This document shows positions 1 through 64,000 of a stretch of DNA of 64,000 nucleotides, piece by piece. Positions within the stretch are counted from its first letter, which is position 1. Each line of letters begins with the position of its first letter. Origin of the DNA: Streptomyces atriruber (lineage in GTDB: Bacteria; Actinomycetota; Actinomycetes; Streptomycetales; Streptomycetaceae); contig NZ_LIPN01000028.1 in NCBI RefSeq assembly GCF_001418325.1, positions 1 to 64,000 on the forward strand, read 5' to 3'. The notes beneath the pieces were generated by a model that worked only from the letters and a program-made list of their open reading frames with translations, was not told where the DNA came from and searched no databases. A program made the position numbers and the translations under genes.

Positions 1-1317
1 GTCCCCGCCACCCCGCCCGACGCCGACCTGTCCGTCTGGCCCACGACCACCACGACCCCGGCCCACGGTGACCTCACCGTCGGCGGTGTCCCGCTCACCG
101 ACATCGCGGAGCGCTTTGGCACCCCCGCGTACCTCATCGACGAAGCCGACGTACGCACCCGCTGCCGCACGTACCGGCAGGCCTTCCCGGACGCCGAAGT
201 CCTCTACGCCGCCAAGGCGTTCCTGTGCCGCGCCATGGCGCACTGGATGGAGGAGGAAGGGCTCGGCCTGGACGTGTGCTCCGCCGGTGAGCTGGAGCTC
301 GCCGTCACCACGGGCTTCCCCGCGGAACGCATCGTGCTGCACGGCAACGCCAAGAGCCCGCACGACCTGCGGGCGGCGCTCCGGCTCGGTGTGGGCCGGA
401 TCGTCATCGACAGCGCGTCGGAGATCGCCCGGCTCGCCGCGGCCGTGCCGCCGGGCAGCCGCCAGAAGGTGATGGTGCGGGTGGTGCCCGGCATCGCCGC
501 CGGCGGCCACACCAAGATCCGCACGGGCACGGACGACCAGAAGTTCGGCCTGTCGCTCGCGGACGGCTCGGCTCAGCACGCGGTCGCCCGCATCCTCGGC
601 CAGCCGACGCTCGAACTGGTGGGCCTGCACTGCCACCTCGGCTCACAGATCACGACGGAGAAGCCCTTCCTCGCCGCGGTGCGCCGCATGGTCGGGCTGA
701 TGGCCCGCATCAAGGACCAGCACGGGCTCACACTGCCCGAACTGGACCTCGGCGGCGGGCACGGCGTCGCGTACCGCCCCGGCGAGGACGCGCTCGACGT
801 TCCCGCGCTCGCCCGCCGGGTGCGGGCCGAGCTGGTCGAGAGCTGCGCGGTGGCGGGCCTTGCCGTGCCCCGCCTGATCGTGGAGCCGGGGCGGGCCATC
901 GCGGGCCCGGCGGGAGTGGCGCTCTACCGGGTCCTCGCGGTCAAGCGCACCGCCGGGCACACCTTCGTCGCCGTCGACGGCGGCATGAGCGACAACCCGC
1001 GTCCGGCCCTGTACGGCGTGCGCTACCTGCCCCGGCTGGTCGGGCGGCGCTCCACGGCCGAGCCCGCCGCGGTGACCGTGGTCGGACGGCACTGCGAGGC
1101 CGGTGACATCCTCGCCTCGGACGTCCTGCTGCCCGGTGACGTACGGCCGGGGGACCTGCTCGGCGTTCCTGTCGCCGGGGCGTACCACCTGTCGATGGCC
1201 TCCGGCTACAACCTCGTCGGCCGCCCACCCGTGGTCGCCGTGTCCGACGGGCACGCCAGGCTGCTGGTCCGCCGGGAGTCGCTGGAGGACTTCCGGAGCC
1301 GGGACGTGGGCCTGTAG
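1..1317 (+). CDS. Diaminopimelate decarboxylase-like PLP enzyme, 5' end missing
   Basis: Fold-type III PLP decarboxylase of the LysA group, which converts meso-diaminopimelate to lysine. The reading frame is open from base 1, so the N-terminus lies outside the window; the ATG at 235 is internal because conserved sequence precedes it. The PLP lysine is in YAAKAF (codon 214-216). HCHLGSQ, the glycine-rich GGGHG and EPGRAI follow, and the C-terminal part has the catalytic-cysteine motif CEAGD and the GAYHLSMAS segment typical of LysA. The canonical LysA C-terminus usually reads SMSSNYN, here SMASGYN, so this could be a paralogue acting on a related D-amino acid. No operon partner is evident; the sigma factor gene follows after about 190 bases. 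Confidence 0.8.
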   Translation, partial: VPATPPDADLSVWPTTTTTPAHGDLTVGGVPLTDIAERFGTPAYLIDEADVRTRCRTYRQAFPDAEVLYAAKAFLCRAMAHWMEEEGLGLDVCSAGELELAVTTGFPAERIVLHGNAKSPHDLRAALRLGVGRIVIDSASEIARLAAAVPPGSRQKVMVRVVPGIAAGGHTKIRTGTDDQKFGLSLADGSAQHAVARILGQPTLELVGLHCHLGSQITTEKPFLAAVRRMVGLMARIKDQHGLTLPELDLGGGHGVAYRPGEDALDVPALARRVRAELVESCAVAGLAVPRLIVEPGRAIAGPAGVALYRVLAVKRTAGHTFVAVDGGMSDNPRPALYGVRYLPRLVGRRSTAEPAAVTVVGRHCEAGDILASDVLLPGDVRPGDLLGVPVAGAYHLSMASGYNLVGRPPVVAVSDGHARLLVRRESLEDFRSRDVGL

Positions 1318-1507
1318 CGCCTCGGCACGGGCATTCCCGACTGCCTTGTGCGGACACCTGTTTGGTGCCGGATCGCAAGGGCAGGCGAATGTCGTGCTTC
1401 GGACCGGAGGCGCGTTCGCGGGAGCGGTGTGTTTGCTCCTGGTGGATGCCCGCCGGGGCGCCCCGTTTCTCGCGGTCCATGTCGGCGCACCGTTGAGGAG
1501 CGAACTG

Positions 1508-2344
1508 ATGCTCACGAATCTCACTGAATACTCGACCCGCCACCGCACGGCGGTCCGGCACTCCCACCACGACGCACCCGACACCACCGCGGAGTTCGCC
1601 CGGCTCGCCGCGCTGGAGGACGGCCCGGAGCGGGACGTCCTGTGCGAGGAGATCGTCGGCGCATGGCTGCCCATGGCCCACCGGCTGGCCGCCCGTTACC
1701 GCAACAAGGGCGAGAGCCTGGAGGACTTGAGGCAGGTCGCCGCGATGGGCCTGGTCAAGGCAGTCAACCGGTACGAGCCCGGTCGCGGCGCCTTCGAGAG
1801 CTACGCAGTGCCCACCATCACGGGTGAACTGCGCAGGCACTTCCGCGACCGCATGTGGGACGTACGGGTTCCCCGGCGCGTCCAGGACCTGCGCAACAAG
1901 GTCCGGGTCGCGCGCCGCGAACTCCGTGACATGCCGGGCGGCGGACCCGAGCCCGCCATTGCCGACATCGCCGCGCACGCGGGGCTGACGGAGGACGAGG
2001 TGCGGGACGGCATGCAGGCCATGGAGGGCTACAGCGCCCTGTCGCTGGACGCGGAGCTCTCGTCCACCGAGGCCGACGGGTTCAGCCTCGCCGACACCTT
2101 GGGGGCGCCCGACGCGGCGTACGACGTCGTCACCGACCGGGAGGCTGCGAAGAGGGGGCTGCGGAAGCTGCCGGAGCGCGAGCGGACCATCCTGTACCTG
2201 CGCTTCTTCGAGGACATGACGCAGAGCCGGATCGCGCAGGAGCTCGGCATCTCGCAGATGCACGTCTCGCGCCTGATCAGCCGCAGTTGCGCCCGCGTGC
2301 GCGCCGAGGCCGACCACGGGTCCCCGGCCACGCGGGCGGCCTGA
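1508..2344 (+). CDS. SigB/SigF-family RNA polymerase sigma factor
   Basis: 278-residue group-3 sigma factor of the stress/sporulation type (SigB, SigF, SigG of Streptomyces). Region 2 is visible as the segment around LEDLRQVAAMGLVKAVNRY with FESYAVPTITGELRRHFRD. Region 3 follows, and region 4 carries a helix-turn-helix in RIAQELGISQMHVSRL near the C-terminus. The ATG at 1508 is preceded by GAGGAG at a good ribosome-binding distance; the frame stays open upstream, but nothing conserved is seen there. Factors of this family are usually held by RsbW-type anti-sigma kinases, and such an ATPase gene lies at 39269, though not adjacent. A strong hairpin follows the stop. Which regulon it serves cannot be told from sequence. 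Confidence 0.9.
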   Translation: MLTNLTEYSTRHRTAVRHSHHDAPDTTAEFARLAALEDGPERDVLCEEIVGAWLPMAHRLAARYRNKGESLEDLRQVAAMGLVKAVNRYEPGRGAFESYAVPTITGELRRHFRDRMWDVRVPRRVQDLRNKVRVARRELRDMPGGGPEPAIADIAAHAGLTEDEVRDGMQAMEGYSALSLDAELSSTEADGFSLADTLGAPDAAYDVVTDREAAKRGLRKLPERERTILYLRFFEDMTQSRIAQELGISQMHVSRLISRSCARVRAEADHGSPATRAA

Positions 2345-2366
2345 CCCCCGGCCCCGGCACGCGAAA

Positions 2367-2406
2367 CGGCTCGGCCCGCCCACCGACGGGTGGGCGGGCC
2401 GAGCCG
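2367..2406. terminator. Bidirectional hairpin terminator
   Basis: A perfect 18-bp inverted repeat (2367-2384 with 2389-2406) closes a 4-base GACG loop. It lies between the convergent sigma factor and purB genes, so it can serve both. There is no U-tract, as is common in Streptomyces. Confidence 0.85.
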
Positions 2407-2433
2407 CTCGGACGCGGGCCGCGGGCTCCGGGG

Positions 2434-3876
2434 CTAGAGGATCGCGCCCGGCGTGTAGGCCGCGGCCTCGGGGTGCTCCTTCAGCAGGGCCTCGATCTGC
2501 CCGACGACCGCGGTGACCTGGTCGCTCGCGGCGCCGGTGAACGACAGCTTGTCGGCCATCAGCTCGTCCAACTGTGCGCGGTCCAGCGGGATCCGCTCGT
2601 CCGCGGCGAGCTTGTCGAGCAGTTCGTTGCGCTCGGCGCCCTGCTCGCGCATCGCCAGCGCGGAGGCGACCGCGTTCTCCTTGATGGCCTCGTGGGCCTC
2701 CTCGCGGCCGACGCCCGCGCGCACCGAGGCCATCAGGACCTTGGTGGTGGCGAGGAAGGGGAGGTAGCGGTCCAGCTCGCGTGCCACGACCGCAGGGAAG
2801 GCGCCGAACTCGTCGAGCACCGTCAGGAAGGTCTCCAGGAGGCCGTCGAGCGCGAAGAACGCGTCGGGCAGGGCGACCCGGCGCACGACGGAGCAGGAGA
2901 CGTCGCCTTCGTTCCACTGGTCGCCCGCCAGTTCGCCGGTCATCGAGGCGTAACCCCGCAGGATGACGGTGAGGCCGTTGACGCGCTCGCAGGAGCGGGT
3001 GTTCATCTTGTGGGGCATCGCGGACGAACCGACCTGGCCGGGCTTGAAGCCTTCGGTGACCAGCTCGTGACCCGCCATCAGACGGATCGTCTTGGCCAGC
3101 GAGGAGGGCGCCGCGGCGACCTGCACCAGGGCGGTGACGACCTCGTAGTCGAGCGAGCGCGGGTAGACCTGGCCGACCGAGGTGAAGGCGCTGTCGAAGC
3201 CGAGGTGCCCGGCGATGCGCCGCTCCAGGTCGGTCAGCTTGGCGGCGTCGCCGCCGAGCAGGTCGAGCATGTCCTGGGCGGTGCCGACCGGGCCCTTGAT
3301 GCCGCGCAGCGGGTAGCGGCCGAGCAGGTCGTCCACGCGGCGGTAGGCGACGAGGAGCTCGTCGGCGCCGGTCGCGAAACGCTTGCCCAGCGTCGTCGCC
3401 TGCGCGGCGACGTTGTGCGAGCGGCCGGCCATGACCAGCTCGCCGTACTCACCGGCGAGCTTGCCGAGCCGGGCGAGGACCGCGACGGTGCGGGAGCGGA
3501 TCAGCTCCAGGGAGAGCCGGATCTGCAGCTGCTCCACGTTCTCGGTCAGGTCGCGCGAGGTCATGCCCTTGTGGACGTGCTCGTGCCCGGCGAGGGCGTT
3601 GAACTCCTCGATGCGGGCCTTCACGTCATGGCGCGTGACCTTCTCGCGCTCGGCGATCGAGGCCAGGTCGACCTGGTCGAGCACGCGCTCGTAGTCGGCG
3701 ATGGCGGCGTCGGGAACCTCGATCCCGAGGTCCTTCTGGGCGCGGAGCACGGCGAGCCAGAGCTGACGCTCCAGCTTCACCTTCTGCTCGGGCGACCAGA
3801 GGGTGGCGAGCTCGGCGGAGGCATAACGTCCGGCGAGGACGTTCGGGATACGGGGCTTTGCGGGCGCGGCAGTCAC
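2434..3876 (-). CDS. purB: Adenylosuccinate lyase
   Basis: 480-residue fumarase/aspartase-superfamily lyase. It releases fumarate from SAICAR and from adenylosuccinate in purine synthesis. The family signature SSAMPHKMN and the HVHKGMTSRDLTENV region are present, and the sequence is near-colinear with actinobacterial PurB as I remember it. The GTG at 3876 was chosen because the protein then begins TAAPAKPRIPNVLAGRYAS, as in homologues; the longer frame to 3999 adds unconserved sequence. No good ribosome-binding site precedes the GTG. The gene belongs to the conserved backbone, and the NRPS operon ends immediately upstream of it in the same orientation, separated by a terminator. Confidence 0.95.
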   Translation of the reverse strand: MTAAPAKPRIPNVLAGRYASAELATLWSPEQKVKLERQLWLAVLRAQKDLGIEVPDAAIADYERVLDQVDLASIAEREKVTRHDVKARIEEFNALAGHEHVHKGMTSRDLTENVEQLQIRLSLELIRSRTVAVLARLGKLAGEYGELVMAGRSHNVAAQATTLGKRFATGADELLVAYRRVDDLLGRYPLRGIKGPVGTAQDMLDLLGGDAAKLTDLERRIAGHLGFDSAFTSVGQVYPRSLDYEVVTALVQVAAAPSSLAKTIRLMAGHELVTEGFKPGQVGSSAMPHKMNTRSCERVNGLTVILRGYASMTGELAGDQWNEGDVSCSVVRRVALPDAFFALDGLLETFLTVLDEFGAFPAVVARELDRYLPFLATTKVLMASVRAGVGREEAHEAIKENAVASALAMREQGAERNELLDKLAADERIPLDRAQLDELMADKLSFTGAASDQVTAVVGQIEALLKEHPEAAAYTPGAIL

Positions 3877-3972
3877 GTGTACGGAGTTTACCGGGCGTCC
3901 ATACAGGCTCCGAACCATCTGCATGTGTAGGAACCTCCAGGTCAGAGGCGCCTGGATCTTCACTTCGGCGCC

Positions 3973-3995
3973 CGGGCCGCCCCGTGGGCGGCCCG
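3973..3995 (-). terminator. Terminator of the NRPS/tauD operon
   Basis: A 10-bp perfect GC-rich inverted repeat with a 3-base loop lies 11 bases after the tauD-like stop codon. It probably ends the biosynthetic operon before purB. Confidence 0.7.
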
Positions 3996-4006
3996 GCACG
4001 CGACGG

Positions 4007-4876
4007 TCAGCCCTTCAGCGGGCCCCCGTTGATCGCGACGCGTCGGCCGTAGCGGGTCATCGGGTAGTAGTCGTACGTCGCATGGTGCTGGACGCACCGG
4101 TTGTCCCAGAAGACCAGGGTGTTCGGGGCCCAGCGGACGCGGCAGGCGAGCATCGCGCGGTGCGGGACGAGGGCGAAGAGCATGTCGAGCACCGCACGGC
4201 TCTCGTCCTCCGACAGCTGCGGGATGCGGGAGGTGTACGCCTGGTTCACGTAGAGGATCGGGCGGTCCGTCTCGGGGTGCCGGACCACGAGCGGGTGTTC
4301 GTTGACCGGGACCTCGTAGTTCGGCGGCACGGTGTAGCCCCGGAAGCTCTGGTAGCCGTCGTGCACGGCGGTCAGACCGTCGAGGAGCCCGCGCCAGGTG
4401 GGGGAGAGCATCTCGTAGGCCAGGTGCATGTTGGCGAACAGCGTGTCGCCGCCGCTCCCGCCCGCCGGCGTCTCGGTGATGTACAGCATCGAGCCGAGAG
4501 AGGGCTCGGCGTCCGCGGTGCCGTCCGCGTGCCAGGCGTTGCCCGCGACGTTCACCGCCGCCGCGCTGGTCTTGATCTCCAGCACGTACGGGTCGCCCTC
4601 CGGCGGCGGGGGGTTCACCGGGCGCAGCTCGCCGAAGTGCCCGGCGAAGCGCTTGTGCTCCTCGTCGGTGATCTCCTGGTCGCGGAAGACCAGCACGTGG
4701 TGGTCGAGGAAGGCGGTCTTCACCTCGGCCAGCTGGGCTTCGGACAGCCGGGCGAGGTCCACGCCGGAGACCTCGGCGCCGATGACGGGGGTCAGGGGAG
4801 CGACGGATATCTCCCGGTAGTCCCTCGGCGGCCTGGTCGTGATGGCTTCGAGGGCGTCCAGCTCGTACTGCTCCAC
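4007..4876 (-). CDS. TauD/TfdA-family Fe(II)/2-oxoglutarate dioxygenase
   Basis: 289-residue non-haem iron dioxygenase. The metal facial triad is visible: H116 and D118 in WHADG, and the distal histidine H264 in WDNRCVQHHA. Arginines near residues 275-279 would bind 2-oxoglutarate. It starts at a GTG with AGGAGG seven bases upstream. It is the last gene of the operon, about 115 bases after the hybrid NRPS/PKS gene and behind a strong hairpin. Family members outside taurine metabolism often hydroxylate amino acids for natural products. In detoxin/rimosamide clusters, as I know them, a TauD-like gene is one of three core genes beside an NRPS and an NRPS/PKS. The inferred role here is hydroxylation of a building block, plausibly proline; the substrate is not shown by the sequence. 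Confidence 0.85.
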   Translation of the reverse strand: MEQYELDALEAITTRPPRDYREISVAPLTPVIGAEVSGVDLARLSEAQLAEVKTAFLDHHVLVFRDQEITDEEHKRFAGHFGELRPVNPPPPEGDPYVLEIKTSAAAVNVAGNAWHADGTADAEPSLGSMLYITETPAGGSGGDTLFANMHLAYEMLSPTWRGLLDGLTAVHDGYQSFRGYTVPPNYEVPVNEHPLVVRHPETDRPILYVNQAYTSRIPQLSEDESRAVLDMLFALVPHRAMLACRVRWAPNTLVFWDNRCVQHHATYDYYPMTRYGRRVAINGGPLKG

Positions 4877-4926
4877 AGGGTCCTCCTGGGTTGCGGCGGG
4901 TCGGGGTGTCCGGATGGTGCACTGGG

Positions 4927-4951
4927 GCCGGGGCCGTGGCGCGGCCCCGGC
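4927..4951 (-). terminator. Hairpin between NRPS/PKS and tauD-like genes
   Basis: Perfect 10-bp inverted repeat (4927-4936 with 4942-4951) with a 5-base loop in the gap between the hybrid synthetase and the dioxygenase. It could reduce readthrough or protect the upstream mRNA; its function is inferred only. Confidence 0.45.
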
Positions 4952-4991
4952 GGGGACTGCGGGTCAGGGGCGGTGCGGTGGTGATCGCGGG

Positions 4992-7900
4992 TCAGGGACG
5001 GCGCGGCACGGCGCCGCTCGCGACGTTGATCGCCTCCGCCACCGTCCCGGCGTGCGGCGGCCGGACGACGCCGTAGTGATCCGTGGCCAGCACGCCCCAC
5101 TCCAGCGATTCCGGCAGGTGGGCATGCCACCGGGCGCGCTGCTCCGCCGGGCTGCCGAGCGCCGGAAGCCCGGCGAACGGCCGCTCGGCCTGCCAGAGCC
5201 GGGTGACGGTGGTGGCGATCCGGGGCACCTGGTGGGTGGCCATGCTGCGCAGGTTGGTCCGGCAGCAGCGGGCGAGCCGGTCGGCGTACGCGCGGGCCTG
5301 CTGCCCCCCGGGGCCGTCCCCGGCGATGCCGAGCTCGGCGGCGAACACCGTGCTCAGCCGGGTGTCGTCGTACGCCTCGAAGACCGGGCCGCTGCCGGGC
5401 GGCGGCGGGTCGACCAGGTGCAGCGAGCGGGCCGGGTGTCCGGCCGCCTCGGCCTCGGCCGCCATGTCCGTGGCGACCCATGCCCCGAAGGACCAGCCCG
5501 CCAGGTGCCAGCGCCAGGCGTCCTGGGGGAAGCGGGCCCGCAGCGCCGAGGCGTACCGCCGGGCGCGGTCGCGCAGCGTCCAGTCGGCAGGTGCCGTCTG
5601 CCGCAGGCCGGGGTCGGCGATCAGTACGACGGACAGGCTCGGGTCGAGGGCGGCGACCAGGGGACGGTAGGACTGGATGTCCCCGCCGACCGGGTGCACG
5701 AGGCACACCACGTCGGTGCCGGTGCCCTCCTGCCACACCTCCAGCGCGACCTGGTCGGTGCCGGTCTCCGTGCCCGCGCCTTCCTGGCCCGTCGGCTCGC
5801 CCCGCTGTTCGGCCAGGAGCCGCACGATCTCGGTGAGGCTGGCCCGGTGGCTGAAGGAGGCCAGGTCCAGCTCCACCCCGAAGTGCCGGTCGATCTTCTC
5901 GATGAGGTCCAGGAGGGTCAGCGAGTCGGCCCCCAGGTCGTACAGCGACGCGTCGGGGGCGAGATCGTCGACGTCCAGCGCGTCCCGCGTCCACTCGGCC
6001 AACAGGTCGCAGGGCTCCCGGTGCTCCTCGGCGGGCCGCTCGGCGGGTGCGCCGTCCCGACGCGGCGTGCCGGGCACCGGTCCGGCGTAGAAGACGCGTG
6101 ACCGGTCGAGGTCGGTGGTGGACACCAGCACGTGCGGCAGCCGGAGTTCGAGCGCCCGCGCGAACGTGCGCGCTCCCTCGGCGGCGGTCAGACCGACCGC
6201 GAGGTGCGCCTGGTGACGGCTGTCGCTCCGGGTCCCGCGCACCGCCATCCCGGCCTCCCGCCACACGTCCCAGCCGATGCCGATCCGCGCGGTCCGCCCC
6301 GTCCCGTCGCCGCCGTACCGGGCGAACGCGTCGAGCAGGGCGTTGGCAGCCGCGTAGTCGTACTGGCCGACTCCGCCGAGCTGCGCCGACATGGAGGAGC
6401 AGTAGACCGCGACGTCCGGCCGGAACTGCTCGACGAGGAGTTCCACCAGCAGGGCGCCGCGCACCTTGGCGGCATGGGCCCCGTGCGCGGAGCCCGCCTC
6501 ACGAAGGGACAGCAGACCGCCCGCAGGCACCCCTACGGCGTGCACCACGGAGGCCAGTGCCACCGTGCGGGCGGCGATCAGGGCTGCCACCTCCTTCGGC
6601 GGCGTGACGGCGAGATCCGCCTCGACGAGATCGACGCGGTCCGCCCAGCGGGTGAGTTCCTCGGGCAGCCGAGGCCGCCGGGACAGCAGCAGCACGCGTC
6701 CCTCGGTGTGCTGCAGCAGCCAGGCGGCGAGGCCGGAGCCGATGCCGCCGGTGCCGCCGAGGATCAGATGGTCACCGCCCGCGGGCGCCGCGGCGGCCGT
6801 CTGTACCGCGTCTCCCGACGCCGGAGCCGCCGCGCGCAGGGGCAGCGTCACCTGCTCCCACCAGTAGCCCTCGCGCAGCGCCAGATGGCGCGGCGGCGGT
6901 GCGGAGGCCGACGCGACCAGCAGCGCGGACAGCCGCGGGGCCCAGCCGTCCGGGTCCTCGACGTCCACCCAGTGCCCGTCGGGGGCACCCTCCTGCGGCG
7001 CGACCTCGGTGACGCCGGCGAGCAGCGCAGCCTCGGGGCGGGTGACCGCGCCGAGTACCGGCCGGGCCCCGCACGACAGCCACCACGGCCGTACGGTCAG
7101 CTCCCGTGGCGCCCCCTGGAGGGCGCGGACCACGGCGGCGGGGGTGTCCAGGCAGGCCCAGGCCGCCCGGTCGAGCGACTTGTCGCCGACCGACCCGTCG
7201 ATGCCGAGCGGGAGCGTGTGCAGCCAGTCGACCTCCGTGCAGCCCTCGTCGACGAGGGTGTCCAGGACGCGTCGCAGCTGCCCGGGGTCGGCCGGGTCGG
7301 CCTCGAATCGGTCGTGTTCGGGGCGGGCGAAGTGCTCCGCGGCCCTGACCCACACCACGCGGCGGTGGCCCGCGGCGAGCGCGCCGGGGGCGGCGCCGTC
7401 CGGCGGCCCGTCCGCGACGACGACCAACGTCCGCGCGCACGGCGCGACGGCGGCGCCTGCCGTGGCCCGCCGCAGCCGGGTCCACTGCGGCTGGTGCAGC
7501 CAGTCCGCCTCGGGCAGCCGAACCGGTACGGCCACGACGTCGGGTGCGGTGTGCCCGCCGGTCGACGGGGGCGCCGAGGGCCGGGCGGTCGCACGGGGGA
7601 AGTCGTACGGGGCGAGGTCGAACGCCGGGGCGGGGAAGTCCCACGGCGGCTGCGCAGGGCCGTCCGGCCAGGCGAGCGTGCGGCCCGCCAGCCAGGCGTC
7701 GGCCAGCTCCGCTGCCGGGCGGCCACGGGTCTCCAGGGCGGGCCCGGGAACGGGCTCGGGGCGCGCCGCGGCCGCCGTACGCAGCCAAGCGACGGCGGTC
7801 CCCGCGTCCCGGCAGACGGCTGCCGCCCGCAGCGGACCCTGCGGGCGGCCCGCCTGAAGGTGCCGCAACGTGCGGGCGTAGCTCTCGGGATGCCGTGCGA

Positions 7901-10900
7901 GGTGGGCGGCCACGCGCGCGGCGTCCGCGGCGAGTTGGGCCTCGCTCACGGCCGACAGCACGACGAGCGGCACCGTCCCGGCACCCGTGGCCTCCTGCGG
8001 GTCCGTGACCACGGACGGAGCCGGCGCCTCCACGATCACGTGCGCGTTGGTGCCGCCGATGCCGAAGCTGCTCACCGCGGCGACCCGCTCCCGGCCCTCC
8101 GGCCAGGGAAGCGCCTGCGTCGGTATGTAGAACGGCGCCGGGGAGGGACCGATCTCCGGGTTGAGCGCGCGGAAATCACGGGTGGGCGGAACCTGCCCGT
8201 GGTGGACCGCGAGCACGGCCCTGATCAGGCCGACGGCCCCGGCGGCGGCGCCCAGATGACCGATCTGGCTCTTCACCGAGCTGAGGGCGACGTGGTCCGG
8301 CTCGTCCACCCCGAGGGCCTGGCGCAGCGCACCGGCCTCCACCGGGTCGCCGAGCCGGGTACCGGTGCCGTGCGCCTCGACGTACGCCACGTCGGAGCCC
8401 GCGCGGCCGCTGCGGGTCAGCGCGCTGCGGATCACCTCGCGCTGACCCGCCAGGGACGGGGCGCTGTAACTGAGCTTGGCCGCGCCGTCGTTGTTCACCG
8501 CGGAACCGCTGATCAGCGCGTAGACGGTGTCGCCGTCGCGGCGCGCGAGGGCGAGCGGCTTCAGCACGAGCACCCCGGCGCCGCTGCCCCCGACGGTGCC
8601 GCCCGCGTCGTCACTGAAGGGCCGGCAGTGGCCGTCGGGCGAGAAGATGTGCTGCGGACGGTAGCGGTATCCGTCGGTCAGCTCCGGGTCGACGAGCACA
8701 CCGCCCGCGAGCATCACGTCGGCGTCGCCGAGCCGCAGCAGCGAAGCCGCCAGGTGTACGGCGACGAGCGAACTGGAGCACGCCGTCTGGGCGGCGAGCG
8801 CGGGTCCGGTGAGCCCGAGATGGAAGGCGACCTTGGTGGCGAGGAAGTCCTTCTCGTGGTGGAGGGCCAGCTGGAAGTCGTCGGGCAGCGCGTCGGAACC
8901 GGTCTCGCGGAGCATCGCCCGGAAGTAGGTGTTCTCACCGGCGCCCGCGATCAGGCCGGTCCGCAGCGCACCGGGATCGGCGATGCCCGCGTGGGCGAGC
9001 GCCTCGACACAGGTCATGAGCAGCTGGCGCTGCTGCGGGTCCATCAGCCGGGCTTCCTGACGGCTGATGCCGAACCGTGCCGGGTCGAAGTCCAGCATCC
9101 CGTCCAGTTGGCTGCGCGCGCCGACCAGGCCGTCCGGCGCGTCGAAGTGCTCGATGCCGCTCCGCCCGGAGACCACCAGGTCCCAGAAGGCCGCGAGGTC
9201 CGGTGCGCCGGGCGCGCGGACGGCCATCCCGATGACGGCGACGGGGTCGTCCGCGGCGGCAGTGGGGGAGTCGGTCGTACGCGGGTCGGTCGCCGGATCC
9301 GTGCCCGGGTCCGTGCGCCGGAGGAATCCCGCCAACTCCCTGGGAGTGACGTGTTCGAAGAGGTCGGCGACGGTGAAGCGGAGCCCGAGCCCCGCGGTGC
9401 AGCGCAGATGGAAGCGCATCAGGCCGAGGCTGGAGGCGCCCGCCGCGAAGTAGGTCTGGTCCGGCGCGATGGGCAGGCCGGTCACTTCTTCGAAGACGGC
9501 GGCCAGTTGCGCCTCCCGCGCGGACGGCGGCGGCGCGGTGCCGCTGCCGCCGTCGGGGGTGCCCGTGAGCTCCCGGCCGGGCGCGCGCAGCGCGGCGTCC
9601 CGGTCGAGCTTGCCGCTCGGGGTGCGCGGCAGCCGTTCGAGGAGACGGAAGCGCTCGACCCGTATGTGCCCGGGGAGCAGCCCGGCCAGGTGCTCGCGCA
9701 GCTCGGCGGGCGACGGCGCGTCGCCGCGGCACTGGAGACAGGCGACCAGCGCGGACCCCTCGACGGCGACGACGGCCCCGAGGACGGCGTCGTGCCGCGT
9801 CAGCGCGGCCTCGACCTGCCCCGGCTCCAGCCGGTGGCCGCTCAGTTTGATCTGGTCGTCCGCGCGGCCGAGGCAGTGCAGAAGACCGTCGTGGTCGAAG
9901 CGCGCACGGTCGCCGCTGCGGTAGAAGAGCCCGTCGCCGGGGAGCCGGACGAACCGCTCCCGGTTCAGCGGGGTCTCACCCAGATAGCAGGGCTCGTCCG
10001 GCACGCCGCCGATGAGCAGTTCACCGGCGCAGCCGGGCGGCAGTGGGAGGTCGGCCTCGTCGACGACGCGCAGCACCGCACCGGCCACCGGGTGACCGAT
10101 CGCCGGACGGTCCGGCCAGTCCGCCGGATCGCCGTCCAGGCACAGACCGCTGACGACGTGCGTCTCGGTCGGGCCGTAATGGTTGAACAGCCGTGAGCCG
10201 GGCATGCCCGCGAACCACCTGCGGACGGCGCCGGTGCAGACCAGCTGCTCGCCCGCGGTCACCACCTCCCGCAGCCGGGACGGGTATCGGCCCAGGTGCA
10301 CGGCGTGCTCGGCGAGCAACTGCAGGGCCACGTACGGCAGGAAGAGCCGTTCGACGCCCTCCGACTCCAGCTGGTCGAGCAGCGCGGGGACGTCGCGTCG
10401 CAGGGCGGGATCGATCAGCCGCAGACAGCCGCCGGTGCACAGGGTCCCGAAGATCTCCTGGAAGGAGACGTCGAAGGAGAGCATGGCGAACTGCTGGGTC
10501 AGCGCGGGCGCGCCCAGGCCGCCGGGCCCCGCCTGCCAGTGCAGCAGGTTGCTCAGCGTGCGGTCGAAGACCCGCACACCCTTCGGGCGTCCGGTGGAGC
10601 CGGAGGTGAAGAGGGTGTACAGCGGCCGGGTGCCCCGGTGCGCGGGGAGCGACGGTCCGTCGGCGGCATCCTCGGCCCCGGCGTCGGAACCCGCGCCGGA
10701 CCCCGCCTCGGACAGCGTGACGTGCAGGCGGGGCGCGCCGCCGGGGTCCACCCCGTCGAACGCCGTCCCGTCGCCCGGCAGGAGCAGCACGCACAGCGGG
10801 TCGGTCTGCTCCAGCACCTGCCGGAGCAGCGCGGGTGGGTACGACGGGTCGAGCGGGACCGCCGTCAGGTTCAGCCGGGCCAGCGCGAGGAGCGCCACCA

Positions 10901-13900
10901 CGTGCTCGACGGACGGTTCGAGGAAGAGCGCGACGTGGCTCTGTTCGTGCGCTTCCGGCAGCCGCAGCGTCGAGGCCAGCTCCGCCGCGAGCCCGGCGGC
11001 GTACCCGTCGAGTGCCGCGTAGGAGACGGTTCCTGTCGCGGTCCGCAGCGCCGGTGCGTCCGGGGTCCGGGCCGCCTGGCGGGCGAAGCCCTCGGCGACC
11101 GTGGTCCACGGCAGCTCGGCGGGTACGCCCCGGCCCGGCTCGGGCAGCGAGCCGCGGTACGGCGCGACCAGCTCCGCCGGTGTGGTGTCCGGGGTCCCGG
11201 ACAGCGCGGTCAGACCCTGCCGGAACAGGGACGCCAGTGCGGCGGCCTGGTCGGCGTCGAGGCGGTCGTCGGCGTACTCCCAGAGACACTCCAGGCCCTC
11301 GGGACGGTCGACGACCGTCAGGGTCACCGGGCACTTGGCCTCGGCGGGCACCGGCCACAGCGGGCGCGCGGCGCATCCCGGCAGGGTGAGGGAGTCGTAG
11401 TCGGTGTTCTCCAGTACGAGGAGGAAGTCGAACGGCGCGTCGTTCTCGGCCCCGCGCGCGAGCGCGGGCAGGACGTCGGCGAGCGCCACGTCCTGACGCT
11501 GCATCAACGCGCGTACGGCCGTGCCGGTCCGCGCCACCTCGTCCCGCACGGACGCCCGCGGGTCCACGGACAGCGGCAGGAGCACGGTGTTGGCGAACAT
11601 GCCGACGCTGTCCGTGAACTCGCGCACCGGCCGGTGCGCGACCGGCGCCGCGACGCGCAGCCGGGTCCGGCCGGTCACGCCGTACAGCGCCCAGGCGTAG
11701 ACACCGGCCAACAGCTCGAAGCGCGTCAGCCCGTGCTCGCCGCAGAGCCGGTCCAGAGCGGCGCGGCCGGACGCGTCGAGCGCGTCGCACAGCAGCCGTC
11801 CCCCGGCGTCGTGACCGGGCCGGGGCAGCGGGAGCGACTGCGCTCCGGCGGAGTCCGCCGCGGCGGCGGCGGTCCCGGCGTACAGGGCGGACAACTCGTC
11901 GCGCTGCGCCGCGTACCCGGGGCTCGTGTGCCAACGGTGCTGCCAGTCGGCGAAGTCCAGCGGGGTGGGAGTCCCGTCGGACGACGTGGGCACCGCGTCG
12001 TCGGCGACGGCCGCCGCGTACCCGGCCGACAGGTCGCGCAGCAGCACGTTGACCGACCAGCCGTCCACGGCGACGTGGTGCAGGTGCAGCAGCAGCGTGC
12101 CGCCGTCCTTTGACGGCAGCCAGCACGCGCGCAGCATCCTGGGCGACGACAGGTCGAACGGCACGGCGAAGAAGGCGTCCTGCGGACCGTCCGCTCCGCC
12201 CGCGCTTCCACCACTGGTCGCGTCCACGGACGGCGCGGTCGACGGCGCGGTCGTCCAGGGGTCGTACGGCTCGCCCACCCGCTGCCGCAGCCCGTCGGCG
12301 GTCGCCGCGAAACCGGTGCGCAGCGCCGGATGCCGCGCGACCAGCGCGGCGAGAGCCGCACGCAGCGCCTCCTGGCACACCGGGCCCGTGACGTCGAAGG
12401 CCAGCCGGACGTCGTAGGCGCGGGAGTCCGGCGACCGCTGCTGCAAGAACCAGAGGCGTTCCTGCTCGCCGGTGGCGGGGCCGGACAGGGCCCCGGCCGC
12501 GGTGGCTTCCGGCAGCGCGGGAGCGTCGTCGGTCCGCGCCTCGCGCACGGCGTCCGCGACACCGGCGAGGTCGCCGTGCAGCACACGGTGCGCGGGCACC
12601 TCGCAGCCCAGACGGCGACGGATCCCGTACCGCAGCCGCAGCGCCTTCAGCGAGTCGCCGCCGGACGCGATCCACCGGTCCTCGGGGCGGAGCCCTGGAA
12701 CGCCCAGGATCTCGCCCGCGAGGCCGAGCACCACGCGCAGCGCTTCGTCCGCGGGCTCCTGAGCGGGGTCCGTCGGGCGGCTCGCGGCCTCGGGGCGCCA
12801 CGGCGCGGCGCCGCTCGCGCGAAGCGCCGCCTCGTCGACCTTGCCGTTTGCGGTGAGCGGCAGGGCGGGGACGCGGTAGAGGTGGTGCGGGCGCATGTAG
12901 CCGGGCAGCCCGGCAGCCAGGTGTTCCTCGAACCCGGCCCAGGTGAGGGCGGGTTCGGCGACGAGATAGGCGAGCAGCTCAGCCGGGCCGCCCTGCTCGT
13001 CCCGGCGGGCGCACACGTGCACCTGTCGCACGGAAGGGTGCTCGGCGATGTGCCGCTCCACCTCGCCGGGCTCGATGCGGAAGCCGCGCACCTTGACCTG
13101 CCGGTCGGCGCGGCCGACGTAGGTGAGGTCGCCGTCGGCGGAGCGCACCAGGTCGCCGGTGCGGTAGTACGCGGTGGCCGTGCCGTCGTCGCCGGGCAGC
13201 GTCACGAAGCGGCGGGCGGTCTCCGCGGGCAGGTTGCGGTAGCCGGCCGCCACGCCCGTGCCGGAGAGGAGGAGCTCGGCCTCCTCGCCGGGCGCGGCAG
13301 GACGGGTGGTGCCCGGCGCGACCAACGCCATGCCGGTCTCCGGCAGCAGGCGCCCGAGGGGCACGACGGAGGCGTCGAAGTCCCGCGGGATCGGGTGGTG
13401 CAGCGCGAACGTCGTGCACTCGGTGGGGCCGTAGACGTTGTGGACCCGGGTGCGGCTGCCGGGCGCGGCGTTGTGGCGGTACCAGCGCCGGACGAGCGGC
13501 GCGTTGAGCTGCTCGCCGCCGACCAGCAGATCCGTCAGCCCGGAGAAGCAGCCGGGCTCCGTGTCCACCACGGCGTTGAACAGCGACGTGGTGACGAAGG
13601 CGGTCTGGACCCGTTCGCGGCGCAGCACGGCGGCCAGCCGTTCCGGGGACTGCACGTCCTCGTCGGCGAGGACGACGCAGCAGCCGCCGGTCAGCAGCGG
13701 CGCCCACACCTCGAAGCTCAGCGCGTCGAAGGCGGGGTTCGACAGGAAGGCGAAGCGGGCGCCTTGCGCGTCCGGCAGGAACTCCGGGTCGGCCAGGCGC
13801 AGGATGCCCGCGTCGCGCACCTCCACGCCCTTGGGGCGGCCCGTGGTGCCCGAGGTGTAGAAGACGAAGGAGACCGGCGCGGGCGCGGCGGGCGGCGGCC

Positions 13901-14339
13901 CGTCCGCCGTACGGACCGGAACGCCGAGCAGCGCGTCGGCCGACAACGCGGTGACCCCGTCGGGCAGCTCGGAGAGGAGAGCCCGGGCGGACGGGAACGT
14001 GCCGTCGTGCACGAGGAGCCGGGCGCCGGAGTCGTCGAGGATGTGACCGATGCGGTCGGCGGGGCTCAGCCGGTCGGTGGGGACGACCCGGCCACCGAGC
14101 CGGAGGATGCCCAGCATGACGCAGACGAGCCGCCACGACCGGGAGAGTCCCACGGCGACCGCGTCGCCGGGGCCGATCCCGCGTGCGCGCAGCCCGGCCG
14201 CGACGGCGGCTGCCGACGCGTCGAGCACGGCGTGGCTGAGGGTCTGATCACCGTCGACGACGGCAGGGGCGGTGGGGGTCCGCAGGCTCTGTTCGTGTAC
14301 CGCTCGGGCCAGGCCGACGGAACGGGATGAGGTGCGCAT
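4992..14339 (-). CDS. Hybrid NRPS/PKS, A-T-C-A-T-KS-KR-T-TE
   Basis: 3115-residue cytoplasmic megasynthase. Approximate domains: A1 1-510; T1 (Ser563 in GGDSL); C 620-1050 (HHxxxDG at 754-760); A2 1080-1590; T2 (Ser1637); KS 1690-2110 (Cys1854 in TACSSS, His1990 in HGTGT, His2028); KR 2240-2740 (GGTGGIG at 2528, Tyr2662, Asn2666); T3 (Ser2806); TE 2870-3115 (Ser2950 in GWSFG). By alignment with GrsA the A2 code reads DVQFVAHVVK, close to known proline codes. A1 reads about DAFFLGVTFK, branched-chain-like. No acyltransferase lies between KS and KR: only the KS-AT linker and the short post-AT linker remain. The inferred product is an aminoacyl-prolyl unit extended by one acetate and reduced to a beta-hydroxy acid, which is detoxinine-like. 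The start overlaps the upstream stop as TGATG. Confidence 0.93.
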   Translation of the reverse strand: MRTSSRSVGLARAVHEQSLRTPTAPAVVDGDQTLSHAVLDASAAAVAAGLRARGIGPGDAVAVGLSRSWRLVCVMLGILRLGGRVVPTDRLSPADRIGHILDDSGARLLVHDGTFPSARALLSELPDGVTALSADALLGVPVRTADGPPPAAPAPVSFVFYTSGTTGRPKGVEVRDAGILRLADPEFLPDAQGARFAFLSNPAFDALSFEVWAPLLTGGCCVVLADEDVQSPERLAAVLRRERVQTAFVTTSLFNAVVDTEPGCFSGLTDLLVGGEQLNAPLVRRWYRHNAAPGSRTRVHNVYGPTECTTFALHHPIPRDFDASVVPLGRLLPETGMALVAPGTTRPAAPGEEAELLLSGTGVAAGYRNLPAETARRFVTLPGDDGTATAYYRTGDLVRSADGDLTYVGRADRQVKVRGFRIEPGEVERHIAEHPSVRQVHVCARRDEQGGPAELLAYLVAEPALTWAGFEEHLAAGLPGYMRPHHLYRVPALPLTANGKVDEAALRASGAAPWRPEAASRPTDPAQEPADEALRVVLGLAGEILGVPGLRPEDRWIASGGDSLKALRLRYGIRRRLGCEVPAHRVLHGDLAGVADAVREARTDDAPALPEATAAGALSGPATGEQERLWFLQQRSPDSRAYDVRLAFDVTGPVCQEALRAALAALVARHPALRTGFAATADGLRQRVGEPYDPWTTAPSTAPSVDATSGGSAGGADGPQDAFFAVPFDLSSPRMLRACWLPSKDGGTLLLHLHHVAVDGWSVNVLLRDLSAGYAAAVADDAVPTSSDGTPTPLDFADWQHRWHTSPGYAAQRDELSALYAGTAAAAADSAGAQSLPLPRPGHDAGGRLLCDALDASGRAALDRLCGEHGLTRFELLAGVYAWALYGVTGRTRLRVAAPVAHRPVREFTDSVGMFANTVLLPLSVDPRASVRDEVARTGTAVRALMQRQDVALADVLPALARGAENDAPFDFLLVLENTDYDSLTLPGCAARPLWPVPAEAKCPVTLTVVDRPEGLECLWEYADDRLDADQAAALASLFRQGLTALSGTPDTTPAELVAPYRGSLPEPGRGVPAELPWTTVAEGFARQAARTPDAPALRTATGTVSYAALDGYAAGLAAELASTLRLPEAHEQSHVALFLEPSVEHVVALLALARLNLTAVPLDPSYPPALLRQVLEQTDPLCVLLLPGDGTAFDGVDPGGAPRLHVTLSEAGSGAGSDAGAEDAADGPSLPAHRGTRPLYTLFTSGSTGRPKGVRVFDRTLSNLLHWQAGPGGLGAPALTQQFAMLSFDVSFQEIFGTLCTGGCLRLIDPALRRDVPALLDQLESEGVERLFLPYVALQLLAEHAVHLGRYPSRLREVVTAGEQLVCTGAVRRWFAGMPGSRLFNHYGPTETHVVSGLCLDGDPADWPDRPAIGHPVAGAVLRVVDEADLPLPPGCAGELLIGGVPDEPCYLGETPLNRERFVRLPGDGLFYRSGDRARFDHDGLLHCLGRADDQIKLSGHRLEPGQVEAALTRHDAVLGAVVAVEGSALVACLQCRGDAPSPAELREHLAGLLPGHIRVERFRLLERLPRTPSGKLDRDAALRAPGRELTGTPDGGSGTAPPPSAREAQLAAVFEEVTGLPIAPDQTYFAAGASSLGLMRFHLRCTAGLGLRFTVADLFEHVTPRELAGFLRRTDPGTDPATDPRTTDSPTAAADDPVAVIGMAVRAPGAPDLAAFWDLVVSGRSGIEHFDAPDGLVGARSQLDGMLDFDPARFGISRQEARLMDPQQRQLLMTCVEALAHAGIADPGALRTGLIAGAGENTYFRAMLRETGSDALPDDFQLALHHEKDFLATKVAFHLGLTGPALAAQTACSSSLVAVHLAASLLRLGDADVMLAGGVLVDPELTDGYRYRPQHIFSPDGHCRPFSDDAGGTVGGSGAGVLVLKPLALARRDGDTVYALISGSAVNNDGAAKLSYSAPSLAGQREVIRSALTRSGRAGSDVAYVEAHGTGTRLGDPVEAGALRQALGVDEPDHVALSSVKSQIGHLGAAAGAVGLIRAVLAVHHGQVPPTRDFRALNPEIGPSPAPFYIPTQALPWPEGRERVAAVSSFGIGGTNAHVIVEAPAPSVVTDPQEATGAGTVPLVVLSAVSEAQLAADAARVAAHLARHPESYARTLRHLQAGRPQGPLRAAAVCRDAGTAVAWLRTAAAARPEPVPGPALETRGRPAAELADAWLAGRTLAWPDGPAQPPWDFPAPAFDLAPYDFPRATARPSAPPSTGGHTAPDVVAVPVRLPEADWLHQPQWTRLRRATAGAAVAPCARTLVVVADGPPDGAAPGALAAGHRRVVWVRAAEHFARPEHDRFEADPADPGQLRRVLDTLVDEGCTEVDWLHTLPLGIDGSVGDKSLDRAAWACLDTPAAVVRALQGAPRELTVRPWWLSCGARPVLGAVTRPEAALLAGVTEVAPQEGAPDGHWVDVEDPDGWAPRLSALLVASASAPPPRHLALREGYWWEQVTLPLRAAAPASGDAVQTAAAAPAGGDHLILGGTGGIGSGLAAWLLQHTEGRVLLLSRRPRLPEELTRWADRVDLVEADLAVTPPKEVAALIAARTVALASVVHAVGVPAGGLLSLREAGSAHGAHAAKVRGALLVELLVEQFRPDVAVYCSSMSAQLGGVGQYDYAAANALLDAFARYGGDGTGRTARIGIGWDVWREAGMAVRGTRSDSRHQAHLAVGLTAAEGARTFARALELRLPHVLVSTTDLDRSRVFYAGPVPGTPRRDGAPAERPAEEHREPCDLLAEWTRDALDVDDLAPDASLYDLGADSLTLLDLIEKIDRHFGVELDLASFSHRASLTEIVRLLAEQRGEPTGQEGAGTETGTDQVALEVWQEGTGTDVVCLVHPVGGDIQSYRPLVAALDPSLSVVLIADPGLRQTAPADWTLRDRARRYASALRARFPQDAWRWHLAGWSFGAWVATDMAAEAEAAGHPARSLHLVDPPPPGSGPVFEAYDDTRLSTVFAAELGIAGDGPGGQQARAYADRLARCCRTNLRSMATHQVPRIATTVTRLWQAERPFAGLPALGSPAEQRARWHAHLPESLEWGVLATDHYGVVRPPHAGTVAEAINVASGAVPRRP

Positions 14340-17300
14340 CAGTCCTCGGTCGTAGCGGTCGTAGCGGTCGTAGCGGTCGTAGCGGTTTCGGCGGTCGTGG
14401 CGGGTGCGTCGCCGGGCCGGGCGAGCCGGTCCGCGATCAGGTCGGCGATCCGGGGTATCCGCTCGCCCTCCAGGACGTCCCAATGGCCGCCGTCGACCAT
14501 CTCCACGGTGAGCCCGGCACCGGCGCGGTCGCGCCAGAACCGTCGCAGCGCCTCGCCCGCGGCCACGGGGTCGCCGCCCTCGACGACCTCCGCCTCGGCG
14601 GCCTGTACGAGGAGCAGCGGGGCGTCCGAGCGCTCCGGCACGTAGTCGCGGGCAGCCTCACGGTTGTGGTTGTAGATCCTGAAGTAGCGGTCGATCTGGG
14701 CGTCGTCGATCCCGGGGTACATGCCGTTGAAGCGGACCAGCTTGTCGCGGAACTCGGCGGCGTCCACCGGCGCGAACCTCGCCCGTTCCACCGGGTCGTC
14801 CGTCCCGTGCGTGTCGAGCAGCACGACGGACACCCCGTGGTGCCCGGCCTGCGCGAGCCGCCGCCCCATCTCGTGGGCGACGAGTCCGCCGAAGGAGAGA
14901 CCGCAGATCACCAGGGACTCGTCCGGTTTGGCCTGCAGCAGCGTCAGGTAGTGCTCCGCCATCGCCTCCACCGAGCGCAGCGGCTCCTCGCCCGGGTCGA
15001 TGCCCTGTGCCTGGACGCCCTGCACGTGGATGCCGTCCGGCAGGGCGCCGGCCAGCGGGAGATAGCAGAAGGCGGTGCCGCCCGCCGGATGGACGCAGAC
15101 CACCCGGCGTCCGTCGTCCCGGCCCGCCCGGATCTCGACGAGGCCGTCGTCGGGCGTCACCGGTGTCTGCCCGCGCAGCCGTGCCGCGAGCCGTTCCACC
15201 GTCGGGTACTGGAGGACGTCGCGGGTCGACAGGGTCTGGCCGAACTCCTCCCGGATCAGGTGCGCCACCTTGATGGCGGAGAGCGAGGTGCCGCCCACCG
15301 CGAAGAAGTCGTCGGTGATGCCGATGTCGCGGTGCAGCAGCACCTGCCGCCATATTCGGTACAGCGCCATCTCGACCCGGTCGCGTGGCGCCAGGGTGTT
15401 GACCTGGTCGGACCGCGACGCGCGGGCGCGCTCCAGGACTTCCTTGCGGTCCAGCTTTCCGTTGCGGTTCAGCGGCAGCCGGGGGAACTCGGCGAAGAGC
15501 GACGGAATCATGTAGTCCGGCAGCCGTTCGGCGAGCGCCGCGCGCCACTGGGCGGGTGTGGAGTCCGGGGCCTCGCCCCGGCCGATGCCCGCGACGAGGC
15601 ACAGTTCCCCGGTCTCGTCCCGGTCGGCGAGGACCGCGGCCTCCTGCACACCGGGCAGCTCGCGCAGGGCCGCCGCGACCTCACCGGGCTCGATGCGGAA
15701 TCCGCGCAGCTTGACCTGGTCGTCGGCCCGGCCGACGAACTCGTAGTTCCCGTCGGGCAGGCGGCGTGCCAGATCACCCGTGCGGTACACCCGCTCGCCC
15801 GGTACGAACGGGTCGGCGGGGAAGCGCTCCTCGGTCAGGTCGGGCCGGTTGAGGTAGCCCCGGGTGACACCGGCCCCGCCGATGTACACCTCGCCGACGA
15901 CCCCGGGAGGCACCGGTTCGCGGCGCCGGTCGAGCAGATAGATCCGGGTGTTGTCGACCGGCCGCCCGATCGGGGAGCGACGGTCCAGGTCCCGCGGCTC
16001 GTTGTGGGTGATGCTGTAGACGGTGGTCTCGGTCGGCCCGTAGACGTAGCAGACGCGCAGGCCCGGCAGGGCCGCACGGAGCCGCCACAGCGCCTGCTCC
16101 GGCAACGGTTCGGCGCCGGTGGCCAGTTGACGCAGCGACAGCCCGTCGAGGCGGGTGTCCGGGTCCTCGTCGATCCAGGTGATGTACGAGGCGGGCAGCC
16201 ATGCGTGCGCGATCCGGTGCTCCCGCATCCAGTCGAGCAGCACCTCGGGGTCGCCGCGCACTTCGTCGGGCACGAGATGCAGTACGCCACCGGTGGTCGG
16301 CGGCAGGAACAGCTCGTGCACGGACGCGTCGAAGCCGATGCTGGCCCATACGGAGGACGGCTCACCGGGCAGTGCGCCGTAGGCGGCGAGCCAGTTCTCC
16401 AACAGGTTGGCAACGTTGCCATGGGTGGCCGCGACGCCCTTGGGGCGCCCGGTCGAGCCCGACGTGTAGATCACGTAGGCGAGCTGAGACGGCGACGGCG
16501 GCTCCCAGGGCGCGTCGTCGCGGTCCCCCTCGGCCTCCACCGCCGCCAGCTCCTGCCACGGCCCCGGCGGGTCGGCGACATCGCCGATCACCAAGGTGGG
16601 CGCGGCCTCCTCGACGATGGCCCGGAGCCGCCCGGGCGGCTGGCCGGGATCCAGCGGCAGATACGCGGCACCGGCCTTCAGGACGCCCCAGATGCCGACG
16701 ATCAACTCGGCCGTGCGGCCGCAGTGCAGGCCGACGACCTGCCCGGGCCGCACACCACGGGCGTGCAGGGCGTGCGCGAGCCGGTTGGCCCGCCGGTCCA
16801 GCTCGGCGTAGCTCAGCCGCGTACCGCCGCAGACCAGCGCCGGTGCGTCGGGCCGCAGCCGTACCTGCTCGGCGAACCGCTCGACGGGCCCGGCCACCGG
16901 ACCCGAGGTGACCCGGCCCTGCCCCTCCGCGAGGAGCTCCGCGCGCTCGTCCGCGTCGAGCAGCGCGTATCCGGTGATCTCGCGCTCGGGGTGCCGGGCC
17001 AACTGCTCCAGCACACGGGTGAAATAGCGGCCGAACCGCTCGGCCGTGTCGTGGTCGAACAGCGCGCGGGCGTAGTCGAGGTGCCCGACGACGCCACCGT
17101 TCTCCTCGTGCACCGACAGCGTGAGGTCGAACTTCGCGGGTGCGTACGGGATGTCGAGGGGCTCGACCCGTGCCCCGGGCAGCCGCAGCTGGCCCCGACG
17201 GGTGGCGCCCCACGCGAGCATCGTCTGGAACAGCGGGCTGTGCGAGAGGTCGCGGTGCGGGTTGACCGCGCTCACCACCCGCTCGAAGGGCAGGTCCTGG

Positions 17301-18322
17301 TGGTCGAGCGCCCCGCGCAGCGCCGCACGTACGCGGCCGAGCGCCTCGGCGCCGGTCGGGTCGCCGGACAGATCGGTGCGCAGCGCCAGGGAGTTGACGA
17401 AGAAGCCGATCAGCTGTGCGTCCTCCGGGCGGCGTCGGCCAGAGACCGGAATGCCCACGACCGTGTCCGACTCCCCGGAGAGCAGACCGAGGAGGACGTG
17501 CCAGCCGGTGAGGACCGCGGTGAACAGGGTGCCGCGCTGGGCGCGGGCGGCGGCGCGCAGCGCGTCCGTGAGCCCGGGGGAGAGGCGGATCGGAACCCGG
17601 CCGCCCGAGTGGTCCTGGAGCAGCGGACGCGGCCGGTCGGTCGGGAGCGCGAGCAGCGCGGGAGCGTCCGCCAACTGCTCCCGCCAGTACGCGGTCTGCG
17701 CGGCGGCCTCCTCGCCTTCGACCCATGCGTGCTGCCGCGCCGCGTGGTCGGCGAACTGCGCGGGCAGCGGCGGCAACGGGTCCGGCTCGCCGCGCAGCAG
17801 GGCGGCGTAGACCGTGCTCAGCTCCGGCAGCATGATCTCCATCGACCGTCCGTCGAAGACGGAGTGATGCAGCGTCAGCAGCAGGGCGTGCCGGTCCGGC
17901 GCGAGCGTGAGGAGCCGTCCCCGGGCGAGCGGCCCGGCGCCGAGGTCGAAGGGGGTCTCGCACTCCTCGCGCTGCCGGGCGACGAGGAGTTCCTCGGCGT
18001 CGGGGCGGCCGGACAGATCCTCCGAGCGCAGCGCGAACCCGGCCCCGGGCGGCGCGACTTCCTGCCGCGCCTCGCCCTCCACCGCGACGAAACGCGTGCG
18101 GAGCGTCTCGTGCCGCGCGGCCACGGCGTCGAGGGCCCGCGCGAGCAGTGCCCGGTCCAGGTCCCCCTCGATGAGGTAGGCCATCTGCTCGTTGTACGCC
18201 GCGTGGGAGCCCTCGGCCTGCTCCAGCGCCCACAGGCGCTGCTGGCCGAAGGAGGAGAGCGGCCGTGCACCGGATCGCGGTGCGGTGGAGGACTCGGGGC
18301 GGGGGGTGTGTATCGCCGTCAA
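14339..18322 (-). CDS. Nonribosomal peptide synthetase, C-A-T-TE
   Basis: 1327-residue single-module NRPS, first gene of the operon. The condensation domain occupies about 20-460, with the intact motif HHSVFDG at 152-158. The adenylation domain is at 480-970 (YTSGSTGRPKG near 619), the thiolation site is Ser1013 in GGTSL, and the thioesterase has Ser1143 in GLSFG. The A-domain pocket reads about DAHW-AG-VVY-K by eye and I assign no substrate. The start is a TTG with AGAAGGA nine bases upstream, a rare start codon. The C-terminal tail is a short Ala-Thr-Thr repeat encoded by a 9-bp tandem repeat. Having its own TE beside a second TE-bearing synthetase suggests it adds a side residue, for example as an ester on a hydroxyl, rather than the main chain. 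No MbtH gene is seen nearby. Confidence 0.93.
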   Translation of the reverse strand: MTAIHTPRPESSTAPRSGARPLSSFGQQRLWALEQAEGSHAAYNEQMAYLIEGDLDRALLARALDAVAARHETLRTRFVAVEGEARQEVAPPGAGFALRSEDLSGRPDAEELLVARQREECETPFDLGAGPLARGRLLTLAPDRHALLLTLHHSVFDGRSMEIMLPELSTVYAALLRGEPDPLPPLPAQFADHAARQHAWVEGEEAAAQTAYWREQLADAPALLALPTDRPRPLLQDHSGGRVPIRLSPGLTDALRAAARAQRGTLFTAVLTGWHVLLGLLSGESDTVVGIPVSGRRRPEDAQLIGFFVNSLALRTDLSGDPTGAEALGRVRAALRGALDHQDLPFERVVSAVNPHRDLSHSPLFQTMLAWGATRRGQLRLPGARVEPLDIPYAPAKFDLTLSVHEENGGVVGHLDYARALFDHDTAERFGRYFTRVLEQLARHPEREITGYALLDADERAELLAEGQGRVTSGPVAGPVERFAEQVRLRPDAPALVCGGTRLSYAELDRRANRLAHALHARGVRPGQVVGLHCGRTAELIVGIWGVLKAGAAYLPLDPGQPPGRLRAIVEEAAPTLVIGDVADPPGPWQELAAVEAEGDRDDAPWEPPSPSQLAYVIYTSGSTGRPKGVAATHGNVANLLENWLAAYGALPGEPSSVWASIGFDASVHELFLPPTTGGVLHLVPDEVRGDPEVLLDWMREHRIAHAWLPASYITWIDEDPDTRLDGLSLRQLATGAEPLPEQALWRLRAALPGLRVCYVYGPTETTVYSITHNEPRDLDRRSPIGRPVDNTRIYLLDRRREPVPPGVVGEVYIGGAGVTRGYLNRPDLTEERFPADPFVPGERVYRTGDLARRLPDGNYEFVGRADDQVKLRGFRIEPGEVAAALRELPGVQEAAVLADRDETGELCLVAGIGRGEAPDSTPAQWRAALAERLPDYMIPSLFAEFPRLPLNRNGKLDRKEVLERARASRSDQVNTLAPRDRVEMALYRIWRQVLLHRDIGITDDFFAVGGTSLSAIKVAHLIREEFGQTLSTRDVLQYPTVERLAARLRGQTPVTPDDGLVEIRAGRDDGRRVVCVHPAGGTAFCYLPLAGALPDGIHVQGVQAQGIDPGEEPLRSVEAMAEHYLTLLQAKPDESLVICGLSFGGLVAHEMGRRLAQAGHHGVSVVLLDTHGTDDPVERARFAPVDAAEFRDKLVRFNGMYPGIDDAQIDRYFRIYNHNREAARDYVPERSDAPLLLVQAAEAEVVEGGDPVAAGEALRRFWRDRAGAGLTVEMVDGGHWDVLEGERIPRIADLIADRLARPGDAPATTAETATTATTATTATTED
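14350..14385. repeat. Four tandem copies of a 9-bp unit
   Basis: Four exact copies of TCGTAGCGG, followed by degenerate copies to about 14400, at the 3' end of the C-A-T-TE NRPS gene and immediately before the next gene's start. The unit length is a multiple of three, so copy-number change would keep the frame and only lengthen the Ala-Thr-Thr tail. Confidence 0.95.
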
Positions 18323-18631
18323 GGAGCGGTCCTTCTGCCGTGAGGTGAACGATCTGTGCCGACGAGAGCCGCTGTCGCGGTGTTGCCGCTACGGGGGCGG
18401 GGGAGTGGGAAATGCCGGGTCGGCGGAGCGCGGACGATCTGGTGGGGCTCCGGGCGCCGACGCGTCTCCGGTCTCTCGTGGGGGACGGGTTCTGTTGCGC
18501 GAATGGGGGCGGCGTGGGCTGCGTGGGCGAATCGCGGGCCATCGTCAGGCCTGGTCAGAGGGGCGGGGGTCCGGCCAGCCACAATCATTCGCTCCGGTTC
18601 TTCGCTGTGTCAACGGACGCATGTGCCCCGA

Positions 18632-18692
18632 TTGCTGCCCGTTTGGGCATTGCGGGCAGCAACCCGGGCATCCTGGAGTGCCCTTCGGGCAC
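18632..18692. repeat. Two adjacent inverted repeats upstream of the MerR promoter
   Basis: The first is a perfect 10-bp repeat (TTGCTGCCCG at 18632-18641 and its complement at 18653-18662, 11-base loop). The second is a 6-bp hairpin GTGCCC-TTC-GGGCAC at 18678-18692. They could be regulator sites or, read on the minus strand, early-leader structures of the NRPS transcript. Confidence 0.6.
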
Positions 18693-18727
18693 GGGGGCGG
18701 GCGAGCGCGGCACCGGAAGGGGAGTGC

Positions 18728-18758
18728 TTGACCCTCACGTGGCGTGATGCCCGATAGT
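18728..18758 (+). promoter_or_regulatory. MerR-type promoter with 19-bp spacer
   Basis: The -35 box TTGACC (18728-18733) and -10 box GATAGT (18753-18758) are separated by 19 bp, the overlong spacing recognised by MerR-family activators. A perfect palindrome TCACG-TGG-CGTGA (18735-18747) sits inside the spacer as the likely operator. The start codon at 18766 lies where transcription should begin, so the mRNA is probably leaderless. Confidence 0.75.
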
Positions 18759-18765
18759 CCGTGGC

Positions 18766-19881
18766 ATGGAGGAGCACCTGACCGTGGGGCGTGTGGCCGA
18801 GCTGGCCGACGTGAGCGTCCGCACGCTGCACCACTACGACGAGATAGGCCTCGTACGACCGTCCGCGCGGACCGGGGCCGGGTACCGGGCCTACTCCGCG
18901 GGCGACGTCGAGCGACTGCGGGAGGTGCTCGGCTACCGACGGCTGGGCTTCGGACTGCGGGAGATCGCGGACCTGGTCGACGACCCGGCCACCGACGCCG
19001 TCGCGCACCTGCGCCGGATGCGCGGTCTGCTGCTGGAACAGCGCGATCGCGCCGCCGCCACGGTGACGGCCATCGACAGGGAACTGGAGGCACGTGCCAT
19101 GGGGATCAGGACGACGCCGGAGGAGCAGTTGAAGGTGTTCGGCACGCAGTTGTACGACACCATCGGGTCCGCCTACCCGGCGACGCGGCGCACCGAGCCG
19201 CGGATCGCCGCGCGGATCTGGGATGCGCTGGGGGACGCGCGGACGGTGCTGAACGTCGGGGCGGGCACCGGTTCCTACGAGCCCCAGGACCGCGATGTCA
19301 CGGCGGTGGAACCGTCGGCCGTCATGCGGGCGCAGCGTCCGGCGGGCGCGGCGCCGTGCGTGGCCGCCGCCGCGGAGAGCCTCCCGTTCGAGGACCGGTC
19401 CTTCGACGCCGCGATGGCGGTCAGCACCGTTCACCACTGGCCGGATCCGGTCGCCGGGCTGCGCGAGATGCGGCGCGTGGCCCGCCGCGTGGTGGTGTTC
19501 ACGTACGACGCGAGTGACACCGGCTGGCGTCAACGCTTCTGGCTCACCCGCGACTACCTGCCCGAATTCGCCGGCCTTCTCGCCGACTGGCCCTCTCTGG
19601 CCGATCTGACCCGTGCGATCGACGGCCGCGCGGAACCGGTGCTCGTCCCGTGGGACTGCGCCGACGGCTTCTTCGAGGCCTACTGGCGCCGTCCCGAGGC
19701 GTATCTGGAGGACCATGTGCGCCGCGCGGTGTCGGTGTGGACCCGAGTCGGCCCGGAGGCCGAGCGGCGCGCGGTGGACAGGCTGCGCGACGACCTCTCC
19801 TCGGGCCGGTGGGCGGAGCGCAACCGCGACCTCGTCGCCCTGGACGCGGCGGAGTTGGGCCTCCGCCTGCTCGTGGTCTGA
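18766..19881 (+). CDS. MerR-family regulator fused to a class I methyltransferase
   Basis: 371-residue two-domain protein. Residues 1-75 are a MerR winged helix (LTVGRVAELADVSVRTLHHYDEIGL) and about 76-110 form the dimerisation helix. The junction MGIRTTPEEQLKVFG resembles the point in TipAL where the drug-binding domain begins. Here it is followed instead by a SAM-dependent methyltransferase-like domain with motif I VLNVGAGTGSYEP near residue 160 and a post-motif HHWPDP segment. The gene is divergent from the NRPS operon and has its own MerR-type promoter, so autoregulation is likely. The methyltransferase domain could act as a SAM or ligand sensor, or as an enzyme. Regulation of the NRPS operon is an inference from position. 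Confidence 0.88.
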   Translation: MEEHLTVGRVAELADVSVRTLHHYDEIGLVRPSARTGAGYRAYSAGDVERLREVLGYRRLGFGLREIADLVDDPATDAVAHLRRMRGLLLEQRDRAAATVTAIDRELEARAMGIRTTPEEQLKVFGTQLYDTIGSAYPATRRTEPRIAARIWDALGDARTVLNVGAGTGSYEPQDRDVTAVEPSAVMRAQRPAGAAPCVAAAAESLPFEDRSFDAAMAVSTVHHWPDPVAGLREMRRVARRVVVFTYDASDTGWRQRFWLTRDYLPEFAGLLADWPSLADLTRAIDGRAEPVLVPWDCADGFFEAYWRRPEAYLEDHVRRAVSVWTRVGPEAERRAVDRLRDDLSSGRWAERNRDLVALDAAELGLRLLVV

Positions 19882-19898
19882 CGGGAACGGCCTGCCCG

Positions 19899-20282
19899 TC
19901 AGGAGTCGAAGCGGCCGCGGGCGCTCTCGATGTGACCGAGGTGCTGCTGGGTCCAGTCACAGATGACGTCGACGGCGGCGCGCAGGGCCCGGCCCGGCGC
20001 GGTGAGGGTGTACTCGACCCGAGGCGGCACGGTGGGGTGCACCTTCCGGTCGACCAGGCCGTTGCGCTCCAGCATGCGCAGGTTCTGGGTGAGCATCTTG
20101 TGGCTGATGCCCTCGACCTCGTCGCGCAGTTCGCTGAAGCGCAGCGTGCCCTCGCCGAGCGCCTCGATGATCAGAAGCGCCCACTTGTTGGCGACGTCCG
20201 AGAAGATCTCCCGCGCCAGCGAGTCCGCGCGCCGCAGATCGGCGTCCTCGGGCAGGCCGTTGAGCTGCAGTTTGGATCTCAT
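19899..20282 (-). CDS. HxlR-family transcriptional regulator
   Basis: 127-residue winged-helix protein. The HxlR core is clear: FSDVANKWALLIIEALGEGTLRFSELRDEVEGISHKMLTQNLR-type sequence at about residues 27-70, then ERNGLVDRKVHPTVPPRVEYTLT. HxlR proteins are usually local repressors of a divergent gene, but here the gene is convergent with the MerR fusion 17 bases away, and upstream of it lies a co-oriented secreted-protein gene. Its target is therefore not evident. Confidence 0.9.
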   Translation of the reverse strand: MRSKLQLNGLPEDADLRRADSLAREIFSDVANKWALLIIEALGEGTLRFSELRDEVEGISHKMLTQNLRMLERNGLVDRKVHPTVPPRVEYTLTAPGRALRAAVDVICDWTQQHLGHIESARGRFDS

Positions 20283-20366
20283 CAGGTTCCTCGGTCACCG
20301 AAAAGCACGTTCTTCCAGGTCGGCGCCGACTCTCCTACAGTTCCCGAGTCACCACAAGAGAGCACG

Positions 20367-20789
20367 TCAGCAAGGGCGGATGTACCACGCGTCGGACCAG
20401 TTGCCCCAGCCCTTCTTGTTGTTCGGCGGTATCTCCGGCCACACGAGCTTCTTGTCCGCGTTGAGCACCTTGGCGTACGCGCCGTCCTGGTTGTTGATGT
20501 AGGCCCCGACCTTCTCCCAGTTGGAGAGCTCGTAGGTGCCGCACTTCCAGAACACGTGGATCTTCCAGCTCTTCTTCGCCTCGTCCCAGGTCTCCGTGCA
20601 GAAGCGGCCGCTCGGACAGGAGCTCAGCCCGTCCGTGGTGTGGAAGACCCTCTCGGGCGCGGGAGAGACCGTCGGTGATACCGCCGCCGGCGACACCGGC
20701 CCACTGGCCTGGGCCTGGGTCGTCACCAGGGCTCCTGACAGGGCGGCCAGGGCGACGGCTGTCGTGAGTACGGAGTGTTTGATCGGCAT
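20367..20789 (-). CDS. Small secreted protein, peptidase inhibitor I36-like
   Basis: 140-residue exported protein. The N-terminus is a Sec signal peptide (positively charged MPIKHS, a hydrophobic stretch, then a likely cleavage after ALVTTQAQA). The mature part is small and cysteine-containing, starting CPSGRFCTETWDEA and ending in WYIRPC. It resembles Streptomyces I36-type metalloprotease inhibitor domains, which are beta-sandwiches with paired cysteines. The ATG at 20789 is preceded by GGGAG; the longer frame to 20840 would place an arginine-rich stretch before the signal peptide and is unlikely. The family assignment is by resemblance only. Confidence 0.75.
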   Translation of the reverse strand: MPIKHSVLTTAVALAALSGALVTTQAQASGPVSPAAVSPTVSPAPERVFHTTDGLSSCPSGRFCTETWDEAKKSWKIHVFWKCGTYELSNWEKVGAYINNQDGAYAKVLNADKKLVWPEIPPNNKKGWGNWSDAWYIRPC

Positions 20790-20924
20790 GGGCTCGAACT
20801 CCCTCGGTTGCGTTCGGCGTGGTGCGGGCCTTTCGCGCACAGCCTGGGCGAGCCGGGGAGGGGAGCGCCCGTGGTTTTGGCTCCAGCCGAAACGTCGAGG
20901 GGCCGCAACATCGAGGGGGCGTCC

Positions 20925-21908
20925 TCAGCAACCGCCGAGGAGCCGGAGCCCCAAGGGGGTCGCGGTGTGCAGGATCCGCTTTCCGTCGCGTCGGGACGCG
21001 ATGAGTCCTCCCTCCCGCAGTACGGCCAGCTGCTGGCTGGCGCTCGGCAGGGAGACGCCTGTCGCGTGGGCGAGTTCGGAGGTGGTGGGGCAGGTGAGCG
21101 CGGCGGTCTCGTACAGGAGCGCGGCGCGGGTGGGACCCAGCAGCCGGGCCAGCGACGAGGGGGAGCCGGCAGGCGCCGAGGGTGTCTTGTCGACCGGGTA
21201 GATGAGCACCGGCCGCAGTTGGGTGTCGGCCAGCGTGATGGGGCGCCGCCAGCAGAAGTACGACGGGATCAGGAGCAGGCCCCGGCCCTGTAGATGCAGG
21301 TCGTGCCGGACCGGATAGTCGACCGTCAGCACGGGCGGCTCCCACACCGCCATCGGCCGCAGGCTGTCCAACAGGGCCCGTGTCCCGCCGTCCGCGAGGG
21401 CGCGGGTGCGCAGGGCCCGGTCCGCCGCCGTCGCCGCGTCGATCCGGTCCCACACCGGCGTGATGAGCTCCCGGTGGTAGGTGCGGAGCTTTCCGCCGAG
21501 CTCAGTGAGCGCGGCCCTGTCACCGCGCGCCAACTCCGCACCAGCCCAAGGGCGTCCACCGCCCGCCGACAGCAGGGACAGCTCGTGGCGCAGTCGGCGG
21601 CGCGGCGTCGCGAGCACCCGGTCGATGCCCACCCGCAGCTCAGGAGGTCCGCCTTCGACGGGCGGGGTGAGGAAGTCGGGGAAGTAGGACGCCCGCGGCA
21701 CCAGACTCGTCAGCGCCGACGCCGCCGCTCGGCCGCCCCGCCCCTGCCGCAGCAGTCCTCCGGCCATCCGCCGCCACGGCGCGAAGGCGAGGGCCCCCTC
21801 GCGCGTCTGCAGGCGGCACAGGCTGCATACGATCTCCCACAGCGGGTCCGGATTCCGGGCGAGTCGTACGTTCGCCAAGTCGTCGCCGGTGAAATGGATG
21901 CGCAGCAT
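20925..21908 (-). CDS. ArsR-like winged-helix regulator with long N-terminal domain
   Basis: 327-residue protein with an ArsR/SmtB-type winged helix at the C-terminus (about 255-325: LLYETAALTCPTTSELAHATGVSLPSASQQLAVLREGGLI). The N-terminal 240 residues are a domain often seen in Streptomyces regulators of this build, beginning LRIHFTGDDLANVRLARNPDPLWE. No metal-binding cysteine pair of the ArsR type is evident in the helix, so metal sensing is unlikely. The ATG at 21908 follows a run of eight Gs that can serve as the ribosome-binding site. The target is unknown; the gene is divergent from glutaminase. Confidence 0.85.
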   Translation of the reverse strand: MLRIHFTGDDLANVRLARNPDPLWEIVCSLCRLQTREGALAFAPWRRMAGGLLRQGRGGRAAASALTSLVPRASYFPDFLTPPVEGGPPELRVGIDRVLATPRRRLRHELSLLSAGGGRPWAGAELARGDRAALTELGGKLRTYHRELITPVWDRIDAATAADRALRTRALADGGTRALLDSLRPMAVWEPPVLTVDYPVRHDLHLQGRGLLLIPSYFCWRRPITLADTQLRPVLIYPVDKTPSAPAGSPSSLARLLGPTRAALLYETAALTCPTTSELAHATGVSLPSASQQLAVLREGGLIASRRDGKRILHTATPLGLRLLGGC

Positions 21909-22084
21909 GGCTTCCCCCCCCGTTGGCCTTCGACGCTCCACCAAGACTCTGACACGCTCGACATCCCGGACGAGGGCACATCTCGGCCAGGCGTTATCCT
22001 GTGGCCGCGACCGACCACAAAGCCCCGTAACCAGCGGCTTTTCAGGAGGAAACGGCCGCGTCATACAGGCAGAAAGCTCAGATT

Positions 22085-22996
22085 GTGGACTACCAGGCCG
22101 TTCTCGAAGAAGTCGCCGCCTACGTCCGGCCGTTGGTGGGCCGGGGCCAAGTGGCCCAGTACATCCCGGCGCTCGCGGACGTGGACGCCGAGCGCTTCGG
22201 CATAGCGGTCGCCGACGTCGACGGCCAGGTGCACGGGGTGGGGGACTGGCAGGAGCCGTTCTCCGTCCAGTCCATTTCCAAGGCCTTCAGTCTCGCGCTG
22301 GTTCTCGCGGAGGGCGGTGAGCGCATCTGGGACCGGGTCGGCACGGAGCCGTCCGGCAACCCCTTCAACTCGCTCGTCCAACTCGAGTACGAGAACGGCA
22401 TCCCGCGCAATCCCTTCATCAACGCCGGTGCGCTGGTCGTCACGGACCGGCTGCAGAGCCTCACCGGGGACGCGGGCACGACGATGCTGGAGTTCCTGCG
22501 CGCGGAGAGCGGCAATCCCGATGTCGCCTTCGACCCGGTGGTGGCGGCCTCCGAGGCCGAGCACGGCGACCGCAACGCGGCCCTCGCGCACTTCATGGCG
22601 AGCTACGGCAACCTCGACAATCCGGTGTCCACGGTGCTGGAGCACTACTTCCGGCAGTGCGCGATCCGGATGAGCTGCCGCGACCTCGCCCTCGCGGGCG
22701 CCTTCCTGGCCCGGCACGGGCTGCGCGGCGACGGCACGCGCCTGCTGCCCGCGCGCGAGGCGAAGCAGGTCAACGCGGTCATGCTCACCTGCGGTACGTA
22801 CGACGCGGCCGGCAGCTTCGCCTACCGCGTCGGCCTGCCCGGCAAGAGCGGCGTCGGCGGCGGCATCGTCGCGGTGATCCCGGGCCGCTGCACCCTGTGC
22901 GTCTGGAGCCCTGGCCTGGACACGTACGGCAACTCCGTGGCGGGCGTCTCCGCGCTCGACCACTTCACCACGGTGACGGGCTGGTCGGTGTTCTAG
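22085..22996 (+). CDS. glsA: Glutaminase
   Basis: 303-residue glutaminase of the serine beta-lactamase-like fold, hydrolysing glutamine to glutamate and ammonia. The catalytic SxxK pair is Ser63 and Lys66 in QSISKAF. Further conserved blocks are GNPFNSLVQLE, NPFINAGALV, YGNLDNPVSTVLEHYF and GKSGVGGGIVAVIPG, the last typical near the C-terminus. The start is a GTG with only a weak upstream GCAGAAAG. A stronger AGGAGGA lies about 40 bases further up without a usable start codon after it. The gene stands alone and ends at a strong hairpin shared with the SGNH hydrolase gene. Confidence 0.93.
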   Translation: MDYQAVLEEVAAYVRPLVGRGQVAQYIPALADVDAERFGIAVADVDGQVHGVGDWQEPFSVQSISKAFSLALVLAEGGERIWDRVGTEPSGNPFNSLVQLEYENGIPRNPFINAGALVVTDRLQSLTGDAGTTMLEFLRAESGNPDVAFDPVVAASEAEHGDRNAALAHFMASYGNLDNPVSTVLEHYFRQCAIRMSCRDLALAGAFLARHGLRGDGTRLLPAREAKQVNAVMLTCGTYDAAGSFAYRVGLPGKSGVGGGIVAVIPGRCTLCVWSPGLDTYGNSVAGVSALDHFTTVTGWSVF

Positions 22997-22999
22997 ACG

Positions 23000-23023
23000 C
23001 CGAGCGGCGCCGGTGCCGCTCGG
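23000..23023. terminator. Bidirectional hairpin terminator
   Basis: Perfect 9-bp inverted repeat (CCGAGCGGC and its complement) with a 6-base loop between the convergent glsA and SGNH hydrolase genes. Confidence 0.75.
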
Positions 23024-23029
23024 GCGTGG

Positions 23030-23809
23030 CTAGGAGAGCGGGCCGTCGTACGGGAGCAGGTCGGGGCGCTTCGGGGCCCGTCCGTCGCCGGACGAGCGGC
23101 CGGTGAGGCGGCGGCCGATCCACGGGCCGAGGTACTGCTTCGCGAACCGGGCGTCGGCGATGCGGCGCGTGGCCCAGCCCGGCGGCACGGCGAGGGGCAG
23201 CGGCGCCTGCCAGTCGTCCTCCGGGGCGTACCCGAGCGCCTGCCACACCGCCTCGGCGATCCTGCGGTGACCCTCGGCCGTGGGGTGCAGCCGGTCCACG
23301 TCCCACATGCGCTGGTCGCCGAGGACGGCCGAGCCGTAGAGGTCCACGACGATCGCGCCGTGCCGGGACGCCAGGTCGTCGACGTACGAATAGAGCTCCT
23401 CCATGCGCGGACGGAACCGCTCCATCACCGGGCCGTTCCGCCCCGGGCTGCGCATCAGGACGAGCTGCTTGCAGGAGGGGGCGAGCCGTTCGACGGCCTC
23501 CTCGAGCAGGCCGCGGACCCGGCTCATGTCGCACTTGGGGCGCAGGGTGTCGTTGAGGCCGCCCACCAGGGTGACCACGTCCGCCTGCATCGCGGCCGCG
23601 ACGTCCACCTGCTCGTCGACGATCTGGCCGATGAGCTTGCCGCGCACGGCGAGGTTCGCGTAGCGGAAACCGGGGCTCTGCGCGGCCATCCGGGCGGCGA
23701 GGAGGTCGGCCCATCCGCGGTAGGTTCCGTCGGGGAGCAGATCCGACATGCCCTCGGTGAAGGAGTCGCCCACCGCGACGAGACTGGTGTAGTTGGCATT
23801 CATCTGCAT
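23030..23809 (-). CDS. SGNH/GDSL-family hydrolase
   Basis: 259-residue serine hydrolase. Block I is GDSFTEG with nucleophile Ser16, the oxyanion asparagine lies in GGLNDTL, and the acid/base pair is in DVDRLHPTAEGH. No signal peptide is seen, so it probably acts in the cytoplasm on an ester or thioester; the substrate is unknown. The ATG at 23809 was chosen because the protein then begins MQMNANYTSLVAVGDSF, as in Streptomyces homologues. No Shine-Dalgarno precedes it, so the message may be leaderless or start nearby. Confidence 0.88.
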   Translation of the reverse strand: MQMNANYTSLVAVGDSFTEGMSDLLPDGTYRGWADLLAARMAAQSPGFRYANLAVRGKLIGQIVDEQVDVAAAMQADVVTLVGGLNDTLRPKCDMSRVRGLLEEAVERLAPSCKQLVLMRSPGRNGPVMERFRPRMEELYSYVDDLASRHGAIVVDLYGSAVLGDQRMWDVDRLHPTAEGHRRIAEAVWQALGYAPEDDWQAPLPLAVPPGWATRRIADARFAKQYLGPWIGRRLTGRSSGDGRAPKRPDLLPYDGPLS

Positions 23810-23926
23810 GGCGAAAGTGATGGTAACCCGCCGGGGCGCCCGGCGGTGCGGTGCGGCGGATCTGGGCAGCGCGGCTCGACGGCGGTATGTCATAGGCACG
23901 CCATCGTCACGAGAGAGCGAGCCGCC

Positions 23927-24202
23927 ATGTGGACCGCAGCCTTCTGGAAGGCCACCACTGAACGCGCGATCCGCACCTTCGCGCAGGCGCTGGCCGCCGT
24001 GCTGGTGGCGGGGGCGACCAGCCTGCTGGACGTCGAGTGGGGCGCGGCCTTCGCGACGGCGGGGCTGGCCGCGGTCCTGGCGGTTCTCACGGCGATCGGC
24101 ACCGCGGAGGTCGGGGCGGCAGGCCCCGGCATCACCGAGCAGCCGACCACGAAGCCGAAGAAGCCGCAGAAGCCGAAAGAGGCGGGCGAGCCCGCGGCCT
24201 GA
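23927..24202 (+). CDS. Small holin-like membrane protein
   Basis: 91-residue protein with an N-terminal amphipathic start (MWTAAFWKATTERAIRTFAQ), two hydrophobic segments (about 20-33 and 38-60) and a charged lysine/proline tail. This build matches the r1t-like holin proteins commonly annotated as single chromosomal genes in Streptomyces. No endolysin or other phage gene is adjacent, so a domesticated role is more likely than prophage lysis. GAGAGAG lies upstream of the ATG. Confidence 0.75.
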   Translation: MWTAAFWKATTERAIRTFAQALAAVLVAGATSLLDVEWGAAFATAGLAAVLAVLTAIGTAEVGAAGPGITEQPTTKPKKPQKPKEAGEPAA

Positions 24203-24204
24203 GC

Positions 24205-24252
24205 GTGGGACCGGGCCGGGGCCACGACACCGCCGCCCCGGCCCGGTCCCAC
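24205..24252. terminator. Strong bidirectional terminator
   Basis: Perfect 18-bp inverted repeat (24205-24222 with 24235-24252) and 12-base loop between the convergent holin-like and CNNM/CBS genes. Confidence 0.85.
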
Positions 24253-24262
24253 CGCTACCCGC

Positions 24263-25276
24263 TCACACCGGCTGGCCGAACAGCCTCTGCAGGACGTCCT
24301 CCATCGTGACCATCCCGGCGAGACGTCCGTCCGAGCCGAGAACCGCCGCCACATGGGTGCGGCTGCCGCGCATGGCGGTCAGGACGTCGTCCAGCGGTGT
24401 CGTCTCGCGCACCTGGGCGATCTTGCGCATGTCCGGCACCCGGAACGGCAGATCGCGCGGCGCCCGGTCCAGGGCGTCCTTCACGTGCAGATAGCCGACG
24501 ATCCGGCGGCCGTCGTCGACCACGGGGAAGCGGGAGAAGCCGGACTCCGCCGACAGCTGCTCCAGCCGCTCCGGGGTGACGCCCACGCGTGCGTAGACCA
24601 CGTCCTCCAGCGGCAGGACGACGTCCCTGACCGGGCGGCGGCCCAGTTCGAGGGCGTCGTGCAGCCGCTCCTGCGCACGGTTGTCGATCAGACCCGCGTC
24701 CCCGGAGTCCTTGACCATGCGGGCGAGGTCGTCGTCGGAGAAGCTCGCCGACACCTCGTCCTTGGCCTCGACGTGCAGCAGCTTCAGCAGACCGTTGGCG
24801 AACGCGTTGATCGTGAAGATCACGGGGCGCAGCGCCCGCGCGAGCGCCACCAGCGGCGGGCCGAGCAGCAGCGCCGAGCGCACGGGCTCCGCCAGCGCGA
24901 TGTTCTTCGGGATCATCTCGCCGAGCAGCATGTGCAGGTACGTGGCCAGGGTCAGCGCGATGACGAACGAGATGGGGTGGACCAGGCCGTGCGGCACGCC
25001 CACCGCGTCGAACGCGGGCTCCAGCAGATGCGCGATCGCCGGCTCCGCGACGATGCCGAGGACGAGGGTGCACAGCGTGATGCCCAGTTGCGCCGCGGCG
25101 AGCAGTGCCGACACGTGCTGCAGGCCCCACATCACGCTCTTGGCGCGCTTGTTGCCCTCCTCCGCGTGCGGCTCGATCTGGCTGCGGCGCACGGAGATCA
25201 GGGCGAACTCGGCGCCCACGAAGAAGGCGTTGACGACGAGCGTCGCCAGACCGATCAGCAACTGAACGGCGATCAT
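24263..25276 (-). CDS. CNNM/CBS-domain membrane protein, short form
   Basis: 337-residue integral membrane protein of the CNNM (DUF21) family, formerly called hemolysin-like, with members implicated in magnesium transport. The DUF21 membrane domain fills about residues 1-180 with FFVGAEFALISVRRS at the start. A CBS pair follows (DVVLPLEDVVYARVG to MVTMEDVLQRLFG). The protein ends right after the second CBS domain, so it lacks the C-terminal CorC_HlyC domain that its upstream partner has. The ATG overlaps the partner's stop by four bases, so the pair is translated together and may form a hetero-oligomer. Confidence 0.9.
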   Translation of the reverse strand: MIAVQLLIGLATLVVNAFFVGAEFALISVRRSQIEPHAEEGNKRAKSVMWGLQHVSALLAAAQLGITLCTLVLGIVAEPAIAHLLEPAFDAVGVPHGLVHPISFVIALTLATYLHMLLGEMIPKNIALAEPVRSALLLGPPLVALARALRPVIFTINAFANGLLKLLHVEAKDEVSASFSDDDLARMVKDSGDAGLIDNRAQERLHDALELGRRPVRDVVLPLEDVVYARVGVTPERLEQLSAESGFSRFPVVDDGRRIVGYLHVKDALDRAPRDLPFRVPDMRKIAQVRETTPLDDVLTAMRGSRTHVAAVLGSDGRLAGMVTMEDVLQRLFGQPV

Positions 25277-26610
25277 CGGACATCCCCCTTGTCGTGGTCG
25301 TCGTCGGCGAGCGGGGCGTGCAGCATGACGCGGGCGGCGCGGCGCCCGGCCGCGTCGACGACGTCGAGCCGCCAGCCGCCCACCTGGACGCCGTCACCGA
25401 CGGCGGGAATGCGGCCGAGCTCCGTGGCGACGAGACCGGCGAGCGTCTCGTACGGCCCGTCGGGCACCCGCAGGCCGACCCGCGCGAGCTGGTCGGTGCG
25501 TGCCGAGCCGTCGGCGGAGTAGAGCGTCCTGCCGTCGTCGTCGGTGCCCGCGTGGGCGATGTCGGGCGTCTCGTGCGGGTCGTGCTCGTCCCGCACCTCG
25601 CCGACGACTTCCTCGACGATGTCCTCCAGGGTGGCCACCCCGGCGGTGCCTCCGTACTCGTCGATGACCACGGCCATCGTGCGCTTGCCCGACAGCCGGT
25701 CCAGGAGCCGGTCGACGGTGAGCGTCTCCGGCACGAGCAGGGGCTCGCGCATCAGCTCGGCGACGGGCACCCGCTGCCTGCGCTCCGCGGGCACGGCGAG
25801 GACGTCCTTGATGTGCGCGACGCCGACGACCGTGTCCAGGTTCCCGCGGTACACGGGAAAGCGGGAGAGGCCGGTGGCGCGCGTGGCGTTCGCGACGTCC
25901 TCGCACGTGGCGTGCACGTCGAGGGCCATGACCTGCACGCGGGGCGTCATCACGTTCTCCGCGGTGAGGTCGGCGAGGTTCAGCGTGCGCACGAACAGCT
26001 CGGCGGTGTCCGCCTCCAGGGCGCCCTCCTTGGCGGAGTGGCGGGCCAGGGCCACCAGCTCCTTGGGGCCGCGCGCGGAGGCGAGCTCCTCGGCGGGCTC
26101 GATGCCGAAGCGGCGTACGGAACGGTTCGCGGTGTTGTTGAGATGCGCGATGAACGGCCGGAACGCGGCGCTGAACAGCCGCTGCGGCGTGGCCACCCGC
26201 TTGGCGACGGCGAGCGGCGAGGAGATCGCCCAGTTCTTGGGCACCAGCTCGCCGATGACCATCAGGAAGACCGTCGACAGGGCCGTCCCGAGCACCAGGG
26301 CGATGGACGCCGCCGCTGACCGGGGCACGCCGAGGTCCCGCAGCGGGCCCGCGATCAGCGCGGCGATGGACGGCTCGGAGAGCATGCCGACGACCAGATT
26401 GGTGACGGTGATGCCGAGCTGGGCGCCCGAGAGCTGGAAGGTGAGGTTCTTGACGGCTTTGAGGGCTCCGGCGGCGCCGCGCTCGCCGCGCTCGACGGCC
26501 CGCTCGAGCTCACTGCGCTCGACCGTCGTGAGGGAGAACTCCGCGGCGACGAACACACCGCACGCCAGGCAGAGCAGCACCGCCACGAGGAGCAGGAGCA
26601 CTTCGGTCAT
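25273..26610 (-). CDS. CNNM/CBS/CorC-domain membrane protein, long form
   Basis: 445-residue member of the same family, first gene of the pair. The DUF21 membrane domain covers about 1-190, the CBS pair about 205-330 (NVMTPRVQVMALD, then VVIDEYGGTAGVATLEDIVEEVVGE), and the CorC_HlyC domain about 350-440. The acidic VVIDEYGGTAG motif is characteristic. A strong GGAGGTGACC precedes the ATG. The 168-base gap upstream may contain the promoter and an mRNA leader, but I recognise no riboswitch in it. A role in divalent-cation homeostasis is inferred from the family. Confidence 0.9.
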   Translation of the reverse strand: MTEVLLLLVAVLLCLACGVFVAAEFSLTTVERSELERAVERGERGAAGALKAVKNLTFQLSGAQLGITVTNLVVGMLSEPSIAALIAGPLRDLGVPRSAAASIALVLGTALSTVFLMVIGELVPKNWAISSPLAVAKRVATPQRLFSAAFRPFIAHLNNTANRSVRRFGIEPAEELASARGPKELVALARHSAKEGALEADTAELFVRTLNLADLTAENVMTPRVQVMALDVHATCEDVANATRATGLSRFPVYRGNLDTVVGVAHIKDVLAVPAERRQRVPVAELMREPLLVPETLTVDRLLDRLSGKRTMAVVIDEYGGTAGVATLEDIVEEVVGEVRDEHDPHETPDIAHAGTDDDGRTLYSADGSARTDQLARVGLRVPDGPYETLAGLVATELGRIPAVGDGVQVGGWRLDVVDAAGRRAARVMLHAPLADDDHDKGDVR

Positions 26611-26778
26611 CGGGTCACCTCCGTCCCATGATCGGGCAGGGGCAGGAGGAATGCGCGATGTCGGGTACTGGGAGGCTCGCCCATGGGCGGACGCTCACAC
26701 CTTTCAGTTGGATTCGAGTGGTGCATCCATGGTAAAGGATCAGCAAAGCCGCTCGAACCTCTGTCGGGATTTAACCGA

Positions 26779-27207
26779 CTACCCCGGATGAAGCGGCTTC
26801 ACCCAGCGGCTCCACTGCGGTTCCGGAGCGTAGCCCGCCGCGCGCCACGCGTGGTGGGCGAGGTCATTGCGGTCCAGGACCATGGCGTCGCCGCGGCGGC
26901 CGCCGAGCCGCACGAACCGCTCCTCCGCGGCGGCGAGCAGCGCCGCGCCCACGCCCCGGCGGCGGTGGTCCGGGTGCACGGCCAGGCGGTAGAGGTGGCA
27001 GCGCCAGCCGTCGAAGCCCGCGATGACCGTCCCCGCCAGCTCACCGTCGCGCTCGGCGAGGATCAGGGACTCCGGGTCACGGGCGACGAGCCGCTCCACG
27101 CCCGAGCGGTCGTCGCTGATGCTCGTGCCTTCGGCGGCCGCCTTCCAGAAGGCGAGCACCGCGTCCAGGTCCCCGGCCGCAGCGGCCCGTATTCGAAGAT
27201 CGCTCAT
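26779..27207 (-). CDS. GNAT-family N-acetyltransferase
   Basis: 142-residue single-domain acetyltransferase. The acetyl-CoA loop is clear as RLAVHPDHRRRGVGAALLAAAEER, about residues 74-97, and the C-terminal strand ends in YAPEPQWSRWVKPL. It resembles the RimI-like group that acetylates small molecules or protein N-termini; the substrate is unknown. It lies upstream of the CNNM pair in the same direction, separated by 168 bases, so it is probably its own unit. Confidence 0.88.
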   Translation of the reverse strand: MSDLRIRAAAAGDLDAVLAFWKAAAEGTSISDDRSGVERLVARDPESLILAERDGELAGTVIAGFDGWRCHLYRLAVHPDHRRRGVGAALLAAAEERFVRLGGRRGDAMVLDRNDLAHHAWRAAGYAPEPQWSRWVKPLHPG

Positions 27208-27285
27208 GCGGCCATCCCACCACCGGCCGCGCCTCGGCGCGCGAAGATTTCCACGATGTGGACGGCGGGGCGCGGCAACCGCCCG

Positions 27286-28176
27286 TCAGCTGCCGGCGAG
27301 CTCCTCGATGACGGGGCCGAACGCCTCGAAGGAGGGCTCAAGGACCGTGATGTACGAGAAGCCGTACCGCTCCCGCTGCGCGCGCAGCTGGTCGGCCATC
27401 TGGCGGACGGTGCCGATGAGCAGGATCGGGAGTGCGAGCGCGGTGTCCTCGGTGAGGTGCGGGACGTGCTGGAGGAGGGGCCGGACCGCGGCGCGCCGGT
27501 CGTCCGTCACCTCGACCAGCTGGATCAGCAGATTCAGCTCGGCCGGTTCGGCGCGGTCCGCGGCGAACCGGTGGTAGGCGGCGACCCGCTCGTCCAGCTC
27601 CTCGGCCGTGAGGTGGCGCAGCGCACCGCTCGTGTCGCCCGGAACCGCCTTGGCCCCGGTGAAGGCCGCGATGTCGGCGTGCTCGGCGGTCAGCTTCATC
27701 ATGCGGTCCCCGTTGCCGCCGACCAGGAGCGGCGGGCGGGGCTTCTGCAGCGGCTGCGGCTGGTGTTCCGTCGAGCCGAGGAGCGTGTCCAACTCCTCGA
27801 TGGTGCGCCGCAGATGGTCCACCCGCTCACCGGGCGAGCCCCAGGGCAGCCCGGCCGCGTCGTGTTCCGGTTTGACGTACCCCGTACCGAGCCCCAGTTC
27901 GAGCCGACCACCGGTGAGGGCGTCCGTCGTGGCGACCTCGCGCGCAAGGAGTGCGGGGTTCCAGAAGCCCGTGTTCAGCACGAAGGTGCCGACCCGGGGG
28001 CGCTCGGTGGCCTCGGCGGCCGCGACGAGCGCCGGGAACGGCGCGGGTGCGCCCAGATGGTCGGGGACCAGGATCACGTCGTAGCCGAGCTCCTCCGCTC
28101 GGCGGCACTTCTTGCCCCACTCCACTCCTGCCGCCGGAGTGACCATGTTGACACCGAAGCGGAACGGCCGTGTCAT
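27286..28176 (-). CDS. LLM-class F420-dependent oxidoreductase
   Basis: 296-residue luciferase-like TIM-barrel protein. It has the features of the F420-using LLM group: N-terminal RFGVNMVTPAAGVEWGKKCRRAEELGYD, LNTGFWNPALLAREVATTDALTGGRLELGLGTG at about 65-100, and PPLLVGGNGDRMM at about 150. The ATG at 28176 follows GGGGAG. Such enzymes pass hydride between F420 and a small substrate, which cannot be named here. The ABC permease gene upstream runs the same way 50 bases away, so co-transcription is possible. Confidence 0.88.
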   Translation of the reverse strand: MTRPFRFGVNMVTPAAGVEWGKKCRRAEELGYDVILVPDHLGAPAPFPALVAAAEATERPRVGTFVLNTGFWNPALLAREVATTDALTGGRLELGLGTGYVKPEHDAAGLPWGSPGERVDHLRRTIEELDTLLGSTEHQPQPLQKPRPPLLVGGNGDRMMKLTAEHADIAAFTGAKAVPGDTSGALRHLTAEELDERVAAYHRFAADRAEPAELNLLIQLVEVTDDRRAAVRPLLQHVPHLTEDTALALPILLIGTVRQMADQLRAQRERYGFSYITVLEPSFEAFGPVIEELAGS

Positions 28177-28226
28177 GAACTCCCCTTGTCTGTCGTGCGG
28201 TCGAGGTGATCCGAGGGATCGGTCCA

Positions 28227-30791
28227 TCACTCGTGCGCGATGGCCGCCAGTACATTCATGCGCGACGCGCGCAGTGCGGGCAGCAGCGCCGCCGCGAGGC
28301 CGACGACCACCGAGCCGATCACCACCGCGACGATCGTCGTCCAGGGGAACGCCAGCTCCTTCATGCCCTGCAGCGCGAGCACCTGCTGTACGGCGACGCC
28401 CCAGACCAGCCCGAGTGAGAGTCCGAGCAGCGCCCCGAACACCGCGATCACCACCGACTCCAGACGGATCATCCGGCGCAGCTGACGGCGTCCGAGCCCG
28501 ATGGCGCGCAGCAGCCCGATCTCCCGGGTGCGCTCCACGACCGACAGGGCCAGCGTGTTCACGACGCCCAGCACCGCGATGACGATCGCGAGACCGAGGA
28601 GGGCGTAGACGAGGTAGAGCATCACGGCGATCTGCTGCCGGATCAGCTCCTTGTAGTCGGCCTGGTCGCGCACCTGCACCTGCGGATACGGGTCGAGGGT
28701 CCTGTCCAGGCGCTCGCGCAGGGTGTCCGCGTCCGTGCCGGACGCCGCGTTGACGTACAGCGCGGAGTCCTGGCCGCCCGGCACGTACTTCTCGACCGTG
28801 CCGAACCCCATGAAGAGCCCGCCCTCGACGCCGAAGCCCTCGGGCGAGTCCTGGTCGGTGAGCGCGCCGACCGTCAGCTTCGTCCCGCGCCCGCCGGGGA
28901 ACGTGGCGTCCAGCGCGTCACCGACGCGCACCTTGTGCTTCTTCGCGAAGTCCACGTCCATGCCGATCCGTCCCGCGGCGAGCGCGGCCCGTGAACTGCC
29001 CTGCGCGTACGTCACCTTGGCCACGTCGTCGAGGCGCGGGTCGTAGCCCGCGGCGGTCGACTCGACGTTCTTCCCGTCGGGCAGCGCCAGTTCGATGGGG
29101 GTGAAGCGCTGGCGTACGACGAGGCCCGCGCCCTCGGTGTCCTCGACCTTCCCGGTGATCTCCGACGAGAACGGCATGAAGTTGCTGTTCTGCACGACGA
29201 AGTCGGCGCCCAGCGTCTTGTCGATCTGCCGGTCGAACGACTTCGTCATCGACGCGCTCGCCACCGACAGCCCTCCGACCAGCGCGAGCCCCACCATGAG
29301 CGCGGCCGCCGTGGCCCCCGTGCGGCGCGGGTTGCGCAGCGCGTTGCGCTGGCTCATCCGGCCGACGGACCCGAAGACCGCGGGAAAGACGCCGCCGAGG
29401 ACCCGGATCACCGGGCGCACCAGGAGCGGCCCCGCGATGACCGTGGCGATCAGGGTCAGGACGATGCCCAGGCCGAGCAGGGACGCCGCGGACGAGGTCT
29501 TCTCCGCGGTCGCGCAGCCCACCAGCGCGGCGGCACCGGCCGCCCCGACGAGGCCGCCGGCGACCGCCCGTACCTTCAACGGCCGCCCCACACCGGCGAT
29601 CTCGGCGTCCGCGAGCGCGGCCATCGGCGAGACGTGCGCGGCCCGCCGCGCGGGGAGGTACGCCGCGACGAACGTGACGCCGACCCCGACGACGTACGAG
29701 GCGACGGGCGTCGCCCACCCGATGACCATCTCCGTGGACTTCAGGTTCATCCCGAGCAGGCCCATCAGCTCGATCAGACCGAGGGCCAGACCTATACCGG
29801 CGGCGAGTCCCAGCGTCGAGCCGACGAGACCCAGCAGGAGCGCCTCGATGAGCACCGACCGGCGCACCTGCCTGCGGTCGGCGCCGAGCGCGCGCAGCAG
29901 CCCCAGCTCCCGGGTGCGCTGCGCGATGAGCATCGAGAAGGTGTTGACGATCAGGAAGATGCCCACGAGCACGGCGACACCGGCGAAGCCGAGCATCACG
30001 TACTTGATGACGTCCAGGAAGCCGCCGAGCTCGGACGCCGCGGACTCGGCCTGCTCGTCGGCGGTCTCCAGGTCGTAGCCGGAGCCCAGTTCGGCGCCGA
30101 TGCGCCGCTTGAGGGCCGTGTCGCTCACGCCGTCGTCGGCGGTCACGTCGATGCTCGTCGCCACCCTCCGCGAACCGAGCAGCTCGCGCTGGGCGCTCGC
30201 GGTGTCCAGGAAGACGAGCGCGGCACCCGGGTTGGTGGTGGTGAAGGTGGCGATGCCGACGACCCGGACCTCGAACGAGCCGGGGCGGGCGAGGACGGTG
30301 AGCGTGTCCCCGATCTTCACGTCCTTCTTGTCGGCCGTGTCGGCGTCGATCAGTGCCTGGCCGCCGCCGCGCGGGGCGTGGCCCGAGGTGAGCTCCACGG
30401 GGCTGCGGTCGGTGGGGTACCAGTTCGTGGCGATCGTGGGAGCGCCCGTCGTGGAGCCCACGGATTCGTTGTCCCGGTCGACGATGGTGATGTTCTCGAC
30501 GGACACGTCGATGTGCGCGGCCGCGACCCCGGGGACCGTGGACACCCGCTCCTTGAGGCGCGCCGGCACCGTCGGCGTCTGCCCGGAGGGCACGGCCTCG
30601 TCCAGGTCCTCCTTCGGCGCCACCGTCACATCGGCGGAGGTGGAGGCGAACAGCCGGTCGAAGGTGCGGGTGACCGTGTCCGAGAAGATCAGGCTGCCCG
30701 CGACGAACGCGACCGAGAGGATGACGGCAAGCGCGGAGAGCGCGAGCCTGCCCTTGTGCGCGAGGAAGCTCCTGAGCGTCGCCTTCAGCAC
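28227..30791 (-). CDS. ABC exporter permease with two FtsX domains
   Basis: 854-residue membrane permease of the MacB/FtsX type. The order is an N-terminal transmembrane helix (LALSALAVILSVAFVAG), a large extracytoplasmic domain to about residue 260, FtsX domain 1 (about 265-410), two more membrane segments around 420-480, a second extracytoplasmic domain and FtsX domain 2 to the C-terminus. This duplicated layout is usual for actinobacterial permeases paired with one ATPase. The gene starts with a GTG 13 bases after the ATPase stop. Such systems move lipids, peptides or drugs or act in signalling; the cargo is unknown. Confidence 0.92.
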   Translation of the reverse strand: MLKATLRSFLAHKGRLALSALAVILSVAFVAGSLIFSDTVTRTFDRLFASTSADVTVAPKEDLDEAVPSGQTPTVPARLKERVSTVPGVAAAHIDVSVENITIVDRDNESVGSTTGAPTIATNWYPTDRSPVELTSGHAPRGGGQALIDADTADKKDVKIGDTLTVLARPGSFEVRVVGIATFTTTNPGAALVFLDTASAQRELLGSRRVATSIDVTADDGVSDTALKRRIGAELGSGYDLETADEQAESAASELGGFLDVIKYVMLGFAGVAVLVGIFLIVNTFSMLIAQRTRELGLLRALGADRRQVRRSVLIEALLLGLVGSTLGLAAGIGLALGLIELMGLLGMNLKSTEMVIGWATPVASYVVGVGVTFVAAYLPARRAAHVSPMAALADAEIAGVGRPLKVRAVAGGLVGAAGAAALVGCATAEKTSSAASLLGLGIVLTLIATVIAGPLLVRPVIRVLGGVFPAVFGSVGRMSQRNALRNPRRTGATAAALMVGLALVGGLSVASASMTKSFDRQIDKTLGADFVVQNSNFMPFSSEITGKVEDTEGAGLVVRQRFTPIELALPDGKNVESTAAGYDPRLDDVAKVTYAQGSSRAALAAGRIGMDVDFAKKHKVRVGDALDATFPGGRGTKLTVGALTDQDSPEGFGVEGGLFMGFGTVEKYVPGGQDSALYVNAASGTDADTLRERLDRTLDPYPQVQVRDQADYKELIRQQIAVMLYLVYALLGLAIVIAVLGVVNTLALSVVERTREIGLLRAIGLGRRQLRRMIRLESVVIAVFGALLGLSLGLVWGVAVQQVLALQGMKELAFPWTTIVAVVIGSVVVGLAAALLPALRASRMNVLAAIAHE

Positions 30792-30804
30792 CGAGGCCCC
30801 CCGC

Positions 30805-31656
30805 TCAGCTCTGCTCGGACGGGCGCTCGGCGGGTGCGGGAGGGGGTGAGCCCGGTTTGTCGTGCGCGCCGGGCGCCCCCGTGTGCAAGGCGTCGAACCG
30901 CTTCATCCGCTCCAGGACCGCGTCCGCCGTCGGCCGCGTCATGTCGTCCACGATCCGCCCGTCACCGAGGAAGAGGACCAGGTCGGAGTGGCCGGCCGCG
31001 CTCGGGTCATGGGTCACCATCACCACGGTCTGGCCGAGCTGGTCCACCGCGTCGCGCAGGAAGCCCAGGACTTCGAGCCCGGCCCGCGAATCGAGGTTGC
31101 CCGTCGGCTCGTCGGCGAAGATCAGCTCGGGCTTCGCGGCGAGCGCCCGCGCGCAGGCCACCCGCTGCTGCTGGCCGCCGGACAACTGCGCCGGACGGTG
31201 CTTCAGCCGGTCCCGCAGACCCAGCGTGTCGATGACGTGCTCCAGCCAGTCGCGGTCGGGCCGCTGCCCCGCGATGTCCATCGGGAGCGTCATGTTCTCC
31301 AGGGCATTCAGCGTGGGGATGAGGTTGAAGGACTGGAACATGAAGCCGATGCGGTCGCGCCGCAGCCGCGTCAGCTCACGCTCCTTCAGGCCCGTGATCT
31401 CGGTGTCGCCGAGCCACACCTGGCCCGCCGATACGCTGTCGAGCCCGGCCAGGCAGTGCATCAGGGTGGACTTCCCTGAACCGGAAGGGCCCATGACGGC
31501 CGTGAAGCGCCCGCGGGCGATGTCCACGTCGACCGAGTCGAGGGCGAGGACGGTCGTCTCGCCGGAGCCGTACGCCTTGGTGAGGCCGCGGGCACGCGCG
31601 GCGATCCCGGCGGGCTCCGAACTGTCCGTGAACGGTGCCGAAGCAGGTGTGGACAA
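30805..31656 (-). CDS. ABC transporter ATP-binding protein, LolD/MacB type
   Basis: 283-residue ATPase partner of the FtsX-type permease. Walker A is GPSGSGKST, the signature is LSGGQQQR and Walker B is LIFADEPTGNLDS, all canonical for the MacB group. I chose the TTG at 31656 because AGGAGG precedes it at the right distance and homology begins soon after; the frame to 31800 adds unconserved residues. The C-terminal tail is proline-rich and charged. The gene is divergent from the toxin-antitoxin pair. Confidence 0.93.
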   Translation of the reverse strand: MSTPASAPFTDSSEPAGIAARARGLTKAYGSGETTVLALDSVDVDIARGRFTAVMGPSGSGKSTLMHCLAGLDSVSAGQVWLGDTEITGLKERELTRLRRDRIGFMFQSFNLIPTLNALENMTLPMDIAGQRPDRDWLEHVIDTLGLRDRLKHRPAQLSGGQQQRVACARALAAKPELIFADEPTGNLDSRAGLEVLGFLRDAVDQLGQTVVMVTHDPSAAGHSDLVLFLGDGRIVDDMTRPTADAVLERMKRFDALHTGAPGAHDKPGSPPPAPAERPSEQS

Positions 31657-31785
31657 GGCGGCCTCCTGGGTTGTGGCCGTTCCAACTCCCGTATTGCCGC
31701 GAAGAGTAGTAGGGCTCCCCGGGTGTCCGGTATCCCTCCGAGGTCGGGCCCCAGGACGTATGTAAGGGACATGGTCCTGGCGGTC

Positions 31786-31814
31786 TTGTCGTGCTAGCAC
31801 TCCGGCGCTAGCTT
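31786..31814 (+). promoter_or_regulatory. Toxin-antitoxin promoter with GCTAGC operator pair
   Basis: A -35 box TTGTCG (31786-31791), 17-bp spacer and -10 box TAGCTT (31809-31814) place the transcription start at or next to the ATG at 31821. GCTAGC occurs twice (31793-31798 and 31807-31812), the first inside the palindrome GTGCTAGCAC. Both copies overlap the promoter, as expected for autorepression by a ribbon-helix-helix antitoxin. Confidence 0.65.
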
Positions 31815-31820
31815 GACGGT

Positions 31821-32069
31821 ATGGCGAAGACTCAGCTGAACGTGCGAGTGGACGAGGACACCGCCCGGGCCGCGCGCGAGCGCGCCCTGGCCCGCGGCAT
31901 GAGTGTCAACCGCTACATAGAAGAACTGGTCAAGCAGGACGCCGGCGAAATCGGACACACCTTCGTGGAGTCCGCCGCCGACTTCATGAAGCAGTACGAA
32001 TCCGTCTTCGCCGAAGAGTTCGGCGTCGGGCGCGAGGGCAGCCGCCCGGTGCGTGAAGGTCGTCGCTGA
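31821..32069 (+). CDS. Ribbon-helix-helix-type antitoxin
   Basis: 82-residue protein whose first 45 residues form an Arc/CopG-like fold: a strand KTQLNVRVDED followed by ARAARERALARGMSVNRYIEELV. The C-terminal half is acidic and would bind the toxin. No Shine-Dalgarno is seen and the promoter places the start codon at the 5' end of the mRNA, so translation is probably leaderless. The toxin gene overlaps its 3' end by 17 bases. Autorepression through the GCTAGC repeats is inferred. Confidence 0.8.
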   Translation: MAKTQLNVRVDEDTARAARERALARGMSVNRYIEELVKQDAGEIGHTFVESAADFMKQYESVFAEEFGVGREGSRPVREGRR

Positions 32070-32445
32070 GCCGTTGGACCTCAGAATCGACCTTGCCTGG
32101 CTCCTGATGATCGCCGAACACAAGACGCCCGGAGACCCCCAGGTCACCGACTGGGGCGCACTCGTCGCCGCCGTCAGCAGACACGAGGCGGAGATATTCG
32201 GCGTTCCCGTCTACGAGACCCCGCACGACCGTGCGGCGGCGCTGCTCCAGGTCCTGCTCCACATCCCGGCGCTCGAACGCTCCAACGCCCTCTTCGCCTC
32301 CTCCGTCGCCTACGCCTACCTCGTCTCCAGCGGCCTGAAGGTCGTCACATCGCCCGAGCAGGTGCGTGACCTCGCCCGGCTGGTGAAGGAGGGCGACGCG
32401 AGCGTGCACGCCATCGCCGAACAGCTCCGCAAGTGGAGTCTGTGA
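32053..32445 (+). CDS. Doc/Fic-fold-like toxin
   Basis: 130-residue protein following the antitoxin in an overlapping frame, starting at a GTG. In Streptomyces this type is annotated as the toxin component of a fic-family system. The Fic signature HxFxDGNGR is absent, and the C-terminal half is predicted helical (ASSVAYAYLVSSGLKVVTSPEQV). So if it is a Fic/Doc relative it is degenerate in the AMP-transfer loop and may act by another route. The pairing, size and overlap support a toxin call more than the sequence itself does. Confidence 0.65.
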   Translation: MKVVAEPLDLRIDLAWLLMIAEHKTPGDPQVTDWGALVAAVSRHEAEIFGVPVYETPHDRAAALLQVLLHIPALERSNALFASSVAYAYLVSSGLKVVTSPEQVRDLARLVKEGDASVHAIAEQLRKWSL

Positions 32446-32478
32446 GCCCACCACGGGCCGGACGCCGACGCGGGCGCG

Positions 32479-33150
32479 TCAGGGAGCGTCGGAGCGGTGG
32501 GCCGTACCGAGCACGCAGTACGACGTCGGCAGGCGCGGCCCCTTCGCGGGCACCAGAAGCCGTCGGTACGCACCGAGCTCGAACCCCGCCTCGCGCAGCG
32601 CCTCCGGCGTGTCCCGCGAGACGTGACAGCCCCCGAACAGGGGAGGCCACACCGTGCGGTCCAGGACGCGCTGGGCGCCCGCCATCAGCCTCCCCGGCGC
32701 CCTGCCGTGCTCGAAGAACCGCAGCTCGCCGCCGGGCCGGAGCACTCGGCGCAGCTCGCCCAGCGCCCGCGGCACGTCCCGCACACTGCACAGCACCAAA
32801 GAGACGACCGCCGCGTCGAACGCCTCGCTCTTGACGGGCAGCGCCTCGGCGGCGCCCGGCACGACGTCCACCGGCACGTCCGCCCGCAGGGCCGCGGACA
32901 CCGCAAGCCGCCGCAGCAGCCGCTCCGGCTCGATCGCCACCACTTCGGAGACCGCGCCCGGGTAGTGCGCGAAGTTCAGCCCGTTGCCCGCGCCGACCTC
33001 GATGACCCGACCCGAGAGACCGGCGAGCAGCTCCCGGCGGTGGGTACCGATCACGGGCTCGGCGGCCACGCTCTGGCGGGCGTAGAAACGGGCGAAGACG
33101 GGGTGGTGCACGACATCCCGGGACGTGGGCTTGGCGGAGCGCGGCGACAT
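32479..33150 (-). CDS. Class I SAM-dependent methyltransferase
   Basis: 223-residue methyltransferase of the UbiE/phospholipid-methyltransferase-like group. Motif I is VIEVGAGNGLNFAHYP at about residue 50, an acidic EP follows the second strand, and post-motif LVLCSVRDVPRALGELRRVLRPGG is clear. The N-terminus HHPVFARFYARQSVAAEP matches homologues that act on lipids or small phenols. The ATG at 33150 has GAGGAGG upstream. It lies downstream of bioD in the same direction but 142 bases away, so a link to biotin is not suggested. Confidence 0.88.
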   Translation of the reverse strand: MSPRSAKPTSRDVVHHPVFARFYARQSVAAEPVIGTHRRELLAGLSGRVIEVGAGNGLNFAHYPGAVSEVVAIEPERLLRRLAVSAALRADVPVDVVPGAAEALPVKSEAFDAAVVSLVLCSVRDVPRALGELRRVLRPGGELRFFEHGRAPGRLMAGAQRVLDRTVWPPLFGGCHVSRDTPEALREAGFELGAYRRLLVPAKGPRLPTSYCVLGTAHRSDAP

Positions 33151-33292
33151 GGGCCCTCCTCGGTGGAGATCCTCGGCGGAGCGAGCGGATACCGCCATGG
33201 TGCCCGGACGGCGGGGCAGTCGACCCTGCAGAGCGGACGCGCCTCGCCGGCCGCGTCCCGGGGTCACCCGCCCCGCCGTCCTGCTCACCGCG

Positions 33293-34036
33293 TCAGTGCG
33301 CCGATGCCCCGGGCGCCCCGGGCGCCTCCCGCTCGGCGAAGGACACCGCGTCCCACGTGCCGCCCAGCTCCGGCCCGAGCCAACCACCGGCCGCGGCACG
33401 GAAGGCGGCCCCGTCGAGTGCCCCGGCCCCCTCGGGAACGGCACCGAGCAGCGGTGTGCCCGCGTCCTTCGGCAGGTCCGCGAGGTTGCAGCGGGACGCC
33501 AGGTCGGGCCGGGACGGCCAGCTGCCGATCAGCGGACCCAGTTGGCGCACCCCGCGCGCCCGCAGCGCCTCCGCGGTCAGGCCCGTCGTGTTGAGCGAGC
33601 CGAGGCCCGCCGACACCACCATCAGCACCGGCGCGCCGAGGAGCCGGGCGGCGTCCGCGAGGGTGCCGCCCTCGTCGTCCAGGCGTACGAGCAGGCCGCC
33701 CGCCCCCTCGACGAGCACCAGATCGTGCTCGGTCGCGAGCTTCGCCGCCGCGTCGGCCACGTCGCTCGGGTGGACCTGGGCGCGACCCGACCGCCGCGCC
33801 GCCACGTCGGGCGCCAACGGCTCCGGGTAGCGGGCGAGTTCACGCGTGGTGATGCCGTCCCCCGCGAGCCGCAGCACCTCCTGGGCGTCGCCGGGCTCGC
33901 CGGGGCCGACGCCGGTCTGTGCCGGTTTGAGCACCGCGACGCTGCGCCCGGCCGCGCGGGCGACGGCGGCCACCGCGGCCGTCGTCACCGTCTTGCCGAT
34001 CTCCGTGCCCGTACCGGACACCACGATCACCGTCAC
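33293..34036 (-). CDS. bioD: Dethiobiotin synthetase
   Basis: 247-residue ATP-dependent carboxylase that closes the ureido ring of dethiobiotin from 7,8-diaminopelargonate, CO2 and ATP. The P-loop GTGTEIGKT is at residues 8-16, the substrate segment KPAQTGVGPGEPGDA follows, and VLVEGAGGLLVRL is the conserved GAGG block. It starts with a GTG one base after the bioA stop, the third gene of bioB-bioA-bioD. The C-terminal tail is alanine-rich. Confidence 0.95.
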   Translation of the reverse strand: MTVIVVSGTGTEIGKTVTTAAVAAVARAAGRSVAVLKPAQTGVGPGEPGDAQEVLRLAGDGITTRELARYPEPLAPDVAARRSGRAQVHPSDVADAAAKLATEHDLVLVEGAGGLLVRLDDEGGTLADAARLLGAPVLMVVSAGLGSLNTTGLTAEALRARGVRQLGPLIGSWPSRPDLASRCNLADLPKDAGTPLLGAVPEGAGALDGAAFRAAAGGWLGPELGGTWDAVSFAEREAPGAPGASAH

Positions 34037-34037
34037 G

Positions 34038-35354
34038 TCAGCCCTCCTTCGCCGCCGCGCACACCGCGCGCGCGATCCGTGCCACGTCGTCGTCGCCCGT
34101 GATGAACGGCGGCATCGTGTAGATCAGGTCGCGGAACGGCCGCACCCACACGCCCTCGCGCACCGCCGCCCGGGTCGCCGCGGCCATGTCCACCGGGTGG
34201 TCGAGCTGTACGACGCCGATGGCCCCGAGGACACGGACCTCCCGGACCGAAGGGAGGGCGGCCGCCTCCGCCAGACCGCCCCGCAGACCCGTCTCGATCC
34301 GCTTGACCTCGGTCTGCCAGTCCTGCCCGAGCAGCAGGTCGATCGAGGCACCGGCCACCGCGGCGGCCAGCGGGTTCCCCATGAACGTCGGGCCGTGTGC
34401 CAGGACCGGCACCTCGCCCCGCGAGATGCCGTCGGCGATGCGGGAGGTGCACAACGTCGCCGCCATCGACAGATAACCGCCGGTCAGGGCCTTGCCCACG
34501 CACATCACATCGGGTGTGACAGCCGCGTGATCCGCCGCGAAGAGCGCCCCCGTGCGGCCGAAGCCCGTCGCGATCTCGTCGAACACCAGCAGCACGTCAT
34601 GGGCGTCGCACGCCTCCCGCAGCGCGCGCAGATAGCCGGGGGAGTGGAAGCGCATCCCGCCCGCGCCCTGCACCACCGGCTCGACGATCACCGCGGCCAG
34701 TTCGTGGGCGTGTCGGCCGATCAGCTCATGTAGGTGATCGGCGTACGACTCCTCGTACGCGTCGAATCCGCTGGGCGGCGCGTCCGCGAACACCTGTCGC
34801 GGCAGCACGCCCTGCCACAGCTCGTGCATGCCCCCCTTGGGGTCGCACACGGCCATCGGCTGCCAGGTGTCGCCGTGGTAGCCGCCGCGCCAGGTCAGCA
34901 TCCGCTGCTTCTCGGGGCGGCCGAGCGAGCGCCAGTGCTGCAGACACATCTTGACCGCGACCTCGACCGCGACCGAACCCGAGTCGGAGAGGAAGACGTG
35001 CTCCAGACCGTCCGGCGTCATGTCGACGAGGCGCTTGGCGAGCGAGACGGCCGGCTCGTGCGTGAGCCCGCCGAACATCACGTGGCTCATGCGGTCCAGC
35101 TGGCCGCGCACCGCCTCGTTCAGGACCGGGTGGTTGTAGCCGTGGATCGCCGACCACCAGGACGACATGCCGTCGATCAGCTCGCCCCCGCCGCCCGCCA
35201 GACGCATCCGGACGCCGCTCGCCGACTCGACGACCAGGGGTTCCTGGCGGCCGGGCATCGGCCCGTAGGGGTGCCAGACGTGCTGCCGGTCGAGTGCGAG
35301 CAGCTGCTCCGTGGACAGGGGGGACAGGGGAGACTGGGGGGACTGGTCAGGCAT
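34038..35354 (-). CDS. bioA: Adenosylmethionine-8-amino-7-oxononanoate aminotransferase
   Basis: 438-residue PLP aminotransferase making 7,8-diaminopelargonate with SAM as amino donor. Recognisable blocks are HVWHPYGPM near the N-terminus, [16 protein letters not shown], the [11 protein letters not shown] motif that holds the pyridine ring, and the PLP lysine in [10 protein letters not shown]. The ATG at 35354 overlaps the bioB stop by eight bases. A short [11 protein letters not shown] stretch precedes the conserved part. Full length for the family. Confidence 0.96.
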
Positions 35355-36552
35355 TGGGCGCCAGATCCGTTCCCGCGCCCCGACGGCGTACCGCCACCAG
35401 GTCCGTACGCGCCTCGTTGGAATCCGCCCCGGTCCCGGCCTCGGCCCCGTCCACGGCCTCGGCGGCGGGCTCGGCCGACCCGCAGGGACCGCAGCCGCCA
35501 CCCCCGTGCGAGCCGCAGCCCGCCGCGTCGGCGGCCGCGGCCGCGTCGACGCGGTGCTCCGGCAGCGTCACCTGGTCCGTGCCCTCGACCTCGAACCCGG
35601 CGTCCGCGATCATCGCCAGGTCGTCCTTGCCCGCCTGGCCCTCACTGGTCAGATAGTCGCCGAGGAAGATCGAGTTGGCGATGTTCAGGGCGAGCGGCTG
35701 CATGGAACGCAGATGCACCTCGCGGCCGCCGGCGATGCGCACCTCGATGTCGGGGCAGACGAAGCGGGCCATCGCGAGGATGCGCAGGCAGCGCTGCGGC
35801 GTGAGGTTCCACTCCTTGGCCAGCGGGGTGCCCTCGAAGGGGATCAGGAAGTTCACCGGCACCGAGTCCGGGTCGAGTTCGCGCAGCGAGAAGACGACGT
35901 CGACGAGGTCCTCGTCGCGCTCGCCCATACCGGCGATCAACCCCGAACAGGCGGAGAGGCCCGCCGCGTGCGCCTTCTGGACGGTGTCGACGCGGTCGGC
36001 GTACGTGTGCGTCTTGGTGATGTCCGCGTACGTCGCTTCCGACGTGTTGAGGTTGTGGTTGTAAGCGTCCGCGCCCGCGCCCCGCAGGCGCTCCGCCTGT
36101 CCGTCCGAGAGGAGACCGAGGCAGGCGCACACCTCGACGCCCTCGTTCTGCTCCTTCACCGCCGCGATCGTCTGCGCCACCCGGTCGACGTCCCGGTCCG
36201 TCGGGCCGCGGCCGCTGGCGACCAGGCACACCCGCTTGGCGCCGCCCGCGACCCCGGCCGCCGCGGCCTGCGAGGCCTCGTCGGGCTTCAGCCAGGTGTA
36301 CTTGAGGATCTCGGCCTTGGAGCCGAGGCGCTGCGAACAGTACGAGCAGTCCTCGGGGCACAGGCCCGACTTGAGGTTGACCAGATAGTTGAGTTTCACC
36401 CGTCGCCCGAACCAGTGCCGCCGCACCTTCCCGGCGGCGGCCACTACGTCCAGGAGATCGTCGTCGGAGGTGGCCAGTACGGCCAGCGCCTCTTCACGGG
36501 TCGGCAGCTCGCGCCGAAGCCCCTTTTCCACCAGCGTGTTCAGCAGGTCCAT
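35347..36552 (-). CDS. bioB: Biotin synthase
   Basis: 401-residue radical-SAM enzyme inserting sulfur into dethiobiotin. The [4Fe-4S] cysteines are Cys65, Cys69 and Cys72 in CPEDCSYC, and YNHNLNTSE and [16 protein letters not shown] hold further conserved ligands. The catalytic part ends near residue 330. A further 70 residues form a low-complexity tail with cysteines ([15 protein letters not shown]), absent from E. coli BioB but, as I recall, present in Streptomyces. The ATG at 36552 follows AAGGA. It is the first gene of the minus-strand bio operon, divergent from bioF. Confidence 0.96.
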
Positions 36553-36618
36553 GGCGCTGATCCTTACGCACGGCAGCCTCCCCGGCCAAGGAGAGTTCGC
36601 ACAACAGAAACGGTTTGA

Positions 36619-36638
36619 GGTGTGGGTATTGCCACACC
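36619..36638. promoter_or_regulatory. Inverted repeat between divergent bioB and bioF
   Basis: GGTGTGG-GTATTG-CCACACC, 7-bp perfect arms with a 6-base spacer, in the 120-base divergent region. Its position suits an operator for coordinate biotin control. I do not recognise it as a known BirA or BioQ box. Confidence 0.5.
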
Positions 36639-36672
36639 CTGGCCAGGTGGTCCGGCGGCTAAGGTCTGTGCA

Positions 36673-37866
36673 ATGTCTACAAACAGGCACCCCCTGACGG
36701 GCGCGTCCACCGTGTCGGGCACCGCGTCGAGCGCGGCCTTCGGCTGGCTCGACGAACAGGCACGGCTGCGCGCGGACGCCGGACTCGTCCGCACCTTGCG
36801 CCCGCGCTCCGCGGACCCGGACGGCCTCCTCGATCTGGCGGGCAACGACTACCTCGGGCTGACCCGGCACCCGGAGGTCACCGAGGGCGCGGCGGCCGCG
36901 GCACGGCGCTGGGGCGGCGGAGCCACCGGTTCGCGGCTCGTCACCGGCTCCACGGAGCTGCACGCCGAACTGGAGCGTGAGCTCGCCGAGTTCTGCGGCT
37001 TCGAGGCGGCCCTCGTCTTCTCCTCCGGTTACGCGGCGAACCTGGCCGCCGTCACCGCTCTCGCCCCGCACGGTTCGCTCGTCGTCTCCGACGCGGGCAA
37101 CCACGCCTCGCTGATCGACGGGTGCCGTCTCGCGCGCGGCACGACCCAGGTGGTGCCGCACGCCGACCCGGAGGCGGTGCGCAAGACGCTGGACGCCCAC
37201 GACGGGCCTGCCGTGATGGTGTCCGACTCGGTGTTCTCGGTGGACGGGGACATGGCGCCGCTCGGCGAACTGGCCTCCGTCTGCCGGGAGTTCGGTGCCG
37301 GGCTGATCGTCGACGACGCGCACGGACTCGGGGTGCTTGGCGAGGGCGGCCGGGGCGCGCCGCACGCCGTCGGGCTCGCGGGAGCGGACGACACCGTCGC
37401 CACCCTCACCCTCTCCAAGTCCCTCGGCAGCCAGGGCGGCGCCGTGCTCGGCCCCGCCAGGGTCATCGAGCACCTGGTGAACGCGGCCCGCACCTTCATC
37501 TTCGACACGGGTCTCGCGCCGGCCGCGGCCGGCGCCGCGCTCGCGGCCCTGCGCCTGCTGCGCCGCGAGCCCGAACGTGCGGCGCGGGCCCGCGAGGTCG
37601 CCGCCGAGCTGCACCGGCAGCTCACGGCCGAGGGGTTTGCGGCGGTGCGTCCCGACGCGGCCGTGGTCTCCGTGCGCGCGCCGTCGCCGGAGCGGGCCGT
37701 CCGGTGGGTGGCCGACTGCCGGGCCGCGGGCCTGGCCGTGGGCTGCTTCAGGCCGCCGTCGGTGCCGGACGGCATCTCAAGGCTGCGGCTGACCGCCCGC
37801 GCGGATCTCACCGACGCGCAGATCGCCGGTGCCGTACGGGTGATCAGCCGCAGTGCACACCGGTAG
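36673..37866 (+). CDS. bioF: 8-amino-7-oxononanoate synthase
   Basis: 397-residue alpha-oxoamine synthase that condenses pimeloyl-ACP or -CoA with alanine, the first committed biotin step. The [13 protein letters not shown] block, the [12 protein letters not shown] aspartate motif and the PLP lysine in [11 protein letters not shown] are all present. The ATG at 36673 was chosen because the frame to 36622 runs into the inverted repeat and adds no conserved residues. AAGG lies 7-10 bases upstream. It is divergent from bioB-A-D. No bioC or bioH for making the pimeloyl precursor is in the window. Confidence 0.95.
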
Positions 37867-37904
37867 CGTGCCGGGCCCCGACCGGGGCCGGGAACCGCTT
37901 ACCG
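37861..37904. terminator. Long hairpin between bioF and DUF397 genes
   Basis: Outer arms CGGTAGCG and CGCTTACCG pair with one bulge, around an inner GGCCCC/GGGGCC stem. It overlaps the bioF stop and the 3' end of the convergent DUF397 gene. Confidence 0.6.
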
Positions 37905-38123
37905 GAGGCTGTTGAGGAACGACTCCCAGGGGCCGGGGGAGATGAGCAGGGCGGGCCCTGCGGTGTTCTTGGAGTCACGCACGGCGCACAGGCCGGTCAG
38001 CGGACCCGAGTCGAGTGTGGCGGTCTCGACGCAGTTGTTCATTCCGTTGCTGTAGCTGCTGCGCTGCCACCGCGCACCTTGAAGTCTCGTGCTGGAAGGT
38101 ACGTACCGAGGCATTGCGGTCAT
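37899..38123 (-). CDS. DUF397 small protein
   Basis: 74-residue protein of the DUF397 family. The conserved core is WQRSSYSNGMNNCVETA followed by VRDSKN and PALLISPGPWESFL. In Streptomyces such proteins are almost always encoded next to an XRE regulator, with which some form toxin-antitoxin-like pairs (the Scr1/Scr2 type). Here the partner lies nine bases upstream. The function in vivo is uncertain. Confidence 0.92.
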   Translation of the reverse strand: MTAMPRYVPSSTRLQGARWQRSSYSNGMNNCVETATLDSGPLTGLCAVRDSKNTAGPALLISPGPWESFLNSLR

Positions 38124-38132
38124 GGTGCCTCC

Positions 38133-38996
38133 TTACGCGCCGTCGCATAGCCCGGCGATGAATTCCGTTGAGTCCTCGGGTGAGAGCGCTTGTACCTGAA
38201 GGGAGGTGAAGGCCTCCGAGTACGCCTGGAGGTCTTCTTTCCGTTCGATGTAGAGGCTACTCGTCAAATGGTCGAGAACAACCACATCCAGATCAGCAAT
38301 GTCCGGAAACGAAAAAATAACGAAAGAACCGATCAGACCTATGTGCTCCCCGGCGGCGAACGGGAGTACCTGCAGCTGGACGTGGGGCAGGAGGGACGCC
38401 TGGCGCAACCGGTCCAGCTGCTCGGCGAGGACCTTCGCGCCGCCCACCGGCCGCCGCAGCACCGCCTCGTCCATGACCACGCTCAGGCGCAGCGGCGGAT
38501 CCGCACGCAGCACGTCCTGGCGGGCGAGCCTGACCTCCACCAGCGCGTCGACCTGCTTCTCCGGCAGCCCGCCGAGCGCGGCCCGGGTGACCGCACGCGC
38601 GTAGTCGGGCGTCTGCAACAGACCCGGAACCACGGTGGTTTCGAGCGTGCGCACCCAACTCGCCTGTGACTCCAGGCTGATGAAGTCGCGGTAGGTGGCG
38701 GGCAGCAGATCGCGGTACGCCTTCCACCAGTGGTGGCGTCCGGCCCCCGGGTCGTCGGCGCCCGTGAACGCTATGAGCAATTCGCTGAGCTGCGGGTCCT
38801 CGACCTGGTACACACCGAGGAGCAGCCGCACGTCGGCGGCCTTCACACCGCTGCGCCCTGTCTCGATCCGGCTCACCTTGGACTGGTGCCAGCCCGCCCT
38901 GGCGGCGGCCTCGCTGCTGGTGAGGCCGGCGTGTAAGCGCAGCGCTCGCAGTTCGGCACCGAGCTGACGACGGCGCACCGCGGGGCCGTACTGCAT
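38133..38996 (-). CDS. XRE-family regulator with DUF5753-type domain
   Basis: 287-residue regulator. Residues 8-70 are an XRE helix-turn-helix (LGAELRALRLHAGLTSSEAAARAGWHQSKVSRIE). The rest matches the DUF5753 domain, with VVPGLLQTPDYARAV and the LQVLPFAAGEHIGLIGSFVIFSF strand pair. The ATG at 38996 was preferred over the one at 39029 because AAGGAGAC precedes it at the right spacing. The gene pairs with the DUF397 gene downstream. Confidence 0.92.
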   Translation of the reverse strand: MQYGPAVRRRQLGAELRALRLHAGLTSSEAAARAGWHQSKVSRIETGRSGVKAADVRLLLGVYQVEDPQLSELLIAFTGADDPGAGRHHWWKAYRDLLPATYRDFISLESQASWVRTLETTVVPGLLQTPDYARAVTRAALGGLPEKQVDALVEVRLARQDVLRADPPLRLSVVMDEAVLRRPVGGAKVLAEQLDRLRQASLLPHVQLQVLPFAAGEHIGLIGSFVIFSFPDIADLDVVVLDHLTSSLYIERKEDLQAYSEAFTSLQVQALSPEDSTEFIAGLCDGA

Positions 38997-39268
38997 GCCC
39001 GTCTCCTTCCGGACGGAGCCGTCGGACATCCCGGCGGCGGGGCAGGGCAGTAGGCGAGATTAGAGGAAGTACCGGTCTCTCGCCCAAATACGGTCTGCCG
39101 TAGCAGAGTTCACCGCTTCGAGCGACAGATATATGCACATCTCGGTGGATCGCCACCCGTGACCGGCCAAGGAGTGGCAGGCTGGCGCGAAGCACCAGTC
39201 CGGGACTGTCCTCGAGTCATCCGCCGCGGGTCGGAGACCGGTCCCGGTGGGAAAGGGACAGCGCCGCC

Positions 39269-39721
39269 ATGGCAGACCACCAGGAAGCCTCCGTCACCCT
39301 GCCGAGCGATCCTGCCTCGGTCCCCGCCGCTCGGAAATACGTCTCGCGCGTGCTCGCGGAATGGGGCCTGCCCGGTGACGCCGAGGTGGCCGACACGATC
39401 AGACTCATCATCTCCGAGCTCGCCACCAACGCCGTGCAGCACACCTTGGGGCAGTCGCCCACCTTCACGGTCGACGTCGAGCTCGAACGCGACGAGCATC
39501 TGAGGATCGGCGTCACCGACAGTCACCCGCGCTATCCCAAGCGCCTTCCCGCAGCCGTCCAGCAGGACAACGGCCGGGGCATGGTGATCATCCGCTGGCT
39601 GACCGCGGAGTGCGGCGGCAGGCTGTCGGTCAGTCCCACCGACGAGGGGGGCAAGACGGTGTGGATCGCCCTGCCGTGGCGCGCCCCGGTCCAACGCAAG
39701 GACCGCGACGCCGCACACTGA
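39269..39721 (+). CDS. RsbW/SpoIIAB-like ATP-binding protein
   Basis: 150-residue GHKL-fold protein. The N box is ELATNAVQHT and the G boxes are in DNGRGMVIIRWL and GGKTVWIALPW. Proteins of this family in Streptomyces act as anti-sigma kinases or as partners of anti-anti-sigma proteins. It stands alone, divergent from the XRE gene, so its target is unknown. A family link to the sigma factor at 1508 is possible, but they are 38 kb apart. Confidence 0.88.
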   Translation: MADHQEASVTLPSDPASVPAARKYVSRVLAEWGLPGDAEVADTIRLIISELATNAVQHTLGQSPTFTVDVELERDEHLRIGVTDSHPRYPKRLPAAVQQDNGRGMVIIRWLTAECGGRLSVSPTDEGGKTVWIALPWRAPVQRKDRDAAH

Positions 39722-39722
39722 C

Positions 39723-39750
39723 CGGCGGGCGCCGTGAACGGCGCCCGCCG
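39723..39750. terminator. Bidirectional hairpin terminator
   Basis: Perfect 12-bp inverted repeat with a TGAA loop between the convergent ATPase and C40 peptidase genes. Confidence 0.8.
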
Positions 39751-39766
39751 GACCGGTCGCGGTGGG

Positions 39767-40240
39767 TCAGCGGACCCTGCCGTACCAGACGCTGTTCGAC
39801 CAGATCTTCTCCAGGCGGACCACGGTCCCCGTCTTGGGGGCGTGCCAGATGCGGTTGTTACCCGCGTAGATCCCGACGTGGTACACGTTCCGACCGGAGT
39901 GGAAGAACACCAGGTCGCCGCGGGTCCGCTGGGACTTGGAGATGTGCTTGGTCTTGTTGTACTGCGCGGCGGCGGTGCGCGGCAGCTTCTTGCCCGTCTT
40001 CTTGAACGAGTAGAGCGTCAGCCCCGAGCAGTCGAACCGGTGGGGCCCTGCCGACCCGTAGCGGTACGGGGAACCCTTCTTGGACGCCGCGATCTTGAGC
40101 GCCTTCGTCCCGTGAGTGGCCGCCTCGGCCTCCGACGCGAGCCCGGGGGCCAGGACGGTGCCGCCTACGACGGCGAGCGTGAGGACCGATGCGGCACCGG
40201 TCCTGCTGAGCAGCGACGGAACATGATTCAGCGCGGTCAT
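39767..40240 (-). CDS. Secreted C40 (NlpC/P60) cell-wall peptidase
   Basis: 157-residue exported endopeptidase. A signal peptide runs to about residue 40 (hydrophobic VLTLAVVGGTVLAPGLASEAEAA). The NlpC/P60 domain follows with Cys71 in DCSG, His121 in YHVGIY and a third polar residue near His133. It would cut D-Glu/mDAP-type bonds in peptidoglycan stems. It has no SH3 or LysM wall-binding domain, so it is a minimal form. The gene is preceded by a ydaO-type c-di-AMP riboswitch, in line with cell-wall hydrolase control known in actinobacteria. Confidence 0.92.
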   Translation of the reverse strand: MTALNHVPSLLSRTGAASVLTLAVVGGTVLAPGLASEAEAATHGTKALKIAASKKGSPYRYGSAGPHRFDCSGLTLYSFKKTGKKLPRTAAAQYNKTKHISKSQRTRGDLVFFHSGRNVYHVGIYAGNNRIWHAPKTGTVVRLEKIWSNSVWYGRVR

Positions 40241-40254
40241 GCGCAACCCTTCGT

Positions 40255-40432
40255 CAGCCGCCTGTGAAAGATGACCTGTCGGGTTCGGGCAGGCGAAGAT
40301 GCCCGGCCGCGTCGTGCTCTGCGGCTTCACCCCAAGGGCGTCGTCCGGACTGTCCGGACGGGCCCGTCGTACCTGGGTCCTCCACTCCTGCCGTTGCACA
40401 GATGTCGACCGGTCATCCGGGTGGCGGCAGGA
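40255..40432 (-). ncRNA. ydaO/yuaA-type c-di-AMP riboswitch
   Basis: In the minus-strand leader of the C40 gene I see the ydaO hallmarks in order: GCAACGGCAGGAGTGGAGGA, then CTTGGGGTGAAG (complement of 40325-40336), then GCATCTTCGCCTGCCCGAA and CCCGACAG before AGGCGGC. A 6-bp P1 helix can form between GCCGCC near 40423-40428 and GGCGGC near 40257-40262. Ligand binding in known examples turns the gene off. Its 3' edge lies only about 15 bases from the start codon, leaving little room for a separate terminator, so occlusion of the ribosome site is possible. Confidence 0.8.
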
Positions 40433-40778
40433 CTCGGCGTCCGCCCGGACCGCCCCGCCGCTGTGGCGGGGGCTTGTCGTCGGAAGGGATCTTGACCCGA
40501 CATGGGTCAAAAAACCGAGCCGAAACGGCGTTTTGTGAGGCTCCTCACGACTGACCTGTTCAGGTGGACACTGCCGAAATCGTCTCGTCGCCGTGTGGTC
40601 CGACGACGGTTCGACCAGCACCGGAATGCGTAATTCCGCCGGTGCTGTACTCGCTCGACGCAACTTTCGTCGGTGTGGACGACGACGTCTTCCTACGCCG
40701 TCCGAGGTAGCCCGACTGGTCCGTTTCGAAGTGCTCCCGGACGTCGTGGTGTCCGGTGCGGGGTGGGCCGACGGGGTT
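40433..40778. other. Intergenic region upstream of the riboswitch
   Basis: No gene seen. It holds several inverted repeats: CCCCGCC/GGCGGGG at 40453-40471, a perfect TTGACCC-GACAT-GGGTCAA at 40492-40510 next to a run of six As, and GTGAGG-CT-CCTCAC at 40535-40548. The riboswitch promoter and the 3' end of the clpP operon must fall here. A plus-strand frame at 40593-41141 is antisense shadow. Confidence 0.6.
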
Positions 40779-41087
40779 TCAGCAGCTGTGCGGGGGCGGC
40801 ACGGTGACCCGTCCGGCCCGCCGCTCGCCGTCGAGGACGCGCAGCGCCTGGGCGAGGGTCTCGGCGTGCACCTCGCTCTCGCCGCGCCGGTGCATGGTGG
40901 CCAGGGCGTCCCGCAGGGCGCTCGCCCGGCCGACAAGGGCCTGGGCGGCACGGAGTCCGCCGTAGGTGTGCTCGGCGCGGGCTGGATTGATCCGGCCGAT
41001 CAAGTCGACGACCTCGAGATAGCGGTCGATCAGCTCCGCCTCGGCGCGGGTCAGCGCGGGCAGGGGCGGCAGTTCGGGCGGCAGCAT
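40779..41087 (-). CDS. Hypothetical protein in clpP operon
   Basis: 102-residue soluble, helical, charged protein with no recognised domain. It begins MLPPELPPLPALTRAEAELIDRYLE and ends PPPHSC. It follows the ClpP gene by seven bases with GAGGTGACC overlapping the clpP stop region, so the two are translationally linked. An adaptor or regulator of the protease is a guess from position only. Confidence 0.75.
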   Translation of the reverse strand: MLPPELPPLPALTRAEAELIDRYLEVVDLIGRINPARAEHTYGGLRAAQALVGRASALRDALATMHRRGESEVHAETLAQALRVLDGERRAGRVTVPPPHSC

Positions 41088-41094
41088 CGGCGGG

Positions 41095-41730
41095 TCACCT
41101 CGGGTCGCGGGCGGCGAGCGAGGTCTTGCGGCTCGGAATGATCCGGTCCACGAGCCCGTACTCCTGGGCGGCCGGGGCGTCGAGGATCTTGTCCCGCTCG
41201 ATGTCCGCGGTGATTCGCTCCCGGCTCTGTCCGGTGTGGCGGGAGAGCAGCTCCTCCAGCAGGCTCCGCGAGCGCAGGAGTTCCTCGGCGTGGATCGCCA
41301 GGTCCGAGGCCTGGCCCCGGATCGGTTCGGCGATGGCGGGCTGGTGGATCAGGACCCGCGCCCCGGGCAGCGCGAACCGCTTGCCGGGCGTGCCGGCGGC
41401 GAGCAGGACGGCGGCGGTCGATGCGGCCTGGCCCAGGCAGGTCGTCTCCACGTCACAGCTGACGAACTGCATCGTGTCGTAGATCGTGGTCATCGCGCTG
41501 AACGAGCCCCCGGGGGAGTTGATGTACAGCGCGATGTCGCGGTCCGGCGCCTGGTATTCGAGGTGCATGAACTGCGCCATCACGTCGTTCGCCGAAGTGG
41601 CGTCGATGGGGGTGCCGAGAAACACGATCCGCTCCTCGAGGAGCTTGGAGTACGGATCCATGGTCCGGGCCCCCGAGCTGGTGCGTTCGGTGAACTCGGG
41701 CAGGACGTAGCGGGCAGACGGACGATTCAT
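41095..41730 (-). CDS. ClpP-family serine protease paralogue
   Basis: 211-residue ATP-dependent Clp protease proteolytic subunit. The triad is complete: Ser104 in CLGQAAS, His129 in VLIHQP and Asp180 in IERDKIL. The first 22 residues are probably a processed propeptide. Streptomyces carries several clpP copies; this one resembles the clpP3 type, but the usual clpP4 partner is not next to it. Upstream lies an unusually AT-rich promoter region (about 41773-41800, GTAAAAAATGTACAG). Good ribosome-binding sequence GAGGAAGAGAGG precedes the ATG. Confidence 0.9.
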
Positions 41731-41858
41731 GGCACGCCTCTCTTCCTCCGGTCGCTGGGCGGTCCGGTCTCTGTAAAAAATGTACAGGACGTACGTTACG
41801 TGAGGAGGGGGAGCCGGGATGTCTTGCCGCCCGGGGTGCCGCGTACCGTCTCCTAGGC

Positions 41859-42523
41859 ATGGGGCGGATCAGCGGCGAAGAAGAGTTGCTGGCCCTCGAA
41901 GTGGACGTCATCCACGGCCTCGGACCGGGGCGACGGGTTGCCGAGGGTGACCGACCCGTCGGTGAGGGCGGTCGTGGCGTGGTCGCCGGAGGTGCGCGTG
42001 CTGGCGCTGGGCGCGGCGGAGCCCGGTGGGCCCGGTGCGCTGTGTGACGTCGACGGATTCGGTGATCTCGGTGACGCGGAGCAGGTGTACGCGCCGGGGG
42101 GCTCCCGATGTCCTGGTGCGGATCGCCGCCGCCTGCGCGGCCGCCGGTGACCCGGCCTCGCTCCGGGGCGGCCCCTGCTTCACCTTCCCCGAACGGCTCG
42201 GCGCGGACTTTCCGTCGCCGCTCCCCCTGCTGCTCTCGGACGCGGAAGGGCGTTCCGCGGCGCGGGAGTTGGCCCGCCCGGACAACTGGCGGCCCGGCGA
42301 GTGGGCGGAGCCGGTCTCCGGCGCCGCGGGGGAGTGGGCGATGGCCGTGCGCGACGGCTCACCCGTGTCGATCTGTCACACCCCGGCGGCCGCCTGGTCC
42401 CGCCGTGCGCGCCACGGCAAGGGGGTGCTCTTCTACAGCACCACGGCCGACAACCACGCCTCCCGCTCGGTGGCCCGCACCCTGGACCTCGCGCCGCTCG
42501 GCCGGATCTGGACGGTGCGCTGA
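41859..42523 (+). pseudogene. Degraded GNAT-like acetyltransferase gene
   Basis: Three short stretches in three different frames together resemble one Streptomyces acetyltransferase-like protein: GEEELLALEVDVIHGLGPG (frame of 41859), VRAVVAWSPEVRVLALG to DAEQVYAPGG (frame of 41938), and RIAAACAAAGDP to the end LGRIWTVR (frame of 42026). The last part has RPDNWRPGEWAEPVSG and FYSTTADNHASRSVARTLDLAPLG, but the acetyl-CoA loop expected between SICHTP and FYST is missing, so there is also an internal deletion. At least two frameshifts plus the deletion argue for a dead gene. No intact GNAT core remains. Confidence 0.75.
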
Positions 42524-42681
42524 GCCCTCGTCCCGGCCATCGCGCCGGTTCGCCGAACCCATCAGGGTGGACTTGCCGGCGCGCGCTGAAGGCCCGGCCC
42601 CCGCGCGCTCCTGCGGAGTTCGCTGTTCAGTGCGTCCCCGGTCACCGGATCGGGGCGAGGCGGGGCGTTTAAGCTGGGTTC

Positions 42682-42960
42682 ATGGCCTACGAGATTCCGG
42701 TGACGCAAGCCCGTGCAGAGCTCGCCGAGCTGATCAACCGCGTCGTCTACGGAGGCGAGCGGGTCGTCGTCACCCGGCACGGCAAACCGCTCGTGGCGCT
42801 CGTGTCCGCAGCCGACCTGGAGCGCCTCGAAGCACTCGCGGACGCCTCGGAGGAGCGGACGGTCAGCACGGTCACCTCCATCGGGTCCGCGACGCCCGCG
42901 TCTTCGGAGCGGCAGCGGTTCGGCATCGCGGCCGAGCACCGCGGTCCCCACGCCACGTGA
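42682..42960 (+). CDS. Phd/YefM-family antitoxin, no toxin seen
   Basis: 92-residue protein with a complete Phd/YefM DNA-binding fold: EIPVTQARAELAELINRVVYGGERVVVTRHGKPLVALVSAADLERLEAL. The C-terminal tail, which would neutralise a toxin, is serine-rich and about 30 residues long. No Doc, YoeB or PIN toxin gene follows; the next 320 bases are the urease leader. It may be an orphan that has become a regulator, or act on a toxin elsewhere. Confidence 0.88.
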   Translation: MAYEIPVTQARAELAELINRVVYGGERVVVTRHGKPLVALVSAADLERLEALADASEERTVSTVTSIGSATPASSERQRFGIAAEHRGPHAT

Positions 42961-43280
42961 CCACCTACGTCGCCGCCCACGTGACCGCGTAGTCACGCAC
43001 GGAATCCGCCTGTGTCCTGCGCCGCCCCAAGGATACCGAAAGTTGCCCAGGGCATCGAAAGGTATGGCGTAGACCAGTAGACGGTCATGCGACGGTCAAT
43101 GACTGGTTAACCTCGTTGAAACTCCTCCCAACTACCCTCCCGTGCCACGCCACCAGCGGTTTCTCTATCCGGGGTGCGCAAGATCGTGCGCATTCGCTGT
43201 GTGTTACATCTATATCCGTCGCGGTGGCCGCGGCAGCCGGACCCCGCATGGTTCGGAGCGAGGACTGTGAGGTGGGACGC
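42961..43280 (+). other. Urease promoter region
   Basis: No gene seen. It contains a GlnR-like box at 43107-43122, then a less GC-rich stretch with ATCTATATCC near 43210 that may hold the promoter. ORFs crossing it extend the urease gamma frame without conserved residues. Confidence 0.6.
43107..43122 (+). promoter_or_regulatory. GlnR-like binding site upstream of urease
   Basis: TTAAC-CTCGTT-GAAAC fits the GlnR consensus gTnAC-n6-GaAAC with a single mismatch at the weakly conserved first base. It lies about 160 bases before ureA. GlnR is known to control urease with nitrogen supply in Streptomyces. Confidence 0.65.
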
Positions 43281-43583
43281 GTGCAACTGACCCCGCACGA
43301 GCAGGAGAGACTGCTCATTCATGTGGCTGCCGACGTGGCCGAGAAGCGAAGGGCGCGGGGACTGCTGCTCAACCACCCCGAGGCGATCGCCCTCATCACG
43401 TCCCACATCCTCGAGGGCGCCCGCGACGGCCGTACCGTCGCCGAGCTGATGTCCTCGGGGCGGCGGATCCTTACCCGTGACGACGTCATGGAAGGCATCG
43501 CGGAGATGATCCACGACGTCCAGGTCGAGGCAACCTTCCCGGACGGCACCAAGCTCGTCACCGTCCACGAGCCGATCGTCTGA
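43281..43583 (+). CDS. ureA: Urease subunit gamma
   Basis: 100-residue gamma subunit of the nickel urease, structural and non-catalytic. It runs from [34 protein letters not shown] to [15 protein letters not shown], the full family length. The GTG at 43281 was chosen because GAGGTGGG precedes it and the protein then begins where all UreA sequences do; longer frames to 43116 add non-conserved residues. It is the first gene of ureABCFGD. Confidence 0.96.
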
Positions 43584-43599
43584 CGGGAGTTCGCGCCGC

Positions 43600-43944
43600 A
43601 TGCATGCCGCACCGCACGGCACGGGACGAGGCCTGATCCCCGGAGAGATCCTCTTCGCGGACGAGCCCGTCCCCTTCAACGAGAACCGCGAGGTCACCGG
43701 CCTCACCGTCCTCAACGCCGCCGACCGGCCCGTCCAGGTCGGCTCCCACTACCACTTCGCCGAGGCCAACCCGGGTCTGGACTTCGACCGCGGCGCCGCG
43801 CACGGAAAGCGGCTCAACATCGCCGCCGGAACCGCCGTGCGCTTCGAGCCCGGAATCCCCGTCGACGTCGAACTCGTCCCGCTGACCGGCAAGCGCATCG
43901 TGCCCGGTCTGCGCGGCGAGACCGGAGGTGCCCTCGATGCCTGA
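43600..43944 (+). CDS. ureB: Urease subunit beta
   Basis: 114-residue beta subunit with the core [38 protein letters not shown] and [15 protein letters not shown]. It starts 16 bases after ureA and its 3' end overlaps ureC by eight bases. Full length for actinobacterial UreB; it has no catalytic residues and completes the alpha-beta-gamma trimer. Confidence 0.96.
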
Positions 43945-45658
43945 GCTGTCCCGTGCCGCGTACGCCGATCTGTTCGGCCCCACGACCGGCGACCGGATCC
44001 GGCTCGCCGACACCGACCTCTTGATCGAGATCGAGGAGGACCGCTCGGGCGGCCCCGGACGCTCCGGCGACGAGTCGGTGTTCGGCGGCGGCAAGGTCAT
44101 CCGCGAGTCGATGGGCCAGTCCCGCACCACCCGCGCCGACGGAGCCCCCGACACCGTCATCACCGGCGCCGTGGTCATCGACCACTGGGGCATCGTCAAG
44201 GCCGACATAGGCATCCGCGACGGCCGCATCACCGGCATAGGCAAGTCCGGTAACCCGGACACCATGGACGGTGTCCACCCCGACCTCGTCATCGGCCCCG
44301 AGACCGAAGTCATCGCGGGCAACGGCAAGATCCTCACCGCGGGCGGCATCGACACCCACATCCACTTCATCTCGCCGACCATCGTCGACGAGGCGCTGGC
44401 CTCCGGTGTCACCACGCTCTTCGGCGGCGGCACGGGACCCGCCGAGGGCAGCAAGGCGACGACCATCACCCCCGGCGCCTGGCACCTGTCCCGGATGTTC
44501 GCCGCGCTGGAGTCCAGCCCGGTCAACATCGGCTTCCTCGGCAAGGGCAACACCGTCAACGCCGAGTCGATGCACGCCCAGCTCCGCGCCGGCGCCGTCA
44601 GCTTCAAGATCCACGAGGACTGGGGCGCGACGCCCGCCACCATCGACGCCTGCCTGAACGTCTGCGAGGAGACCGGCGCCCAACTCGCCGTCCACACCGA
44701 CACGCTGAACGAGGCCGGCTTCATCGACGCCACCTTCGACGCCGTCGCGGGCCGCACCCTGCACGCCTTCCACGTCGAGGGCGCGGGCGGCGGGCACGCC
44801 CCCGACATGATCACGGCGGTCTCGCTGCCCAACATGCTGCCGAGCTCCACCAACCCCACCCGGCCGCACACCGTCAACACCGTCGAGGAACACCTCGACA
44901 TGCTGATGGTCTGCCACCACCTCAACCCGGCGGTCCCCGAGGACCTCGCCTTCGCCGAGTCCCGCATCCGGCCCACCACGATCGGGGCGGAGGACATCCT
45001 GCACGACCTCGGCGCCATCTCGATCATGTCCTCGGACTCCCAGGCCATGGGGCGCATCGGGGAGGTGATCATGCGTACGTGGCAGACCGCGCACGTGATG
45101 AAGAAGCGCCGCGGCTTCCTGCCGGGGGACACCCGCGCCGACAACCACCGGGCACGTCGCTATGTCGCCAAGTACACGATCAACGCGGCCGTCGCCCAGG
45201 GCATCGACCACGAGGTCGGCTCGGTCGAGTCCGGCAAGCTCGCCGACCTGGTGCTGTGGGAACCGGCGTTCTTCGGCGTCAAGCCGCAGCTCGTCCTGAA
45301 GGGCGGCCAGATCGCCTACGCGCAGATGGGCGACGCCAACGCCTCCATCCCGACCCCGCAGCCCGTCCTGCCCCGACGCATGTACGGGGCGCACGGCAGG
45401 GCCCCGGTCCTGAACTCGGTCAACTTCGTGACGCAGTCGGCGCTGGACGACGGCCTGCCGGAGCGCCTTGGCCTGGACAAGCCGTTCGCCGCGATCCGCT
45501 CCACCCGCGGCCGCAGCAAGGCCGACATGCGCGAGAACGACGCGCTGCCCCGGGTCGAGGTCGCCGCCGACAGCTTCGCCGTCACCATCGACGGCGAACT
45601 CGTCGAACCGTCACCGGCCGCCGAACTGCCGCTCGCGCAGCGGTACTTCCTCTTCTGA
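43937..45658 (+). CDS. ureC: Urease subunit alpha
   Basis: 573-residue catalytic subunit that hydrolyses urea to ammonia and carbamate. Nickel ligands are in [10 protein letters not shown], the carbamylated lysine in [10 protein letters not shown], and further ligands in [10 protein letters not shown] and [15 protein letters not shown]. The flap histidine motif is MVCHHLNP and the last nickel aspartate is in SSDSQAMGR. Nothing is missing. The ATG at 43937 has GGAGG eight bases upstream and lies inside the end of ureB. Confidence 0.97.
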
Positions 45659-45686
45659 CGGCCCCGAACAGCCTGGCGACGATCCC

Positions 45687-46361
45687 ATGTCACGAGCAGC
45701 ACTCCTCGTCCTGGCCGACGGCCGCTTCCCCGCCGGCGGGCACGCCCACTCCGGCGGGGCCGAGGCGGCCGTCAAGGCGGGCCGCATCACCGGCGCGGCA
45801 AGTCTGGAGTCCTTCTGTCGGGGGCGGCTGCACACCTCCGGTCTGGTGGCGGCCGCACTGGCGGCGGCCGCCGCCCTGGGCGTCGCCCCGGGCACTCTGG
45901 ACGCGGCGGCGGACGCCCGCACGCCGTCGGCCGCCCTGCGCCACGCCGCGCGGCGCCTCGGCCGACAGATGACCCGGGCCGCCCGCGCCACCTGGCCGCA
46001 CCCCGAACTCGACGCGCTGGCCCGGCAGTTCCCCAAGGGGGCGCACCAGCCCGTCGTCCTCGGCCTCGCCGCCCGCGCCGCGGGACTCGGCCCCGAGGAC
46101 GCCGCGTACTGCTCGGCGTACGAAGGGATCAGCGGCCCGGCGACCGCCACCGTGCGGCTGCTCAGCCTCGACCCCTTCGACGCCACGGCAGTCCTGGCCC
46201 GGCTCGCGCCGGATGTCGACGACGTGGCGCTCCGGGCGGCCGAGGCCGCGAGACGCGTCGTCGACGAGGGCGTCGACGCGCTGCCCGCGGCCTCCGCGCC
46301 GCTCCTGGAGATCAGCGCGGAGGCGCATGCGGCCTGGCCCGTGCGGCTCTTCGCGTCCTAG
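45687..46361 (+). CDS. ureF: Urease accessory protein UreF
   Basis: 224-residue accessory protein that, with UreD and UreG, delivers nickel to the apo-urease. It has the family start LLVLADGRFPAGGHAHSGGAEAAV, a helical middle and FPKGAHQPVVLGLAARAAG. The ATG is 29 bases after ureC with only a weak ribosome-binding site. No ureE gene is present, which is usual in Streptomyces clusters of this type. Confidence 0.92.
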   Translation: MSRAALLVLADGRFPAGGHAHSGGAEAAVKAGRITGAASLESFCRGRLHTSGLVAAALAAAAALGVAPGTLDAAADARTPSAALRHAARRLGRQMTRAARATWPHPELDALARQFPKGAHQPVVLGLAARAAGLGPEDAAYCSAYEGISGPATATVRLLSLDPFDATAVLARLAPDVDDVALRAAEAARRVVDEGVDALPAASAPLLEISAEAHAAWPVRLFAS

Positions 46362-46444
46362 CGGCGAGTCCCGGCGGCGACACGCCTCCCCCCATCCCCT
46401 CCCGTACGACTGGCAACACCGGCACCACCTGAAGGAGCAGAAGC

Positions 46445-47124
<680 letters not shown>

Positions 47125-47128
<4 letters not shown>

Positions 47129-47997
47129 CGGTGGACCTCGCCTCGCGGGTGGCCACGGACGCGGAGGGCGACGCGCATCCCGGCGACGCACGCACCGGCG
47201 ACATGCGTGCCGCCGCCACGCGAACCGGCGGCGTACGAACCGGTGGCGCGGGCATCCGCGCCACCGCCCGCGTCGAGGCGCGCGCCGACGGCCGCGGCGG
47301 AGTCGCCCTGCCGGTACTCGACGGAGAGGGCCCGCTCGCGCTGCGCCGCACCCGCTCCACCGGCCCCACGGCGCGCGTCACGCTCGTCGGCGCGATGAGC
47401 GGCCCCCTGGGCGGCGACCACCTCACCGTTAAGGCCGCCGCCCACGAGGGGGCGGCACTCCACATCGACTCGGCGGCAGCCACCATCGCCCTGCCGGGCC
47501 AGACCGAGACGGCGGCGCACTACGACGTGCGCCTCACGGTCGCCGACGGCGCCGAACTGCGCTGGCTGCCCGAGCAGTTGATCTCCGTGCGCGGCAGCGA
47601 CCTGCGCGTCACCACCCGCGCGGAGGTGGCGGCCGGGGCCCGTCTGGTGCTGCGCGAGGAGCAGGTGCTCGGCCGTACGGGCGAGGAGCCGGGCCGCCTC
47701 ACCAGCCGCCTCGCCGTCCGCCGCGCGGATCGGCTCCTGCTGGACCAGGAGCTGGCCTGCGGCCCCGGCGCACCCGGCGGCTGGGACGGCCCCGCGGTCC
47801 TGTCCGGTCATCGCGCGGTCGGGCAACTCGTCGTCGTACGCCCGGAGTTCGAGCAGTCCCCGCCGCAGCCCGAGCTCCTGGGGGAGTGGGCCGCACTCAC
47901 TCCGCTCGCAGGCCCCGGTGTCCTGGTCACCGCTGTCGCGCCGGACGCGCTCCTGGTGCGCCGGGTGCTGGACGAGGCGGTGCGACGGCTGAGCTGA
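47125..47997 (+). CDS. ureD: Urease accessory protein UreD
   Basis: 290-residue scaffold (UreD/UreH) that holds UreF and UreG on apo-urease. Recognisable parts are [31 protein letters not shown] and [15 protein letters not shown]. The first 50 residues are a loosely repeated, Thr/Gly/Arg-rich stretch ([18 protein letters not shown]) not typical of the family. I take the ATG at 47125, overlapping the ureG stop, over the GTG at 47110. Confidence 0.88.
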
Positions 47998-48029
47998 GCC
48001 GATCCACGCGGGGCGGTAATGGGGCCCGT

Positions 48030-48332
48030 TCGGCGCGATTCGGCTCCGCGCTCCTGGACCGCATCCGCACCGTGCTGCGCCACGAACAGCAGCTGACGGG
48101 CGAGCTCTCCCACGAACTGCGCACACCGCTCACCCGGATCGTCATGGAACTCGACTGGTGGCGATCCCGCCCCCGCACGGACGCCGACACCCGGGCCGCC
48201 GTGGAGGTGATCGCCGAGGTCGCCCGGTCCATGCGCACCATCTCCGGCACCGTCCTGGACGACGCGCGAGTGAACGCCCTCACTGCTGCCCGTGCTGGCC
48301 TACGGACTGCTCCAGAAGACGGCCGCGAGTAG
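48030..48332 (+). pseudogene. Sensor histidine kinase remnant (HisKA domain)
   Basis: About 90 residues of a two-component kinase remain. The dimerisation/phosphoacceptor helix is RIRTVLRHEQQLTGELSH then ELRTPLTRIVMELDWW, with the H box histidine in ELSHELRTP, followed by the second helix to VLDDARVNAL. The sensor and HAMP parts upstream and the ATP-binding domain downstream are missing. The frame has no credible start. Homology stops near 48290, about 200 bases before an unrelated gene pair, so the kinase was probably cut by an insertion or deletion at this point. Confidence 0.8.
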
Positions 48333-48507
48333 AGTCGTACGACAGCGTTGACTTAGCGCCGTGCCAGCGGGGCGGTCGGCCGCCCGCGCTGCACGTTTGT
48401 GATCGGCGGCACCGCTGGCACTCAGCGTCCAACGGGTCGCGGCATCGGGCCCGGATGACGCCCGCCAGGACCACGGCACGGACACGGCGGCGCCGCCATC
48501 CGGCCTA

Positions 48508-49716
48508 CTAGTAGTAACCCTTGGCGCCAGTTCGACGCGTCCGACAGCGAACACTCAAAGGGCCCCGCTTGAAGGCGCGGGGGACTGGAGCCGACGCGTA
48601 GGCTCGCGCCGTCTCCAGGAGGAACGCCTTCTCACCCTCGAGGTCCACGTTGTCGAATCTGACGACGCCGTCGGTCGGCTGCCGACGGGGCAGGCCCGCC
48701 AGTTTGGCTCTGCGAGCTTCTCTCATCACGTATGCGAGTACCGCCGCGTCGGATTTGGCGGCCGGGATGCGCGACGCGGCCACCTGGCGGCGCGCACGAT
48801 TCAACATTTCGGCGGCCACGTAGTCGCTAAGGACGAGGATGGCATCGCAGGTCTCGATCATCTTGCGGTACAGCAGCAGGCGGTGCGGGACGGAAGGCCA
48901 GAGGACGTCGAGGAGTCTGGACCGGTTCTTGGCCAGGGCGACGTGCGGTGCAGCGTCCACCAGGTCGTGCCACAGGGGCCACAGACGCCAGGTGGTGACG
49001 GCGTCGGCGAGCGTCCGCCCGACCACGAGAACGGAGGACACAAGGATGGCCGCCGCTCTGAGGAAACCGTGCAGATTCATCACCAGGGGCATGACGGACA
49101 TTGGCCAACGGGTGCCAGAGGCGAGGCGCAGGAGAAGGGCCAGCCAGTACACCCCGACGAGTGCTGTGCCGAGTCCGAACAAGTGCAGACTCACTCGGAG
49201 CGAGCGGGTGTGCGCACGCGCTCCATACCGCCAACAGACGTACACACAAGCGACGTTGGCGGCGAGGTGGGTCGTCATCAGGATCAGCCAGTACGGGAGG
49301 GAGAAGATCGGATCGCCGAAGGCGGGCGGAATTCCGTGCTCACCATGGGAGGCGGACGTCGCGTCGAGTACGGGCAGCACGGTCATGGTGACGGCCACCG
49401 CGACACACAGGGTCCGCCGGAGGCGTCGGCTGCCGGTGGTGGAGACGACGAAGTAGAGCACGGCGCCGGCGGACAGTACCCCGAACATGTTCCTCGCCAG
49501 CGAAATGTGCAGGTCCGGCCCGCAGGCGGCAGTCGTCAGGCGGACTCCGACCGGGGAATTCAGTGTCATGGCGGTGGCCGCGGTCGCCACGGCCAGCCAA
49601 AGGCCACGCTGTCGCGGCGAGCGAATGGCGCCGGGCAGTCGTACGAGAATGGCGAACCATAGGGTCACGATGCTGGGATAAGTGAGCGATCGGCCGAAGT
49701 CGCTCAGCTCATTCAT
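48508..49716 (-). CDS. MAB_1171c-like membrane protein
   Basis: 402-residue protein with about seven transmembrane segments in the first 240 residues and a cytoplasmic C-terminal part. It fits the putative transporter group named after MAB_1171c (DUF6545), common in Streptomyces, with the N-terminal SLTYPSIVTLWFAILVRLPGA and RRLRRTLCVAVAVTMTVL. Its start overlaps the ImmA-like protease gene by eight bases; such pairs are usually accompanied by an XRE regulator, which is absent here. The real function is unknown. Confidence 0.75.
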   Translation of the reverse strand: MNELSDFGRSLTYPSIVTLWFAILVRLPGAIRSPRQRGLWLAVATAATAMTLNSPVGVRLTTAACGPDLHISLARNMFGVLSAGAVLYFVVSTTGSRRLRRTLCVAVAVTMTVLPVLDATSASHGEHGIPPAFGDPIFSLPYWLILMTTHLAANVACVYVCWRYGARAHTRSLRVSLHLFGLGTALVGVYWLALLLRLASGTRWPMSVMPLVMNLHGFLRAAAILVSSVLVVGRTLADAVTTWRLWPLWHDLVDAAPHVALAKNRSRLLDVLWPSVPHRLLLYRKMIETCDAILVLSDYVAAEMLNRARRQVAASRIPAAKSDAAVLAYVMREARRAKLAGLPRRQPTDGVVRFDNVDLEGEKAFLLETARAYASAPVPRAFKRGPLSVRCRTRRTGAKGYY

Positions 49717-50230
49717 CTGCCGATGCCTCTATCCCCAGAGACGCAGCCAACTTGCCCGCGACGCTGCGCGGTCGGTTCTGGGCCGCGTCGTCCGCGCTCG
49801 TCCTGATGAGGCTCGCGAGCATCTCCGCTTCCCTCTCCTGGCGCGTGGTGTAGTCGGTGCGTCCGAGAAGGCCGGTCACCAGGCTGGCATCCAGATCAGG
49901 CAGCAGGTCTCCGAACATGTGGGTGTCTTTCGCGCCCACCGCATGATGGTTGAAAAGCAAGTGGCCGATCTCGTGGAGCACGATGTGCTCCTGGTGTACG
50001 CGCGACGTCATGCTCTCGTAGAAGATGTGGTCATCCGTCGTGGTCGCGATCCATACTCCGCAGGTTCCGGACAATGAGGCCTGCCGTGGCAGAGGGTGGA
50101 GGTGGAGTTCTCTGCCGCGTCGGTCGGCGATACTCCGGCACAGCGCATCGACCGAGAATGGACGCGGAAAATCGATCTTGTCGACCTCCGACTGACAGTA
50201 CCGACGCAGCCTGAGGTACCTGCGCGACAT
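49709..50230 (-). CDS. ImmA/IrrE-type (M78) metalloprotease-like protein
   Basis: 173-residue zinc-metalloprotease-like protein. The HExxH motif is His86-Glu87-x-x-His90 in VLHEIGHLLFNHH, and a downstream EREAEM near residue 150 may give the third zinc ligand. ImmA/IrrE proteins cleave repressors in response to stress or a phage signal. The MAB_1171c-like gene downstream overlaps by eight bases, so the two form an operon. The usual XRE substrate is not next to it. A signalling or defence role is inferred. Confidence 0.82.
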   Translation of the reverse strand: MSRRYLRLRRYCQSEVDKIDFPRPFSVDALCRSIADRRGRELHLHPLPRQASLSGTCGVWIATTTDDHIFYESMTSRVHQEHIVLHEIGHLLFNHHAVGAKDTHMFGDLLPDLDASLVTGLLGRTDYTTRQEREAEMLASLIRTSADDAAQNRPRSVAGKLAASLGIEASADE

Positions 50231-50808
50231 GGCTTGTTAACCGCCCTTCCTCCGACACTGTCGATGGGCGGTCACATAGCCGGTAAAGCACTGTTCAGCC
50301 CCCGCTGCCCGCCTTGCGATCAGAGAGAGGCAGCCCGTCACCTCAGGTATGGCTGCGATCTGTCCACCCAAAGCGAATCGCTGCCCCGCAGGTTGTTCCC
50401 CCGTATCGGATAAAAGCCCCACTCGCTGCCCAGCATGACGGCCTGGTTACTAGCGATCAGTGCATACGTAAATGGGTACCGATCTCAGCCAAAGTGAACA
50501 AGTATGATCTCGGACAGCCTGATCTCGTCGGACCGGGATGCATACCTCCCCTCCTTGGGCGGATCGGGTTGACGCCGAAGTATCCAGCTCCTGCGTTCCG
50601 CCCGGACGTCACCTGCGTCACCTTGGTCCGGGAGTCAAACGCGTGAGCCGTCTTCGTGCCTCTCCCTGCCGAGGTGAGCGGCCTACGCGACATGGCTGGA
50701 TTTTGCCCCTCCGCTGAGGCCCGAGGGGATATCTGCTCGCGCGAGAGGCCGGGCTGGCCGTGCCGTCGCGGTGACCGCGTGATGATCTCCCACTAGGCTT
50801 CCTTTTCG
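50231..50808. other. Intergenic region between the M78 gene and the ABC exporter
   Basis: No gene recognised in 578 bases. Base composition is visibly less GC-rich than the bio and ure regions. Short frames on both strands (for example 50314-50646 plus) show no family features. The promoters of the divergent M78 and ABC genes must lie here; a TAGGCT at 50794-50799, ten bases before the ABC start, is a possible -10 box. Confidence 0.6.
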
Positions 50809-52644
50809 ATGCCTGAATCAACGATGCGACGGAATGTTCCTTCTCAACGGCCTTCTGCGGCACGTTCACTGCTCTGCCTGTGGCCCTATGTGAGACCGGT
50901 AAGAAACCGTGTGTTCGCCGCATCGCTCCTCGCGGTCATCGCCTCATGCATCGCTCTCATCATGCCATTGGTCTTGAAATGGATGGTGGACGGGCCGGTC
51001 AGGGAAGGACATACGGCCGGGGTGTGGCTCGGTGGCGGAATCCTGTTGCTTCTCGGTGTCGCTGAAGCCGCGATTTTCGGAACGCGGCGGCTGCTGGCCG
51101 CGCGTCCGCTGGCAGCGGTGGAGGCGTCCATGCGTGACGCTCTTTACAGTCATGTGCAGCGACTGCCCCTTTCCTTCCACGACCGTTGGCCTTCGGGGCA
51201 GCTGCTCGCACGGGGCACCACGGATTTGCGTTCTCTCCATACGTTTCTGTCCTTGCCCTTGACCTTCCTGCCGGTCAACGTGGCGACCCTGCTGGTGGGT
51301 TGCACGCTTCTCCTGGTGCAGAACTGGTTTTTGGCTCTGGTGTTCCTCATTCCGGTGCTGCCCCTGGTGGCCCTCGGGTACTTCCTGGAGTCGCGCTACG
51401 CGCTCGCGTCGCGCCGGGCACGGGACCAAGGCAGTGATCTGACGACCCTTGTGGTGGACTCGGTGCTGGGCGTCCGTGTCATCAAGAGCTTCGGCCACCA
51501 TCGCCATCTGACGCGGGCCTTCCGCCTGCGCGCCCACCGCCTGCGCGGCACGGAACTGCGCAAGGCCCGTGTGCTGGCCGCCCTCTCCGCGCTGCTGGTG
51601 GCCCTGCCGGAGGCGGCGCTCGGAGCGGCAGTCGCAGTAGGCGCGGTGCAGATCGCGGACGGAGACCTGTCGGCCGGGACCCTTCTCGCCTTTCTCGCCA
51701 TCGCGCTGGAGATGCGACCGGCGGTGACGTCCACCGGGCTCCTGCTCGCCATGAGCGGTGAGGCGGCGACGGCAGCCGACCGGTTCTTCGACGTGCTGGA
51801 CGAGCCCGCCCCCGCAGACGCGGTAGCCGGGTCACCCATGCGGCGCACGCCTGCCGGTGCACCGCCTGCCGCGCTCACCTTCGATCATGTCGAGTTCCGC
51901 TACCCGGATGCTCCGGCGGGCGAACCGGCCGTCCTCAGGGGCGTCGACCTGCGGCTCGCTCCTGGCGAGACTGTGGCCCTAGTGGGTGCCACCGGCAGCG
52001 GCAAGACCACGCTGGCCGCGCTCGTACCCCGCTTGCACGAACCGACCGGCGGCCGGGTCCTCCTCGACGGTCAGGACGTCACCACGCTGCCGCGGGCGGA
52101 GCTGCGGGGTCAGGTCTCCGTTGCCCTGGACGAACCCACTCTGTTCTCCGCATCGGTCGCCGAGAACGTCCTGCTGGGCGCCGACCACGCCGACGAGCAC
52201 GACCTCGCAAGGGCTCTGCACATCGTCCAGGCACACGACTTCGTCCAGGAACTGCCGCACGGAGTGCACACCCCTCTTGGGGAGCACGGCATGAACCTCT
52301 CGGGCGGGCAGCGGCAGCGGCTCGCGCTCGCCCGCGCGGTCGTCGGCGAACCCCGACTGTTGATCCTCGACGACCCGTTGTCGGCCTTGGACATCCATAC
52401 CGAGTCGCTCATCGAGGCAGCGCTCCGCAGCGTCCTGGCCACGACGACAGCTTTGGTCATCGCCCACCGACCGTCGACCGTGCTACTCGCCGACCGGGTG
52501 GCCCTGCTGTCCGGTGGCCGCATTGCTGCCGTCGGCAACCACGACGAACTCCTGCATGGCAATGAGGAGTACGCATTACTCATGACCGCCCTGGGCTCTG
52601 CCGGGAACCTGCTCCACTCCGGCGGAACAGGAGAGTTCCGATGA
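50809..52644 (+). CDS. ABC exporter half-transporter with degenerate catalytic site
   Basis: 611-residue type IV exporter: six-helix membrane domain (about 20-320) and a nucleotide-binding domain (about 355-590). Walker A is GATGSGKTT and the signature LSGGQRQR is canonical, but the Walker B motif reads LLILDDPLSALD, with Asp replacing the catalytic glutamate. With its overlapping neighbour it should form a heterodimer with one active and one degenerate ATP site. A TTA codon at 52576-52578 could make it bldA-dependent. No Shine-Dalgarno precedes the ATG at 50809, so it may be leaderless or start at a nearby ATG (50824). Likely exporter for the adjacent biosynthetic operon. Confidence 0.92.
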   Translation: MPESTMRRNVPSQRPSAARSLLCLWPYVRPVRNRVFAASLLAVIASCIALIMPLVLKWMVDGPVREGHTAGVWLGGGILLLLGVAEAAIFGTRRLLAARPLAAVEASMRDALYSHVQRLPLSFHDRWPSGQLLARGTTDLRSLHTFLSLPLTFLPVNVATLLVGCTLLLVQNWFLALVFLIPVLPLVALGYFLESRYALASRRARDQGSDLTTLVVDSVLGVRVIKSFGHHRHLTRAFRLRAHRLRGTELRKARVLAALSALLVALPEAALGAAVAVGAVQIADGDLSAGTLLAFLAIALEMRPAVTSTGLLLAMSGEAATAADRFFDVLDEPAPADAVAGSPMRRTPAGAPPAALTFDHVEFRYPDAPAGEPAVLRGVDLRLAPGETVALVGATGSGKTTLAALVPRLHEPTGGRVLLDGQDVTTLPRAELRGQVSVALDEPTLFSASVAENVLLGADHADEHDLARALHIVQAHDFVQELPHGVHTPLGEHGMNLSGGQRQRLALARAVVGEPRLLILDDPLSALDIHTESLIEAALRSVLATTTALVIAHRPSTVLLADRVALLSGGRIAAVGNHDELLHGNEEYALLMTALGSAGNLLHSGGTGEFR

Positions 52645-54791
52645 GTAAGTCGCCTCTCACCCGACCGAACGGAACCGTTCACTCCAATCCCATCGACGGA
52701 GCCGAGCTCGGCCAGGACGAGCTTCCGGCACCCGAGCACGCGGCACGGTCGCTGCTGGCGTCCCTCGTCCGTCCGCGACGTGCTCTGGTCTGGCTGTCCG
52801 GACTCCTCCTTCTGCTGCAGCGTGGGGCGGCGCTTGCGGGCCCGCTGCTGGTGGCCTACACCATCGACCGGGCGGTTCCCGCTCTGCGAACGGACGAGCC
52901 CGGCCCCTTCGTCCGGGCTGTCGTCGGCTACCTCCTCTGTGCGGTGGCCGCCGGCTTGCTGCAGTACGCCTACGTCACCGTGGCCGCCCGGATCAGCCAG
53001 GACGTGTTGCTGGATCTGCGCGTACGCCTGTTCGCACACACCCAGGAACTGAGCCTGCACTTTCACGAACGGGTCCCCTCCGGTCTGCTCGTCTCCCGGG
53101 CAACCAATGAGGTCGAGGCGCTGCGAGAACTGCTCGACGAAGGGCTCGAAAAGATCGTCGGCGCCGCGATGTCCACTGCCTACATCACAGTCGTCCTGAT
53201 GTGGCTCGACTGGCGCCTCGGCCTGGCCGCGGTGCTTGTCGTCGGGCCACTCTCCTTGACCATGCGCTCCTACAGGCGCCGCGCTTCGGCGGTGTATCGC
53301 GAGCAGTCGAACGCGATGGCGCGCGTCGTCACCAAACTGGCCGAGACTCTGGATGGCATCCGTACGGTGCAGTTGTACCGCCGTGAGCGGTACAACTCCG
53401 CAACCTTCACCGCACTCAACGGCCGACACCAGCGGGTCAATGGTGACGCGGGGCTGGAGATGGCCCGTTACGTCACGCTGTCGCGGCTGGTGGCCAACAT
53501 CGCGGTCACCGCGTTGGTGTTGTGGGGCGCTCACCGGGTTGCGTCCGGCGGACTCGACCTCGGCGTCTTCGCCGCGGCGGTCCTCTATCTGCGGCAGCTG
53601 TACGACAACCCGCTCAAGCTCGGCGGCGTGGCCGAGGCCTATCAGTCGGCGGTCGCCTCTCTGGAGAAGATCGCCGCCCTGCTCGCCCAAGGGTCGACGG
53701 TCCCCGAAGCGCCCCGGCCCCTGCCCCTGCCTCAGCCGACCCGTTCGGACCGAGGCCGAGGCCGCGTGGTGACCTTCGAGGGGGTGAGCTTCGCCTACCG
53801 GACAGGAGGTGACGCACTGACCCGTCTCGACCTCCACGTCCCCGCGGGGCAGACTGTCGCCGTGGTCGGGCGGACCGGTGCGGGCAAGTCCACGCTGGCC
53901 AAACTGCTGGCCCGGTTCTACGATCCCGCGACCGGCCGGGTCCTCGTCGACGGTGTGGATCTGCGGGATCTGTCCGCTGACGACTTGCGCCGCACTGTGA
54001 CGATGGTGCCGCAGGACGCCTTCCTCTTCTCCGGCTCGGTGGCCGAGAACATCGCCGTCGGCAGGCCCGAGGCTGACGCGAACGCCATCGAAGGCGCGGC
54101 GAGGGCCATCGGAGCGCACGACTTCATCGCCGCACTGCCAGATGGCTACGCCACTGATGTCCGCAGCCGCGGCGGCAGGCTGTCCGCCGGGCAGCGACAG
54201 CTCGTCTCCCTGGCCAGAGCACTGCTCACCGACCCTGCCGTCGTGATCCTCGACGAGGCGACATCCGCCCTGGACATTCCCGGCGAGCGGGCCGTGCAGC
54301 ACGCCATGCGCACCGTGCTGCACGGCCGTACAGCGCTCCTCATCGCCCATCGCCCCGCTACCGTCGAGATCGCGGACCGCGTAGTGGTCATCGACGGCGG
54401 GAGGCTCGTGACGGACAGTACGGTCGCCGAACTCCTGGCGCAGCCGCCCCGGTTCGAGAAGATCCGGCGCGCGTGGTCACCTGCCGAGGAGGGCGGAGCG
54501 TTAGGTCGACAGGAGCACGTTCACCGCCATTCCCCCAATGATCAGGCTGGACACCAGACCGGTCACCACCTGGCCGCGTCGGCCTGTGATGAGGCGGCCG
54601 AACATCGCGCCGCTGACCGCGAGCAGGACGAACCAGCTCGCCGACGCGGTGAAGACGGCCACCACGTAGCCGCCCTCCGCCGCGGGCTCGACACCTCTCC
54701 CGTCCTGTCTGCTGACGACGAGGCTGGCGAAGTAGATGATCGTGAAGGGGTTGAGGAGCGTCATGGCCAGGAACCCGATGAACGCTCCTGA
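52641..54791 (+). CDS. ABC exporter half-transporter, catalytic partner, with readthrough tail
   Basis: 716-residue partner, starting in an ATGA overlap. The membrane domain covers about 35-340 and the nucleotide-binding domain about 375-610. Walker A is GRTGAGKST and Walker B VVILDEATSALD has the catalytic glutamate, whereas the signature is LSAGQRQ, a change from LSGGQ. This complements the first subunit. Homology ends near AWSPAEEGG (about 54498); the frame then continues about 97 codons antisense through the LysE gene with a low-complexity charged tail. The tail is probably not selected, and a frame change near 54490 may have removed the original stop. Confidence 0.9.
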   Translation: MSKSPLTRPNGTVHSNPIDGAELGQDELPAPEHAARSLLASLVRPRRALVWLSGLLLLLQRGAALAGPLLVAYTIDRAVPALRTDEPGPFVRAVVGYLLCAVAAGLLQYAYVTVAARISQDVLLDLRVRLFAHTQELSLHFHERVPSGLLVSRATNEVEALRELLDEGLEKIVGAAMSTAYITVVLMWLDWRLGLAAVLVVGPLSLTMRSYRRRASAVYREQSNAMARVVTKLAETLDGIRTVQLYRRERYNSATFTALNGRHQRVNGDAGLEMARYVTLSRLVANIAVTALVLWGAHRVASGGLDLGVFAAAVLYLRQLYDNPLKLGGVAEAYQSAVASLEKIAALLAQGSTVPEAPRPLPLPQPTRSDRGRGRVVTFEGVSFAYRTGGDALTRLDLHVPAGQTVAVVGRTGAGKSTLAKLLARFYDPATGRVLVDGVDLRDLSADDLRRTVTMVPQDAFLFSGSVAENIAVGRPEADANAIEGAARAIGAHDFIAALPDGYATDVRSRGGRLSAGQRQLVSLARALLTDPAVVILDEATSALDIPGERAVQHAMRTVLHGRTALLIAHRPATVEIADRVVVIDGGRLVTDSTVAELLAQPPRFEKIRRAWSPAEEGGALGRQEHVHRHSPNDQAGHQTGHHLAASACDEAAEHRAADREQDEPARRRGEDGHHVAALRRGLDTSPVLSADDEAGEVDDREGVEERHGQEPDERS

Positions 54792-55133
54792 CGGCCGGGT
54801 CAGTACCCCTTTGGGTGTTGGCCGCTCCGCATCGCCGTCGCGTCTGCGTCGCAGTGCCGTGACGGCGATCCGCACCGCAAGGGCAAGCAGCACCAGGGCG
54901 GCGATCCAGCTCAGCGGTGTGGTGAACGGCTCGATGGCCCTTGCCGCCGCCGCACCCCCGACCACGGCCACCACCGCGTAGACGCCGTCGGCGGTGGCGA
55001 TGCCGAGTGCCGCAAGAACGCCGACGCGGAGTGAGATCTGGGCGGCGAGGCTGATCATGAGTACTGCTATGGCCCCGACAGGAAGGGCCAGCGCATAGCC
55101 GGCGACCAGGCCGGAGACCATTGCGTCACGCAT
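54501..55133 (-). CDS. LysE-family amino-acid exporter
   Basis: 210-residue inner-membrane protein with about six helices: GLVAGYALALPVGAIAVLM at the start, the conserved LLNPFTIIYFASLV block around residue 125, and a final hydrophobic segment. LysE/RhtB proteins export amino acids and related small cationic compounds. The ATG at 55133 overlaps the methyltransferase stop by eight bases; an alternative is the ATG at 55121. It is the last gene of the minus-strand operon and its TAA stop lies inside the convergent ABC gene. Its presence suggests that the product or an intermediate is amino-acid-like. Confidence 0.9.
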   Translation of the reverse strand: MRDAMVSGLVAGYALALPVGAIAVLMISLAAQISLRVGVLAALGIATADGVYAVVAVVGGAAAARAIEPFTTPLSWIAALVLLALAVRIAVTALRRRRDGDAERPTPKGVLTRPSGAFIGFLAMTLLNPFTIIYFASLVVSRQDGRGVEPAAEGGYVVAVFTASASWFVLLAVSGAMFGRLITGRRGQVVTGLVSSLIIGGMAVNVLLST

Positions 55134-55890
55134 CGTCGGGCAGGCGTCCCAGCACAAAGGCGAAAGTCTCGACGAAACTGATGCGTTGCTGCGGGTGGGC
55201 CTCACCGATCAGTTGCAACCCGCGTTCGAGTTCCGCGTCGGTGAACGTAGACAGGACCGACATCCAGCGGCCCCGCACCAGCTCCAGCCAGTTGTCCCGT
55301 TGGATCTCGACGGAGTACCGCTCGTAGCTCGCCGTCACGTCGAGCCCCGCCCTTCTCAACGCCAGGGCGATGTCCATCGGTTCGGGTTGGCCCTCGGCGA
55401 ACCGGTCGATCGCTGCCGGGAACAGCGGATAGTCGATCTTGGGTGGCAGGGTGACGACGAGCACTCTGCCACCAGGGGCGAGGAGGGCGGCGAGTCCGCT
55501 CAGTGTCCTGTCCAGGTCCGAGAAGTGGTGGACGGCTTCCTTGATGAGGATCGCGTCGAGCGGCTCCGGGGTGAACCCCCCGCGGCCGTCGACCAGTTCC
55601 TCAGCTGTCGCCCGCACGGTGCGCACCCGGGGGTCTTGAGGGAGCTTGTCCAGCATGGGCTGGGAGGGGTCGACGGCCAGCACCGGCGCGTCCCCTGTGG
55701 CGCACGCCATCAGCCGCTCGACGAACAGACCGGTACCGACGCCGATGTCGGCGACCCGCTCGCCCGGCAGCGGTCGTAGGCTGTCCATGATCTTGCCGGC
55801 CATCCACTCCAGATAGTCCGGGCGGTGCTCCCAGGTGGTGTCATACGTGTTCGCGAGGCGTGAGTAGTGCTCGTCCAGGTGCTCGTTCAT
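55126..55890 (-). CDS. Class I SAM-dependent methyltransferase
   Basis: 254-residue methyltransferase. Motif I VADIGVGTGLFVERLM lies at about residue 45, VLAVDPSQPML is motif II, and LIKEAVHHFSDLDRTLSGLAALLAPGG is the typical post-motif helix. The N-terminus EHYSRLANTYDTTWEHRPDYLEW matches UbiE-like small-molecule methyltransferases. The start overlaps the Rieske stop as ATGA, with GGAGGG upstream. It probably methylates the operon's product or intermediate at N or O; which is unknown. Confidence 0.9.
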   Translation of the reverse strand: MNEHLDEHYSRLANTYDTTWEHRPDYLEWMAGKIMDSLRPLPGERVADIGVGTGLFVERLMACATGDAPVLAVDPSQPMLDKLPQDPRVRTVRATAEELVDGRGGFTPEPLDAILIKEAVHHFSDLDRTLSGLAALLAPGGRVLVVTLPPKIDYPLFPAAIDRFAEGQPEPMDIALALRRAGLDVTASYERYSVEIQRDNWLELVRGRWMSVLSTFTDAELERGLQLIGEAHPQQRISFVETFAFVLGRLPDDA

Positions 55891-57011
55891 TTTGCGGAAC
55901 CCTCCGAACTGGCAGTGGCGGTGCGGTGCAGAGCGTCGTCGACCCACTGGTGGAATGACCCCACGAGGTGCTCGTGCGGTGAATAGACCTGCTCGAAGCG
56001 CGCCGATTTCGCGCCGAGTTGAACGCGTTCTATCGCCTCCCAGTCCTGGCGGTTCGTGATGTCGAACAGCTTGACGGCATCCGTGGGGTCGAATGCCGGA
56101 TCGGCGATCGCGTCGGGGTGGTACAGCCAGTCGGCGACCACGCGGGTGCGGCCGGGGCTGCGCGGCTCGATACGCATGCACAGCGCGTGATCGGACGTGA
56201 GGTTGAGGGACACGCTCGGCCAGAGCAGAAGCCCGTAGAACATGGGATCTTCGTCATCGGGCAGTCCGGGCAGTGGAGCGGCGGTCGACTGACCCGAGAG
56301 TGAGAACCCGGTGGCGCCATCGGCGAGATGGGCCCCCTCGGCCACCGGTCCGCCCACGGTGCCGTACCCCGACCGGAACTGTGGGACGGTCGCGCAGAGT
56401 TCCGGGTGCATCGAGGGGCAGTGGTAGCACTCGCAGAAGTTCTCGTAGACCATCTTCCAGTTGGCGCCGACGTCGTAGCTGATCGTGTGGACGACCTGCA
56501 GGTCGGCGAGGCTGTACCTGGACAGGACGTCGACACCCTCGAAACGCGCGTGCACGAGCGGATCCAGTTGGTCCGTCAGTGGCGCAGCGTGCACGTCCAG
56601 GTTGACCCACACGAAGCCATTCCATATGTCGACGGCCGCCGAGTACAGATCACGGTCTTCCTTGAGTTCGCGGGGCAGGTCGTTGATGTAAGGAGCACCC
56701 ACCAGTCGACCGTCGAGGTCGTAGGTCCACCCGTGGTATTCGCAGCGGATGGACTTGCCGAGTTCCCCACGCTCGTCGACGCACAGGAGTGCGCCCCGGT
56801 GCCGGCAGAGGTTGAGCATGGCCCGCAGGTTCCCGTTCTTGCCACGAACGATCAGCACGCTCTCCCCGCCGACCTCCGCGCGGAGGAACGAGCCGGTCTT
56901 CGGGAGCGCCGAGGAATGGCCCACGCACATCCAGGACTTCTCGAAGATGGCGCGTCGTTCGTCGTCGAACTCCGCTTGCCCTGTGTAGCGCGACCTCGTC
57001 CAGGACGACAT
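55887..57011 (-). CDS. Rieske non-haem iron oxygenase, alpha subunit
   Basis: 374-residue oxygenase. The Rieske cluster ligands are Cys69-x-His71 (CRHRG) and Cys90-x2-His93 (CEYHGW). The mononuclear iron ligands are His197 and His202 in ECYHCPSMH, with a late aspartate near 315. The residue that bridges the two centres is Glu194 rather than the usual Asp, as in the carnitine oxygenase CntA. With overall length and sequence like choline/betaine-type oxygenases, this points to an alkyl-amine substrate rather than an aromatic ring. No ferredoxin or reductase gene is in the window, so electrons must come from elsewhere. AAGGAG precedes the ATG. Confidence 0.92.
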   Translation of the reverse strand: MSSWTRSRYTGQAEFDDERRAIFEKSWMCVGHSSALPKTGSFLRAEVGGESVLIVRGKNGNLRAMLNLCRHRGALLCVDERGELGKSIRCEYHGWTYDLDGRLVGAPYINDLPRELKEDRDLYSAAVDIWNGFVWVNLDVHAAPLTDQLDPLVHARFEGVDVLSRYSLADLQVVHTISYDVGANWKMVYENFCECYHCPSMHPELCATVPQFRSGYGTVGGPVAEGAHLADGATGFSLSGQSTAAPLPGLPDDEDPMFYGLLLWPSVSLNLTSDHALCMRIEPRSPGRTRVVADWLYHPDAIADPAFDPTDAVKLFDITNRQDWEAIERVQLGAKSARFEQVYSPHEHLVGSFHQWVDDALHRTATASSEGSAK

Positions 57012-57088
57012 CGTCGATCACTCCTTCTCTCGGGAAAGTGTGGTTTCGTACAGCTCCCGGCTCGTCGGCGCGCGCCGGGAGACAAGCG

Positions 57089-58225
57089 CTACGCCGCTGC
57101 GCGCAGCCGGTACGCGGCGAAGCGCTCGGCGATCTCCTGCGCGCGCCCCTCCGCGTCTGTGAGGGGCATCTCGGGGCAGTCGTAGCCGAGTTCGTCACTC
57201 ATGATGTCCATGGCCGAGCTCTCGAAGACCACCGTGCCGTCCGGGCGGATCTCGGCGATGCCGTCCTGCCGTTGGCCCGAGACGTTGATCGCCAGGGCCT
57301 CGTCCTGCGACATTCCCTCGGGGAGGCGCAGGCGTATCTTGTCCGACTCGATGGCCACTGGATATCCGCCGAGCAGGCCGTTCGGCCCCGGTGCGTGGAC
57401 GAAAGCGTCACGTTCGTTGACGAGGGGTTCGAGAACACTGAGCGCGGACGCGGCGGTCATGCCCTGACCGGCCATTCCGCCGGTGCGGCGGTACTCGGTA
57501 GGCAGGCGGCGCAGCAGGCCGGGGATGTCGAGTTCCGCCGTGATGTCGCTGCCCCGGTGGAGCACCGCGAGGCTCATCCTCGCGCGACCGCTGTCGCCGC
57601 GCCGCGACAGACGATGCGAGACGTAGTGATGGGCGATGAGCCGGACCTCGACGTCGTCCGGGGCACAGGCCAGGTGGTCGGCTGCGACGGCCTGCAGTCC
57701 GGGGACGTTGTTGGCCACGTTGCCTATGCCCACGTCCGGTGAGAGGCCCACCGAGGCGAGCGCCGGGTGCACGGCATCGGGGTAGGCCGCGTTGACCACG
57801 ACCGGTTCGATGCCGGACAGCTTGACGGCCTCCATCGCCTTCATCACCGGTACCAGGTGCATGGGGAGCCAGGGGCCGTAGTTGGCGGCGTACAGACGCT
57901 GGAAGGCGTCCTGGGGCAGCGTGGAAATCACCCACCACGACTGATAACTGGCGGAGAGGAAGAGCACGTCTGGGCGGAATGCTGCAATACGTTCCGCGGT
58001 GCGCTCCACGTCCACCAGGTCGGTGGTGGAGTGGCTGACGGTGGGTGAGAATCCGCGTTGCAGGCCGCAGAACCGCGTCATGTTGGTGGTCCGCAGCAGG
58101 GCTTCCTCGTCCCTGCCGACGAGTTCGACGTGCCGCTTGTGCCGACTGTGCGCCAGTTCGTGGAAGACTCGGCGCCCGATGTCGCCGGATCCGAGGACCA
58201 TGATCTTGCGAAGGTCGTGGCTCAT
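57089..58225 (-). CDS. Rossmann-fold NAD(P)-dependent oxidoreductase
   Basis: 378-residue protein. The N-terminal nucleotide-binding motif is MVLGSGDIGRRVFHEL (glycines at about 12-17) followed by VELVGRDEEAL, which ends the second strand. The middle contains NAAYPDAVHPAL and NNVPGLQAVAADHL, reminiscent of saccharopine-dehydrogenase-like or malate-dehydrogenase-like proteins, but I cannot place it in one family. The C-terminus is IAERFAAYRLRAAA. It starts in an ATGA overlap with the HAD gene upstream. Reduction of an imine or keto intermediate is a reasonable guess; the substrate is unknown. Confidence 0.75.
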   Translation of the reverse strand: MSHDLRKIMVLGSGDIGRRVFHELAHSRHKRHVELVGRDEEALLRTTNMTRFCGLQRGFSPTVSHSTTDLVDVERTAERIAAFRPDVLFLSASYQSWWVISTLPQDAFQRLYAANYGPWLPMHLVPVMKAMEAVKLSGIEPVVVNAAYPDAVHPALASVGLSPDVGIGNVANNVPGLQAVAADHLACAPDDVEVRLIAHHYVSHRLSRRGDSGRARMSLAVLHRGSDITAELDIPGLLRRLPTEYRRTGGMAGQGMTAASALSVLEPLVNERDAFVHAPGPNGLLGGYPVAIESDKIRLRLPEGMSQDEALAINVSGQRQDGIAEIRPDGTVVFESSAMDIMSDELGYDCPEMPLTDAEGRAQEIAERFAAYRLRAAA

Positions 58226-58911
58226 GAGCCACCTCCGAAGTGAGCGGTGGATGCTGCCAGGGGGTGACTGCGCTCGATCAGACGAGGCAGTTCGCGCATG
58301 GAGGAGAAGGTCTGGACGCCGTCCTTGTGCGGCCCCACGGTGGAGTTGCCGGTGTACTGCAGGACGCGCATGCCCGCGTCGAGCGCCGCCTGGACACCGA
58401 CCTGGCTGTCCTCGATGACGAGGGAGTCGGCGCCCTCCGCGCCGCATTCGGTGGCGGCCCAACGAAACAGCGTGGGGTCGGGCTTCCACGCGCCGATGTC
58501 GTACGCGGAGAAGAGCCGGCCATCGAAGTGGTGCAGCACGCCGGCCTGGCTCAGCCTGCGTTCGATGATCTCCCGAGGGCTGTTGGAAGCGACGCACATG
58601 CCCAGGCGCGGGTCGGAATCCAGCTGCTCCAGTGCCTCGGCGACACCGTCAATGGGAGCCAGCCGGTCGCCGATGAGCTCCTCGCATGCGGCACGGGCGA
58701 TGGCCATGGCGTGGGCCGGTGCGTTGGCCTGCGTCATCTCCTCCATGAGATCGATGCACTCCTGCATCTTCTTTCCGGAGAAGAGCTCCTCTTGTTGTGT
58801 GGCGTTGAGGCTGAGCCCCATCAGCTGTCCGACGTAAGCCAGTGCCCCGTTCTCGGCATACTGGGTGTCGACCAGGACGCCGTCCAGGTCGAAGATCACA
58901 AATCTACTCAT
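58222..58911 (-). CDS. HAD-superfamily phosphatase or phosphomutase
   Basis: 229-residue subclass I HAD hydrolase. Motif I is DLDGVLVD (Asp8, Asp10), motif II serine is in VASNSP, motif III lysine in KPDPTLF and motif IV acid in VIEDSQVGV. The four-helix cap lies between residues 15 and 85. This build fits beta-phosphoglucomutase or small-phosphate phosphatases. It overlaps the ATP-grasp gene by eight bases and the next gene by four. A phosphorylated intermediate in the pathway is implied. Confidence 0.9.
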   Translation of the reverse strand: MSRFVIFDLDGVLVDTQYAENGALAYVGQLMGLSLNATQQEELFSGKKMQECIDLMEEMTQANAPAHAMAIARAACEELIGDRLAPIDGVAEALEQLDSDPRLGMCVASNSPREIIERRLSQAGVLHHFDGRLFSAYDIGAWKPDPTLFRWAATECGAEGADSLVIEDSQVGVQAALDAGMRVLQYTGNSTVGPHKDGVQTFSSMRELPRLIERSHPLAASTAHFGGGS

Positions 58912-60151
58912 AGGCGATCCAGTCCGTGTTCTCGATGCGGGTCACGGTCTCTGCAAGCTCCTCGTGGCTGTCGGTGCAGCCGAGTACGGCCGCCACTGTG
59001 CCGCGGCCGCCGACGCGCCAGTCGACCTTCGACCCCGGCTCCTTCAGCACGGTGACCTGGTCCACGTTCGGCAGCCGCTCCAGGGCACCGACGTCGTGTA
59101 TCGCCTGCACCCGACGCGCGTGTCGGGGAGGCGCGATCAGGTAATGGAAGGCGATCGGGCCGTCCTTCTTCACGTCCGGCGTCTCGTACGTCTGGCCAAG
59201 GGCAGCGCGGACCGCGATGTCGCCGGGGTCGCTGCTGTGCGAACGCAGCGCGAGGTCGTCCACCCAGGCGCCGAGACGCCCGTTGACCTCGATGATCCGT
59301 GGCCCCGTAGGGGTCAGCTTGATCTCGACGTCAGCGATGCCGTGGATGTTCAGGGCGCGCACGGCGCGGCACGCCAAATCGCGTACCTCGCGAACTTCCT
59401 GTTCGGGGACGAGAGAGAAGCCGCCGTAGCCGCCGCGTTCGCGGAACGGCTCGGCGAGGGCGAACTTGCTGGTGACGAAGACGGGCCGCACGTCGTCCCC
59501 GTCGGCCACGACGTCGACGGCGATGTAGTCACCCCACGGGGGCTCCGTGGGCCGCCCGACGAGGAGTTCCTCGAGGACGACCGAGGTTTCGGTGGGGCCG
59601 CCGTGCGAGGTGTCGAACATCCCAGCCAGGGCGGTGCGGAATTCCTCGGCCGTCGCGACGGCAACCGTGTTCCGGCTTGAGGTGCCGGCGGCGGGTTTGA
59701 TGACAGCGGGCAGGCCCACCTTCGCAAGCGCCTCATCGGCATGTTCGGGTGCGCTGATCACTTGGCATCGGATGCTGTCGATGCCCGCCTCCGCCAGGCG
59801 CTGCCGCTGCAGATCCTTACGCGTGATCGCGCCGAGGTCGGCGGGCCGGTGGTAGGGCAACTTGAGTGCGTCGGCCAGTCGAACGGCGAACACCACTTGA
59901 GATTCAGTGAACGTGACGATGCCAGTCGGTGAGAGATCCCGCAGTGTGCGGAGGATCTCGGCTTCCGAGCGGCCCACGGTATTTACGACTGTCCCGATGT
60001 CCTCCAGCGTCGGAATCAGTTCCTGGGCGTGTTCCGAACCCGCTGTCACAAAGACGAGTTCGCACTCTCGCTCTCGCGCGATGTCCGCCAGACGTGGCGG
60101 CGGGAGAGTCCCGGAGTCGTAGATGACGAGGAGCACCGGTTTGTACCTCAT
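58904..60151 (-). CDS. ATP-grasp carboxylate-amine ligase
   Basis: 415-residue ligase with a preATP-grasp N-terminal domain (RYKPVLLVIYDSGTLPPP), an ATP-binding lysine in LPAVIKPAAGTSSRNTV at about 155 and the metal-binding IIEVNGRLG at about 300. These enzymes join a carboxylate to an amine or other nucleophile through an acyl phosphate. It lies centrally in the operon, 62 bases after the GS-like gene. Its GSRNT-type loop resembles small-molecule dipeptide and amino-acid ligases. The substrates are unknown. Confidence 0.9.
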   Translation of the reverse strand: MRYKPVLLVIYDSGTLPPPRLADIARERECELVFVTAGSEHAQELIPTLEDIGTVVNTVGRSEAEILRTLRDLSPTGIVTFTESQVVFAVRLADALKLPYHRPADLGAITRKDLQRQRLAEAGIDSIRCQVISAPEHADEALAKVGLPAVIKPAAGTSSRNTVAVATAEEFRTALAGMFDTSHGGPTETSVVLEELLVGRPTEPPWGDYIAVDVVADGDDVRPVFVTSKFALAEPFRERGGYGGFSLVPEQEVREVRDLACRAVRALNIHGIADVEIKLTPTGPRIIEVNGRLGAWVDDLALRSHSSDPGDIAVRAALGQTYETPDVKKDGPIAFHYLIAPPRHARRVQAIHDVGALERLPNVDQVTVLKEPGSKVDWRVGGRGTVAAVLGCTDSHEELAETVTRIENTDWIAYE

Positions 60152-60213
60152 GGGGGAGCCTCCGTATTCGATGGGGCAGGCGGCAACCGTCGTCGGCGGC
60201 GGGGGCCCACGCA

Positions 60214-61617
60214 TCAGTAGCGCAGAGCGTGGGTGAGGAATTCGAACTCGGTCCCCATGGCGTCCATGTAGGCGATGTCGGCCCGCTTGAGAGACGGATA
60301 GAGCGCGCCGCGCATCGGCCCCAGGGCCGACATGAGTACTTCGTCCTCTTCCAGTGCGTCGACAGCCTCGGCAAGCGATCGTGGAAGGCGACGGATGCCC
60401 CGCCGTTCCTGCTCCGACGGGGAGAGCAAGTTGGGGTCTTCCTGGAGTGGGGGGCCGGGGTCCAGGGCGTTGTTGATCCCGTCCAGACCGGCGTGAAGGA
60501 TCGCGCCGAGCAAGAGGTAAGGATTCGCGGTGGAATCACCGACCTTGACCTCGATGTTCGTCGACGTCACCGCGCTGCCGCGCAAACGGCTCGGGATCCT
60601 CACAGCGGCTTCACGGTTGTCCTGCCCATAGCATGCGTATGCTCCCGACCACATTCCGGGCCTCAGCCGACGGTAGCTATTGACGCTGGCGCAACCGAGT
60701 GCCACGAGGGCGGGCAGGTGAGCGAGCAGGCCGCCGACGAAGTGACGGGCCGTCTTGGACAGCCCCAGCCGGTCGCTGTCCTCGGCGAATACGTTCCGAC
60801 GGTCACTGCGACTGCCGGCGTCGTCCCAGAGCGACAAATGCAGATGATTGCCGTTGCCTCTGAATCCGGGACTCGGCACGGGCGCGAACGTCGCCCACAT
60901 TCCGTGTTGTTCGGCCAGGGCGCGGGCCGTGAGCCGGTGCCACACGATGCTGTCCGCGGCGCGGAGGGCATCGTCGTGGCGGAGTGTCATCTCGTGCTGG
61001 CCGGCCCCGAATTCGGGGTGGTACAGCTCGACGTCGATGCCCTGCTGTTGCAACGCTCGGGCCAGGGACGTCGCATAGTCGTGGGTGACGTCGAACCCGC
61101 GGGCGTCAAAGCACAGGGTGTCGTCCAGGACTTCCAGACTGTTCGGTTCCGGGCGCTTGCGGCAGAGCGTGAACTCCGCCTCGAACGCGGCTCGTACGGT
61201 GAGCGGTTCGCATGCCTGTATCGCCTCTTTGAGGAACGTGCGGGGACAGGCCGCCCAAGGGCGGCCGTCGATGTCGACCAGATCGCACAGCATGGCCGCA
61301 GCACCCGCCGCGTACGGCAGCGGGATGAACGTTCGGGGGTCGGGTACGAGCCGGACTTCACCAACGGCGTCGAATCCCGGCACTGGCTGCCCCAGGTCCG
61401 ACAGGTTGGATGCCTGTCGGGTTTTCGCGAGTCCTATACCGGAGGACATCCGATCCCTCAGGGAGGTCCGAGAGACTGCTTTCCCTCGGGTGATTCCGTT
61501 GTGGTCCACCCAGAAGAACCTGGTGAACTCGATCTCCTGTTGCTCCACGGCCGCGAGAATTCGCGCCCATTCATCGGTAACAGCTGAATCGTGCGAATCC
61601 TGCTGGACGTCGGCCAT
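60214..61617 (-). CDS. Glutamine synthetase-like gamma-glutamyl ligase
   Basis: 467-residue GS-superfamily enzyme. Metal and ATP ligands are retained: Glu146 and Glu148 (FEAEF), Glu202 (HPEF), Glu209 (QHEM), His258 (GNGNHLH) and Arg340. Two substrate-site residues differ from canonical GS: the RIEVRF block reads NIEVKV (Asn354, Lys358). The adenylylation-site region is not conserved. It is best compared with PuuA, IpuC, TdnQ and GlnA-like proteins that form gamma-glutamyl amides of amines. In this operon, beside an amidotransferase, a gamma-glutamylating role on an amine intermediate is more likely than nitrogen assimilation. The start follows GGAAGG. Confidence 0.88.
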   Translation of the reverse strand: MADVQQDSHDSAVTDEWARILAAVEQQEIEFTRFFWVDHNGITRGKAVSRTSLRDRMSSGIGLAKTRQASNLSDLGQPVPGFDAVGEVRLVPDPRTFIPLPYAAGAAAMLCDLVDIDGRPWAACPRTFLKEAIQACEPLTVRAAFEAEFTLCRKRPEPNSLEVLDDTLCFDARGFDVTHDYATSLARALQQQGIDVELYHPEFGAGQHEMTLRHDDALRAADSIVWHRLTARALAEQHGMWATFAPVPSPGFRGNGNHLHLSLWDDAGSRSDRRNVFAEDSDRLGLSKTARHFVGGLLAHLPALVALGCASVNSYRRLRPGMWSGAYACYGQDNREAAVRIPSRLRGSAVTSTNIEVKVGDSTANPYLLLGAILHAGLDGINNALDPGPPLQEDPNLLSPSEQERRGIRRLPRSLAEAVDALEEDEVLMSALGPMRGALYPSLKRADIAYMDAMGTEFEFLTHALRY

Positions 61618-61676
61618 CGTGCCTTCCGATCTCTTCAGCCTGCACGCTGATTCTCGGCTGCCAGGCCCCGGGAACC

Positions 61677-62480
61677 TCAGACCCAGGTGACACCGGCGGA
61701 GAGCTCGTCGTCGTAAAACCCGAAGAAGAAGCCCATGGTGACGCGGTCGCTTCCGGTGACTTCCTCGATCGAGTGGTAGAAGGTCGGGTTGAGCAGGTAT
61801 ACGTCGCCGACCTGCGGCTTGAAGTCCTGGCGTGGTACATCGGCCACCACGGCCTCGTCGTACCCGAAACCGTCGATGATCTTGTATCGCTCGTCCGCGG
61901 ATTCCCAGGCCTTCTGGTACGCGCGCAGTTCTCCGCCCTCGTCGCATTCCTGTATGCAGACCACACAGCTCAGTTGGTGGCGCAGGCGCGATACGACAAG
62001 GCCCTTGCCAGCCGCGTCGCGCATGATGTTGTCGTTGTGCAGTGGGGTTCGAATTCCATGGGAATATATCCGCACATTCGACTCCGCATACCTCTGGCCG
62101 TCCGGTTCGACCGCCGGCTCGAAGCTGGTGAGGTCGAAGGCCTCACGCAATGCGTCGCGGGTGCGCCGCGCGAGATCGAAGGAGACCGTTGCTGTGAGTT
62201 TCTCGGCCTCCCGTGCCTCATGGAAGTAGTCGTCCATCCGTCCGATGTTCTTGGCCAGATAGGGGCCGATCGTGGTCAGAGTGCTGTTGGCGTAGTGAGT
62301 GGTGACAGCTCGTTCGAACAACGGGCTGATGCGCCGCCTGTTAGCAGAAAAGTCCGCTTCGGGGAGCAGGTGCCTGATGACGACCACGGAGCAGGTTCCG
62401 TCCACGAGCGCGCGAAGGAGGTCCTTTCCCGCCTTCTCGGTGCCGTGGTCCAGGGCAGCCATCTTCCATTCAGTATTCAT
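61677..62480 (-). CDS. Fe(II)/2-oxoglutarate-dependent oxygenase
   Basis: 267-residue prolyl-4-hydroxylase-like oxygenase. The HxD motif is His148-Asn-Asp150 in TPLHNDN, the distal ligand His236 in NPTFYHSIEE, and Arg246 in DRVTMGFFFGF would bind 2-oxoglutarate. The jelly-roll strands around them are clear. It starts in an ATGA overlap with the amidotransferase gene. This gives the operon a second oxidative step beside the Rieske enzyme. The substrate is unknown. Confidence 0.88.
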   Translation of the reverse strand: MNTEWKMAALDHGTEKAGKDLLRALVDGTCSVVVIRHLLPEADFSANRRRISPLFERAVTTHYANSTLTTIGPYLAKNIGRMDDYFHEAREAEKLTATVSFDLARRTRDALREAFDLTSFEPAVEPDGQRYAESNVRIYSHGIRTPLHNDNIMRDAAGKGLVVSRLRHQLSCVVCIQECDEGGELRAYQKAWESADERYKIIDGFGYDEAVVADVPRQDFKPQVGDVYLLNPTFYHSIEEVTGSDRVTMGFFFGFYDDELSAGVTWV

Positions 62481-63208
62481 AGTTCTTCACCACCGTTCGA
62501 ATCGTTGATGGGGATATCCAGTACTGTCTCGGCGGGCAGGAGCCCCCACTGTTCCGTCGGCGCGAGCACCGGGATCCTGTCCGACGCGATGATGGTGCAG
62601 CCTCCGACGGTCACCTTGAAAAGGGTGAAGAAGAGTGGGGTCGGGGTGTCCGGCGGGCTCCAATGCACTACGTGGGCGCGGCCAGGCCGAACCGCTATGG
62701 CGTTTCCGGATGTTGTCTGCCCGGCCGGGATGTCCCGGAGCGCCGTGAGCGTCTTCTTCTCGTCCAGGAACGTGGCTCCATGGGGAATGATGTACTCGAA
62801 GTACTCAGCAGTATCGAAGACCGACTCTTCCATTCCGAGCATCTTGTGCACCGTGGGCATATAGCCGTTGTGCATGAAATACCAGTCGTCTTCGGATCGT
62901 TGCAAAGGGTGTGTGAACCTGTACCCCCTGTCCTTCTCCAGTGTCGCGTTGCGGACATGAACAGCGAGGAAGTCCGTTCGAATGTCCTCGATCCCGGATT
63001 CATGCGCGCTCTCGGCAATCGGGCGCGTGTCCCGATGTACGGCGATTCCCGCGGGGACTTGTGGGTCGCTCCATACTGCTCCCCACCCATGCTGATGCCG
63101 AAGGGTCGGGTTGTCGTGATCGGCCGACTCTCCCTTGCTCATGGCGATTGCCGCACCCAGAACTTCCTTCGCCGATACGTCGCCGTACGCCACCATCATT
63201 CGGCACAT
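62477..63208 (-). CDS. Class-II glutamine amidotransferase-like hydrolase
   Basis: 243-residue Ntn hydrolase. The nucleophile is Cys2, exposed after removal of Met1 (MCRMMVAYG). The conserved LAVHVRNAT and WYFMHNGYMP blocks form the glutamine pocket. A lone GATase-II domain of this size matches EgtC, the gamma-glutamyl hydrolase of ergothioneine synthesis, and related proteins. Without a fused synthetase domain it most likely removes a gamma-glutamyl group instead of donating ammonia. AAGGAGAG precedes the ATG, and it overlaps the MFS gene by 13 bases. Confidence 0.9.
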   Translation of the reverse strand: MCRMMVAYGDVSAKEVLGAAIAMSKGESADHDNPTLRHQHGWGAVWSDPQVPAGIAVHRDTRPIAESAHESGIEDIRTDFLAVHVRNATLEKDRGYRFTHPLQRSEDDWYFMHNGYMPTVHKMLGMEESVFDTAEYFEYIIPHGATFLDEKKTLTALRDIPAGQTTSGNAIAVRPGRAHVVHWSPPDTPTPLFFTLFKVTVGGCTIIASDRIPVLAPTEQWGLLPAETVLDIPINDSNGGEEL

Positions 63209-64000
63209 GACCGACTCTCCTTACTGCTCGCCGCAACAGGTCGTACGGGTCCGCGCCCCAAGAGCGGCAGCATGAGTGCCGTGATGCCGACGAAGGTCAA
63301 CGCCGCCAGGGTCAGCCAGTAGGTGCGACCGTCTCCTCGCTGATGGAGCAGGAGATAAAGACTTCCGCCGCACAGCATTCCCAGGGCCTCTCCGACCGAC
63401 CAACAGATCTGTCGGAGATTAAAGGCCTCAAGTCGGGAATCCACAGGCAGCGCCGCAAATGCAGTGTTTATCATCGGGTGGAACACCATCTCGGCGAAAG
63501 AGTAAAAGACCACGGCGAGTACGGCGCCGGCCAGGAGCGGGAGATTCACGCCGAGCAGCAGGAATCCCGCTCCGAAGACGAGAGCCGACACCGCGAGCAA
63601 GGAGACGGGGCGGACCCCGCGCTTCATGGCCGCCGTGACGGCGACGGTGACCAGGCCCTGGAACACCACGATCCCGACCGCGGGTGCTGCCATCAACGCC
63701 GCGCGCAATCCAGCGGCCGAGTCCTCGAACTCGAAGGCGACGAACAGAGCGAAGGCTGACGGAAACTGGGCGAAGAGGAAGGTCGCTGTGGCACTCACGA
63801 CCACCAGGCGAGACATCGCCCGATCACGGAGCACCTGCCTCAGCATGGCGAGACTCACCGGCCACGCGGTCGGCGTCGGTGTCGGAGCCGGCAGTCGGGG
63901 AGCCCCGACCGCCAGCGCCGCTGCTGCGCACACGTAACAGAGGGAGACCGTGGCCAACAACCACCGGGCGTCCGTGCCCAGGTAGAGCAGACCCGCCAGA
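63196..64000 (-). CDS. MFS transporter, N-terminus beyond the window
   Basis: At least 268 residues of a major facilitator, open to the end of the window. Visible are about seven hydrophobic segments, including ATATFLFAQFPSAFALFVAF, AVSALVFGAGFLLLGV and WLTLAALTFVGITALM, consistent with the second half of a 12-helix carrier. The frame continues upstream without a stop at 64000, so the start and promoter of the operon are not seen. It would supply a second export route beside LysE and the ABC pair. Confidence 0.85.
   Translation of the reverse strand, partial: LAGLLYLGTDARWLLATVSLCYVCAAAALAVGAPRLPAPTPTPTAWPVSLAMLRQVLRDRAMSRLVVVSATATFLFAQFPSAFALFVAFEFEDSAAGLRAALMAAPAVGIVVFQGLVTVAVTAAMKRGVRPVSLLAVSALVFGAGFLLLGVNLPLLAGAVLAVVFYSFAEMVFHPMINTAFAALPVDSRLEAFNLRQICWSVGEALGMLCGGSLYLLLHQRGDGRTYWLTLAALTFVGITALMLPLLGRGPVRPVAASSKESRSCAE

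Follow-up and report, generated by a model that had tools for sequence, protein, structure and literature searches.

The window analyzed here, a 64,000-nucleotide stretch of the Streptomyces atriruber genome, contains a gene in which a MerR-type DNA-binding head is joined to a class I SAM methyltransferase. The reading frame begins with ATG and encodes 371 amino acids (Table 1). Pfam places MerR_1 at residues 6–72 (5.9e-14) and Methyltransf_11 at residues 162–240 (2.2e-14), and in comparisons with solved structures residues 6–110 match the N-terminal domain of TipAL (2VZ4, 1.4e-27) and residues 126–369 match the methyltransferase 3EGE (2.2e-25). Divergent from the fusion gene, at a distance of 443 bp, lies an NRPS reading frame on the minus strand (14339–18322). 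It belongs to a hybrid NRPS–PKS region (2434–18322) whose two large genes carry A, C, KS, KR, T, and TE domains, and which also has a TauD-type dioxygenase and an adenylosuccinate-lyase-like gene. On the other side, an HxlR regulator gene (19899–20282, minus strand) is convergent with the fusion gene. Farther on are a protein without a Pfam match that may be secreted (20367–20840) and, beside it, a DUF5937 protein with an ArsR-type HTH (20925–22064, minus strand).

Table 1. Features of the fusion gene and its promoter, in window coordinates
Feature	Position	Strand	Basis
-35 element, TTGACC	18728–18733	+	TTGACC itself in 68 copies
19-bp MerR-type spacer with operator, arms CCTCACG-TGG-CGTGATG, left arm from 18733	18734–18752	+	Family layout
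-10-like element, GATAGT (family consensus CATAGT)	18753–18758	+	Family layout
Whole fusion gene, long form, including stop codon	18766–19881	+	ORF calling, homologue search
MerR winged-HTH DNA-binding head, residues 1–72	18766–18981	+	Pfam, 2VZ4 match
Coiled-coil (dimerization) helix, residues 78–111	18997–19098	+	AlphaFold2 helix 78–111; 2VZ4 alignment to residue 110
Candidate internal start: GGAGG (19086–19090), 8 nt, ATG (19099–19101, M112); homologue of TipAS start	19086–19101	+	Motif count, TipAL comparison
Retained TipAL α6/switch segment, residues 112–126; I114 and F125 are the counterparts of TipAL I112 and F123	19099–19143	+	Alignment with TipAL
Second candidate internal start: GGAGGAG, 9 nt, GTG (19135–19137, V124)	19119–19137	+	Sequence
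Class I SAM methyltransferase domain, residues 128–371; motif I VLNVGAGTGSYE at 161–172; E182; cap PWDCADGF at 295–302	19147–19878	+	Pfam, 3EGE, alignment, fold

A first-pass annotation of the window had described this gene as a MerR DNA-binding domain and dimerization helix fused to a class I methyltransferase, and had pointed to a sequencing frameshift joining two genes as the danger to that description. The Pfam, 2VZ4, and 3EGE matches bear the description out. A frameshift or assembly error is excluded: among 391 genomes of the order there are 72 full-length copies, of which 70 have an uninterrupted frame (the remaining two, in genomes G151 and G144, have one in-frame TGA each), and purifying selection acts on both domains. 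In random pairs (up to 599 of 600), the median dN/dS is 0.17 for the MerR head, 0.25 for the coil, 0.27 for the linker, and 0.22 for the methyltransferase; the median dS is ~0.4–0.5 in the head, coil, and methyltransferase. The fusion of a MerR head to a methyltransferase is thus real.

The architecture is best understood against TipAL of Streptomyces lividans. In that protein, helix α6 (residues 113–123) together with I112, F123, and F126 constitutes a switch by which the antibiotic releases the DNA-binding head, and the tipA gene, which is autoregulated, has two start codons that yield TipAL and TipAS (PMC7762955). The S. atriruber genome has a TipAL orthologue of its own (L003), with a Pfam TipAS domain (2.2e-43). 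The fusion shares with the TipA class the N-terminal MerR HTH (PF00376/PF13411) and the long coiled coil after it, the latter seen in the AlphaFold2 model and the 2VZ4 alignment. It has no match to the TipAS domain (PF07739) in Pfam up to E 0.1; the methyltransferase is found there instead. At the junction the orthologue has AMEAKKMGINLTPEEKFEVFG-DHDP and the fusion ELEARAMGIRTTPEEQLKVFG-TQLYDTIG; in stand-alone methyltransferases, QLYDTIG comes a few residues after the N-terminus. TipAL thus runs through the end of α6 and is followed by the enzyme, where the Pfam TipAS domain would otherwise be. That Pfam domain starts at about TipAL residue 131, and the methyltransferase at about residue 128 of the fusion. 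Retained, too, is the opening stretch of the TipAS isoform, M-G-I-x-x-T-P-E-E-x-x-x-V-F-G, ~15 residues; the third switch residue, F126, is lost, and Q128 is present instead. The likeness to TipAL proposed by the first-pass annotation fits, in the TipA-type promoter, the retained α6 segment, and the retained internal start described below. Its more exact claim, that the methyltransferase begins precisely where the TipAL ligand domain does, holds for the Pfam domain but not for the TipAS isoform, whose first segment is still there. The junction is poorly modelled by AlphaFold2 (pLDDT below 50 at residues 113–116 and 119–127).

The enzyme part has the characteristics of a class I methyltransferase, namely a Rossmann fold, a glycine-rich motif I, and an acidic residue after strand 2, and is predicted to bind SAM. 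In a 71-row alignment, G165, A166, G167, G169, Y171, E172, and E182 are invariant. Position 163 of motif I, whose counterpart is usually Asp or Glu, is Asn in all 71 rows. Invariant as well are P295, D297, C298, D300, G301, R309, P310, and W325 of the cap, also in the 12 stand-alone enzymes of this alignment. The model of the domain has a mean pLDDT of 82.7, and its best structural match is again 3EGE (Z 25.9, rmsd 1.9 over 230 residues, 30% identity). Stand-alone relatives occur at 11 loci and are 69–84% identical to the methyltransferase domain among the matches listed; no TipA-type operator, allowing up to eight substitutions, was found in the sequence up to 2.5 kb upstream of these loci. 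A more distant stand-alone relative (45–47% identity) is present in the S. atriruber genome itself (L002, positions 1480–2331, contig C206). In a quick tree, from which L028 and near-identical fusion rows had been dropped (121 to 115 rows), all fusions fall in one clade with an SH-aLRT of 97, and the stand-alone enzymes lie outside; L121, labelled stand-alone there, is a frameshifted fusion. Because of this topology, one fusion event would suffice to explain the family.

These properties bear on what the domain does. One possibility is that it is a sensor only, which binds SAM or SAH, or SAM together with a ligand, and reports the methylation state to the MerR head. It does occupy the effector position of a MerR protein and its Rossmann motif is intact, but the same cap residues are invariant in the 12 enzymes that stand alone, with no MerR head attached, and a pure sensor would regulate only itself, the sole detected output of the system being the protein itself. 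We consider this reading unlikely. Among the roles that the first-pass annotation had suggested for the domain, modification of the bound ligand fits the intact SAM motif and the existence of stand-alone relatives, and sensing of the product of the neighboring cluster is unsupported; pure SAM sensing is less likely because methyltransferases 69–84% identical to the domain occur without a MerR head. Another possibility is that the enzyme methylates a macromolecule (rRNA, tRNA, or protein), conferring resistance by target protection, with the MerR head providing drug-responsive control. Self-contained resistance genes do behave in this manner, and the list of structural matches includes, far down, METTL6 and a pre-40S ribosomal chain. 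But the matches that follow 3EGE are mostly small-molecule methyltransferases near Z 14 (HvrF, TmtA, GtmA, AtmM, CouO, and TylM1), and Pfam finds no RNA-binding domain in the fusion protein, so that this reading is likewise an unlikely one. The structural comparison points to a fold and not to a particular substrate.

Promoters controlled by MerR proteins typically have long spacers of 19–20 bp with the operator inside (PMC9909328). The sequence upstream of the fusion gene has this layout, with the -10-like hexamer ending 7 nt before the start codon in the window copy. A pattern of the form TTGNNN-N19-N6 with a CTCACG-like spacer start, which presupposes the TTG and the 19-bp spacer and thus measures neither independently, fits 91 of the 93 full-length copies, so that by layout the operator within a 19-bp spacer, another property of the TipA class, is present. 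The pattern does not constrain the hexamer at the -10 position or how far it lies from the start codon: the hexamer is [CG]ATNGT in 86 of the 91 copies, and the first ATG or GTG follows it by 7 nt in 74 copies and by 4–7 nt in all 91. Since the promoter ends 7 nt before the start codon, the fusion mRNA is probably leaderless. The TipAL orthologue of the same genome differs in this respect, its start lying some 30 nt farther down, whereas that of the fusion comes directly after the -10 element. Some tens of bases upstream of TTGACC or downstream of the stop codon are common to subsets of the copies; the window copy has neither.

The 28-mer of the operator, with up to three mismatches, has a single site in the 8.9-Mb genome, and the looser class TTGNNCCTCACGNRRCGTSANG, with up to one mismatch, has two, at the fusion gene and at the TipAL orthologue. 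In the window, the only match is at 18728–18751 and points toward the fusion gene. Across the 391 genomes we found 98 operator sites in 93 genomes, compared with one for a reversed-pattern control. Behind them lie 70 full-length fusions, 15 fusion relics, 10 glyoxalase-type genes, one TipAL (L172), one other MerR gene (L141), and one unclassified gene (L136), all 28 sites without a full-length fusion having been fetched for this classification. L179 and L180, the two full-length fusions outside the pattern, have recognizable variants of it. This distribution, together with the neighborhood discussed below, is relevant to a further alternative, in which the enzyme does not detoxify but makes a methylated signal or product that induces its own gene, as an autoinducing feedback enzyme. 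An autoregulated fusion of enzyme and regulator would be suited to such a loop, and there is no known toxic substrate. Against it, a signal should have further regulator targets, of which the operator searches found none, and no recurring partner genes adjoin the fusion; we regard it as distinctly improbable.

The coding sequence also retains what appear to be the signals for a second start, which the sequence comparison suggests were inherited from TipAL. Codon 112 is ATG in 62 of the 93 copies and another codon in 31. An in-frame GGAGG followed after 5–10 nt by ATG occurs at codon 112 in 52 of the 93 copies, and elsewhere only once across all 93 genes. A group of 21 copies has GTG at codon 116 instead of ATG at codon 112, and codon 124 is GTG or ATG in 72 of the 93. 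Some start at codon 112, 116, or 124 is thus available in 90 copies and in 3 there is none, a total that the two extra candidate positions make easier to reach. All 30 TipAL orthologues have the internal ATG (M110), and GGAGGCACG before it is common to the fusion and to 8 of the 12 orthologues displayed.

A test based on an excess of synonymous codons gave no peak at the internal start, its highest windows being at codons 74–90 (87 copies). GC3 and mRNA folding were adopted after this result had been seen, with the TipAL orthologues as a later control. The 15-codon windows of lowest GC3 in the fusion family lie within codons 103–127, with a minimum of 0.74 at codons 109–123 (gene mean 0.894, sd of windows 0.040, 87 copies). 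Folding was done for 25 of the 57 ATG-112 rows and for all 21 GTG-116 rows. In the former, the window with the weakest mRNA structure begins at codon 103 (mean dG −7.9 versus −15.9, sd 3.3, 25 copies); in the latter, the corresponding values are −6.7 versus −15.8 (sd 4.0, 21 copies). The family has a near-equal window at codon 259 (−8.7). The 30 TipAL orthologues have their GC3 minimum, 0.880 against a mean of 0.955, at codons 101–115, near M110, nearly tied with the 5′ end of the gene (0.884), and their dG minimum, −7.8, at codon 106, the next being −9.7. In the window's own gene, GC3 is 0.80 at codons 101–115 and lowest, 0.73, at codons 266–280. A domain border could also lower GC3. The two-start-codon signals of the TipA class are present in the fusion sequence and are matched by the TipAL control, and we infer that a short, methyltransferase-only form may be made from the internal start, the two products remaining putative.

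The first-pass annotation had rightly placed the fusion gene divergent to the NRPS genes and had linked it to that cluster or its product. As a pathway-specific regulator of the adjacent NRPS/PKS cluster, the protein would be expected to have a conserved neighborhood, and the divergent NRPS reading frame 443 bp away is the observation in favor of this reading. The operator, however, faces the fusion gene, is 405 bp away from where the NRPS reading frame starts, and recurs in the genome only at the TipAL orthologue. The search of the fusion's neighbors that had been suggested brought out no conserved one: the commonest neighbor family recurs in 14 loci at varying distances, and those families that keep a fixed distance do so in three or four loci, all from Salinispora. 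This survey draws on 29 loci with ~1.5 kb of flank, several others ending at contig ends. With no conserved neighbors, the link to the cluster is unsupported, and since the only operator in the window also faces the fusion gene, NRPS-linked regulation was ruled out as a candidate; we assign it very little credence. A search for empty sites through HxlR orthologues in relatives showed homology ending a few bases past the HxlR gene, with a different sequence beyond it each time, and because of these differing flanks the borders of an insertion could not be set.

The phylogenetic distribution instead points to a gene that moves with its own promoter. Full-length copies, 69–100% identical and including that of the window, occur in 72 of the 391 genomes of the order. 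A further genome scan gave at least 80 loci, of which 63 carry the fusion in full length and 11 the methyltransferase on its own; in the other 6 the copy is partial, cut, or broken. Five of these 63 fusions have near-identical counterparts in the other, 29-locus set, possibly because the genomes are the same. The 93 full-length rows used throughout (the window, 29, and 63) were kept from 121 loci plus the window by requiring an alignment start of at most 5 and an end of at least 365; they include six near-identical pairs, whose removal leaves 87, and one row, L028, has an in-frame stop. The hosts are Streptomyces, Kitasatospora, Embleya, Micromonospora, Salinispora, Actinoplanes, Dactylosporangium, Catellatospora, Nonomuraea, and others. 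Among the matches listed, 18 of the 25 Micromonosporaceae loci are 87–92% identical to the window copy (range 79–92%), whereas TipAL orthologues within the window's genus, Streptomyces, are 66–79% identical; by sequence, then, fusion copies from different families resemble each other more closely than TipAL copies from one genus do. Streptomycetaceae, Micromonosporaceae, and Streptosporangiaceae are intermingled in one well-supported clade. Together, these patterns indicate that the fusion gene crosses family borders by horizontal transfer, taking its promoter along.

Incidental inspection brought no carrier element or repeat to light. In a plasmid collection, 43 records match the fusion, and in 17 the match covers at least 80% of the query; of these, three matched in two or four pieces, and one record, at 11.85 Mb, is surely a chromosome. 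Ten of the 17 carry the annotation “MerR family transcriptional regulator,” six list none, and one record is unannotated. Viral contigs gave one weak partial match (residues 7–79, 42%). Two near-identical fusions of Catellatospora tritici (L098 and L099), on different scaffolds with identical displayed flanks (75 nt upstream and 90 nt downstream), represent a recent duplication or an assembly duplicate.

The 15 relics that retain the operator (L123–L135, L137, and L138) comprise truncations, frameshifts, and internal deletions, the frame being left open across the gap in L129, L134, L137, and L138; L123 and L131 were judged by eye from their first 8–12 codons, without a tblastn match. The gene thus often decays and is lost. 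It is conceivable that it is costly or selfish, in the manner of a toxin, and the ratio of 15 relics to 70 full-length genes at operator sites does indicate high turnover. But both domains are under purifying selection, there is no recurring partner gene, and resistance to a compound that is met only patchily predicts high turnover equally well. This alternative seems very unlikely.

We therefore return to the TipA likeness and to the reading that we prefer, of an autoinduced one-gene cassette that is TipA-like but carries an enzyme where TipA sequesters the drug; we judge it somewhat more probable than all else together. In the history it implies, a stand-alone small-molecule SAM methyltransferase replaced, once, the TipAS domain of a TipAL-type gene beyond the α6 switch. 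A dimer of the long form would bind its own promoter, at the operator within the 19-bp spacer. A ligand (probably a natural product doubling as the substrate, and possibly aided by SAM) would enter the methyltransferase domain, whereupon the retained switch would free the head to activate transcription of its own gene. From the internal start (M112, V124, or codon 116 in some relatives) a methyltransferase-only short form could be made, as TipAS is made from tipA. This form would methylate and disarm the compound, and the falling ligand concentration would shut the promoter off. Promoter and gene together would be a complete unit, able to spread by horizontal transfer. The parts of this scheme differ in standing. 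The fusion, the promoter layout, the lack of other operator targets in its own genome, the internal start signals, the sufficiency of one fusion event, and the transfer and loss are read from the sequences. That the short form is made, that the ligand is the substrate, and that methylation occurs and protects are inferred; in particular, an effector that methylates and disarms its inducer is suggested because the sequestering domain has been exchanged for an enzyme. The fuller version, a one-gene, two-product inducible detoxification cassette roaming the Actinomycetota, with sensor, activator, and enzyme in one polypeptide and with the substrate inducing through the catalytic pocket, is more tentative, and we hold it to be plausible rather than probable.

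Several known systems resemble the fusion in part. Autoinduction in the TipA class is already known; the exchange of TipAS for an enzyme is what sets the fusion apart. The fusion shares with TipAL/TipAS the MerR head, coiled coil, α6, operator in a 19-bp spacer, and internal ribosome-binding site with ATG, but it is without the TipAS domain, has a SAM methyltransferase from about residue 127, and has lost the third switch residue. We have filed it as a TipA variant, although it would work in a TipA-like manner, because the TipAS domain, a defining feature of the class, is absent. BmrR and SkgA likewise combine a MerR head, matched by sequence, with a C-terminal ligand domain, but their ligand domains are GyrI-like (BmrR) or TipAS (SkgA) rather than methyltransferases (PMC7762955). 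The putative methyltransferase 3EGE of Anabaena variabilis, whose function is also putative, shares its fold across the whole methyltransferase domain and matches that domain only. The stand-alone actinobacterial methyltransferases of Planobispora, an Actinomycetota MAG, and Sphaerisporangium (L106, L110, and L113) share the N-terminal QLYDTIG but are unfused and have no TipA-type operator match upstream. In the open-access literature searched, we found no report of a MerR–methyltransferase fusion.

If our preferred reading is correct, the TipA control chassis would accept other cargo, an enzyme having been substituted for the sequestering domain with the promoter, switch, and internal start kept, and the α6 switch could be tested as a portable module. 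The protein would be a MerR regulator with an active site as its ligand pocket, and the gene an uncharacterized methylation-based protection gene common in Streptomyces and Micromonospora. Its own promoter could be used to screen for the inducer.

The operator class is also found before a different enzyme-like gene under TipA-type control. At 10 loci (L139, L140, L170, L171, and L173–L178) a glyoxalase-type gene lies behind it, as the first gene, with its ATG directly after the -10 element, and in nine of the 10 a MerR head comes next. At two of these loci the Pfam Glyoxalase matches are weak (21.5 and 20.3 bits, against a curated cut-off of 20.6). The regulators of L140 and L176, the two checked among the nine, have clear Pfam TipAS domains. 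These loci differ from the fusion in that enzyme and regulator are separate genes and the regulator keeps TipAS; apparently, they are its two-gene counterpart, an enzyme together with a TipA regulator.
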